Below are positions 1-43,071 of a stretch of 43,071 bases of DNA, piece by piece. Numbering within the stretch: position 1 is the first letter of the stretch; each line of letters starts with the position of its first letter. Source of the stretch: Comamonadaceae bacterium (GTDB lineage Bacteria > Pseudomonadota > Gammaproteobacteria > Burkholderiales > Burkholderiaceae_C). The stretch is from positions 1-43,071 of the forward strand of contig CANBWY010000013.1 of assembly GCA_947373245.1 (NCBI GenBank). The letters run 5' to 3'. Position numbers and translations under genes: made by a program. The notes below the pieces were generated by a model that saw only the letters and a program-made list of their open reading frames with translations, was not told the origin of the DNA and did not search any database.

Positions 1-935
1 AAGGTGGCGGCGTTGGACGACTGGTCGGCACCGAACAAATCGATGGTCACCGAGAAGTGGAAGTTGATGTAGCGCTGGATGGTCGGCAAATCGATCACAC
101 CGGCAGCGCGCAGCTTGGCCACGTCGTCGGTCTTGAGCTGGTTCATCACATCCACGGTGCGTTGGATGGTGCGGCTCACACCAGACTCACCCACGAACAT
201 GTGGTGCGCTTCTTCGGTCAACATGAACTTGGTGGTGCGGGCCAGCGGGTCAAACGCGGATTCGGCCAAGGCGCACAACTGGAACTTGCCGTCACGGTCG
301 GTGAAGTAAGTGAACATGAAGAACGACAACCAGTCAGGCGTCTTCTCGTTGAAGGCCTGCAAGATGCGGGGGTTGTCTTCGTTGCCGCTGTTGCGTTGCA
401 GCAGGGCGTCGGCTTCTTCGCGGCCGTCTTTGCCGAAGTATTTGTGCAGCAAATACACCATGGCCCACAAATGACGGCCTTCTTCGACGTTGATCTGGAA
501 CAAGTTGCGCAAGTCATACATGCTGGGCGCAGTCAGGCCCAAGTGGCGCTGCTGCTCAACAGACGCTGGCTCGGTGTCACCTTGCGTCACGATGATGCGG
601 CGCAGGTTGGCGCGGTGCTCGCCAGGCACGTCTTGCCAGGCCTTTTCGCCGATGTTGTCGCCAAAGTGAATCTTGCGGTCTTGTTCACCGGGGTTCAAGA
701 AAACGCCCCAACGGTAGTCGCGCATCTTGACGTGACCAAACTGAGCCCAGCCTTGCGGGTCCACGCTCACGGCGGTACGCAGATACACGTCCATGTCGGT
801 GGAGCCTTCAGGGCCCATGTCGTCCCACCAGTTGATGAAGTTGGGCTGCCACTGCTCGAGCGCACGCTGCAAGGTGCGGTCTTCGCTCAGATTGACGTTG
901 TTGGGAATTTTTTCGCTGTAGTTGATACCGGACAT
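1..935 (-). CDS. boxB: BoxB, oxygenase component of benzoyl-CoA 2,3-epoxidase (3' end cut by window edge)
   Basis: This is the catalytic subunit of benzoyl-CoA 2,3-epoxidase. With the reductase BoxA it epoxidises benzoyl-CoA using O2 in aerobic benzoate degradation via CoA thioesters. About 311 of the usual ~475 residues are in the window; the C-terminus lies beyond base 1. The protein starts MSGINYSEKIPNN and contains the motif EEAHHMFVGE, which fits the iron-ligating E-x-x-H of this diiron oxygenase. The ATG at 935 is preceded by AGGAG with a 6-base spacer (AGGAG-TCCATC-ATG). It lies 24 bases downstream of boxC in the same direction, the order seen in other box clusters, so boxA probably follows to the left. 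Family assignment is from recognised sequence style plus context. Confidence 0.93.
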   Translation of the reverse strand, partial: MSGINYSEKIPNNVNLSEDRTLQRALEQWQPNFINWWDDMGPEGSTDMDVYLRTAVSVDPQGWAQFGHVKMRDYRWGVFLNPGEQDRKIHFGDNIGEKAWQDVPGEHRANLRRIIVTQGDTEPASVEQQRHLGLTAPSMYDLRNLFQINVEEGRHLWAMVYLLHKYFGKDGREEADALLQRNSGNEDNPRILQAFNEKTPDWLSFFMFTYFTDRDGKFQLCALAESAFDPLARTTKFMLTEEAHHMFVGESGVSRTIQRTVDVMNQLKTDDVAKLRAAGVIDLPTIQRYINFHFSVTIDLFGADQSSNAAT

Positions 936-959
936 GATGGACTCCTGGTTAGAAATAAA

Positions 960-2627
960 TTAAACGCGGTTCAGATCAAATTGGACTTTTTCGCCCTTGC
1001 CGTAAACCTTCAAGGCCCCTTTTTCGCCGACAGCGTTGGGGCGTTGGAAGATCCAGTTTTGCCAAGCCGAGAGGCGGCCAAAAATGCGCGTCTCCATCGA
1101 CTCTTTTTGGCAGAAGCGCAGGTTGGCTTCCAAGCCGGTCAGGCTGTCTGGCGACATCGCGGCGCGCTCTTCCACAGCGAGGCGAATTTCGTCAGCCCAG
1201 TCAATGTCGTCGGGGGCTGCGGTGACCAAGCCCAAAGCCAGCGCTTGATCGGCATCCAGCATCTGGCCCACCACCGCACGCACGTTTTCAAGTGCCGCGA
1301 CTTCTTCGTAGAAGCGACGTTGCAAACGCGACTGGTGGTTCACCATCGGGAAGTGCCCGAAGTTGAGTTCGCTCAAGGCCAACTTAGGCGCAGTTTCAGG
1401 GGAATCAGGCAAAGCCAACATATAAGCACGGTCGGCGGCAAAGGCCAACTCGGCCAAGGTGCCTGCAAAGCAAGAACCTTCGTCGATCAAGGCAAACAAA
1501 GAACGTGACGACACGTCAATACGCGCCAAGGTACGGCGCAACATGCCCAGTGTTTCGTTGACCAACCAGTGCGATTGATGTTGGGCCAACACGGCGTCAG
1601 AGGCTAACGCCAGCTGGGCGTCCCCCGCTGTGCGCAAGAGCCAAGTGCCAATGTCGAGTTCGTTGGTGCGCATGCTCAAAATGGCGTCATCCAATTCACG
1701 CGCCATTTGCAAAGGGTACCAATTCACGCCAGCGGCTTCGATGCCTGCAACGGTCGTGGGCACGGTGGCTTTGGGCGCGTGCACCGTGAACGTGGCGGTG
1801 CGCTTGGCGCGGTCAATGGCAACTTGCACGTATTCGTAAGTCAGCGCGTCAGCCGTGACGGTTTTGTTCAAAGCTGTCAGCGTCACACCTTTGCCCGCAG
1901 CAGCAGCGCCTGGACGCTTGCTGGTGGCGGCATATTTGTCGGCACGGGCTTGCACGGCTTCTGCAAATTTGGCGGGCTTGGCGATCTCGTCGACCAAGCG
2001 CCAATCCACAGCTTTTTGGCCGCGCACGCCTTCCACGCTGGTGCAAAAGATGTCAGCATGGTCGTGGCGCACATGGCGTTTGTCGGTCACGCGGGTCAAA
2101 CCGCCGGTGCCTGGCAACACGCCGAGCAAGGGCACTTCGGGTAAGGACACGCTGGATGAACGGTCGTCCACCAACACAATGTCATCGCAGGCCAACGCCA
2201 ATTCGTAACCGCCCCCGGCGCACGCGCCATTTACAGCTGCAATGAACTTCAGGCCATCATGGCGGCTGGAGTCTTCAATGCCGTTGCGGGTTTCATTGGT
2301 GAACTTACAAAAATTCACCTTCCAAGCGTGGGTTGAAAGACCCAACATGAAGATGTTGGCGCCAGAACAGAAGATGCGGTCTTTCAAGCTGGTGACCACC
2401 ACGCTTTTGACCTCTGGGTGTTCAAAACGGATGCGTTGCAGCGCGTCGTACAACTCAATGTCCACGCCCAAGTCATACGAGTTCAGCTTGAGTTTGTAGC
2501 CCGGACGAATGCCACCATCTTCATGGATGTTGAGTTGAAGCGTTGCCGTCTCCCCCTCGTATTTGACGGACCAGTGTTTGTACTGGGTCGGATCAATCTG
2601 GTATTCCACGCGGCTGTCATGACTCAT
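960..2627 (-). CDS. boxC: BoxC, 2,3-epoxybenzoyl-CoA dihydrolase
   Basis: BoxC hydrolyses 2,3-epoxybenzoyl-CoA, opening the ring to 3,4-dehydroadipyl-CoA semialdehyde and formate. The protein is 555 residues, the length expected for BoxC. It has a crotonase-like first half: an oxyanion-hole stretch SLKDRIFCSGANIFMLG near residues 90-106, then AVNGACAGGGYELALACDD near 142-160. I chose the ATG at 2627 (MSHDSRVEYQ) because GGAG sits 7 bases upstream; an in-frame ATG 11 codons earlier lacks this. The gene is first in a boxC-boxB transcript, divergent from the boxD-type gene. A promoter with a BoxR/BzdR-type operator in its spacer is visible upstream. Confidence 0.95.
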   Translation of the reverse strand: MSHDSRVEYQIDPTQYKHWSVKYEGETATLQLNIHEDGGIRPGYKLKLNSYDLGVDIELYDALQRIRFEHPEVKSVVVTSLKDRIFCSGANIFMLGLSTHAWKVNFCKFTNETRNGIEDSSRHDGLKFIAAVNGACAGGGYELALACDDIVLVDDRSSSVSLPEVPLLGVLPGTGGLTRVTDKRHVRHDHADIFCTSVEGVRGQKAVDWRLVDEIAKPAKFAEAVQARADKYAATSKRPGAAAAGKGVTLTALNKTVTADALTYEYVQVAIDRAKRTATFTVHAPKATVPTTVAGIEAAGVNWYPLQMARELDDAILSMRTNELDIGTWLLRTAGDAQLALASDAVLAQHQSHWLVNETLGMLRRTLARIDVSSRSLFALIDEGSCFAGTLAELAFAADRAYMLALPDSPETAPKLALSELNFGHFPMVNHQSRLQRRFYEEVAALENVRAVVGQMLDADQALALGLVTAAPDDIDWADEIRLAVEERAAMSPDSLTGLEANLRFCQKESMETRIFGRLSAWQNWIFQRPNAVGEKGALKVYGKGEKVQFDLNRV

Positions 2628-2674
2628 AGCTAATCTCCGTTGCGATGTCTCAAGTTGCACAAAATTTCATTTCC

Positions 2675-2710
2675 TGCCGGAATAATACTGCACTAAATTG
2701 CATACAGCAA
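2675..2710 (-). promoter_or_regulatory. boxC promoter with TGCA-N6-TGCA operator in the spacer
   Basis: Reading the minus strand there is TTGCTG (2710-2705), a 17-base spacer and TATTAT (2687-2682; 5 of 6 bases match the -10 consensus). The spacer contains TGCA-CTAAAT-TGCA (2689-2702). A weaker TGCA-N6-TTCA lies at 2656-2669, downstream of the predicted start point. Direct TGCA repeats are the known operator of BzdR and its paralogue BoxR in Azoarcus, repressors relieved by benzoyl-CoA. Binding here would block polymerase directly. The site assignment is inference from the motif and gene context; no boxR gene is in the window. Confidence 0.55.
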
Positions 2711-2711
2711 G

Positions 2712-2740
2712 ATTTTTTCACAATATTTTTATGAAAAAAT
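2712..2740. repeat. 9-bp inverted repeat in the boxC/boxD divergent region
   Basis: ATTTTTTCA (2712-2720) and TGAAAAAAT (2732-2740) are exact reverse complements separated by 11 bases. The element is A/T-rich and lies between the two TGCA-repeat operators. It could be a second regulator site, a bendable segment favouring looping between the operators, or chance in an A/T-rich promoter. Confidence 0.4.
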
Positions 2741-2749
2741 GATTTGGCA

Positions 2750-2763
2750 TGCAAAATACTGCA
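2750..2763 (+). promoter_or_regulatory. Second TGCA-N6-TGCA operator, upstream of boxD-type gene
   Basis: TGCA-AAATAC-TGCA has the same 10-base repeat pitch as the operator at 2689-2702. It ends 18 bases before the ATG of the dehydrogenase gene. It overlaps a plausible -10 (AATACT, 2755-2760) whose -35 could be ATGAAA (2731-2736, 18-base spacer). Identical operators on both sides of the divergent region suggest that one repressor controls both transcripts. Confidence 0.5.
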
Positions 2764-2781
2764 CATCACTGAAAGGTCACC

Positions 2782-4356
2782 ATGTCTACTGAACTGTTAT
2801 CCAATTTCTTCGCAGGCCGCTGGCAATCAGGCCAGGGACACGCCCAAACCTTGGTCGACCCCGTACTGGGCACCGCCTTGGTCCAAGTCTCCAATGCGGG
2901 CATCGATTTGAGCGAAGGCTTTGAATTTGCACGCACCCAAGGCGGTGAGGCCTTGCGCGCACTGACGTACAAACAACGCGCGCAGATGTTGAGCGAGATC
3001 GTGCAAGTGCTGATCGCCAACAAAGCCAACTACTACGACATCTCTACCGCCAACTCAGGCACGACCGTCAAAGACTCGGCCGTGGACATCGAAGGCGCCA
3101 TCTTCACCCTCAGCACCTATGCCAAATTGGGTGACAGCCTTGGCGACAGCCACGTTTTGCTCGATGGTGAGCGCATTCGCATGGGCAAAGACCCGCTGTT
3201 TCAAACCCAACACCTCTTGAGCCCCACCCCTGGCGTGGCCTTGTTCATCAACGCCTTCAACTTTCCAAGTTGGGGCCTCTGGGAAAAAGCAGCCCCCGCC
3301 TTGTTGTCGGGTGTACCCGTCATCGTCAAACCCGCCACTGCCACCGCATGGCTGACCCAAAAAATGGTCCAAGATGTGGTGGATGCCAAGATCTTGCCGG
3401 TGGGTGCCCTGTCCGTCATTTGTGGTTCCTCTGCGGGCTTGATGGACCAGCTCAAACCCTTCGATGTCGTGTCATTCACCGGATCTGCGGACACCGCCCA
3501 CATCATTCGCTCTCACCCCGCCGTGGCCCAAAAATCGGTGCGTTGCAACATCGAAGCCGACAGCCTCAACTCGGCCCTGCTAGACCCCGCAACAACCCCT
3601 GAGAGTGACGTCTTTCAGCTGTTCGTGTCTGAGGTGGTGCGCGAAATGACCGTGAAGTCAGGACAAAAATGCACCGCCATTCGCCGTGTGTTTGTGCCCG
3701 CCACACTCTATGAAGCCACTGCTGCAGCCATCACCGCCAAACTCAAAAAAATCACCGTTGGCAACCCCCGCAACGAAAGCGTCCGCATGGGCGCACTGGT
3801 CAACCGCGAGCAGTACCACAACGTGATCGCAGGCATTGAAACCTTGAAGCAAGAAGCCAGTGTTTTGTTTGACGGCAACGCCTCGGGTTTGCAAGACGCA
3901 GACCCCAGCGTGTCGGCCTGTGTGGCCCCCGTCTTGCTGGGCTCCACCAGCCCCGCCGACGCAAAGGTGTTGCATGACGTCGAAGTGTTTGGCCCCGTGG
4001 CCACGCTCATGGCTTACACCGATATTCAGCAAGCGTATGCGCTGATTCAGCGTGGCGAAGGCTCGTTGGTCATGTCGGTCTACAGCGACAACCCCAGCTT
4101 CATCGCAAGCACAACGGCAGCATTGGGTTCACACCATGGGCGCATCCACGCCATCTCACCTGATGTGGCCGCGCTGCATACCGGCCACGGCAACGTGATG
4201 CCCGGGTCCTTGCATGGCGGTCCAGGCCGGGCCGGGGGTGGCGAAGAATTGGGTGGCTTGCGCGCGCTCAATTTCTACCACCGCCGCACGGCGTTGCAAG
4301 CCAGTTCGGCTGCATTGGATGCGATGGCGCAAAACGCAGGTGTTTTAAAGCTCTAA
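2782..4356 (+). CDS. boxD: BoxD-type 3,4-dehydroadipyl-CoA semialdehyde dehydrogenase
   Basis: This 524-residue aldehyde dehydrogenase is of the PaaZ/BoxD type. It should oxidise the ring-opened 3,4-dehydroadipyl-CoA semialdehyde, the BoxC product, to the acid with NADP+. The NAD(P)-binding core includes NAFNFPSWGLWEKAAPAL and VIVKPATATAWL (residues ~155-195). A catalytic glutamate is seen in NIEADSLN and the catalytic cysteine in SGQKCTAIRR (residues ~293-302). The start follows AAAGG with a short spacer. Divergence from boxCB across a shared operator region supports the box role over a general aldehyde dehydrogenase. Its 3' end overlaps the convergent cheB gene by 12 bases. Confidence 0.87.
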   Translation: MSTELLSNFFAGRWQSGQGHAQTLVDPVLGTALVQVSNAGIDLSEGFEFARTQGGEALRALTYKQRAQMLSEIVQVLIANKANYYDISTANSGTTVKDSAVDIEGAIFTLSTYAKLGDSLGDSHVLLDGERIRMGKDPLFQTQHLLSPTPGVALFINAFNFPSWGLWEKAAPALLSGVPVIVKPATATAWLTQKMVQDVVDAKILPVGALSVICGSSAGLMDQLKPFDVVSFTGSADTAHIIRSHPAVAQKSVRCNIEADSLNSALLDPATTPESDVFQLFVSEVVREMTVKSGQKCTAIRRVFVPATLYEATAAAITAKLKKITVGNPRNESVRMGALVNREQYHNVIAGIETLKQEASVLFDGNASGLQDADPSVSACVAPVLLGSTSPADAKVLHDVEVFGPVATLMAYTDIQQAYALIQRGEGSLVMSVYSDNPSFIASTTAALGSHHGRIHAISPDVAALHTGHGNVMPGSLHGGPGRAGGGEELGGLRALNFYHRRTALQASSAALDAMAQNAGVLKL

Positions 4357-5475
4357 GGTTTTAAAACTTGAACAGGAGCGCTGATTTGCATGCAAAGCGA
4401 TCAGCGCGTCTGAAATTTCATGCAGCGGCAACACCCGCTTCACCGCGCCAGTCGCAATGGCGGCTTTGGGCATGCCAAAGATCACCGAAGTCCCTTCGTC
4501 TTGCGCAATCGTCAGACCTTGGTGTTCAAAGATGGACACCATGCCCTTGGCACCATCACTGCCCATGCCACTGAGCACCACACCCGCACAATGCGGGCCA
4601 AAGGTTTGCGCCATGGACATGAACAGGTGATCCACACTGGGCAAATGCAAGTCATGGGGCTGCGCCTCTAGCAATTTAAATCGCCCGTCTGCATCGAACA
4701 CCAAATGCCGCCCATCCGGCGCAAAGTAAACATAGCCCGCGTGCGGCACCATGCCCGCCTCGGCCACCACAATTTGTAAATGACTGATGTCATCCAACCA
4801 CTCCACCAAGCCACGCAAGAATCCTTGGCTGATGTGCTGGACACAGACAATCGGGATAGGGAAACTTTCTGGCAGCTTCGTCAACAGTTGCAGCAAGGCC
4901 TGCGGTCCACCCGTCGATGAACCAATGGCGATCATCTTGACGGGCATGTCATGCGCTTCGCTGAGCTGATGCTTGAGCGACTTCAGAGTCACATGGGGCT
5001 TGTAATTGCTCGTGATCACGTTCACACCCGCCAACACTTTGACTTTGTCGAGCAACAGCTGTGGGTTGATTTGACTGATACCCCCCGATTTAAAGAGCGG
5101 TTTGGCCATCACATCCAAAGCCCCTGCCTGAAAAATCTTCATGATGTTGCGCATTTGATACGGCTGCGCAGAAATACTCAACACCAAAATTGGCCGAGGA
5201 TATCGCGCCATCACCTGCTTCGTCAGCTCCAAACCATCCATCATGGGCATATGGAAATCTGTACAAATCACATCCGGGTCGATCAAGGGGATCAATGCCA
5301 AAGCTTCCACACCGTTGGTGGCTGTGCCCACCACATCAACGCCACCATCGGTCAAGATTTTTTGAATCACAGCCAATTCAAGCGGCGAGTCTTCAACGAG
5401 TAGCACCCGGATGGGTTTGGTGTAGGCGTGGGGTGTCAGCATCGGGCATAACGTCAAATCAGACGCTCCAAGCAT
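4345..5475 (-). CDS. cheB: CheB, chemoreceptor glutamate methylesterase/deamidase
   Basis: This is a 376-residue two-domain CheB. The N-terminal receiver has its phosphorylation aspartate in CTDFHMP (D73). The C-terminal methylesterase has the triad Ser (S187 in IGSSTGG), His (H214 in CVQHIS) and Asp (D307 in GMGSDGAKG). It removes methyl groups from receptor glutamates, opposing CheR for adaptation. It is last in the minus-strand CheW-MCP-CheA-CheB operon and its start overlaps the cheA stop. The ATG at 5475 is used here. An in-frame TTG at 5457, with GGAG 8 bases upstream and overlapping the cheA TGA, is an alternative coupled start that would remove only six residues. Confidence 0.93.
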   Translation of the reverse strand: MLGASDLTLCPMLTPHAYTKPIRVLLVEDSPLELAVIQKILTDGGVDVVGTATNGVEALALIPLIDPDVICTDFHMPMMDGLELTKQVMARYPRPILVLSISAQPYQMRNIMKIFQAGALDVMAKPLFKSGGISQINPQLLLDKVKVLAGVNVITSNYKPHVTLKSLKHQLSEAHDMPVKMIAIGSSTGGPQALLQLLTKLPESFPIPIVCVQHISQGFLRGLVEWLDDISHLQIVVAEAGMVPHAGYVYFAPDGRHLVFDADGRFKLLEAQPHDLHLPSVDHLFMSMAQTFGPHCAGVVLSGMGSDGAKGMVSIFEHQGLTIAQDEGTSVIFGMPKAAIATGAVKRVLPLHEISDALIALHANQRSCSSFKTLEL

Positions 5476-7577
5476 TCCAATAAAACAGATTGGTCAAATT
5501 CAGGCTTGGACAAGTACGCATCCGCACCAGCTTCCAACCCTCTTCGGCGATCCTCATCGGTTGACAAAGAGGTCACCAAAATCACCGGCGTGTTCGCAAA
5601 TGCGGGATTGGCTCTGATTTTTTGTGTCAACACCAAGCCACTCATATTGGGCATCAAAATATCGCTCACCACCGCATCAAATTTGAAACGTGACATGTTC
5701 TGCCAAGCCTCTAAGCCATCCACACATGCGGTGACTTGATAGCCCGCGCTTTCTAAAATTCTTTTTTCTTGAATGCGAGTGGTAATGCTGTCTTCGGCCA
5801 ACAAAATATGTTTGGTAGTTTTCATAGGCGCTTTGGCCGAACCCGTTGCAGCGGGCTTGGCTTTGTTGAGCAACAGATGGGCAATGCCGCGCACGTCCAG
5901 CACAGAACACACCAAGCCCGCATCCAAAATCGTCACCCCTAGCAACAAGCGTGTTCTACCGACAGGCATGGGCGCGGGTTTGATCACCACCTCTTGCTCG
6001 CCCAACAGTTCGTCAACAAACACACCCACGCGCATTTGCACATCATTCAAAATCACACAGTAAGGCTGTGTTGCGTTCACAGAAGACTGACTTGGGCATC
6101 CCAGCAGCGCACCTAACCAGCTTAAGAAAATAATGTCTCCATGATCATCCAAACATGGGTTGCCTTCCACCATTCGAACCGCTGTTGGCGGCACCTTTTG
6201 AATGCGGTTGACGCTCTCAAAAGGAATGGCAAAAACTTGCCCCGCATCTTTGACCAACAACACCCGCGTGGAAATGATCGACATCGGCAAGCCCATGTTG
6301 ATCCACATGCCTTTACCCGGTGCCGAATCGATATTCAGCGTGCCATGCAACCGCTCAATCGTGGTGCGCACCACGTTCAAGCCCACGCCTCGCCCAGACA
6401 CATCGGTGATCATTTTGCTGGTCGAAAACCCTTGCTCCAAAATCATCATGTGCAACTCAGCTGGGCTTAATGAGGCCGCCTCCTCCGTCGAATACAGGCC
6501 CTTCTTCACCACCAAGGCACGCACAGCGTCTAAGTTCAAGCCTTGGCCATCGTCGCGCACTTCAATGTGAATACGCTCAGCATCATGGCTCACGCGCACC
6601 CACAACACACTGGTCTCTGGCTTGCCAAAATCATGCCGCACCGCTGGTGTTTCAATGCCATGGTCAATCGCGTTGCGCAGCAGGTGCATCAATGGCGCCT
6701 TCATCTCTTCGATGATGCGTTTGTCCACCACCAAATCGCCCCCCTCCAAGCGCAAGTCAATTTTCTTGCCTTGCTCCAGTGCAAGGTCATGCACCATGCG
6801 TGGAAACAAAGTCAGCAAGGTCGAGATCGGTAACAAACGCAGATTGCGAATGCCTGACTCAATCTCCTGTGACACCGTGTTCAAGTTCGCGTTGTCGTCC
6901 GCCAAACGCTTAGACAAATGACTCAATTTGGCTAGATTCAATTGCACATCCACGGGTGAGGACCAATCTTTGGCCAGCAAAGACTGCAGCTCAAGCTCCA
7001 AGCGTTGAATCAAATTGCGATTGACCACCAACTCACCTGACTGCGTCAACAAATAATCAAGCCGATTGGCATCCACGCGCAACGTATCGATATGAAAGTC
7101 AGCCACTTGCGTCGCGGCCGCTTTGACCGCGTCCACGGACACCGAGGGCTGACTCTGCTTTGGAGGTGGTGCTGGCTCAGGAGCGTCCTCAGGTGCGTGC
7201 TCAGGTGTAGGCGCCTTCACCGCGCTAGGGCTGGGGCTAGGGCTGGGCCCCTCTGCCACCGCCAACTCCACGAGTAGGCGCAAACGGTCCACCGTTGCCA
7301 GCTGCTTTTGTACAAAGGCCGTATCGATGGCCGCACCCCTTTTACGGATGACAGCCAATTCATCTTCCATGGCGTGGGCCAAATCTTGAATGTCCAACAG
7401 CCCCAGCATGCGCGCGCCCCCCTTGAGGCTGTGGGCTTCACGAAACATCTCGTCCACCAATGCAGGGTTGCTTGGTTCTTTCTCAAGCTGCAACCAACCG
7501 GCATCGAGCTTTTGCAAGCGCTCATTGCACTCTGTATGAAACAGATGACGCAGTTCGGTGTCTTCAATAGTGGGCAT
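5454..7577 (-). CDS. cheA: Hybrid CheA histidine kinase with C-terminal receiver domain
   Basis: This 707-residue kinase has, in order: an Hpt domain (AHSLKGGARMLGL, H49), a Pro/Ser-rich linker (~110-145), a dimerisation helix pair, an HATPase with N-box HLLRNAIDHGIE and G-box DVSGRGVGL, a CheW-like P5 domain (~430-560), and a receiver ending the protein (phospho-acceptor D639 in VVSDILMP). There is a single Hpt and no obvious P2 (CheY-docking) domain. CheA-REC hybrids of this build are typical of alternative-function chemosensory systems such as Wsp rather than flagellar steering. I use the ATG at 7577; a TTG three codons upstream also opens the frame. Confidence 0.92.
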   Translation of the reverse strand: MPTIEDTELRHLFHTECNERLQKLDAGWLQLEKEPSNPALVDEMFREAHSLKGGARMLGLLDIQDLAHAMEDELAVIRKRGAAIDTAFVQKQLATVDRLRLLVELAVAEGPSPSPSPSAVKAPTPEHAPEDAPEPAPPPKQSQPSVSVDAVKAAATQVADFHIDTLRVDANRLDYLLTQSGELVVNRNLIQRLELELQSLLAKDWSSPVDVQLNLAKLSHLSKRLADDNANLNTVSQEIESGIRNLRLLPISTLLTLFPRMVHDLALEQGKKIDLRLEGGDLVVDKRIIEEMKAPLMHLLRNAIDHGIETPAVRHDFGKPETSVLWVRVSHDAERIHIEVRDDGQGLNLDAVRALVVKKGLYSTEEAASLSPAELHMMILEQGFSTSKMITDVSGRGVGLNVVRTTIERLHGTLNIDSAPGKGMWINMGLPMSIISTRVLLVKDAGQVFAIPFESVNRIQKVPPTAVRMVEGNPCLDDHGDIIFLSWLGALLGCPSQSSVNATQPYCVILNDVQMRVGVFVDELLGEQEVVIKPAPMPVGRTRLLLGVTILDAGLVCSVLDVRGIAHLLLNKAKPAATGSAKAPMKTTKHILLAEDSITTRIQEKRILESAGYQVTACVDGLEAWQNMSRFKFDAVVSDILMPNMSGLVLTQKIRANPAFANTPVILVTSLSTDEDRRRGLEAGADAYLSKPEFDQSVLLECLERLI

Positions 7578-7589
7578 AAGGACCAACGC

Positions 7590-9062
7590 TTAAAGCATGT
7601 TTTTGAGTTTGGTCGCCACGTCCTTCAAACTACTTACCCCTGAACGCGCTTGACTGGTGGCGAGCGCAATCGCTTTGGCGCCGTTGTTGATGCTTTTCAT
7701 GGCCGCATCAATTTGCACCATCGCCTCGGCTTGCTGCTTGGTGTTGAGCAACACCTGCTGGGCATTTTGGTGAACCCCCATCGAAAGCTCGTTGACGCCT
7801 TCAAAAGCCACCACCGACAGGCGCACACTTTCCCCCACGTTACGCGATGTTTTACTGCCCTCTTCAGCAGCCATCACAATGGTGTTGGTCGCTTTTTGTA
7901 TGTCTGCCACAATTTGGTTGGACTTCTCAGCCGACTGCTTGCTCTGATCGGCCAGCTTGCGAATCTCAGACGCCACCACAGAGAACCCCTTGCCATGCTC
8001 ACCCGCACGGGCGGCTTCCACGGCGGCATTGAGGGCCAGCATATTGGTCTCGCCCGCCAACTCCCCCACCAACTTAGAAATGCTGCCAATTTGCGCCGCC
8101 TGCTCTGAAAGCGCCAAAATTTCTGCGGCAATGTGCGTGGTGTTGGTCTCTAACTGGCTCATCTCAGATTTGTTGCGCGACGCCAACTCCACGCCTTTGC
8201 GCGTGGTTTCTTGCGCTTGCTTGGCCGAGTTGGCCACCGACTCGGCTTGCAGCGCTGTGACACGCGCCGATGCCGCCAACTCTTCGACGGTGCTGGTGGT
8301 TTCCACCACCGCAGCAGCCTGCTCTTGCACCGATTGCTCATGCTCCAGCATCACGCTGGCAAACTGAGTCGCGACCACCGAGACTTGATTGGCAATGTTG
8401 CTGATGCCTCGGTGCATCACCTGCACGGTCCAAACGCCAAAGACCAACATCATCAAAACTGCCAAGACGCCGCCCCAAATCACAGCGTGATTCGCACGCG
8501 CAATGGATGAGGTCACACGATCGCGTGTTTGGGCGCGGTAATCGTTTTCATCTTGCGCCAATTTCGCTGAAATCTTGTCGGTATCTCTGGCCATGGCAAT
8601 GAATGCCCCTTTTCTAAAAGCCTCAATCGCCTCTTTCTCTTTGCCATCATCAATGAGCTTGATCAGCTGCGATGTGTTGAGCTCAATGCGCTGTGTCACC
8701 TCTTGGAGTTGCTGAATCGTGTCGGTCAAACGCCCTGTGCTGTTGGATTTGATGAGGTCATCAATTTTTTCGTGTGCAGCCGTGCGGCTTGCTTCGTAAA
8801 TGGCTTTGGGGTATCCCATTTCAATGCTCTGATTGCCATTGATCAAGGTGTAAGCAAAAGACGCACGCTGCATCCTGACCCAGCTATCGCCCACTTTCAA
8901 AATATCGTCTGGAATATGTGCGGTTGCATTTAAATTTTGAGACAAAGCAGCCGCCTCGTTCAATGTCATTCTGGCAAAACCCACAACACCCGCCATCAAA
9001 AGCAAGGGCAACAAAAAGGTCAACAACAAACGCCAGCGAAGTTTTTGAAAAATTGAGTTCAC
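7590..9062 (-). CDS. Methyl-accepting chemotaxis protein with 4-helix-bundle type sensor
   Basis: This is a 490-residue chemoreceptor. It has a transmembrane helix (~11-30), a helical periplasmic sensor of about 160 residues (four-helix-bundle type), a second membrane helix (~193-212) and a cytoplasmic signalling coiled coil. The hairpin tip reads GETNMLALNAAVEAARAGEH, so CheA/CheW contact residues are conserved. I see no clear HAMP domain after TM2; the coil begins almost at once. The start is GTG, supported by AAAGGAG six bases upstream. It is followed 12 bases on by cheA. The ligand cannot be read from sequence. Confidence 0.92.
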   Translation of the reverse strand: MNSIFQKLRWRLLLTFLLPLLLMAGVVGFARMTLNEAAALSQNLNATAHIPDDILKVGDSWVRMQRASFAYTLINGNQSIEMGYPKAIYEASRTAAHEKIDDLIKSNSTGRLTDTIQQLQEVTQRIELNTSQLIKLIDDGKEKEAIEAFRKGAFIAMARDTDKISAKLAQDENDYRAQTRDRVTSSIARANHAVIWGGVLAVLMMLVFGVWTVQVMHRGISNIANQVSVVATQFASVMLEHEQSVQEQAAAVVETTSTVEELAASARVTALQAESVANSAKQAQETTRKGVELASRNKSEMSQLETNTTHIAAEILALSEQAAQIGSISKLVGELAGETNMLALNAAVEAARAGEHGKGFSVVASEIRKLADQSKQSAEKSNQIVADIQKATNTIVMAAEEGSKTSRNVGESVRLSVVAFEGVNELSMGVHQNAQQVLLNTKQQAEAMVQIDAAMKSINNGAKAIALATSQARSGVSSLKDVATKLKNML

Positions 9063-9077
9063 GACAGACTCCTTTCC

Positions 9078-10049
9078 TTAAAGGTGCGCAAATACCGCTG
9101 GCTGTGAGGTGCAAAGCGCAAACACAGCATCTAAATTCAAGATGGGGGTGATTTCACCGTTGTCACGCAGCAAGGCGTGAGACAAGGGGCGCTGATCGTC
9201 TTGATCGGGCATGTCGATGATGTTGGATTCAGCGGCCACCACCAAGCGTTCAATCGCTTCGATGGCAAATGAAAACTTTAGCCCCGCATGCTGCAACACC
9301 AACAACTCCGCGTCATGCGGCGAGGGTTCAAGCCCCAACAAGATACCTAAATCTAGGATGCTAATGATCTCGCCACGCAAGTTCATACACCCCAGCACCG
9401 CCGCTTGACAACCCGGCAAGAAGGTGAATTGTTTGAGCAACGAAAACTCCATGACTTGCGCTAAATCGACGGCATAACGACGTGCCCCTGTCGAGACAAT
9501 GGCGAAGGACAACAATATATCCAAACGCAAGGGGGAAAGTTCTTTCGCCAGCTGGTGCATGCGCGACTGAAGCAACGCCACATCACCCACAACGTCCGCA
9601 TGGACCAAGCTTGCCGCACGAACGTCCTGCAAAGCCCAGTGTTGAGAGGAATCAATCAGGGCCGCAACGCTCACCAACATCACCATGTCATCGCCATCGC
9701 GCACCTGCCCAAGTAGATGTGGGCTGTCGCTGTTTTTCTCAATTGACAAAAGCGCACCAGACCACGCTTTCAACCCCTCCACCTCGTCGATCAAAACAGC
9801 CGCACGTGAGGTTTCGCTTTTGATGATGAGTAATTTTTGTTTGACTGAATACGGCCGCTGCGCATGCCCCATCCACACAGAAAAATCAATCACGACAATG
9901 CGTTGCCCCTGCAAATTGAGGACCCCAACAAACCACGCTGGCACGCCGTCCAAACTCGACAAGGCTGGCAGCCAAACCACGCGCGCCACTGCTTCTCCAG
10001 CGATGCAATAGCGCGTTGCATCGGCATTGAAGTAAAAGAGTGTGCCCAT
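9078..10049 (-). CDS. Tandem CheW-domain coupling protein
   Basis: This 323-residue cytoplasmic protein is made of two CheW-like domains. The first (~1-140) includes PAWFVGVLNLQGQRIVVIDF. The second (~175-320) includes GCMNLRGEIISILDLGILLG and ends GEITPILNLDAVF. CheW domains couple receptors to CheA; fused pairs could bridge two receptors or kinases in an array. Two ATGs are adjacent. I chose the second (10049) because GGAGG lies 6 bases upstream, compared with only 3 for the first. It is first in the chemosensory operon. Confidence 0.88.
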   Translation of the reverse strand: MGTLFYFNADATRYCIAGEAVARVVWLPALSSLDGVPAWFVGVLNLQGQRIVVIDFSVWMGHAQRPYSVKQKLLIIKSETSRAAVLIDEVEGLKAWSGALLSIEKNSDSPHLLGQVRDGDDMVMLVSVAALIDSSQHWALQDVRAASLVHADVVGDVALLQSRMHQLAKELSPLRLDILLSFAIVSTGARRYAVDLAQVMEFSLLKQFTFLPGCQAAVLGCMNLRGEIISILDLGILLGLEPSPHDAELLVLQHAGLKFSFAIEAIERLVVAAESNIIDMPDQDDQRPLSHALLRDNGEITPILNLDAVFALCTSQPAVFAHL

Positions 10050-10070
10050 CATGTGCCTCCGTTTTGGACC

Positions 10071-10099
10071 AGCATAAAGCCGGCATCTCTTGAAGACAA
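10071..10099 (-). promoter_or_regulatory. Candidate sigma-70 promoter of the chemosensory operon
   Basis: On the minus strand TTGTCT (10099-10094), a 17-base spacer and TATGCT (10076-10071) give four of six matches to each consensus hexamer. The predicted start point near 10064 would give a leader of about 15 bases holding the GGAGG site. The 154-base gap to the adhesin stop holds nothing else I can support except a half-conserved FNR-like dyad (10138-10151, TTGAC-N4-GTCGT). Confidence 0.35.
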
Positions 10100-10203
10100 T
10101 GCGTTTTAAGCAATGTCTGAGGCAACTTGCACCTTCTTTGACATTTGTCGTCTCTTTGCGAATTAAGTGAGGCTGGATATTTGCTTGGAAACTGGAACGC
10201 TTC

Positions 10204-13200
10204 TCAAGCGTCGGTTTTCAAATTTTGGTGCGTCAGCAAGTTGTTGATGATGGCAGCATCTGACGCCCCGGGTGCCAAGCCCAAGCTGGCTGTGAACGCA
10301 GCCAGCGTGGCGTAGTTGCTCAAGGTGATGTTCTGTGTGGGCGCACCCACTGGGTTCACGCCCGCAGCGTCAATCGACAAAACAGCGTGGGCGCCATCCT
10401 GCGTGAAGTGCAAGAAATTGCTTAAGTTATTCAGCGAAACGCCCGAACCATCATGTTCGCCCTGCAATAAATCTTTCAAATCCAGCACATCACCGCCAGT
10501 GCCTGCGGTGAAATCGGTGATCGCATCGACCGCAGGTGTTGCAACGGTGCCTTGATCGCCCAATTTCCATACGAAGGTGTCAGCCCCAACACCGCCGGTC
10601 AAAACGTCATTGCCGGCACCGCCGGTTAGGAAATCGTTGCCGCTACCGCCACCCAACGCATCATTGCCACTGGTGCCTGTCAAGGTATGGCTGTTCTGCG
10701 CTGTGACCACCACGGAGCCCACCACTGAGTCGCCATCGCCATCGGTGGCGTTGTAGTGAAAGGTGAGGTCTTTGGTCTTGGTGTCATCGATCGTGAAGGA
10801 GGTGAGTGAATCAATGCGCACCTTGTCATGTGTGCCGTTCATAGTCAAAGTGATGTTGTCTAAATTGCCACCGCCTGGGCTGGTGATGAGCAGGGTATGG
10901 TCGGCTGCCAAATCAGAGGAATGAATGGTGACGGTACTTGTGATGCCTGCGACTGAAACGGCTGTGTAAGTCAGGCTTTCTGAACCACTCATATCGGCAA
11001 TACCAATTTTTACCGCGTAGGTTAAGTTGGGCCCAAGATGGTTCACGGTACTGGCACCTTCGTCATCAAATTCAAACGTCATGGTGTCGCCTGAATTGAA
11101 GTTATTGCTTCCTACCCCCAAGCCTTGGACGCTTGGGTTAAGGGAGCCACTGGCAGTGATCTTGATGGCCCAATCGCCTAAGTTTTCTGTCGAGGTGAAC
11201 ACGCCATTTGTATCCACGTAAAAAGCAGGCTGTGGCCCACCTGCGCCCACGCCGAAGGTGATATCTGGAGTCACCACCGACAGATCCAACGGCGCACTCT
11301 GCGTGAAGGCATAGCTGCCATCCGAATTGGCATGCATGGTGAACACCGTCGGCCCCGATGCGCCGGCAGTAGCGGTGATGGTCGAACCATCCACACTCGT
11401 GGTGTAAACCAAGGCCACGCCATCGGAAGTCAAACCACCGCTCGGTGGTGTGATGCCGGTGAGGCTCACATGAGCCCCGCTCTGATCGGCACCCATGATG
11501 GCCAAGGTGCCTACCAGCTCAGAATTGGCGCTGTTCTGTATGTGGCCAGGTGTGACAGCGACGACCGGCGCATCGTCCACGATGCCCACGGTGATGGTGG
11601 CTGGTGCAGAAGTTGTTGACGTATCCGCTGTGGTGCTCAGCGTGAACACATTTTGCTCTGGCGAAATCAGATCAGCCGACGTCAACTGGTAGGTGTACGT
11701 GGCCACGCCCGTGCTGCTGTTGTAGCCCGTCACCGTCAAAGTGCCATTGGGGTCGGTGATGACGTTGTTGTTGCCCAAGTCAGCAATGGCGATGACGGTG
11801 CTGTTGATGGTCACCGAGACCAAGTGGGTCAAGCCATCCAAGTCGGCCAATGTGAAAGTGCCCGACGTGGTGAGGGTTGTCGGACCCACGCCTGAACCAC
11901 TGGGCAGACCGGCCTCGTACACCAAGCCAGCGTCGCCTTCGGCAAAGGCTGTCGTGAGGGTAGGCGTGTCGTTGGTGCCCGTCACGGTGATCGTGAGGTG
12001 CGCGGTGCTGGTGTCACCATCCGCATCGTGCATGGTGTAGTTGAGGTCGAAGCTCTTGAGGTCTGCCGCCGTGAGCAGTTGGGTGGCGGCACGCGTGTTG
12101 TCCAACACATAGCCCCAACTGCCATCGGGGTTTTGTGTCAAGGTGCCGTAGGTGTTGAGCGCTGCCACCGAGGCCACGCTTGTGCTGTCGGTGCCCCACG
12201 CTGTGAACCCCACAGGCGTGTCTGCACCCGAGATGTCGTTGCTCAGCACATTGCCGCCAATCAAACTCGCACCATCCTCTGTGACCCCAGACGGCCCGTC
12301 GTTCACCGCTTGCGGCGTGTCATCCACCGCGCGAATCACCAGGTTGTCAACGGCCGAAGTGCCGCCCACGCCATGCACGCGCAATGCAATGCTGTCATTG
12401 AAACCCGTGGGGTCTACCGTGTCGTTGCCGGTTGGCACGACGGTGGCATTGTTGATCGCGGCAGTCAGTGTGTAGCTGTAGCTCACGGTTCCCGCTAAAG
12501 ATGTGCCGCTATAGCCCGTGAACGTCAACACGCCCTCGCCCGTGTTCACGGTTTGCGTGCCGTTGAACGCCATCATTTGGGCCAAGGTGTAAGTGGTCCC
12601 ACCGAACACCACATGGTCGATGCCATCCGTGGCCGCAACAGAGAAGGTGCCTGTGGTGGTCTCGCTGGTGTCGGGCACAGACGTGAGTCCATGTTCATAC
12701 ACGGTGCCATCGGGACCGCTGGCATTGAGTGTGGCGACGGAAGCACTGTCATCGGTGCCCGCCACGGTGATGGTCAAGTGCGCGGTACTGGTGTCACCAT
12801 CGGCATCTTGCATGGTGTAGTTCAAATCAAAACTCAGGTTGCTCGCCGAGGTCAGTGCCTGCGTAGCTGCGCGGCTGTTATCCAGCACATAGGACCAAGT
12901 GCCATCACCGTTTTGTGCCAACGTGCCGTAGGTGTTAAGCGCCGTGATCGTGGCGGCATCGCCGACTAAATCCCATGCTGTAAATGCCATCGGCGTATCT
13001 GCGCCCGAGATGTCATTGCTCAACACGTTGCCGCCGATGCTGGGGCTACCCACATCTTCGGTCACCCCCGTAGGCCCATCGTTGACCGCAATCGGTGCAT
13101 CGTCCATGATGCGGATCACCAAGTCCGTCCCTGTTGAGGTGGAACCACTCACACCTGTGACGGTAATCAGATTGCCCGTGTCGTCTACAAAGGTGCTGGC

Positions 13201-15144
13201 AGGGCTTGGGTCTAGCACAAAGCCTTTGAGCGTGTAGCTGTAGTCGATGCTTCCCAAATGGTTGCCGTCACCACTGTTGTAGCCCGTGAGCACCAAGGTG
13301 CCCTCGCCCGTGTCCACCGGATGTGCGGCAAGGTAGGCCCCATCTTGCAACTGCGCCAAGGTGAACAGCGCCCCTCCCACCGTGATGCTCGCGATGCCAT
13401 CGCTGGCAGAAACACTGAAGCTGCCGGCCACCGTTTCCCGTGGGTCGCTGTTGGGTGCGGGGTCTGCCAACTCGGTGGTGCCAAGAGGAAGCGCTGACTC
13501 AAACACCGTGGTGCCACTGGCGCCTGCGGCTTGTACGGTCACGCTTTGCGTGTCGTTGGTGCCTTGGATGGTGAGCGTCAAGTGCGCGGTGCTGGTGTCA
13601 CCATCTGCATCGTGCATGGTGTAGTTGAGGTCAAAGCTCTTGAGGTCTGCCGCCGTGAGCTGTTGGGTGGCGGCACGCGTGTTGTCCAACACATAGCCCC
13701 AACTGCCATCGGGGTTTTGTGTCAAAGTGCCGTAGGTGTTGAGCGCCGCCACCGAGGCCACGCTTGTGCTGTCGGTGCCCCACGCTGTGAACCCCGCTGG
13801 CTGGTCTGCGCCACCGATGTCGTTGCTCAGCACATTGCCGCTGATCGAACTTAAACCATCCTCTACCACACCCACCGGCCCATCGTTCACTGCAATGGGG
13901 TGGTCATCCACAATCTCCACGGTGAAGGTCACGGGTGTGGAAGACGACACACCATCTGACGCACTGAGCGTAAAAATATTCAGCTGTGGTTCGACTGCAT
14001 TGTTTGCGGGAGACGTCAATTGGTAATTGAAGGAAGCCACGCCCGTTGTGTTGTCGTAAGCCACAACCGTCAAAGTGCCATTGGGGTCCGTGATGACGTT
14101 GTTGTTGCCCAAGTCAGCAATGGCGATGACGGTGCTGTTGATGGTCACAGAGACGACGGAATTAAGACCATCTGGATCGGCAACCGTGAAAGTGCCCATC
14201 AATGCGGTGGCGGTTGGGCCTAGGCCCGAGCCTCCCGTCAAACCCGCCTCAAATACCAAACTGGATCCACCTTCGGCGACGCCGTTTAGCGTCAAGGTGG
14301 GCGGCTCGTTGGAGCCAAAAATGGTGATCGTCACATCGGCCACATTGCTGGGCAATTGGCCATCGGTGTTTTGATAGCTAAACACCAAATCAAATGTTTG
14401 ACTGGGCGACAAAGTCTCGGCGAAAGCGTGACCCGCGGGGTTGAGGGCAAAGGTGAAGGTTCCGTCCGGCTGAATGGTCAAGTTCCCTAAGGCATTGGTC
14501 AAGGTCACCGGTGCGCTTTGCACCGTCAAAGGCAGACCGACAGGCCCCGAGTCATTGGTCAGCACATTGCCCGCGAGGGTTAACTCGTCAACGGCCAAAC
14601 TTGCAGCATCGTTCACCGCCACGGGGGCATGGTCCAAGGGGACGGGGGTGGTGGGCACACCGGGGATAGCCCCTTGCCCATTGAAACTGTAGCTGTACGA
14701 GACAGGCGTCACGCCTTCTGCGATGCGCGGCAGCACCACAAAAGTGATGCCCGTATCAGCCGCACCCACACCTGCCACAGCGCCTGTCAGGCCCGCCGCA
14801 GCGGCTTCGAGCTGGGTGCTGAGGTCAGCCCCCAGTGCGAGGGCTTGACCGACGTTGTCAATCGCGGGGGGCGCAGCAGGCGCCGCATTCGCGGTGTCGG
14901 ACACGGGTGGCGTTTGGTCCGTGCCAACCACGGGCTCGTCCAGACGCAGGGTTTGATCCGTCGCAACGGACATCACGTGCCCATCGCTCATCATCACATC
15001 AACGCTCGTGGCACTGTCGGCGCGAATGGTTTCGCCTTTTTGTAAAACGTCCCCCAGCTTCAATTGGCGCATCTTTCCAGATGCGTCCACAGCAAACACA
15101 GCGCCTTTGCCATGGATGTCAACAACGGTTGCGAATTGGGCCAT
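10204..15144 (-). CDS. LapA-type RTX/VCBS surface adhesin, type I secreted
   Basis: This is a 1646-residue biofilm adhesin. Residues 1-~110 form a retention module ([20 protein letters not shown]...), followed by [11 protein letters not shown], where A115-A-A-G118 fits the LapG target (T/P/A)AAG. Next come a cadherin-like domain, two T1SS-143-like domains and three VCBS-type repeats (each with [23 protein letters not shown]). At the C-terminus are RTX nonapeptides ([15 protein letters not shown]) and a VCA0849-type secretion signal. The ATG at 15144 is chosen over an upstream ATG because GGAG is 6 bases before it. It is divergent from its exporter genes. Compared with Pseudomonas LapA it is small. 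Confidence 0.93.
11732..11820. repeat. 89-bp direct repeat inside adhesin gene, copy 1
   Basis: This segment is nearly identical to 14066-14154; I count two mismatches. It encodes the same stretch of the two T1SS-143-like domains ([15 protein letters not shown]...). The flanking sequence of the two domains is far more diverged, so a local duplication or gene conversion is likely. Confidence 0.85.
12001..12211. repeat. 211-bp direct repeat inside adhesin gene, copy 1
   Basis: This segment matches 13585-13795 with five mismatches by my count (about 97-98% identity) at an offset of 1584 bases. It encodes the middle of a VCBS repeat. A third, more diverged copy occupies roughly 12779-12990. Recombination between the near-identical copies would delete or add 1584 bases, exactly 528 codons, in frame. 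Confidence 0.9.
13585..13795. repeat. 211-bp direct repeat inside adhesin gene, copy 2
   Basis: Second copy of the 12001-12211 repeat, in the same orientation and reading frame. Confidence 0.9.
14066..14154. repeat. 89-bp direct repeat inside adhesin gene, copy 2
   Basis: Second copy of the 11732-11820 repeat, offset 2334 bases (778 codons, in frame). Confidence 0.85.
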
Positions 15145-15321
15145 GATGCTCTCCTTCAAAGAGGTGCTTCACCAAACAACGTCGCTTGCGAAGACTTGGC
15201 ATTTGAGATTAGTGATGGCGTTGTGGCTTGTCCATAGGCGCTGAATACCTTTCTTGTAAAAGCATGACTTTGGTCAAAGCCACACGCAATAGTTCCCTGC
15301 GCGCAAAGGCATCTCTATACG

Positions 15322-17550
15322 ATGACTCAGCGCAATCTGAACACTGTGTCAGATGCGATGGGGGTTGACGCATGGGAGCACGCTTTGTCTCTTGACGAAA
15401 AAATAACCGCTGCCGATTTGGGCATGGCCTTCGATCACCGCGATGAGCTGTTGAGCTGCTTGTTGATCGTGGCGCGTGCGCACGGTGAGTGCCTCACCCC
15501 CGACGCGGTGATGGCCGGCTTGCCCACAGAACAACAAAAACTCACGCCCAGTTTGCTCAAACGCGCGGCCCATCGTGCACGGCTGAGTAGCCACATCGTG
15601 CGCAAAGAGTTGGCCCTTTTGAAAGACGCTTTGTTGCCAGCCATCGTGCTACTGAAAGACGAACGGGCCTGTGTGTTGCTGAGCTTTGACGCCAGCCGCA
15701 GTCACGCCCAAGTGGTCTACCCCGAACTCAGCGATGCGCCGGTCACCGTGGCATTGACCGATTTGGCACACGACTACAGCGGCCTGTCGGTGTACCTGCG
15801 TCCTCGTGTGCGGTGGGACGCGCGCACGCCCCTTGTGCGCAACGGCAGGCAAGGCCATTGGTTTTGGAGCGTGATTGCTGAAAACCGGCTGCTCTACCGC
15901 GACGTGTTGATGGCCGCATTTTTGAGCAACCTGTTTGCGTTGGGCATGCCGCTGTTCGTCATGAATGTGTACGACCGCGTGGTGCCCAACCGTGCGGTGG
16001 ATACGCTGTGGGTGTTGTCGCTAGGGCTGTTGCTGATGTTGGTCAGTGACTTGCTGCTGCGCACCATGCGCGGGCGTTTCATCGACCTCGCCAGCAGCCG
16101 AACCGATGTCAAACTCTCGGCCTTCATCATGGCGCGGGTGATGGGCATGCGCATGGAAGAGCGTCCCAATTCGGCGGGGTCTTTTGCCTCTAATCTGCGG
16201 GCCTTTGAATCGGTGCGCGACTTCATCAGTTCTGCCACCGTGGTGGCCTTCATTGATCTGCCGTTTGGTTTGATCTTCATGGCGGTCATTGCTTGGATTT
16301 CGTGGCCCATGTTGATTCCTTTGATCCTAGGTGCCATGCTCATGCTGCTGTATGCACTAGCCGTGCAAGGGCGCATGCATGAACTGGCCGAGACCACCTA
16401 CCGTGCCAGCGCCCAGCGCAACGCCACCTTGATTGAGAGCTTGGTGGGGTTTGAGACCATCAAAGCCTTGGGGGCCGAGTCCCCCGTGCAAAGCCGCTGG
16501 GAGAAAAGTGCGGTGTTGCTGGCACGCACAGGCGCGCAGCTGCGCTTGCTGTCGGCCAGTGCCACCAACACCGCCAATTTCATGCAGCAGAGTGTGAACT
16601 TGGCCATCGTCATTGCGGGGGTTTACCTGATTGCCGACGGCTCACTGACCATGGGTGGCTTGATTGCCAGCACCATGCTGGCCTCGCGTGCCATGGCGCC
16701 TATCGCGATGGTGTCGGGCTTGCTGGTGCAGTACCACACGGCGGCCACCGCCCTCACCTCACTCAACGAAACCATGCAGCGCGAAGTCGAGCGTCCCGCC
16801 GAAGCCAACTTCATCAGCCGAGGCGGCTTGGATGGGGCAATTGAGTTTCGTGATGTGAGCTTTTCCTACCCCGGCCAACACCAACCTGCACTGCGCAACC
16901 TGAGCCTGAGCATCAAGCCGGGTGAGCATGTGGCCATCTTGGGTCGCATTGGCTCTGGCAAGACCACCTTAGAGAAATTGATCTTGGGGCTGTATCGCCC
17001 CACCACGGGTGCCGTGCTGATCGACAGCATCGACCAACGCCAATTAGACCCCGCTGAAATGCGGCGACAAATAGGCTATGTGCAACAAGACGTGATGCTG
17101 TTTTACGGCACCCTGCGCCAAAACATCACCCTAGGTGCGCCGCTGGCCGATGACCAAGCGGTGGTGCGCGCCGCAGAGATCGCCGGCATCATCGACATGG
17201 TCAACGCGCATCCACAAGGCTTTGACATGGTGATCGGCGAACGCGGTGAGTCCCTGTCGGGCGGGCAACGCCAAGGTGTGGCCATTGCCCGCGCGGTGAT
17301 CAACGACCCTTCGATTCTGTTGTTTGACGAACCCACGGCGGCGATGGACCACAAGAGCGAAGAAGACGTCAAACATCGCTTGGCTGAGTTTGCGCGCGGC
17401 AAGACCCTGATCATCATCAGCCACCGCAATGCACTGCTGGATTTGGCAGATCGCATGGTCGTGATTGACGCTGGGCGCGTGGTGGCCGATGGTCCCAAAG
17501 ACCAAGTGATTGCGGCTTTGAAACAAGGCCGCGTCGGAAAGGCGCAGTGA
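15322..17550 (+). CDS. LapB-type type I secretion ABC transporter
   Basis: This 742-residue inner-membrane exporter has an N-terminal C39-peptidase-like domain (~1-160) with no catalytic cysteine motif that I can see. A six-helix ABC membrane domain (~185-480) and a nucleotide-binding domain follow. Walker A is GRIGSGKTT (541-549), the signature LSGGQ (645-649) and Walker B ILLFDE (665-670). A degenerate C39-like domain is usual in RTX adhesin exporters (LapB, HlyB). The next gene, the membrane-fusion protein, overlaps its stop as TGATG, so the two are co-translated. The divergent adhesin is the obvious cargo. No clear ribosome-binding site precedes the ATG. Confidence 0.93.
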   Translation: MTQRNLNTVSDAMGVDAWEHALSLDEKITAADLGMAFDHRDELLSCLLIVARAHGECLTPDAVMAGLPTEQQKLTPSLLKRAAHRARLSSHIVRKELALLKDALLPAIVLLKDERACVLLSFDASRSHAQVVYPELSDAPVTVALTDLAHDYSGLSVYLRPRVRWDARTPLVRNGRQGHWFWSVIAENRLLYRDVLMAAFLSNLFALGMPLFVMNVYDRVVPNRAVDTLWVLSLGLLLMLVSDLLLRTMRGRFIDLASSRTDVKLSAFIMARVMGMRMEERPNSAGSFASNLRAFESVRDFISSATVVAFIDLPFGLIFMAVIAWISWPMLIPLILGAMLMLLYALAVQGRMHELAETTYRASAQRNATLIESLVGFETIKALGAESPVQSRWEKSAVLLARTGAQLRLLSASATNTANFMQQSVNLAIVIAGVYLIADGSLTMGGLIASTMLASRAMAPIAMVSGLLVQYHTAATALTSLNETMQREVERPAEANFISRGGLDGAIEFRDVSFSYPGQHQPALRNLSLSIKPGEHVAILGRIGSGKTTLEKLILGLYRPTTGAVLIDSIDQRQLDPAEMRRQIGYVQQDVMLFYGTLRQNITLGAPLADDQAVVRAAEIAGIIDMVNAHPQGFDMVIGERGESLSGGQRQGVAIARAVINDPSILLFDEPTAAMDHKSEEDVKHRLAEFARGKTLIIISHRNALLDLADRMVVIDAGRVVADGPKDQVIAALKQGRVGKAQ

Positions 17551-18965
17551 TGGAACCGCTGAACGCAAAAACCTTTGAGCGCATTCGCGTGCTGATAGAC
17601 ACGCTCACGCAAACGGGCAAGCGCTGGTTTGGCGGCATTGTGGCGCGCTTGGCGCCAGAGCCCAACGTCGAACAGTTTGCATGGCACGACGACGCCGATT
17701 GGGCCATGCAGCACCAAGAGCCACTGCGTGCGCGCACCTTGCTGCGCCTGTCGGGGGGCGTTGTGGTGTTGCTGCTGTTGTGGGCAGCGTTGGCAGACGT
17801 TGACGAAGTGACCCACGGCATGGGCAAGGTGGTGCCAAGCAGCCAAGTGCAAATTATCCAAAGCGTGGACGGCGGCGTGGTCGAAGCGCTGCTGGTCAAA
17901 GAAGGGCAAGAAGTACAAGCAGGTCAGCAGCTGCTGCGGGTGGATTCCACGCGCTTCGAATCCAACATGATGGAGAACCGCACCTCCTCGCAAGCGCTGC
18001 AAGCCAAAGCCTTACGGCTTGAAGCCCTCACCCGAGGCACGCCCTTCACACCGCCCCCCGAATTGGTCAAGGCCGCGCCCGACATCGTGGCTCAAGAGAC
18101 GCGTTTGTATGCGTCGCGCCGAGAAGGCATAGAAGCCCAAGTCTCAATTTCAAAAGACCAGTTGAGCCAACGTCAGCACGAGTTCAGTGAGATGAAGGCG
18201 CGCAAAGAGCAAGCCGTCAGTAGCTTGGACTACACCGAGCAAGAGCTCACGGCGACACGCCCCATGTTGGCCACGGGTGCCGTCTCGGAAGTCGAGGTCA
18301 TGCGCTTGGAACGTGATGCCGCGCGCCTGCGCGGCGACCGCGACCAAGCCTCGGCGCAGATGCAGCGCGTTCAGTCCGCCATTCAAGAAGCGCAACGCCG
18401 CATCGAAGACGTGGAGCTGAGCAACCGCAACCAAATGAGCGCCGAATTGTCCGAGACCATGAGCAAACTCTCGTCGATGACAGAGGGGGGACGTGCGCTG
18501 GAAGACAAAGTCAAACATGCGGAGGTGACATCGCCCATGCGCGGCATCGTCAAACGCTTGTTGGTCAATACCGTGGGCGGTGTGGTGATGCCAGGCAAGG
18601 AGTTGGTTGAAATTGTGCCCTTGGACGACGCGCTGATCATGGAAGCGCAGATCAACCCCAAAGACATCGCCTTCTTGCGTCCGGGACAAAAGGCCGTCGT
18701 CAAATTCACCGCCTATGACTATGCGATTTATGGCGGGCTGCAAGCTGAGGTGATCAACATCGGCGCAGACACCGTGCAAGACGAAAAAGGCAATTCGTTT
18801 TATTTGGTCAGGGTGCGTACCGACAAATCTAGGCTAGGTGAAAAACTGCCCATCATCCCCGGCATGATGGCGCAGGTGGACATTTTGGTTGGCAAAAAAA
18901 CCATCCTTTCCTACTTGATCAAACCTGTGATCAGAGCCAAAGCCAATGCACTGACCGAGCGTTGA
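17550..18965 (+). CDS. LapC-type HlyD-family membrane-fusion (adaptor) protein
   Basis: This 471-residue periplasmic adaptor links the ABC exporter to the outer-membrane TolC-type pore. A short cytoplasmic tail precedes one membrane helix (~67-84). Then come a split lipoyl/barrel-sandwich domain, a long coiled-coil hairpin (~175-320, rich in E/Q/R/A) and a beta-barrel domain ending VPGM-like (IIPGMMAQVDILVGKKTILSYL), a typical HlyD C-terminal signature. The ATG at 17550 overlaps the transporter stop by one base and has GGAAAGG 7 bases upstream. A GTG one codon earlier also opens the frame. Confidence 0.93.
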   Translation: MEPLNAKTFERIRVLIDTLTQTGKRWFGGIVARLAPEPNVEQFAWHDDADWAMQHQEPLRARTLLRLSGGVVVLLLLWAALADVDEVTHGMGKVVPSSQVQIIQSVDGGVVEALLVKEGQEVQAGQQLLRVDSTRFESNMMENRTSSQALQAKALRLEALTRGTPFTPPPELVKAAPDIVAQETRLYASRREGIEAQVSISKDQLSQRQHEFSEMKARKEQAVSSLDYTEQELTATRPMLATGAVSEVEVMRLERDAARLRGDRDQASAQMQRVQSAIQEAQRRIEDVELSNRNQMSAELSETMSKLSSMTEGGRALEDKVKHAEVTSPMRGIVKRLLVNTVGGVVMPGKELVEIVPLDDALIMEAQINPKDIAFLRPGQKAVVKFTAYDYAIYGGLQAEVINIGADTVQDEKGNSFYLVRVRTDKSRLGEKLPIIPGMMAQVDILVGKKTILSYLIKPVIRAKANALTER

Positions 18966-18970
18966 GCCCC

Positions 18971-20896
18971 TCACACAATCCCCGGACCAGTTGCACCGTC
19001 AAAGCCCAGTTGGCCCAACAAGGGCAACTCGGTGTCTGACGCCACGCCCATCGCAATCACGGTGATGCCCAGCAAGCGCGCGGCAGCACACAAGCCTTTG
19101 AGAAACTCCTGATGGTTCGGCTGATCAACCAGCCCACGGATGTAGTTGGGGTGCACTTTGATGTAGTCCAAGCTGAGCATGGCCAGTTGGTTGCCCAAGG
19201 CAAAACTTTCGCTGAAGTACTCAATCCCAACTCGGCACTTGAGCTGCTTCAAGCGTTGCACACAGTCATCAAACGCATCGAAGTGTTGCTCTACCCCGTA
19301 CTCCGGCACTTCAAACCACAGTCGCGCACACGCTTGGGGATGCGCGCGCAGCAGCGCGGTCAGGTCATGCATGAACTTGAGCTCGGTCATGCTTTGGGCG
19401 GCCAAGTTCACGGCCACATCGCCGCTCACGTGGTCAAGATGCTGAATCGCCAGCTGCACCACATGCAGGTCAATCGACCCACTCAACTTCAAGCGCACGG
19501 CCATGGGCATGAAATCGCCCGCCACCCAAGGAGGTGTGCCGTCATCGTTGTGCCAACGCAGCACGCCCTCTTGGTGCAACAGCGCTTGTGGATGCAGGGT
19601 GCGCACAGGGTAAAAGGCCAAACTTAAGCGTTGGCGCTGCAACGCATCGGTCAAACGCAGGCGCCATTGATCGCTGGCATAGACTGGGCGTTGGCGCTCA
19701 GCCAAGGGGTCGTCGACAGTGGCCGCTAGGGCCTGCGCGCCCGAGGCTTGCGCCAAGGCCATGGCCGCATCCGCGCGGCACATCAAAGCACTCACCGTCT
19801 CCCCACGGTGGTAGGACACAGCCGCTAAGTGGTAGAGATGGGGCAAGGCCGCAATCCAATCTGGCAGCCCCTGCTGTTGGAGGGTGTGTTGCAGTGCTTG
19901 CACCGCTTGGCTGGGCGACTGGCGACCGGGATAGACCACCGCAAATTCGCCCCCTGTCAATCGTGCCGCCATCGCGTCTTCGTTGGCAGAGACATGCGTC
20001 TTCATCACCGTGGCCAGCAGCTGCAACAAGGTGTTCGTGCGTTCATGTCCGAGTTGCGCATTCAAGGTCTCCAAGGGGCTCAGGCGCAGCATCACCAAAC
20101 TGCCATCGGCCTCGTGCACTTCACCTGTGACCAACTCTTGCAGTTGCGACAAAAAATAGGCCCGATTCGCCAAACCGGTGAGGCCGTCGAGGTTGCTGCG
20201 TTTGCGATAAGCCTCCACCCGCGCAGCCTCTTCGCCAAACATGGTTTTGAGTCGATCGACCATGCTGTTCATGGCACGTGCCAAAGTTTGCAGCTCGGGT
20301 GTGCGAGGCTCGGCGATGTGCAAAAAACGACGCATTTCAATGGCCTGCGCTTGCGTCACCACCTCACTCAAAGGACGGGTGATGCGGCGCATGGCCCAAG
20401 TCGATGCGCCCGCAATGAACAGGCCGCCCAGCGAAAACCAAAACAACAAATGGCGCGTGCCTTGCCAAAGGGCTTGGTACACATACTGCTCGTGACTCGC
20501 GAGGCTCAAGCTGCCATATTGCTGCCATCCGTCTTGAATTTGCGCCACACCGGGTTGCGCTTCAATGGGGATCATGTGAATAAACCACAGGGGAGCCCCC
20601 ATCAACTCGCCATTAAAAACCCGCTCCACCAAGAGTTGGCCGCTCGGCGATGTGATGCGAATGAAGCGGTAGTGGCCAGCGTCAAACTGCGCAGCAACTT
20701 GCAACTCCACCATCACGGGGTCTTTGGGCAACTGCGACAGCGACAGCGCTAAGGCGTTGGCGTTGTCAATGTTCTTGACCTGTAACTGCTGCTCTAAATA
20801 GTGACGTGCAGACACCACGCTGAGCACCAGGCTACCGCCAAATGCCAAGATCGCCGTGAGCAAAATAGCGAGCCAGAGTTGTTTGATGAGGGTCAT
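18971..20896 (-). CDS. lapD: LapD-type c-di-GMP receptor with degenerate GGDEF and EAL domains
   Basis: This is a 641-residue inner-membrane receptor: TM1 (~7-27), a periplasmic LapD_MoxY-type domain, TM2 (~150-168), HAMP (~170-225), a GGDEF-like and an EAL-like domain. Both enzymatic motifs are broken: the GGDEF position reads TGGEF, EAL reads EGV (HQEGVLRW), and the DDFGTGYSS motif is absent. This fits a binding protein rather than an enzyme. In Pseudomonas, LapD holds LapG when c-di-GMP is high; W124 in GWQQYGSL resembles the LapG-contacting Trp there. The ATG at 20896 (MTLIKQ) follows GAGG and matches the family length. It is 25 bases downstream of lapG. Confidence 0.93.
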   Translation of the reverse strand: MTLIKQLWLAILLTAILAFGGSLVLSVVSARHYLEQQLQVKNIDNANALALSLSQLPKDPVMVELQVAAQFDAGHYRFIRITSPSGQLLVERVFNGELMGAPLWFIHMIPIEAQPGVAQIQDGWQQYGSLSLASHEQYVYQALWQGTRHLLFWFSLGGLFIAGASTWAMRRITRPLSEVVTQAQAIEMRRFLHIAEPRTPELQTLARAMNSMVDRLKTMFGEEAARVEAYRKRSNLDGLTGLANRAYFLSQLQELVTGEVHEADGSLVMLRLSPLETLNAQLGHERTNTLLQLLATVMKTHVSANEDAMAARLTGGEFAVVYPGRQSPSQAVQALQHTLQQQGLPDWIAALPHLYHLAAVSYHRGETVSALMCRADAAMALAQASGAQALAATVDDPLAERQRPVYASDQWRLRLTDALQRQRLSLAFYPVRTLHPQALLHQEGVLRWHNDDGTPPWVAGDFMPMAVRLKLSGSIDLHVVQLAIQHLDHVSGDVAVNLAAQSMTELKFMHDLTALLRAHPQACARLWFEVPEYGVEQHFDAFDDCVQRLKQLKCRVGIEYFSESFALGNQLAMLSLDYIKVHPNYIRGLVDQPNHQEFLKGLCAAARLLGITVIAMGVASDTELPLLGQLGFDGATGPGIV

Positions 20897-20921
20897 AGTG
20901 GGGCCTCGTGAGAACGTGGAT

Positions 20922-21596
20922 TCATGGAGAAATACCTTCGTGGTGCATGCGATTGAGCACATCACGCCACTTGGATAAACGGGTGGTGGGGTCGGCGTTG
21001 GTGGGTGTGCTGGCCCCCACCCACAAGCCTGTGTCGTTGAAACTGTAGACAGGCGTCAGATCCGTGCGTTGCGACGCTGGGCGCACGCTGCCAATCAAGT
21101 TATCCAAAATCAGAGGCGCGTCGGTGGGCTGTTGGTAGTAGCCCAAAACCATATGGGCCACGCTGGTGTTGGGGCCTGTTTGTGCGCGCACATAAATCAT
21201 GCGCAACTTGTCTTTGTTCATGCCCATCAATTGCAAGGTCATGTATTTCGCAATCGAGAAATCTTCACAATCGCCGGCACCACGCCCCATGAATTCCAAG
21301 GGTGTGGCCCAGTAATCTTCTTTGCCCCAGACCACCATGTCAGGCAGAAATTGCATGCGGCGATTGAAAAACGTGTTGACCTGATTGAGCATGACGAGGT
21401 CTGAGGCTCCGTGCGTCTCATGAATCAATTGACGCCAAGCCAACACCGTCTGTGCAGCAGCGCTCCCATATTGCTGCTGCGCGAGGCTCTGCGTTTGGTC
21501 TAAATCGGTCTCAGCCAAGCTGCTCCCGAGCAGCACCAACGACGCCAGCAACAAGCCACTGGCGAAGGGCAGACGGGTCATCAAGAATTGAGTCAT
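20922..21596 (-). CDS. lapG: LapG-type periplasmic cysteine protease
   Basis: This 224-residue transglutaminase-like protease has an N-terminal signal or anchor helix (~7-28). The catalytic triad is C110 (GAGDCEDFS), H148 (VAHMVLGY) and D165 (LILDNL). The acidic residues after the cysteine fit the calcium site of LapG. In Lap systems it cuts the adhesin after the retention module to release it when c-di-GMP falls. The start is uncertain: the frame opens with TTG at 21635, but ATG at 21596 gives a normal signal peptide, and neither has a strong ribosome-binding site. It forms an operon with lapD. Confidence 0.92.
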   Translation of the reverse strand: MTQFLMTRLPFASGLLLASLVLLGSSLAETDLDQTQSLAQQQYGSAAAQTVLAWRQLIHETHGASDLVMLNQVNTFFNRRMQFLPDMVVWGKEDYWATPLEFMGRGAGDCEDFSIAKYMTLQLMGMNKDKLRMIYVRAQTGPNTSVAHMVLGYYQQPTDAPLILDNLIGSVRPASQRTDLTPVYSFNDTGLWVGASTPTNADPTTRLSKWRDVLNRMHHEGISP

Positions 21597-21674
21597 GAGC
21601 CACAACACGATCGCAGCAAATGCTGGCCATGGCAAGCGTGATGCGAGGTCTGCGCTGGCTTAGATGCACGCTGT

Positions 21675-21704
21675 TTGACATTTCGCAGAGAAACAAAAAA
21701 TACT
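21675..21704 (+). promoter_or_regulatory. Candidate promoter of the TolC-OmpA gene
   Basis: A perfect -35 TTGACA (21675-21680), an 18-base spacer and AATACT (21699-21704, four of six matches) face the TolC-OmpA gene. The leader would be about 67 bases, containing an A/T-rich palindrome and ending in GGAGG four bases before the ATG. Confidence 0.4.
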
Positions 21705-21736
21705 GAAACACAAGATGAAACGGGAGACATATAAAC

Positions 21737-21753
21737 AAACAAATTATTTGTTT
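21737..21753. repeat. A/T-rich palindrome in the TolC-OmpA leader
   Basis: AAACAAAT-T-ATTTGTTT is a perfect 8-bp inverted repeat around one base. It lies between the predicted start point and the ribosome-binding site, so it could be an operator. The stem is too A/T-rich for a convincing RNA hairpin. Confidence 0.4.
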
Positions 21754-21777
21754 TGATGTTTTCTATTCGGAGGTTTT

Positions 21778-23586
21778 ATGAATGCAAAATTTTCGGCCAT
21801 TGCAGCAGCCGTCCTGGTGAGCCTAGGCGCTCAGGCGCAAATGGTGCCTGACCCTTTGGTTCAAGCGGCCCGAAAAGCGGTGGCCAACAACCCCGAAGTG
21901 CAAGCCCGATGGAATGGCTTTTTGGCTGCAGACGATGAGCGCGAGGTGGCGCGAGGTGGCTACTTTCCAAGTGTGGATTTACGAAGCAGTGTGGGCCATG
22001 AATATCGGCTCTCCCCCACCGTGAACCCAAGCAGCACCTACACCTACAACATGAACCAACTCAGCCTAACGCAAATGCTGTTTGATGGCATGTTCACCCG
22101 CAACGAAGCCAAACGTTTGGGCTACGCCAAGCTCACCCGTTATTACGAATTGATGGATGCCTCAGAGACCGCGGCCTTAGAGACGGTGAAGGCCTATACC
22201 GACGTGGTGCGCTACCGAGAATTGGTTGACATTGCCACACAAAACTATGCGGAACACAAAGGCATTTCCAACTTGGTGGAAGAACGGGCCAGATCGGGTG
22301 TAGGTCGTCAAGTCGACGCCGAACAAGCACTGGGTCGCCTCGCTTTGGCGGAATCTAATTTGCTCACTGAATTGACCAATTTGCATGATGTCAGCGCACG
22401 CTACTTGCGCCTCGTGGGTGAAAAGCCGGCCGACGCGTTGCCGGGTTTGCCGCCAGAGTTCAGCTTCGCCCCCATGCCGGCCAGCACCGATGTGTTGCTG
22501 CGTGAAGGCATGCCCACCAACCCCAGTCTCAATGCGGCTTTAGAGAACGTGCGCGCGCAACGCACGGCCATCGACTCGCGCAAAGCGGCCTACCTGCCCA
22601 GGCTTGATTTCCGCGTCTATGCCAACCGCGACAAAAATGATCTGGGCTTACCGGGGCCCACCAATGTCAATGGTGTTGAGTTGGTTTTGAACTACAACTT
22701 CTACCGTGGTGGTGCAGACAAGGCGCGTGAACGACAAGCCGTTGATTTGCACGCACAGTCCCTCGACTTGAAAGAAAAAGTGTGTCGCGATGTGCGACAA
22801 ACCTTGTCCATTGCGTACAGCGATGTGAACAACTTGAAGGACCAAATGCGCTTCATCTCACAGCACCGTTTGTCGACTGAAAAATCAAATGTGGCCTACC
22901 GTCAACAGTTTGAATTGGGGCAACGTACTTTGCTCGATTTGCTAGATAGCCAAAATGAATATTTCCAAGCCTCGCGCAACTACATCAACACCAGCTACAA
23001 CCAAATCGTGGCACAAGCGCGCACCCTCTCGGGTATGGGGCAACTCGTTCCTACCCTACAAGTCACGCGTGCAGACCTGCCAGACGCCAAAGACGCGGGA
23101 CAAGACCGCACAGGGGTGGACCCCAGCGATTTGTGCTTGCTGGATGAGGTGAGCACAGAGTCCATCGAGAAGATAAAAGCCAGCATCGTGGTGCCCATGC
23201 GTGCCCGTGCGATGCCGCCCATGCCAACCAAGGTCACGCTCTCAGCCGATGCCCTGTTTGACTTTGACAAAGCCGTTCTCAAATCCAAAGATCAAACCGA
23301 GTTGGATGCATTTGCACAATCGGTCAAAGGCATTGACTTGGAAATGCTGATCGCCGTCGGGCATGCCGATTCAATTGGTACCGAGGCCTATAACCTTCGC
23401 TTGTCACAACGCCGTGCAGAGGCTGTCAAGACCTACTTGGTCGACAAAGGCATTGATGCCAAACGCATTCGCACCGAGGGTCGCGGCAAGAGCCAACCAG
23501 TTGCGGACAACAGCACCGAAGCAGGTCGTGCGCTCAATCGACGCGTGGTGATCGAAGTCAAAGAAGTCAAACCCATGACCAAGTAA
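21778..23586 (+). CDS. TolC-family outer-membrane protein fused to a C-terminal OmpA domain (LapE-like)
   Basis: This 602-residue protein has a Sec signal (MNAKFSAIAAAVLVSLGAQA). A TolC-type channel domain with two outer-membrane-efflux repeats follows (~22-435; LTQMLFDGMFTRNEAKR, LVLNYNFYRGGADKARER). After a ~45-residue linker comes an OmpA peptidoglycan-binding domain (~485-600), whose core N-x2-LS-x2-RA-x2-V fits exactly at 539-550. The OmpA half should bind peptidoglycan. Next to the adhesin, exporter and adaptor genes, it is the obvious outer-membrane pore of the Lap system, which also retains the adhesin. The frame is continuous, so this is a real fusion unless the assembly is wrong. 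GGAGG lies four bases before the ATG. Confidence 0.9.
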   Translation: MNAKFSAIAAAVLVSLGAQAQMVPDPLVQAARKAVANNPEVQARWNGFLAADDEREVARGGYFPSVDLRSSVGHEYRLSPTVNPSSTYTYNMNQLSLTQMLFDGMFTRNEAKRLGYAKLTRYYELMDASETAALETVKAYTDVVRYRELVDIATQNYAEHKGISNLVEERARSGVGRQVDAEQALGRLALAESNLLTELTNLHDVSARYLRLVGEKPADALPGLPPEFSFAPMPASTDVLLREGMPTNPSLNAALENVRAQRTAIDSRKAAYLPRLDFRVYANRDKNDLGLPGPTNVNGVELVLNYNFYRGGADKARERQAVDLHAQSLDLKEKVCRDVRQTLSIAYSDVNNLKDQMRFISQHRLSTEKSNVAYRQQFELGQRTLLDLLDSQNEYFQASRNYINTSYNQIVAQARTLSGMGQLVPTLQVTRADLPDAKDAGQDRTGVDPSDLCLLDEVSTESIEKIKASIVVPMRARAMPPMPTKVTLSADALFDFDKAVLKSKDQTELDAFAQSVKGIDLEMLIAVGHADSIGTEAYNLRLSQRRAEAVKTYLVDKGIDAKRIRTEGRGKSQPVADNSTEAGRALNRRVVIEVKEVKPMTK

Positions 23587-23601
23587 CCAGAGGGAATTGA
23601 T

Positions 23602-23976
23602 ATGAATGCCATTATTTTTGACCATGTGGTGGTTTGGATTGACCACCATGAAGCACACATCATCCATTTCGACGTTAACGCCAGCGTGGTCAACAAGGTG
23701 CTGACCCATTCCAAACAACCGCACCTGCATCACCACCGTGGCACTTTAGGCAGTGGCAAGGCCGAGGCCAGCCCTAGCTTTTGGCAAGAAGTGTTGGACG
23801 GCGTGGTCAATTCGAAAAACGTCTTGATCGTGGGGCCAGGTTCGGCCAAGCTGGAACTGTTCAAACATGCACACCAACACGCGCCCCAAATCGCCAAAAA
23901 TATTGTGGCCGTCGAGACGGTAGACCACCCCACTGACCCGCAGGTGCTGGCCTACGCACGCAAGTACTTTTTGTGA
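23602..23976 (+). CDS. Small conserved protein, eRF1-domain-3-like ('translational machinery' family)
   Basis: This 124-residue soluble protein is His-rich (HTHSK...HLHHHRG) and contains LIVGPGSAKLELFKH followed by VAVETVDHPTDPQVLAYARKYFL. The LIVGPG...K.EL and DHPTD.Q.LA.ARKYF patterns recall bacterial proteins with an archaeal/eukaryotic release-factor (eRF1/Pelota) domain-3 fold, often labelled translational machinery proteins. That recognition is from memory and moderate. No enzyme motif is visible. It starts 15 bases after the TolC-OmpA stop with a good AGAGGGA site, so it is probably co-transcribed. I cannot assign a role in adhesion. Confidence 0.75.
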   Translation: MNAIIFDHVVVWIDHHEAHIIHFDVNASVVNKVLTHSKQPHLHHHRGTLGSGKAEASPSFWQEVLDGVVNSKNVLIVGPGSAKLELFKHAHQHAPQIAKNIVAVETVDHPTDPQVLAYARKYFL

Positions 23977-23977
23977 T

Positions 23978-24577
23978 CTAGCCAAACAACTTGTTGGCGG
24001 TTTCAGCAATGAGCTTGCCTTGGTGGCGTGCGCCCGCCAAGTCAATGGCCGAGGGTTGGCGTTGGCCTTGACCGCCTGCAATGGTGGTGGCGCCATAAGG
24101 ACTGCCGCCCACTATTTCGTCCATCGACATCTGCCCTTGATGGCTATAAGGCAACCCCACAATGACCATGCCAAAGTGCATCAGATTGGTGATGATGGAA
24201 AACAGCGTCACCTCTTGCCCACCATGCTGTGTTGCCGTCGATGAAAAGGCACCCCCCACTTTGCCGTGCAAGGCACCTTTGACCCACAGACCACCCGCTT
24301 GGTCTAAGAAGCTGGCCATTTGGGAGGGCATGCGGCCAAACCGCGTCGGCGCCCCGACGACGATGGCATCGTAATGTTCCAACTCGGCAATGGTGGCGTA
24401 TTGCGCGGCTTGATCGGTTTTAAACAGCGCAGCTTTGGCAATCTCGGCTGATACCGTTTCGGGCACCCGTTTCACATCGACGGTGGCACCCGTTGAACGC
24501 GCGCCCTCTGCCACCGCATGCGCCATGGTCTCGATGTGACCGTAGCATGAGTAATACAAAACCAGAACTTTGGACAT
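23978..24577 (-). CDS. wrbA: WrbA, NAD(P)H:quinone oxidoreductase (flavodoxin-like)
   Basis: This is a 199-residue FMN protein of the usual WrbA length. The FMN phosphate loop is [12 protein letters not shown] (8-19). Family landmarks are [13 protein letters not shown] (~75-87), [12 protein letters not shown] (~110-121), [16 protein letters not shown] and [20 protein letters not shown]. It performs two-electron quinone reduction, which protects against redox-cycling quinones. The start has GAGGTGG upstream. It converges on the previous gene with a single base between stop codons. Confidence 0.95.
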
Positions 24578-24666
24578 AAACCACCTCTTTGAAACTTGTA
24601 GATGTTTTCATCATGTCACCCGTCGATTTACATCGCAACACGCGTTCGGGCATAAACGCGCTTCTC

Positions 24667-24695
24667 TTGATAAAAGTCAGATAAGCATGTCTAAT
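24667..24695 (+). promoter_or_regulatory. Strong sigma-70 promoter of the HTH gene
   Basis: TTGATA (24667-24672), a 17-base spacer and TCTAAT (24690-24695) match the consensus at five of six bases each. The start point would fall near 24702. This places the in-frame ATG at 24687 inside the promoter and supports the ATG at 24726 as the true start. Confidence 0.6.
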
Positions 24696-24725
24696 CAGCG
24701 CTCTCTCAATTCACATCAAACACAC

Positions 24726-25151
24726 ATGGTTACCTTTGTTGATCAGTTCAAAGCCGAAATTTCACGCATTGCAAAAAAAGAAATTCGCGCAGAAACCAAA
24801 CAATTCAAAAAAGCGTCTGCGCAATACCGTGCCGACATTGCAGCCTTGAAGCGCCACATCGCAGCCCTCGAAGCCAGCATGAAAAAACTGAGCAAATCAC
24901 ACACCCAGCCCGCGCGCCAACCCGACGCCGAGGCCCCTACAGTCCTGCGCTTTCGTGCCGGTGGTTTTGCCAATTTGCGTAAAAAATTAGGTGTGTCCGC
25001 AGAGCAAATGGGCAAGTTGATTGGCGTATCCGCCCAGTCTGTGTATCACTGGGAAGCTGAAAAATCGCGTCCACGTGCGAGCCAACTTCCTGCTATTTCA
25101 GCGGCACGCCAACTGTCGAAAAAAGAAGCCTGGGCCAAGCTGGGGCTCTAG
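24726..25151 (+). CDS. Helix-turn-helix (XRE-like) DNA-binding protein with N-terminal coiled coil
   Basis: This 141-residue protein is very basic. Residues ~1-60 are predicted coiled coil (AEISRIAKKEIRAETKQFKKASAQYRADIAALKRHI). Residues ~80-141 form an XRE/phage-type HTH: FANLRKKLGVSAEQMGKLIGVSAQSVYHWEAEKSRPR. The ATG at 24726 is chosen because the promoter at 24667-24695 overlaps the earlier ATG; no good ribosome-binding site is visible. A function beyond DNA binding cannot be assigned. It converges on the next gene, with 3 bases between stops. Confidence 0.8.
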   Translation: MVTFVDQFKAEISRIAKKEIRAETKQFKKASAQYRADIAALKRHIAALEASMKKLSKSHTQPARQPDAEAPTVLRFRAGGFANLRKKLGVSAEQMGKLIGVSAQSVYHWEAEKSRPRASQLPAISAARQLSKKEAWAKLGL

Positions 25152-25154
25152 GCG

Positions 25155-25736
25155 CTACTTGGTGAGAGCGCCCCCCGTTGGCAGTTTGAAACGGGGTATA
25201 AATCGCGGTGTTTGTTCGGCGTAGTGCTCAAAGGCCGTGCCAAATTCAGCATGCAGTGCCACCTCCTCAGAAATCGCCAGCCATCTGAACAAGCACAACA
25301 CGGCAGGAAACATCAACAGCGTGGTCAAACTGGGCCACTGCACCAAAAATCCCAGCAAGATCATCGCCATCGCCACATATTGGGGATGGCGTATGCGCGC
25401 ATAAGGCCCCATCGTCGCCAATACATGCTTGCGTTGCGCCTGCTCACGCACACCCGACGCGAGGGAGAGCAGATAAAACCCTGACCCCAAACCGACGTAG
25501 CTCAGCAAGACGGGACGTCCATACTGGCTTTGCAACCACTCGGTCAGCGCGTCGTGTGTCAGTGCCTCCCCAAACTGCTCGACATACACCACGGTCACAA
25601 AAGCAGAGAAGGCCAAAAAGCCCAACCAACGCCGAGATGTATGGGGCTTCAAGAAACTCCACGCATACAGGGTGACAAAGCCTGCATACAGCATGACCAA
25701 AGACCAGTGCCCATAGTTAGATTCATCAAGTCCCAT
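25155..25736 (-). CDS. Isoprenylcysteine carboxyl-methyltransferase-family membrane protein
   Basis: This 193-residue protein has about five hydrophobic segments and the ICMT/PEMT signature. The pattern RHPQYVAMA is followed by EEVALHAEFGTAFEHYAEQTPRFIP in the last third. The family uses S-adenosylmethionine to methylate membrane-associated substrates; the bacterial substrate is unknown. The ATG at 25736 is chosen over a frame extension of 26 codons because AGGAGGTGG lies immediately upstream. It is divergent from the hemerythrin operon. Confidence 0.85.
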   Translation of the reverse strand: MGLDESNYGHWSLVMLYAGFVTLYAWSFLKPHTSRRWLGFLAFSAFVTVVYVEQFGEALTHDALTEWLQSQYGRPVLLSYVGLGSGFYLLSLASGVREQAQRKHVLATMGPYARIRHPQYVAMAMILLGFLVQWPSLTTLLMFPAVLCLFRWLAISEEVALHAEFGTAFEHYAEQTPRFIPRFKLPTGGALTK

Positions 25737-25830
25737 CTTCCACCTCCTGCGTCCCAAACAGCTTCGTCTGTTCATCATCTCAGCCCAGACATGGCCTCGC
25801 AATGCCAGTGGCATCGCAAGTGAACATCAC

Positions 25831-25872
25831 TTGACAATTGTCAACGACACGACTTTGTTTGTTGGGAACAAT
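25831..25872 (+). promoter_or_regulatory. FNR/FixK-type box in class II promoter position, hemerythrin operon
   Basis: TTGAC-AATT-GTCAA (25831-25844) is a perfect 14-bp palindrome with the half-site spacing of FNR/FixK/DNR operators (TTGAY-N4-RTCAA). If its centre (25837.5) is at -41.5, the start point is 25879 and the -10 hexamer falls at 25867-25872, which reads AACAAT (four of six, including A2 and T6). This is the classic class II activator geometry. Other dyad-binding regulators cannot be excluded. Confidence 0.6.
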
Positions 25873-25899
25873 CCAACCCATAGAACAAGGGAGCGTTAG

Positions 25900-26484
25900 A
25901 TGAAACATGCCTGCACACGCGTCATTCTGGAAGAACACGCCTCCATCACCGCCATTCTTAAATCTTTGCGGGTGATGTTGCGCCAAGGACCACAAGATGA
26001 GCCCGAGGTCTTCTTTGATGTCTTGCGTGCCATGTTGTTTTACATGGATGAGGTGCCTGAAAAACAACATCACCCCAAAGAGACGGCGTTGCTGTTTGCG
26101 CCATTGGTGCAAAAGTCGCCCCAACATGCAGACTTGATTGAACGCCTAGAAAAAGAGCACACCGAGGGCGAATCGACCGTACGTGAACTGCAACACCATT
26201 TGATGGCGTGGGAAATATTAGGCGATTCACGCCGTGTCATCTTCGAAGAAGCGGCCGAGAAATACATCGATTTTTACAGCCAACATTTGCTGCAAGAAGA
26301 GACCCTCATCATCCCCGAAGCCTTCAAGGTTTTCACAGACAAAGACTGGGCCGATCTGCACGCAGCATTTGATAAAAAAATGCCCTCCTACCATGGCAAG
26401 CCCGCGCACAACCCCATCTATGACCGCGTGTTCACCAAAATCTTGATGCGGGCCCCTGCGCCGATTGGGTTGGGCCGACACTGA
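25900..26484 (+). CDS. Hemerythrin-domain protein
   Basis: This 194-residue cytoplasmic protein has hemerythrin iron-ligand spacing: H13 in [21 protein letters not shown] (~47-61), EKEHTEGE (~86-93) and [13 protein letters not shown] (~128-140). Such proteins bind O2 at a diiron site or handle NO or iron. GGGAG lies 6 bases before the ATG. It is first in an apparent operon with metK (2-base gap) and cheR. Its position under an FNR-type box suggests an oxygen- or NO-related role, which is inference. Confidence 0.88.
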
Positions 26485-26486
26485 CC

Positions 26487-27656
26487 ATGGGCGACACTTG
26501 TGTCTTCACCTCAGAGTCTGTTTCTGATGCGCACCCAGACAAGGTGGCCGATCAAATTTCAGACGCGGTGCTGGATGCTGTCTTGGCACAAGACCCCTTC
26601 GCACGCGTCGCCGCAGAAACCCTCACCAGCCTCGGCTTGGTGATGCTCGCCGGTGAAATCACCACCACGGCGCGGGTCAATTACGCGGCGGTGGCTAGGC
26701 ACACGCTGGAACGCTTGGGCTACCACGCCAGCGCCTTGGGCATGGATGCGCACACCTGCGCTGTGGTGGTGAGCTATGGCCACCAAAGCCCAGACATTGC
26801 ACGCGGCGTAGACCATGCCGACGATGACCCCTTAGAACAAGGCGCCGGTGACCAAGGCATGATGGTGGGCTACGCAGTGAATGACACCCCCGAGCGCATG
26901 CCGCTGCCCCTCATGTTGGCGCACCGGCTCATGCAACGCCAAGCGGCTCTGCGCCAAAGCCATCGCTTTGACTGGCTCAGACCAGACGGCAAATCGCAAG
27001 TCTCGGTGCGCTATGAAGGCCCGCGCGCCGTGGGCCTCGAGACCATCGTGCTGTCCACACAACACGCACCCGACATCGACTTAGCCACACTGCGAGAAGC
27101 GGTGATTGAAGAAATTATCAAACCCGTCATACCGCCAGAGTTTTCAAAAAATAACATACGCTTTCTCGTCAACCCCACAGGCCGTTTTGTGGTGGGTGGG
27201 CCGCAAGCTGACTGCGGACTCACGGGGCGCAAAAACATCGTGGACAGCTATGGCAGTGCGGTGCCCCATGGGGGTGGGGCCTTGTCGGGCAAAGACCCCT
27301 CCAAGGTCGATCGCACCGGGGCCTATGCTTGCCGCTATGTGGCCAAAAACATCGTGGCCGCTGGCTTGGCCACGAAGTGCTTGGTGCAAGTGTCTTACGC
27401 CATCGGCATTGCGCGCCCCGTCTCGGTCATGGTGCACACCTACGGCACGGGCCGGATCCCGGATGCAGACTTGGCCCGCTGCGTCACCGAACACATAGAT
27501 TGGCGGCCACGCGCCCTCATCGACAGGCTTCAATTGCGTCGCCCCATCTATGAAAAAACGGCCGCGTTTGGACATTACGGCCGCACCGACCCCGACTTCA
27601 CTTGGGAGCGTTGTGACTTGGCAGACTTGCTCAAAGACACGGCAGGCAAGACATGA
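26487..27656 (+). CDS. metK: S-adenosylmethionine synthetase, divergent copy in a cheR operon
   Basis: This 389-residue enzyme makes S-adenosylmethionine from methionine and ATP. Key motifs are intact: the start [17 protein letters not shown], the ATP-binding GAGDQG (119-124), [13 protein letters not shown], and [16 protein letters not shown] (261-276), where most family members have GGGAFSGKD. It differs from the usual Burkholderiales housekeeping MetK at many positions ([23 protein letters not shown]), so it is probably a second copy; that can only be confirmed genome-wide. The start is 2 bases after the hemerythrin stop. Its stop overlaps the cheR ATG by four bases (ATGA). Confidence 0.93.
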
Positions 27657-28993
27657 CGCCGCTGGTCATCACGCCAGAGGTGGCACAAAAAATTTGTCAG
27701 TCTGTCGGACTGCGCATGACGAGTTCCAACGACAGCCATCTGGCCGAATGGGTCCATGCGCGATGCCAAGAGCGCCATCTCCCGAGCCCAGAAGCCTACG
27801 CCTCTTGGTTGGCAGACCCCCTGCATGCGTTACAAGAGCGCGAAGCCTTGAGCAAGCTGCTGACGTCTCACGAGACTTATTTTTTACGCGACCGTGGCGC
27901 CTTGGATGTATTGCGCGAACACATTTTGAAAGACACCCTCGCGCAAAAAAAAGAACAACGCAGTCTCAACATCTGGAGCGTGGGTTGCTCCACCGGCGAG
28001 GAGCCCTACACCTTGAGCATCTTGCTCGAAGAAAACATGAGCGACTTGGGTCAGTGGCAGGTAGACATTTTGGGCTCGGACATCGACTCAGCCGTTCTCA
28101 CCCAAGCCCGCCAAGCGGTCTACCGACCTTGGTCATTCAGGGGCTGCCCCCCTGAGTTCATCACGCGCTACTTTCACGCAGACAATGGCTATTTGAAACT
28201 CATGGCGCACATCATGGATCGCGTGCGCTTTGAACGGCTTGACATCGTGGGCGACGTCTACCCCACCTCAGTCAAAGGCATGGCCCATGCGGACATCATT
28301 TTGTGCCGCAACGTTTTTATTTATTTAGACGATGCCGCCATCCAAACGGCGTTAAAAAAAATCACAGCATGTTTGAATGAAGGTGGCTATTTGCTGTGCG
28401 GCCCGGGTGAGCTGCAAGCCCAAGCACACCCGCAGTTGGTGCCACGCATCTTTCCGCAAGCCATGGTATTTCAAAAGAAAACCATCGCAGATCAGCCCGT
28501 AGTTGCGGAACCCTCGCACACCCTCGCGCCACATGCGACACCCTATGTCACACAGCACACCGCAGCGCAGACGCTGCCTTCCACACCCGCAGAACCCACA
28601 ACCACGTTGGCACACGCTTGGGCGTTGGCCAATCGAGGGGATGTGGCGCAGGCCTCAGCCATGTGCGACACCTTGATTCAACAGCACCCGTTTGACCCCC
28701 ACGCCCACTACCTGCACGCGGTGCTGCTATTTGCGCAAGGCTTGAGCGTCCAAGCACGTGAGTCCTTGCGGCGTGTGCTCTACCTTGACCCTCTCTTTGC
28801 GGTGGCCTACCTCATGCTGAGTGACGTTTGCATGGCCATCGACGACATCACCTGCGCCTTGAAAAGCTGCGAACAAGGCTTGAAAGCCACCAGCATTCAA
28901 GCCGAGGAACAACGGGTGCCTTACTTCAAATCGGTGACCTACCTAGAATTTCGCCAACACTTGCAAGATCGCATAGTGAGCTTGGCTCAATAG
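27653..28993 (+). CDS. cheR: CheR-type receptor methyltransferase with C-terminal TPR region
   Basis: This is a 446-residue protein. It has an all-alpha CheR N-domain (~1-95; [12 protein letters not shown]) and a Rossmann methyltransferase domain with the SAM loop [16 protein letters not shown] (~105-120) and [13 protein letters not shown] ~45-residue Pro/Thr-rich linker leads to tetratricopeptide-like helices (~320-430). It methylates glutamates of chemoreceptors using S-adenosylmethionine. CheR-TPR fusions are known from Wsp-type systems (WspC). It is probably the partner of the MCP and CheB at 4345-9062. It overlaps metK by four bases and overlaps the convergent phosphodiesterase gene by seven. 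Confidence 0.92.
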
Positions 28994-31281
28994 GTGTGCG
29001 CGTCCTTGAGCAACTGCTCAAACGCCAAAGTGGGCATGGGCTTGGCGAACAAATAACCTTGGCCTTCGTCGCAGGCCAGTTTGAGTAAAAACGCACGTTG
29101 CTCTTCTTGCTCCACCCCTTCGGCCACGATGAGAAAGCCAAACTCCTTGGCCATCGCCACAATCACACTGGTGATCACCACCGCGTGGGGGTTGGTCAAT
29201 ATTTCACGGATGAATGAAATATCGATTTTCAAAATATCAATAGGGAATTTTTCAAGATAGGCCAACGACGAGTAGCCCGTGCCAAAGTCATCAATCGCCA
29301 CCAAGACCCCCATGGCGCGAATTTCATCCAACAAGGCAATGGTCTGTTCTGCGTTGGTCATGGCCGCGGACTCGGTCAACTCGACCTCTAGAAAACGGGC
29401 GGGGAGCTGGTTCGCGGCCAACAAGTCACGAATTACCGTGATGATTTTGTGGTCTGAAAAATTTTCAGCCACCAAATTGACAGAAATAGGAACGGCTGCG
29501 AGGCCCGCATCTAACCATGCTTTTTGCTGGCGACACACTTGCGCCAACATCCAGTCGGTCATGTGCACGATGAGCCCAATTTCTGCGGCAAGCGGCACAA
29601 ATTCGATGGGCGGGATGATGCCCAGCTCGGGGTCGCGCCACCGAATCAAGGCCTCGGCACCGGCAATTTTTCCGGTCGCCAAATTGACACGCGGTTGGTA
29701 GAACACCTCAAATTCATCATTGATCATCGCGGCGCGAAGTCGGCTTTCTTTCTTCACCAAATTCTGCACTTCGTCATTCAACTCGGTCGATGCATGCACC
29801 ACACCCATACGCCCCTCTTGTTTGGCTTTGTACAACGCACCTTCGGTGGACTGCAGCAAGGAGGTGGCATCTTGCGCATCTTTGGGGTAGGTGCTCACGC
29901 CCATGTAGGGCTCCAACTGCAACTGCAAGCCTTGCCACGTGAAGGGCGTGTTGGTGGCACGAAACAAACGGGTGAGCAGCTCAGTCACAGAGCTCGGATC
30001 CTCCGAGCCATCGACCAAGTAAACGAAATCTTGGTTGCGCACCCTCGCCACCATGTGCGACTTGGGTTGCAACTCGCGCAAACGCTGGGCCAGTTCGATC
30101 TGCACGTGGTCCGTCACCTCATGGCCCAAGCTGACCGCAAATTTGTTGAGTCGGCTCAGCTCAATGGCGACCAAGGTCACCGATGTGTCGGTGCGTTGCG
30201 CCGTATGAATGCTTTGCGCAATGGCATCCAACAACAAGGCCTTGCCAGGCAAATCAGTCAGCGCATCATGGGTGCCTTTGTGCTCTAGCTCTAGCTCAAT
30301 TTTTCGAGCCCGGTTGATCTCAGACACATCACGCAACACACAGTTCAAATACTGGTGCGCATGCAAATCAATCAAGCGCGCACGCACTTCAATGTCTGCC
30401 TCACCGCCCGTTCGCGTGCGCATCACCAGTGCGAAGTTGTACTCGGCGTGCTTGACCGCTTGGCTGAAGTTGCCCAGCACGGTGGGCATGGCATCGGGCA
30501 AACAAATGTCTGCCAAGGTCAGGGCTGAGAACTCTTCGCGCAAATAGCCCAACTGGCCGCACAGCACATCGTTGAACTCCATGAACTTCTGTGTCGCCAA
30601 GTCCAGCAAACCCACGCCCTCTGGCAGCAAAGAGAACAAGGTTTTGTAACGAACCTCCGCGTCTGTGGCGCGTTGCTTCTCGAGTGCCAACGACGCTGTG
30701 CGCTCTTGAACCTTGCTTTCGAGTTGCCGGTTCAGGCTGTTCAACTCATCTTCTAGTTTTCGTAAATGCGCATTTTGTTGAACCGCATTTTCATAGGTCG
30801 AGATCAACATTTGCAAAATCTTTTCTCGACTGGCCTTGACGGGGTAGAACGCCCCATTCACCTCCACATCCAAGGCGACGCTGTCTTCCACAGGGGGCAT
30901 GCCCTCGCGTGAGACACGCAGCAAGCGATCAATCTGGTACTGCAAGCTGTCGTTGTCATAGGGCTTGGTCAGGTAGGCCTCAGCACCCGCATTCAAACCC
31001 TTGATGACATCGGTGGCGTCAGACAACACAGTCAGCAAAATCACGGGTGTGCCGCGCAACAAGGGGTCTTGCTTGATGCGCTCGCACATTTGGTAGCCAT
31101 CCAAGATAGGCATCTGAATGTCGCTCACCACCAAATCCGGGCGTTTGGCGCGCAAGGCGATCAACCCCGCCTCGCCGTCGCTGGCAATCAGACAGTCGTA
31201 GCCATGACCGGTCAGAAAACGGCGAAGAATCTCCGCTTGAATTTGACTGTCTTCGACGATCAAGATGGTGGCATTGCTCAT
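28987..31281 (-). CDS. Response regulator REC-PAS-GGDEF(degenerate)-EAL, likely c-di-GMP phosphodiesterase
   Basis: This is a 764-residue cytoplasmic protein. It has a receiver (D54 in VVSDIQMP), a coiled coil (~165-215), a PAS domain (~210-330), a GGDEF-like domain with RNQDF at the active site (~340-500) and an EAL domain (~515-760). The EAL domain keeps EALIRW, the conserved Asn and Glu positions (SVNLVAENF, LEVELTES) and DDFGTGYSSL, so it should hydrolyse c-di-GMP. The GGDEF half is probably regulatory. With no membrane anchor and a receiver, it is a candidate output of the hybrid CheA encoded nearby, which is inference. It is divergent from a diguanylate cyclase over an FNR-type box. Confidence 0.92.
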   Translation of the reverse strand: MSNATILIVEDSQIQAEILRRFLTGHGYDCLIASDGEAGLIALRAKRPDLVVSDIQMPILDGYQMCERIKQDPLLRGTPVILLTVLSDATDVIKGLNAGAEAYLTKPYDNDSLQYQIDRLLRVSREGMPPVEDSVALDVEVNGAFYPVKASREKILQMLISTYENAVQQNAHLRKLEDELNSLNRQLESKVQERTASLALEKQRATDAEVRYKTLFSLLPEGVGLLDLATQKFMEFNDVLCGQLGYLREEFSALTLADICLPDAMPTVLGNFSQAVKHAEYNFALVMRTRTGGEADIEVRARLIDLHAHQYLNCVLRDVSEINRARKIELELEHKGTHDALTDLPGKALLLDAIAQSIHTAQRTDTSVTLVAIELSRLNKFAVSLGHEVTDHVQIELAQRLRELQPKSHMVARVRNQDFVYLVDGSEDPSSVTELLTRLFRATNTPFTWQGLQLQLEPYMGVSTYPKDAQDATSLLQSTEGALYKAKQEGRMGVVHASTELNDEVQNLVKKESRLRAAMINDEFEVFYQPRVNLATGKIAGAEALIRWRDPELGIIPPIEFVPLAAEIGLIVHMTDWMLAQVCRQQKAWLDAGLAAVPISVNLVAENFSDHKIITVIRDLLAANQLPARFLEVELTESAAMTNAEQTIALLDEIRAMGVLVAIDDFGTGYSSLAYLEKFPIDILKIDISFIREILTNPHAVVITSVIVAMAKEFGFLIVAEGVEQEEQRAFLLKLACDEGQGYLFAKPMPTLAFEQLLKDAHTY

Positions 31282-31351
31282 TGTGATGAACCCTCATGCG
31301 GTGAAGTCATGACAGCCCGAGTATGCGCTTTCATCGCTCTCGACTTGTGTA

Positions 31352-31379
31352 AATTTAGCAATGTCTTGATATGTATCAA
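31352..31379 (-). promoter_or_regulatory. Consensus FNR box overlapping a promoter between the phosphodiesterase and cyclase genes
   Basis: TTGAT-ATGT-ATCAA (31366-31379) matches the FNR consensus at all ten specified bases. On the minus strand TTGATA (31379-31374), a 16-base spacer and TAAATT (31357-31352) form a plausible phosphodiesterase promoter whose -35 overlaps the box, a geometry that would suit repression. No well-placed -10 for class II activation is seen in either direction. The 206-base gap otherwise shows only the cyclase ribosome-binding site. Confidence 0.6.
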
Positions 31380-31487
31380 TTTAAATGAGATGTACCCGAA
31401 CGCAACTGCGCCACACTCAAGCCACGTCCACCAACACCACGAAAACCACTATGCCTATGTTGCCTTTTTTCGCAAGAAAGGTCTCTC

Positions 31488-33050
31488 ATGTCTGCTGACT
31501 TGAAGCACCTCAATAGCAAAAATAGCCAGCAGTATTTGGGTGTGAAGTTCAACTCTCGCATCTCCCAAACCATCACACGGTTGTATATCTTCACCGTGCT
31601 GGCTGTTTTGATAGGGTCAAGCATTGCTTTGCTGCAAAACTGGGAGCTGCGCGTCAAAGATACCCAATCGAAGTTGGTACGCAGCGCCAATTTGGTGAAC
31701 TTCTTGATCGAAACCAATCTGGCCATTGCCGAGAAGTCCTTGAAGACCACGCAAGCGGCCTTCACACAAGCGCTGGCGTCAGGCCCTGTGGACGCGCAAC
31801 TGGCCACCCAATTGCTGGACAAGAACTACCAACGCTTCAAAACCTACAACAACGTCGACCTGTTTGGTTTGGAATTTTTTGTCAACGCCCAAGGCCAGCT
31901 GGTGGCACGCAGCGGCATACCCAGCAACGAAAAAATTGACTTCTCCGACCGCTTTTACTTTTACCAACTGCGCGACCACCCTGAATTGACACGCGCCATC
32001 GGCCCACTGGTGTTTGCGCGAACCACCAAAACATGGTTGTTTCATATCTCGGTTCCACTGCATGACAAAGCCGGAAAATTTGCCGGGGTGTTGGTGCAAC
32101 AACTGTCAGAAACAGACATCGCCAACAGTCTGACGCAATACTCAGACGTCGACAATTTCGAACAACTGATGACGCATGTGACCAACGCCGATGCCTCGTT
32201 TGTGTTTCCACCGCCGGGTACGCCCGAGTCGCCCAGCCAAGAAATTCAGCAGGCGCTCAAGCATAGGCCGGCCCAAGAAGCCCTCACCAACGGTGGCGCT
32301 TTCCAATGGAATGCACCTGCCCAAAAAAATACCAAACATGTGTTGATGCAAGTCGTGAAGTCTTCTGTTTACGACTTGGAAACCTACGCCAGCTTTCCAG
32401 AAACCAGAATTCAGCATGAGTTTTGGTATGGCAACCGACCCTTTTTTCTGTTTGTGCTGGTGGGCATGTCGATCTCGACGGCCATCTTTTTCTACCTGCT
32501 TCAATTGTCAAAAAAACTGACCCAAGCCCAAACGGCTTCGCTCTATGACGCACTCACCAAGGTGCACAACCGGCGCGCGCTGGACGAAATTTTGCCCGTT
32601 TTGTTAAGCGATGCCATGCGTTCCCAAGAGCCCATCAGTGTGCTGTTCATCGACATTGACCATTTCCGCTTTTTCAACAAAAAGTATGGCCATGAAAGTG
32701 GCGACACAGCCTTGGTGGCCGTGGCGCAAACGCTGGCCGACTGCGCCAGTCGCCCGTTGGATTTTGTGTGTCGCTGGGGCGGCGAAGAGTTTGTCATCGT
32801 GCTGCCCAAAACCAACAGCCATGCTGCCCAGAAAATTGCCCACGAAATCTTAAATGCGGTACGTGCAGTTCAACTCGAAAGCCGCAACGGCGAACATCCC
32901 AGCATCACCGTCAGCGTGGGGTATGTGACCGACACCGTCACATCCATCCAAACCCAAGACGATTTGATTGACCAAGCGGACCAAGCCATGCGCCAAGCGA
33001 AAAGCCAGGGCCGCGACCAATGCGTGGCCTATGAACCCATAGACCGCTAA
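31488..33050 (+). CDS. Membrane diguanylate cyclase with extracytoplasmic Cache-like sensor
   Basis: This is a 520-residue enzyme: TM1 (~31-50), a ~265-residue periplasmic domain of dCache type (DRFYFYQLRDHPELTRAIGPLVFARTTKTWLFHISVPL), TM2 (~318-340) and a GGDEF domain with an intact GGEEF site (431-435). An RPLD I-site (422-425) lies five residues before the motif, so product inhibition is expected. It makes c-di-GMP from two GTP. The start has AAAGG upstream. It overlaps pilT tail-to-tail by four bases and is divergent from the phosphodiesterase gene, so the pair may set local c-di-GMP for LapD and pilus functions. Confidence 0.93.
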   Translation: MSADLKHLNSKNSQQYLGVKFNSRISQTITRLYIFTVLAVLIGSSIALLQNWELRVKDTQSKLVRSANLVNFLIETNLAIAEKSLKTTQAAFTQALASGPVDAQLATQLLDKNYQRFKTYNNVDLFGLEFFVNAQGQLVARSGIPSNEKIDFSDRFYFYQLRDHPELTRAIGPLVFARTTKTWLFHISVPLHDKAGKFAGVLVQQLSETDIANSLTQYSDVDNFEQLMTHVTNADASFVFPPPGTPESPSQEIQQALKHRPAQEALTNGGAFQWNAPAQKNTKHVLMQVVKSSVYDLETYASFPETRIQHEFWYGNRPFFLFVLVGMSISTAIFFYLLQLSKKLTQAQTASLYDALTKVHNRRALDEILPVLLSDAMRSQEPISVLFIDIDHFRFFNKKYGHESGDTALVAVAQTLADCASRPLDFVCRWGGEEFVIVLPKTNSHAAQKIAHEILNAVRAVQLESRNGEHPSITVSVGYVTDTVTSIQTQDDLIDQADQAMRQAKSQGRDQCVAYEPIDR

Positions 33051-34096
33051 CCTACTGAGCTAAAGCTATCAGGGTACTTGGCTTTAGCGCGCGCTTGTGC
33101 CACATCAATCCGCCCTTGGCTGACCAAGGTGGTGAGGTTTTGGTCCAAGGTCTGCATGCCCGCAGCACTGCCCGTTTGGATGGCTGAATACATTTGTGCC
33201 ACCTTGCCCTCACGAATCAGGTTGCGCACCCCTGTCGTGCCCACCATGATTTCGTAGGCGGCAATGCGCCCTGCGCCGTCCTTGCGTTTACACAGCACCT
33301 GCGAAATGACGGCGTTGAGGGACTCGGACAACATGCTGCGCACCATCTCTTTCTCTTCAGCGGGAAAGACATCGATGATGCGGTCTATGGTTTTGGCGGC
33401 CCCCGAGGTGTGCAGCGTGCCAAACACCAAGTGCCCTGTTTCAGCCGCGGTGATGGCGAGGCGTATGGTTTCTAAATCGCGCATCTCGCCCACCAAGATC
33501 ACGTTGGGGTCTTCGCGCATCGCGGCGCGCAAGGCATTGGAAAAACTCAAGGTGTGGCCGCCCACCTCGCGTTGGTTGATCAAACATTTGTTTGGGGTGT
33601 GCACAAATTCAATCGGGTCTTCAATCGTCAAGATGTGCTTGGTCGTGCTTTGGTTGAGCAAATCCACCATGGCCGCCAAGGTGGTGGATTTGCCTGAGCC
33701 CGTCGGCCCAGTGACCAACACCAAGCCGCGTGGGCTGCGCACAAATTCAGAAAATATATCGGGTGCGTTGAGCTCCTCCAAACGCGGCATGCGCGTGGGA
33801 ATGCCGCGAAACGCCACCGACACCCCGCGCGCTTGGTGGAAGGCATTGACACGAAAGCGCGACACGTCGGGAATGTCGAATGAAAAATCGCACTCTAGGG
33901 TGTCGCGAAATTGGGCTTGCTGGGGTGGGCTCATGATGCCCACCACCGCGCTGTGAATTTCGTCACTGCTAAAAGCCTCATCGGACATGCGCGTCAAATC
34001 GCCATCGATGCGCAACATGGGCGGCACCCCCGACGACAAGTGCAAATCGGAGGCCCGTCGCGCGATGCACTGCGTCAATAAGTCTTGAACATTCAT
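33047..34096 (-). CDS. pilT: PilT-type pilus retraction ATPase
   Basis: This 349-residue secretion-superfamily hexameric ATPase is of PilT length. It has Walker A GPTGSGKST (130-138), the Asp box ILTIEDPIEFVH, Walker B NVILVGEMRD, a His box TGHLVFGTLHT and the PilT-specific C-terminal VRNLIREGKVAQMYSAIQTG. AAAGG precedes the ATG. It lies 19 bases after mshN on the same strand, where an assembly ATPase (MshE) would sit in a classical MSHA operon. It is too short for MshE and lacks its N-terminal domain. Confidence 0.9.
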   Translation of the reverse strand: MNVQDLLTQCIARRASDLHLSSGVPPMLRIDGDLTRMSDEAFSSDEIHSAVVGIMSPPQQAQFRDTLECDFSFDIPDVSRFRVNAFHQARGVSVAFRGIPTRMPRLEELNAPDIFSEFVRSPRGLVLVTGPTGSGKSTTLAAMVDLLNQSTTKHILTIEDPIEFVHTPNKCLINQREVGGHTLSFSNALRAAMREDPNVILVGEMRDLETIRLAITAAETGHLVFGTLHTSGAAKTIDRIIDVFPAEEKEMVRSMLSESLNAVISQVLCKRKDGAGRIAAYEIMVGTTGVRNLIREGKVAQMYSAIQTGSAAGMQTLDQNLTTLVSQGRIDVAQARAKAKYPDSFSSVG

Positions 34097-34115
34097 AACT
34101 GCCTTTGTAGCAAAT

Positions 34116-35030
34116 TTATGGGCTCACTTGGCGCAGTCTGTCTTGCGCAAATTGCATCAAGGAGGGCGACAAACCCAGCGCAATGGCGCGTTGGTAGGCT
34201 TCGGCGGCACTGCGGTCATCCTTTTTCGCTTGCAAGGAAATGCCCAAGCCCAGCAACCAATTGGCCGCATCGGGTTTGAGCCGCAAGGCGCTGACGTAGT
34301 GGTCAATCGCCTCTTCGTGCCGACCGACGCGCTGCAACAGCGTGGCCAACAAGCCTTGAAACTCTGCATTGTTGGCAGCGCCTGGCAAGCCACCTTCCAA
34401 GGCTTTGATGGCAGCGTCCACATCGTTCGAAGCCAACTGCACATGCGCCAAGGCCATGACAAACTCGGTACGTTGGGGCGCGATTTTTTGCCCCTCTAGC
34501 AACAGGGTTTGAGCCTCTTCCAGACGCCCTTGCTGAATCAAGGCTACCGCGTCGCTGTACATGTTTTGGGCACGCTGATCGGCCGTGAGCACGCGTGACA
34601 CAGACCCTTTGAGCTCAGGCGCGACGGTGGCTGGGGCATTGGCCTTCACCGGTTCAGCCACCTTCGCCGTCACCACCGCAGGCGCGGGTTCGCGCAGCTT
34701 GACGGCCACAGGTGCCGGTGCGCTCGCGACGGGTGCAGGTGCAACCAACGCCACTGGAGCAACCGGGGCAACAGGTGCCACTGCGACGGGTGCCACTGCG
34801 ACAGGTGTGGATTTGGCTTGCTGCACGGGGGGCACTGGCATGGGCGCTTTGAACAGCACCGCGGCGGCCACGGCCATCAGGGCCAGCAACAAACCGCCGC
34901 CCCACCACCAAGTGCGCGTTGCCACGTGGGGCTGCACCACACCGCGTAGGTCGTGGTTGGCCGCGGGTTTGCCAGCCGAAGCACCTTGGCGCTGGTCAAT
35001 GTCTTTGAGCATTTGGTTGATGAGACTCAT
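34116..35030 (-). CDS. mshN: MshN-like TPR protein of MSHA pilus biogenesis
   Basis: This 304-residue bitopic membrane protein begins with the MshN/PulB-like signature MSLINQMLKDIDQR. It has a membrane helix (~43-61), an Ala/Pro/Val-rich periplasmic spacer (~65-140) and tetratricopeptide helices (~150-300). The start overlaps the mshM stop as TAATG. TPR proteins here are thought to help assemble the secretin or pilus machine. Confidence 0.85.
   Translation of the reverse strand: MSLINQMLKDIDQRQGASAGKPAANHDLRGVVQPHVATRTWWWGGGLLLALMAVAAAVLFKAPMPVPPVQQAKSTPVAVAPVAVAPVAPVAPVALVAPAPVASAPAPVAVKLREPAPAVVTAKVAEPVKANAPATVAPELKGSVSRVLTADQRAQNMYSDAVALIQQGRLEEAQTLLLEGQKIAPQRTEFVMALAHVQLASNDVDAAIKALEGGLPGAANNAEFQGLLATLLQRVGRHEEAIDHYVSALRLKPDAANWLLGLGISLQAKKDDRSAAEAYQRAIALGLSPSLMQFAQDRLRQVSP
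34774..34803. repeat. Two tandem 15-base units in the mshN proline-rich spacer
   Basis: GGTGCCACTGCGACG is followed directly by GGTGCCACTGCGACA. Each unit encodes one VAVAP-type pentapeptide; more diverged units extend on both sides. In-frame slippage would only change the spacer length. Confidence 0.6.
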
Positions 35031-35932
35031 TAGAAATACCCTTTATCTATCAGCAACAACAGCACGCTGCCCAACAAAATTAAACTTAAAAACAGCAGAC
35101 GCCAACTCCACATGCTGATCTGCGTGGAGGCCGTGTCATCGACAGCGGCCTGCACATCCCAAAACGTCACACATTGACGCCCTTTGCCAAATGCGCTCAG
35201 CAAGGCTTTGTGCGCCACGATGTTGACCAAGCGGGGAACGCACTGGGTGCGACGTTTGAGCAACCACATGGCGGGCCGCGTGAACATGCGACTGCCATGA
35301 TGGCCCGCGACAGACAAGCGGTGCTGAATGTAGTAATCCAACTCATCACGCCCCATCGGGGTCAAGCAATACTCAAAGGCAATGCGTTGCTTGAGCTGGC
35401 GAATGCTGGGGTGGTTGAGCTTGGCCTCCAACTCGGGCTGGCCAAAAATAATGACTTGCAGCAGCTTTCTTTTTTCGGTTTCCAAATTGCTCAGCAAGCG
35501 CAGCGCTTCCAGCGTTTCGATGGGCATGGCCTGCGCCTCGTCCAAACACACCACCACGCGCTTGCCTTGGGCATGCAAGGACAGCAAGCGCTCTTTGATG
35601 CCACGCAACACTTGGTGCATGGCGATGTTGTCGATGTCCAACGCCACCTCCAGCTCAGTGGCCAACTCCATGAACAAAGCATCTGGGTCCAAATACGGAT
35701 TGGGAATGTAGGCCACCTTGTAGTCCGTCGACAAACTCGCCATCAGCTTGCGGCACAGCATCGACTTGCCCGTGCCCACCTCGCCCGTGATTTTGATAAA
35801 GCCCTCCCCCGTGCGCACCGCAATCAGCAGCGTGTTGAGCGCCTCATGTGAGCCCACGGACGAGAAAAAGAACCCCGTGTCCGGCGTGATGCTGAACGGA
35901 AACTCCTTCAACCCAAAGTGTTCAAGGTACAT
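35030..35932 (-). CDS. mshM: MshM-like AAA ATPase (ExeA family)
   Basis: This is a 300-residue ATPase with MYLEHFGLKEFPFSITPD at the N-terminus, typical of MshM/ExeA. It has Walker A GEVGTGKS (50-57), Walker B VVVCLDEAQ, and one membrane helix at the extreme C-terminus (~277-297). ExeA-type ATPases help place secretins in the envelope. It lies between mshL (19-base gap) and mshN (1-base overlap). Confidence 0.9.
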   Translation of the reverse strand: MYLEHFGLKEFPFSITPDTGFFFSSVGSHEALNTLLIAVRTGEGFIKITGEVGTGKSMLCRKLMASLSTDYKVAYIPNPYLDPDALFMELATELEVALDIDNIAMHQVLRGIKERLLSLHAQGKRVVVCLDEAQAMPIETLEALRLLSNLETEKRKLLQVIIFGQPELEAKLNHPSIRQLKQRIAFEYCLTPMGRDELDYYIQHRLSVAGHHGSRMFTRPAMWLLKRRTQCVPRLVNIVAHKALLSAFGKGRQCVTFWDVQAAVDDTASTQISMWSWRLLFLSLILLGSVLLLLIDKGYF

Positions 35933-35951
35933 ACAGACCTTTGCGCCCAGC

Positions 35952-37832
35952 TCAGCGAGGGGTGTTCATGGCACCGATGCGCTCGCCTGTGGCCGAGATG
36001 TCATCGCTCCATGTGCCGTCGTCTTTGACCACGGTGGACTTCAACAAAATCACCAGCTCGCGCTTGGTCAAGGTTTGTGCCCCCCAGTTAAAGAAGGCCC
36101 CCACACCAGGAATGTCACGTGCGCCCGGCACGCCGCTGCGAATGTCTGAATTCGACTCGGTCATCAAGCCACCAATCACGATGACTTGCCCATCTTTGGC
36201 TTTGACCACGCTGTCGGTCTCGTTCATGGTGTTGACCGCAAAGGGCACGGGGGCAGAGGCACCCTTATCAGCGGTGATCAAGGCAGCTTTGGATTTTTCA
36301 GTCACACTGTTGACCATCGAATGCACATGCAAGGTGATGTTGTCTTCCACATCAATTTGCGGCGTGACATCTAAAGAAATGCCAGAAAAGAATGGTTGGT
36401 AGGAAAGGGTCGGTGTCACCGTCGACAAAACCCCTAAATTATTCGTACTGCTGCCGCCGGTGATGCTGGTGACAAACGATTCCTCACTGCCCACCTTGAT
36501 GACTGCCATTTGGTTGTTCATGGTGGCAATGCGTGGACTCGACAGCACTTGCACATGGCCCTGCGACTCGAGGAAGTTGATCAAAGCTGAGAAGTTGCTG
36601 GTTTGCACCGCGATGCCCGACACTGCCGACAAGGCGTTGGTCGGTGCTTGGTTGGTTCCCAGCACCGCCCCCAAGCTGGAGCCTGCGGTCACAGCGCCAC
36701 CAAATTGACCGGCTTGGTTCATGCCAATCGTGCCAGCGTTGGCACCAACGGAAAAGCGTTGCACACCATTGGGGAAAGAACCCCAGTTGATGCCTTGCTG
36801 TGAATCTTTGTTCAACACCACATCGATGATTTTGGACTCGATGATCACTTGGCGTGAGATGCTCAACTGCATGGACTTCAACAGCTTCTCAACGGTGCGC
36901 AACTCCGACGGCATGCCGCGCGCCAAGATGGTGCCGCTCATTTGATTGATGGTCAGTGCACGGCCATCCACACAGCCATCGGAGCCACGGGCACGTTCGC
37001 CCAAGCGCACATCGCCCGGGTGTGTCACGTCTGCACGCGAGGCATTGGCTTGGTTCGTCGCCGTCGGCACAGCACCCAATGGACTCGCCAAGGCTTTGGG
37101 AATGTTGCAACCCAACACGGTACGCAAGGCATCTTCAGCCTCACCCCACACATCCGACTTCACCGTGGTGCTCAAACCGCTGGCTTGCACCGAGGCATAA
37201 CTGGAAGAAGAGGAACTTGAACCGCCCGACGACGAGCTGGACGAATGTCCCACAGAGGCGCCGCCAATGACTTGAATGTCACTCACCCCACGACGCTGGC
37301 CCAAGATGTAGTTGACATAAAACAGCTGTGTTTGCAACTGGGCGGGTTGCACCAAGATGCGTTGCTTGTCCACGGTGTAGTCGTAGCCATACACATCGCG
37401 CAAGGCATCCAACGCTTGGAACAAGGTGATGTTTTTCAAATTCAAGGAGACGCGCGTCTCCAACACATCGGCCGCAACCGGCACATTGGGCAGGCGACTC
37501 GCCGGTTTGAGCAAGATGCTGTAGTCCGTGCCCGCCACCAAACCCGACAACACTTGGGCAATGGGGGCGTCGTTCACCACCAAATCAAAGCGCTGTTCCC
37601 CTTTGTGCGCGGGTGCTTTGCTGACCATGCTGTAGATGGAGGGCAACAACATTTCATTGAGCACGGCAGGGGGCAGCCCCGTGGTCGTGGCGCCTGTTGA
37701 CTTGGCAGACGTCGCATTGGCCAGCTCGCGCGAGACACGGTTTTGTGTTGACAGATCCGGGGTGGGATACATCGACGAGCAAGCGGTGGTGAGCGCCAAG
37801 GGCGCGAGGATTGCGAGTGTGTGCCATTTCAT
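35952..37832 (-). CDS. mshL: MshL, outer-membrane secretin of the MSHA pilus
   Basis: This 626-residue secretin has a lipoprotein-like signal (MKWHTLAILAPLALTTAC, C18). It has an STN domain (~80-165) and a Ser/Gly-rich loop (197-211, nearly all serine). The secretin core carries VPGARDIPGVGAFFN and ends ELVILLKSTVV. It forms the outer-membrane channel for the pilus. The ATG at 37832 is chosen because AAGGAG lies 6 bases upstream and a lipoprotein signal follows; the open frame runs 35 codons further without such signals. It overlaps mshK by four bases. Confidence 0.92.
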   Translation of the reverse strand: MKWHTLAILAPLALTTACSSMYPTPDLSTQNRVSRELANATSAKSTGATTTGLPPAVLNEMLLPSIYSMVSKAPAHKGEQRFDLVVNDAPIAQVLSGLVAGTDYSILLKPASRLPNVPVAADVLETRVSLNLKNITLFQALDALRDVYGYDYTVDKQRILVQPAQLQTQLFYVNYILGQRRGVSDIQVIGGASVGHSSSSSSGGSSSSSSSYASVQASGLSTTVKSDVWGEAEDALRTVLGCNIPKALASPLGAVPTATNQANASRADVTHPGDVRLGERARGSDGCVDGRALTINQMSGTILARGMPSELRTVEKLLKSMQLSISRQVIIESKIIDVVLNKDSQQGINWGSFPNGVQRFSVGANAGTIGMNQAGQFGGAVTAGSSLGAVLGTNQAPTNALSAVSGIAVQTSNFSALINFLESQGHVQVLSSPRIATMNNQMAVIKVGSEESFVTSITGGSSTNNLGVLSTVTPTLSYQPFFSGISLDVTPQIDVEDNITLHVHSMVNSVTEKSKAALITADKGASAPVPFAVNTMNETDSVVKAKDGQVIVIGGLMTESNSDIRSGVPGARDIPGVGAFFNWGAQTLTKRELVILLKSTVVKDDGTWSDDISATGERIGAMNTPR

Positions 37833-38176
37833 TGACTTCTCCTTGTTTTGACAACCGAAGGGTTGAGATTGATTTCTTCTGTGGTCGTGGCATTGCGCAT
37901 CACCACACTTTGCTTGCCAATGCTGACCAACTGCCACTGGTTGAGGTTGTCACCGGGCTTGAGCACCACGCCATCGATGACGGCAAAACTGCGTTGAGGT
38001 CCGACGAGCAGCATTTGAATGTTGTCAGGCGTCGTGCTCACGGACGCCACCTTGGCGTTGACGGCTGGGCTGTTGGGTGGGCGCGTGGGGTCGTGCAACT
38101 CGCTTTGCGCCCACAGCGAGCCCACACCAAACGCCAAACCAAGGGCGATGAGCAAGGGTGGATGGATGTGTTTCAT
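37829..38176 (-). CDS. mshK: MshK-like small periplasmic pilus-assembly protein
   Basis: This 115-residue protein has a signal peptide (HPPLLIALGLAFGVGSLWAQ) and the DPTRPP motif typical of MshK and related PilP/GspC-like proteins. The rest resembles an inner-membrane-to-secretin linker domain (AVIDGVVLKPGDNLNQWQL). The start follows the mshJ-like stop by three bases; no clear ribosome-binding site is seen, so coupling is likely. Confidence 0.82.
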   Translation of the reverse strand: MKHIHPPLLIALGLAFGVGSLWAQSELHDPTRPPNSPAVNAKVASVSTTPDNIQMLLVGPQRSFAVIDGVVLKPGDNLNQWQLVSIGKQSVVMRNATTTEEINLNPSVVKTRRSQ

Positions 38177-38179
38177 AGA

Positions 38180-38869
38180 TCAGGAGATTTTCAAAACAGG
38201 TTGGTCACTCAGAATAAAAATGGTGAACCGCAGCGAAGCGTCAGGCTGCTTCAAGGTGAGTAACTTGACGTCCGACCAAAACACGTGTTGTGAGTTGGCC
38301 TCTAGGTTTTTCAAATACGCCAAGAGGTCCAAATAGTTGCCTTGCAGTTCCACATCAACGCCATGTCTGTAAATGGCTTTTTGCACAGCCACAGGCGCGG
38401 CGGAGTTGCCAGCATTACCGGTATTGGCTGGGGTCACAGGCGCTATTGCGGTGAGCAAGGTGGTGACGGGCACAGTTTTGAGCGACACCAGCGCAACACG
38501 CGGGTAGTCTTTCAGCACGCCCTTCACCAAGTCGCCAATTTGCGGGGCACTCACTTGCAAGCTGCTGAGCACCGCGTTCAAAAGCACCATCTGTCGTTTC
38601 AGCTGGGCGTTGTCGAGCTGGGCTTTTTCCAAGTCCACGTTGCTGTGGTTGACGCTGAGGATTTCAGCGCGCAAAGTCGCCATCTGAGAATTCGCGAGGG
38701 TGCGCTCGGTCATCAGTGCCTCGTTGCGCTCGCTTTGCGGGGCGTACACCAAGGTTTCAAACGCAAAGTACAAGGCCACGCTCACCACCGTCACCACCAA
38801 TAATTGCTCACGCGCCGACAAGGTAAAGAATTTGTCGCGCATCTGCTTGAGTGAAAAAAGTGAATTCAT
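38180..38869 (-). CDS. mshJ: MshJ/PilO-like inner-membrane pilus-assembly protein
   Basis: This 229-residue bitopic protein has a membrane helix (~20-40), a periplasmic coiled coil (~45-105) and a ferredoxin-like C-terminal domain (VDVELQGNYLDLLAYLKNLEANSQHVFW), as in PilO/GspM. It pairs with the PilN-like protein encoded just before. Two starts are possible: GTG at 38878, directly after the upstream TGA, or ATG at 38869, used here. Confidence 0.8.
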   Translation of the reverse strand: MNSLFSLKQMRDKFFTLSAREQLLVVTVVSVALYFAFETLVYAPQSERNEALMTERTLANSQMATLRAEILSVNHSNVDLEKAQLDNAQLKRQMVLLNAVLSSLQVSAPQIGDLVKGVLKDYPRVALVSLKTVPVTTLLTAIAPVTPANTGNAGNSAAPVAVQKAIYRHGVDVELQGNYLDLLAYLKNLEANSQHVFWSDVKLLTLKQPDASLRFTIFILSDQPVLKIS

Positions 38870-38878
38870 GCGCAGCAC

Positions 38879-39478
38879 TCAGTAAAGTTTGAATTTGATG
38901 ACATTGAGATTGACTGCCCCCGGCATGCCTTCCCCGTCCCAGACTTCTTTGGACAGGTCCAAAGAAGTGAACTCGGTGCCCATGGGCTTGAATGCCAAGT
39001 TCAACTGCTCGGCATACTGCATCACAGCGGCTGAGTTCAGTGCGGTGCCCGTGATGCGCATGGACTGACCGGCTTTGCTGACCTCCACACCTTGCAGCCA
39101 GACGCCTGTTTGCGTCATCGTGGCCAAAGTTTGCAGTGTGAGGGCATGGCCTTGCAAATTGCCAAGATCGCCTTTTTGCACCACTTGCATGAGCATGCGG
39201 TGTTCATCCATGCGGCGTTGCATGTCGGCAGATTCTTTGATCAGCGCCTGCACGTCTTCAAAACCTGCCTCGTGTCTTTTTTCCTGTAGCTCTGCCTGTA
39301 GCGCCGCCACGGTTTGTTGCGCCTCTTGCGTGGATTGGCTCAGGGCGTGCAAGTTGTATTCGGCCACCCCGCCCCAGATCACAAAGGCCAAGAGCAAAGC
39401 ACCCAACACACCCGAGGCCAAAAAGGCCAAGTTTTTTCGTGCGCGATGGCGGGTGATGAGGTTGATGTATTGCGTCAT
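38879..39478 (-). CDS. PilN-like inner-membrane pilus-assembly protein
   Basis: This 199-residue protein begins MTQYINLITRHRARKN, recalling the INL motif by which PilN binds PilM. A membrane helix (~18-38), a coiled coil (~45-95) and a small ferredoxin-like domain follow (VWLQGVEVSKAGQSMRITGTA). It follows the PilM-like mshI by five bases with GGAG upstream. In classical MSHA loci this position is sometimes named mshI2. Confidence 0.82.
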   Translation of the reverse strand: MTQYINLITRHRARKNLAFLASGVLGALLLAFVIWGGVAEYNLHALSQSTQEAQQTVAALQAELQEKRHEAGFEDVQALIKESADMQRRMDEHRMLMQVVQKGDLGNLQGHALTLQTLATMTQTGVWLQGVEVSKAGQSMRITGTALNSAAVMQYAEQLNLAFKPMGTEFTSLDLSKEVWDGEGMPGAVNLNVIKFKLY

Positions 39479-39483
39479 CGCGC

Positions 39484-40443
39484 CTACTCCTTCATACGCA
39501 AAGCAGCGCCTAGGGCATTGAAATACTTGGCCTGAACTTCGGGCTTGACCAAGTCTGAGTCATCGGGCCAAACAAAGAGGCTGCTCAAATCCAGCGGCCT
39601 GATTTCTTTCAAAATTCGCGACTGCAATTTTTCCACCAAGCCAATTTCGCTTTGAGTGGGTGCAATAAAAATACCGTCAAAAGGCATGCCTGAGGCGTTG
39701 CGATGCACAAAGTCGATGGAGCGTTGCACCTCCAGCGCGACCCGATCAAATTTGGCCTCATCGCTGACGGGCGAACCGTCGTCGTTGGTTTTGAACAGGG
39801 CCTCACGGATGTAGCGTTCCAAATACAAATCACCCTGATAGGTCACCGTCAGCTGCACCCCATTGGGCTCGGCGTAGAGCAAACACACCGCCGCCTCTTG
39901 GTCTTGAATGGCGGCCGAAATATTGCGCTGCCCCGTTTCACGAATGTCCAACACCTTCAAGGGCATGTGGGCACGTTCAAGCAGGTCCATGCGCTGGTTG
40001 ATCAGCTCCCGACGCGCGGCAATCACATAGAGCTGGGGGGTTCGGTTGGCCACGGCGTGGGTTTGCGGTATGTCCATCCAAGACAAATTGGCTTCCGAGG
40101 CGGGGTAATCCAACAAGGGCGTCAAGGACCAGCGCAAGCTGCCCTCTAACTCCTCGGCCCGCACCGCCGCTTTGTCGACCAAAAACATTTGGTACTCCTT
40201 GCGGCTCAACACGTGGATGAGCGGAAAGCCATTGGCGTGCATCAACTTACCCAACTGCACCATGCTGGTTTCATCCAAGGTGCCACGCGGCAAAGCCCCG
40301 TGGCTGACCACCGTGGGGCGCTCACCCGGCTTGCGTGGGGACTTCACGCTGACGCCATACAAGCCATCTTGCGCATCAATGACTGTCCAGCCATCGGGTC
40401 TGCCCGACCAAGGCCATTTGAATAACATTTTGATGAAACCCAT
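39484..40443 (-). CDS. mshI: MshI/PilM-like actin-fold protein
   Basis: This 319-residue cytoplasmic protein has a degenerate PilM/actin-like fold: an early GWTVIDAQDGLYGVSV strand pair and a later Asp/Gly-containing segment (SGMPFDGIFIAP). It should recruit the PilN/PilO pair at the inner membrane. It is first in the minus-strand operon running to pilT and divergent from the pilin gene. No good ribosome-binding site precedes the ATG at 40443; an ATG five codons later is an alternative. Confidence 0.82.
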   Translation of the reverse strand: MGFIKMLFKWPWSGRPDGWTVIDAQDGLYGVSVKSPRKPGERPTVVSHGALPRGTLDETSMVQLGKLMHANGFPLIHVLSRKEYQMFLVDKAAVRAEELEGSLRWSLTPLLDYPASEANLSWMDIPQTHAVANRTPQLYVIAARRELINQRMDLLERAHMPLKVLDIRETGQRNISAAIQDQEAAVCLLYAEPNGVQLTVTYQGDLYLERYIREALFKTNDDGSPVSDEAKFDRVALEVQRSIDFVHRNASGMPFDGIFIAPTQSEIGLVEKLQSRILKEIRPLDLSSLFVWPDDSDLVKPEVQAKYFNALGAALRMKE

Positions 40444-40450
40444 CTATAAG

Positions 40451-40469
40451 TTTGCCAACGATTGGCAAA
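40451..40469. promoter_or_regulatory. 19-base palindrome immediately upstream of mshI
   Basis: TTTGCCAA-CGA-TTGGCAAA is a perfect 8-bp inverted repeat. It ends 7 bases from the mshI ATG, so it is either an operator or, if transcribed, a hairpin hiding the start. I do not recognise the regulator. Confidence 0.45.
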
Positions 40470-40535
40470 GTTTAGAGGGCATCGCAGGCCGTGTGTTGGC
40501 TAAAACCACGCGTGGGTGCTAAATCAAAACGTCAG

Positions 40536-40596
40536 TTGATCTATCTCAAACAAACAAGTTTTCACGCTTTCAAAGACAACAACTTCTCTAAATAAT
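40536..40596 (+). promoter_or_regulatory. FNR-like box and candidate promoter of mshA
   Basis: TTGAT-CTAT-CTCAA (40536-40549) matches the FNR consensus at nine of ten bases. AATAAT (40591-40596, five of six) is a good -10, with only a weak -35 (TTTCAA, 40568-40573). With a start near 40603 the box centre is at about -60.5, close to the class I activator position. This is a moderate-strength inference. Confidence 0.4.
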
Positions 40597-40640
40597 CAGC
40601 GCTGTCCCTTTTATTTTTTTATAAACCCGGAGCTAATCTC

Positions 40641-41021
40641 ATGACACACATGACACACACGACACATATGAATCACAATTTAAAAAACATGAAGCAAAAA
40701 GGTTTCACACTGATTGAACTGATCTTCGTGATTGTGATCATCGGCATCTTGGCCGCGATTGCTTTGCCTAAGTTTGCAGGCCTGACGGGCAAAGCCAACA
40801 CGGCGCAAGTCGAAGCCTTGGCGGCCAACTTGAGCAGTGCGGCAGCGGCAGACTTTGCCACCAATGGTGTTTCAGCATGTGCCGCCGTTGGCAATATGGT
40901 GAACCCACCAGTGGCTAGCCCATATGCCATCACGGCAGTGAATGCAGCCTCTGGGATTTGCGCCATCTCCAACGGCTCCAGCACCTCGCCTGCCTCAGCC
41001 CAGTTCTTCATCCCTTATTAA
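40641..41021 (+). CDS. mshA: MshA-type major pilin
   Basis: This is a 126-residue type IV prepilin. The 21-residue leader ends KQKG and the mature protein starts FTLIELIFVIVIIGILAAIA, with the conserved Glu5. Two cysteines in the C-terminal part (SACAAVG, GICAIS) can form the pilin disulfide loop. The mature pilin is about 105 residues, which is short. GGAG lies 8 bases before the first ATG. The leader is unusually long and made of MTH/TTH/MNH units; ATGs at codons 4, 10 and 17 are alternatives. It is first of the pilin operon, divergent from mshI. Confidence 0.87.
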   Translation: MTHMTHTTHMNHNLKNMKQKGFTLIELIFVIVIIGILAAIALPKFAGLTGKANTAQVEALAANLSSAAAADFATNGVSACAAVGNMVNPPVASPYAITAVNAASGICAISNGSSTSPASAQFFIPY

Positions 41022-41029
41022 TCATTGCT

Positions 41030-41548
41030 ATGAAACCTAGCTGGCCCTTTGTTGCTCAAACACAGCCACGTGCTGCGCTAGGTTTCACTCTGATTGAGAT
41101 GGTGATGGTGGTGGTGGTGCTCGGCATACTCAGTGTGGTGGCCCTTCCGAAAATGCTGAACAACCCATCGGCCACGCTGGACGTGCAGGCCAAGGCCTTT
41201 GCCTCTGACCTGCGCAGGGCCCAGTTGCTCGCCTCTACCCAAGCGGTGAGTGTGTGTGTGCTGGCCACTGTCAACACCAACACCTACCGCTTGGTGTACC
41301 AATGTGCGCAACCGAATACCAGCCAAGTCAAAGACCCCGCTACGGGCCAAGCCTTTGTGGGGACCTTCACCAACGGTGTCGCCTTTAGCGTGACGCCCGG
41401 ACAGTCCCTCGAATTCAACAGCTTGGGGCAACCCAACTTGCAGACCCCCACCAACTACGTCATCGTGCCTGCGAATGGCGCCATGTCATTTCATGTCAGT
41501 GTCACGCCCTTGACGGGTTATGTGTCCACCACGGTGACCACGCCATGA
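41030..41548 (+). CDS. MSHA minor pilin (GspH-like), MshC position
   Basis: This is a 172-residue prepilin with leader MKPSWPFVAQTQPRAALG and mature start FTLIEMVMVVVVLGILSVVA (Glu5 present). The globular part carries ASDLRRAQLLASTQAVSVCV, typical of GspH/FimT-like minor pilins. The ATG is 8 bases after the mshA stop without a clear ribosome-binding site, so coupling to mshA is likely. The gene name follows from order only. Confidence 0.82.
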   Translation: MKPSWPFVAQTQPRAALGFTLIEMVMVVVVLGILSVVALPKMLNNPSATLDVQAKAFASDLRRAQLLASTQAVSVCVLATVNTNTYRLVYQCAQPNTSQVKDPATGQAFVGTFTNGVAFSVTPGQSLEFNSLGQPNLQTPTNYVIVPANGAMSFHVSVTPLTGYVSTTVTTP

Positions 41549-41982
41549 GCGTTACCCCACGCCCTCAACCTTCACAGCGTGGGTTCACGCTGCTGGAGAT
41601 GGTGATTGTCATTTTGCTTTTGGGCATCACGGCAGCGGCCATCATTCCTTTGAATGGGGGCTTGTTCAAGAACGACCGCCAAATGCGCAACTTGCAAAGC
41701 ACCAGCCAATTGCTACAGGCCTGTGCCGAGCAGATCATGGCCCAACGCCGACTCAATGGCTTTGTGGATGCCCCCGCCCCCACTTACTACGACGCCATCT
41801 GCGAAGCCATGCCCATCGTGCCAGTTGGTAGCAATTCATTCACGGTCACGAGCGCGTCCAGCAACAACGACCCCAGTTGCCCCCCTGCGGCGACCTGCCA
41901 GTTGGTGCTCATCCGCGTGAATGACACGACAAATGCCATTGCCCCCGTCGGTCCTGTCGACTTGTTGTTGGTGAAGTACTGA
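41545..41982 (+). CDS. MSHA minor pilin, MshD position
   Basis: This is a 145-residue prepilin. The leader ends PSQRG and the mature start is FTLLEMVIVILLLGITAAAI with Glu5. Four cysteines lie in the C-terminal part. The ATG overlaps the previous stop by four bases. It is shorter than typical MshD, so the name is positional only. Confidence 0.8.
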   Translation: MSVTPRPQPSQRGFTLLEMVIVILLLGITAAAIIPLNGGLFKNDRQMRNLQSTSQLLQACAEQIMAQRRLNGFVDAPAPTYYDAICEAMPIVPVGSNSFTVTSASSNNDPSCPPAATCQLVLIRVNDTTNAIAPVGPVDLLLVKY

Positions 41983-41983
41983 T

Positions 41984-42535
41984 ATGCAGCGCCCCCCCCC
42001 ACGACCACACCCGGTCCACACCGCACACGGCTTCACGCTGTTTGAAATGGTGTTGGTGATCATCCTGCTGGGCATTTTGTCCACCGTGGGCATGACCATG
42101 ATCAGCAAAAGTTACAGCACCACCCGCTTCATCAACAACGGCAACGCCAACACCAGCACGGCGCGTTATGCCATGGACCGCATCAGCCGAGAGATGCGCC
42201 AAGTGACCTTTGACAGCAACGCGAAAGCACTGCTGATCACCGATGCCTCGCCGACACAGATGAGCTTCACCAAATCAGATTTTTTGGTTCAAGAGATGGT
42301 GCAAGTTCACTTGAGCGGCACATCGCTCAAGCTGAGCAACGCGTCGGTGAACTTGGATACGGTGTTGGCCGAACACGTTTCGGCCTTCACCCTGCAATAC
42401 TTTGACGCCAACATGGCCACGCCCGCTGCCAGCCTGGGGCAAATTCGCTTTGTTCAAATCAATTTAACGCTCACCGACACGGGCAACGCCGAGCCCGTCA
42501 CACTGCACACACTGGTGGCGCTGAGGAACACATGA
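41984..42535 (+). CDS. mshO: MSHA minor pilin, MshO-like (GspJ/PilW type)
   Basis: This is a 183-residue prepilin with leader ending HTAHG and mature start FTLFEMVLVIILLGILSTVG. ARYAMDRISREMRQV (~60-74) is the typical GspJ/PilW/MshO helix. A run of nine cytosines (41992-42000) lies at codons 3-6, so a one-base slip would abolish the gene. The start follows the previous stop by one base. Confidence 0.78.
   Translation: MQRPPPRPHPVHTAHGFTLFEMVLVIILLGILSTVGMTMISKSYSTTRFINNGNANTSTARYAMDRISREMRQVTFDSNAKALLITDASPTQMSFTKSDFLVQEMVQVHLSGTSLKLSNASVNLDTVLAEHVSAFTLQYFDANMATPAASLGQIRFVQINLTLTDTGNAEPVTLHTLVALRNT
41992..42000. repeat. C9 homopolymer at the start of mshO
   Basis: Nine cytosines in a row directly after CAGCG, within the first six codons. 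This is a candidate slipped-strand site and also a common place for sequencing error. Confidence 0.8.
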
Positions 42536-43071
42536 TGACCCCAACACCAAGCCCCCCCAAAGCACTGCATCGTCAAGGTGGGTTTGTGACGATTTTGGCG
42601 GTGCTGTTTGTGATTTTGTTCGTCTTCTTCATCCTCACCAAGACCCTCAGTTTGCTGGGCAACAAAAGCATCGACTCGGTGCAATACCTCAACGGCATGA
42701 AGGCCCTGTTCATTGCCGAAAGTGGGGCTGAGCGTGCCGTGGGTTTGATCTCCAACATGGTCTCTGCCGATGACTCGCAACTGGATGCCGCCTGCGCGGC
42801 CTCCAAACTCGACAACAGCAACTCCGCCACGCCGATTGCCTTTGCTGGGGGCACCATCACCTATGCCAGCAGCATTTCGCCACCTGCGCCTGTGGGTACG
42901 TGTGATGTGCGCGTCACGGGCACACTCAATAGCGCACAACGCACGGTGCAGACGCGGGTCGACGTGTCGTCCGAAATCGGCACAGCAGGCTATGGCCACA
43001 GCATCAGCATGCAGCTGGCCAACAACACCAATGTGCCAGGGGTGGCGGTGTTCAATTTGGCGTGGCGGCGT
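42532..43071 (+). CDS. mshP: MSHA minor pilin-like protein, MshP/PilX type (3' end cut by window edge)
   Basis: An open frame of 180 codons runs off the window. The leader ends HRQGG and the hydrophobic start is FVTILAVLFVILFVFFIL. The fifth mature residue is Leu rather than Glu, as in PilX/GspK-like minor pilins. FIAESGAERAV (~62-72) is the typical MshP/PilX turn. GAGG lies 5 bases before the ATG at 42532 (8 before a second ATG at 42535). It overlaps mshO by four bases. It is longer than usual MshP, so an MshP-MshQ-like extension is possible. Confidence 0.72.
   Translation, partial: MMTPTPSPPKALHRQGGFVTILAVLFVILFVFFILTKTLSLLGNKSIDSVQYLNGMKALFIAESGAERAVGLISNMVSADDSQLDAACAASKLDNSNSATPIAFAGGTITYASSISPPAPVGTCDVRVTGTLNSAQRTVQTRVDVSSEIGTAGYGHSISMQLANNTNVPGVAVFNLAWRR

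Follow-up and report, generated by a model that had tools for sequence, protein, structure and literature searches.

A consensus FNR-type dyad between divergent genes for a c-di-GMP phosphodiesterase and the only intact diguanylate cyclase found in a Comamonadaceae genome

Control of c-di-GMP enzymes by FNR is already known, the closest described case being yfgF of Escherichia coli and Salmonella, a c-di-GMP phosphodiesterase gene that, in the part of the published account available, lies behind a class II FNR promoter with a consensus box at -41.5 and is switched on when oxygen is absent (PMC3718329). For FnrL of Rhodobacter capsulatus, binding adjoining c-di-GMP signalling genes, either predicted or from ChIP-seq, is reported in the accessible portion of a second paper (PMC7232146); in the accessible text of a paper on the FnrL regulon, the searched terms matched the reference list only (PMC4634722). 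In E. coli, FNR has also been linked to c-di-GMP indirectly, through NapA and nitric oxide (excerpts of PMC11227560), and attachment of Paracoccus denitrificans has been linked to nitric oxide and to c-di-GMP, which acts there as a negative regulator (excerpts of PMC5588039). On the output side, adhesin retention has been described for LapD-LapG-LapA and BpfD-BpfG-BpfA (excerpts of PMC3032553, PMC4359373 and PMC8938473), and control of the MSHA pilus by c-di-GMP via MshE in excerpts of two further papers (PMC7096442 and PMC5013675). In the limited open-access literature covered, which consisted of titles and the openings of abstracts, no description was found of an FNR box separating a cyclase gene from a phosphodiesterase gene.

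Such an arrangement is present in a Comamonadaceae bacterium, in a window that comprises an entire contig of 43,071 bases. Here, a gap of 206 bases (31282-31487) separates divergent genes for a phosphodiesterase and a cyclase, and contains the FNR-type dyad TTGATATGTATCAA (31366-31379, assigned to neither strand), which matches the consensus TTGAT-N4-ATCAA at 10 of 10 positions and, viewed as a dyad, has the six-base arms TTGATA-TG-TATCAA. The first-pass annotation of this DNA had reported both the ten-position box and the 206-base gap with the two enzymes reading in opposite directions; the sequence and coordinates of the box are confirmed, and the coordinates, domains and motifs of the flanking genes agree with the description of the gap.

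The locus shares with yfgF of E. coli the TTGAT-N4-ATCAA box and a phosphodiesterase with a degenerate GGDEF domain, the EAL domain being active in yfgF. Unlike the yfgF box, which is positioned at -41.5 with a -10 element and activates, the box here overlaps a predicted -35 element and lacks a class II -10; moreover, it lies in a divergent gap common to a cyclase gene, and the enzyme carries a receiver (REC) domain where that of yfgF carries MASE1, as far as the available account of yfgF extends. The likeness to FnrL is that a site for an FNR protein adjoins c-di-GMP signalling genes, the site being a predicted one in the present case. R. capsulatus differs in that it is an alphaproteobacterium with several such c-di-GMP genes in the accessible part of that source.

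The phosphodiesterase gene (28987-31281, minus strand) is predicted to encode a response-regulator protein of 764 aa with the architecture REC-GGDEF-EAL (Pfam Response_reg, GGDEF and EAL), in which the GGDEF motif is degenerate (VRNQDF) and the EAL motifs are intact (EALIRW, DDFGTG, KID, EGVE and QGY); the middle region is PAS-like by reading, yet Pfam gave no PAS match there. The cyclase gene (31488-33050, plus strand) is predicted to encode a protein of 520 aa with a Cache-like sensor, which matches dCache_1 below the Pfam cut-off, followed by a GGDEF domain (Pfam, 2.3e-44) that carries an RPLD I-site and a GGEEF motif, RPLDFVCRWGGEEF. For both genes, the start codon is the earliest ATG, GTG or TTG in the frame. 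The domains and intact catalytic motifs lead to their assignment as phosphodiesterase-type and cyclase-type enzymes, presumably active, and the identities proposed in the first-pass annotation therefore stand. At its other end, the phosphodiesterase gene is convergent with a gene for a CheR-TPR methyltransferase (27653-28993, plus strand; Pfam CheR and TPR), the two overlapping by 7 bases at 28987-28993.

The genome assembly is 84% complete, with 2.29 Mb distributed over 112 contigs. It contains three GGDEF matches, all of which are within the window and belong to the cyclase, the phosphodiesterase and a LapD protein that, read by eye, is degenerate in both its GGDEF and EAL domains. The protein encoded at 31488-33050 is the sole intact GGDEF cyclase found; some 16% of the genome may lie outside the assembly, and with it further cyclases, so that 'only' refers here to what was found. 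EAL matches also number three, one of them outside the window, in a protein with an EAL domain that is some 473 residues long (L114, G000:C11:14402-15106, minus strand). By eye, this protein is without the EAL and DDFG motifs, and it is probably not an active phosphodiesterase. Of two HD_5 matches, one contains the sequence HHENWDGSGYP, which we take to be the HD-GYP motif, and in the other this sequence is altered, making one further c-di-GMP-degrading enzyme likely. The case for the dyad is stronger than the first-pass annotation knew, because the adjoining cyclase is the only intact GGDEF cyclase found.

Candidate regulators are encoded in the same genome. The Pfam Crp model (PF00325) matches three proteins, on contigs C37, C52 and C56, all of which are FNR-type proteins that keep the cluster cysteines and have Fnr as their best NCBIfam family match, with scores of 237.7, 228.4 and 204.5, respectively, against a cut-off of 228 that the C56 protein falls below. 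The recognition helix reads ETISR in the C37 protein, ETVSR in C56 and ETVGR in C52; cluster cysteines and an E-x-x-S-R helix, residues that we take to define the FNR family, occur together in two of the three. Residues 8-230 of the C37 protein align with solved FNR chains (9qll, with 5cvr and 5e44 over the same range), and three N-terminal cysteines and a later one are matched in 9qll. The neighbours of its gene read as ccoG/ccoH and hemN. The third paralogue (L107:1751-2473) combines a CRP-like ETVGR helix with cluster cysteines, and its DNA target may differ from that of the other two. On contig C56, the FNR gene is about 5 kb from the only MshEN-domain ATPase found (8982 and 13907-14167).

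With respect to the position of the dyad, a consensus scan of 31000-31900 returned two promoter-like sites, as compared to 0.4 expected, both on the minus strand. The sole match inside the 206-base gap (31352-31379, minus strand, 9 of 12 consensus positions) faces the phosphodiesterase gene, and consists of a predicted -35 element TTGATA (31379-31374), a 16-base spacer, and a predicted -10 element TAAATT (31357-31352) preceded by TG. The dyad spans this -35 element and half of the spacer, so that the overlap with the -35 of a plausible promoter noticed on first reading is recovered by the scan. FNR bound at the dyad would cover the -35 element and part of the spacer, a position that fits repression of the phosphodiesterase. 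Binding of FNR to the dyad is probable, being supported by the 10 of 10 match, the cognate FNR proteins, an exact box before ccoN and the overlap with the -35 element. With less assurance, we would expect FNR to affect at least one of the flanking genes, and repression of the phosphodiesterase is tentatively put forward as the most likely form of that effect. Thus, the enzymes, the regulators, the ccoN box and the -35 overlap all speak for the oxygen and FNR reading of the box in the first-pass annotation, but the effect on both enzyme genes that it envisaged is unproven: no credible class II -10 was found in either direction by a coarse test, and nothing promoter-like turned up in the cyclase direction within 31000-31900.

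Alternatively, FNR may activate rather than repress, acting either on the cyclase gene or, from a class I position, on the phosphodiesterase gene; in the latter case, low oxygen would lower c-di-GMP and release the adhesin, as a dispersal response. In yfgF, the closest precedent, FNR acts from an identical consensus as the activator of a phosphodiesterase gene, according to the available part of the account (PMC3718329), and boxes in two relatives, G054 and G062, precede a Crp-like-cyclase gene pair, an observation that counts for the repression reading as well. Class II activation, however, requires a box at -41.5 with the -10 element about 22 nt further on, and hexamers 19-24 nt from the box were scored with a -10 weight matrix in what is a coarse test. 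The best scores were -3.0 in the direction of the cyclase and -3.4 in that of the phosphodiesterase, both below the background median of -0.4, and simple class II activation is therefore unsupported. Among the other box directions, 2 of 11 scored above the 95% point of the background of 4.6 (6.6 for a hemN-like gene and 4.9 for L007), and the ccoN box, at 3.0, fell between the 75% and 90% points. Class II activation of either gene was set aside on these scores, though so coarse a test does not exclude it firmly. For class I activation, the hexamer CATACT (31325-31320, minus strand) would place the box near -60, but this hexamer was spotted by eye and carries no statistic. Activation of either gene appears fairly unlikely.

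A further alternative is that the dyad arose by chance or is a relic, and has no regulatory effect. At the scale of the locus, the numbers argue against chance: a first-order model predicts 0.0007 exact boxes in the 206-base gap, and 0.0033 in the non-coding DNA of the window, defined in this analysis as gaps of at least 20 bases between 961 and 42535 (1306 bases in 8 gaps). In the whole window, TTGATATGTATCAA is the one exact box, with 0.06 expected from shuffles, 6 of 100 of which contained at least one. The setting of the dyad, in a divergent gap, overlapping a promoter-like element, and with cognate regulators present, likewise argues for function. At the scale of the genome, the numbers are more favourable to chance, as 7 of the 12 exact boxes lie inside genes according to a home-made codon-usage gene call. 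The initial judgement that the box was very unlikely to arise by chance thus holds for the gap and is weaker genome-wide.

The remaining five exact boxes, four non-coding and one partial, comprise the dyad, two boxes in other gaps, a box before an acetyl-CoA synthetase-like gene, and the ccoN box, classed as partial because it falls where a short predicted frame ends. A hemN-like gene is preceded by a one-mismatch box, and both ccoN and hemN are presumably FNR targets, as in other bacteria. The box before the gene read as acetyl-CoA synthetase (L013:1501-1514) is about 100 bases upstream of it.

As a control, the same half-sites were counted genome-wide at spacings of 1, 2, 3, 5, 6 and 7, giving 8, 5, 4, 0, 8 and 14 sites, respectively, or 39 in total, of which 8 are non-coding, 1 is partial and 30 are coding. 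Non-coding boxes number five at spacing 4 versus about 1.4 per control spacing (Poisson 0.012 against 8/6 and 0.019 against 9/6, or 0.046 for the strict four, with the partial ccoN box uncounted), and all exact boxes number 12 versus 39/6 per control spacing (Poisson 0.034); the difference in the non-coding share between spacing 4 and the controls is not significant (Fisher 0.14; strict 0.29). Exact non-coding boxes are modestly enriched in this genome, and a minority may be chance matches; with about 1.4 non-coding sites per control spacing, about 1.4 of the 5 could be chance. A reversed-pattern control (12 versus 1), which would suggest strong enrichment, was set aside as too lenient, because by our reasoning the reversed pattern contains the rare TAG/CTA; the spacing control is far less favourable to enrichment. 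Overall, a dyad without effect seems doubtful.

The comparison with relatives bears on the same alternative, as a box is lacking in a syntenic relative. Matches to the cyclase at E < 1e-50 occur in 10 of 83 other genomes of the genus, in G002 and G034 over the GGDEF part only, and 58 of the 84 genus genomes have no match at E <= 0.001, as is the case for 23 of the 40 genomes that reach 90% completeness without exceeding 5% contamination. A named-orthologue search returned 10 loci, whose identity of 28-39% in every case extends over the GGDEF part or scarcely beyond it. The first 346 residues of the cyclase are matched at 1e-15 in 2 of 399 family genomes, its own and G046. At the strict threshold of E <= 1e-150, with two candidates scored per genome listed, the phosphodiesterase is matched in 1 of the 399 family genomes, its own; its first 330 residues are matched in 2 of the 84 genus genomes at 1e-20, one being its own and the other a 27% match. 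Within flanks of about 1.5 kb, the phosphodiesterase is beside the cyclase homologue in none of 10 relatives, and in 4 of the 10 a match of 25-28% to its middle region only is found near the cyclase homologue.

Upstream of the cyclase homologues in these relatives, an exact box is present in one gap of 10 (G054), a one-mismatch box in another (G062), and neither in the other eight, the upstream stretch of G049 having been set by hand. The exact box of G054 was matched by none of 2000 simulated sequences, and the one-mismatch box of G062 has a p of about 0.035 before correction for the tests made. In both genomes, the cyclase homologue follows a Crp-like gene, some 100 bases upstream of which lies the box, with an FNR-like gene directly upstream; conservation of the dyad in orthologous regions amounts to 2 of 10 gaps that carry a box with no more than one mismatch, both in another architecture. 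Loci from two relatives (L102:1332-4485 and L103:239-3303) run from an FNR-like gene through an FNR-type box and a Crp-like gene to a Cache-GGDEF cyclase, and adjoin genes reading as TadE-like pilus genes.

The syntenic relative is G066, in which the cyclase, PilT and MSHA-type genes occur in the same order, with PilT 87% and the cyclase 54% identical. The 100-base gap upstream of its cyclase contains no box (the best site has 4 mismatches), the phosphodiesterase is absent there, and the cyclase is preceded by an RNase-like gene. Since the neighbouring gene differs too, G066 offers a different locus, and does not demonstrate that the dyad was lost. The first-pass annotation had named loss of the dyad in close relatives as a refutation; as far as the comparison reaches, its outcome goes against that reading, the dyad being absent in G066, though at a different locus and beside a cyclase that is only 54% identical. 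When the 206-base gap is compared with the two nearest cyclase relatives, clear alignment is restricted to the start of the coding region. With a phosphodiesterase that has no close match and a gap alignable only at the coding start, the usual phylogenetic footprinting is impossible. The dyad at this gene junction has so far been seen in its own genome alone.

That another Crp/Fnr-type protein, for instance the ETVGR paralogue, uses the site in response to a signal that is not simply oxygen is very improbable, for although the three paralogues could overlap and the C52 helix differs from ETVSR and ETISR, all three keep the cluster cysteines and match the Fnr model best (C56 with 204.5 < 228), and TGTGA rather than TTGAT would be the preferred half-site of a CRP-like helix.

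The surroundings of the dyad are those of attachment genes, and the stretch from 4345 to 42535 reads as a self-contained attachment island of chemosensory, adhesin, LapD/LapG, c-di-GMP enzyme and MSHA-type pilus genes. The chemosensory genes (4345-10052, minus strand; CheB, CheA-REC, MCP and double CheW by Pfam) we take to be Wsp-like, on the basis of CheR-TPR and CheA-REC. They are followed by a gene for a large LapA-like adhesin of 1651 aa (10204-15159, minus strand), assigned by reading of its sequence, which suggests an N-terminal retention-like module and C-terminal glycine-rich, RTX-like repeats, and by genes for a type 1 secretion ABC transporter and HlyD partner (15322-18965, plus strand; Pfam). 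The LapD-type c-di-GMP receptor of 664 aa (18971-20965, minus strand; Pfam LapD_MoxY_N, HAMP, GGDEF and EAL) and the LapG-type cysteine protease (20922-21635, minus strand; Pfam Peptidase_C93) exceed the Pfam cut-offs, and the GGDEF-EAL region of the former is degenerate by eye, but neither reaches its NCBIfam equivalog cut-off (444 bits against 1020 for LapD, and 232 bits against 320 for LapG).

On the far side of the cyclase, and convergent with it, a gene for a PilT/PilU-family pilus ATPase (33047-34096, minus strand; NCBIfam pilT_fam 491 bits, cut-off 319) begins an MSHA-type pilus region that extends toward the end of the contig and includes a gene for an MshL-like secretin (35952-37937, minus strand; NCBIfam MshL 233 bits, below the cut-off of 250), accompanied by further genes reading as pilus genes. 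There is no sign that the contig was misbinned: the GC content of the window is 0.559, as compared to 0.54 (sd 0.035) over 53 genome stretches including two from the window, its tetranucleotide correlation with the genome is 0.978 with those two left out, and its PilT is 87% identical to that of a genome of the same genus.

In keeping together LapD, LapG, a LapA-like adhesin and type 1 secretion genes, the island resembles the LapD-LapG-LapA and BpfD-BpfG-BpfA systems. It differs from them in that these genes are accompanied by the only intact cyclase found, with an FNR-type dyad beside it, and in that its LapD and LapG score below the NCBIfam cut-offs. The likeness to MshE systems is that MSHA-type genes are beside a cyclase and that the genome has one MshEN-domain ATPase; unlike in those systems, the MshEN protein is encoded on another contig (C56), outside the window, and is a candidate for MshE or for another pilus or secretion ATPase.

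Our preferred explanation, which we advance tentatively, is that FNR represses the phosphodiesterase in low oxygen, and thereby raises c-di-GMP and adhesin retention. Under this scheme, the dyad is a genuine FNR operator, to which a [4Fe-4S] FNR protein would bind in low oxygen, covering the phosphodiesterase -35 element and half of the spacer and repressing the gene. With less degradation, and possibly with help to the divergent cyclase, c-di-GMP from the only intact cyclase found would rise. At high c-di-GMP, LapD would hold LapG, the LapA-like adhesin would be kept on the surface, and the activity of the MSHA-type pilus would increase. In oxygen, FNR would lose its cluster, the phosphodiesterase would be active, and c-di-GMP would fall. 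The receiver domain of the phosphodiesterase may, in addition, take a signal from the Wsp-like chemosensory genes. What the analysis establishes is the sequence, its neighbouring genes, the FNR proteins and the number of GGDEF matches, whereas binding, repression, the direction of the response, the chemosensory link and output through LapD and the pilus are inferred.

Many bacteria in which c-di-GMP has been studied own large sets of cyclases and phosphodiesterases, which makes it difficult to connect a single input with the pool and with a particular behaviour. In the present assembly, one intact cyclase was found, beside a phosphodiesterase, a LapD-type receptor and two systems for surface attachment. 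It is conceivable, though quite unlikely, that the c-di-GMP circuit of this organism consists of no more than a single cyclase, a single intact EAL phosphodiesterase and a single LapD receptor, all on one 43-kb island, with one FNR dyad in the promoter gap that they share setting both enzymes, such that oxygen sets the cell pool and switches the adhesin and the MSHA-type pili together. Interest in the site is raised by its position adjoining the only intact cyclase found, within an attachment island. If the site works, it would provide a second FNR route to c-di-GMP beside that of yfgF, and a natural circuit small enough for oxygen, second messenger and attachment to be traced end to end. Oxygen could then decide whether cells stay attached.
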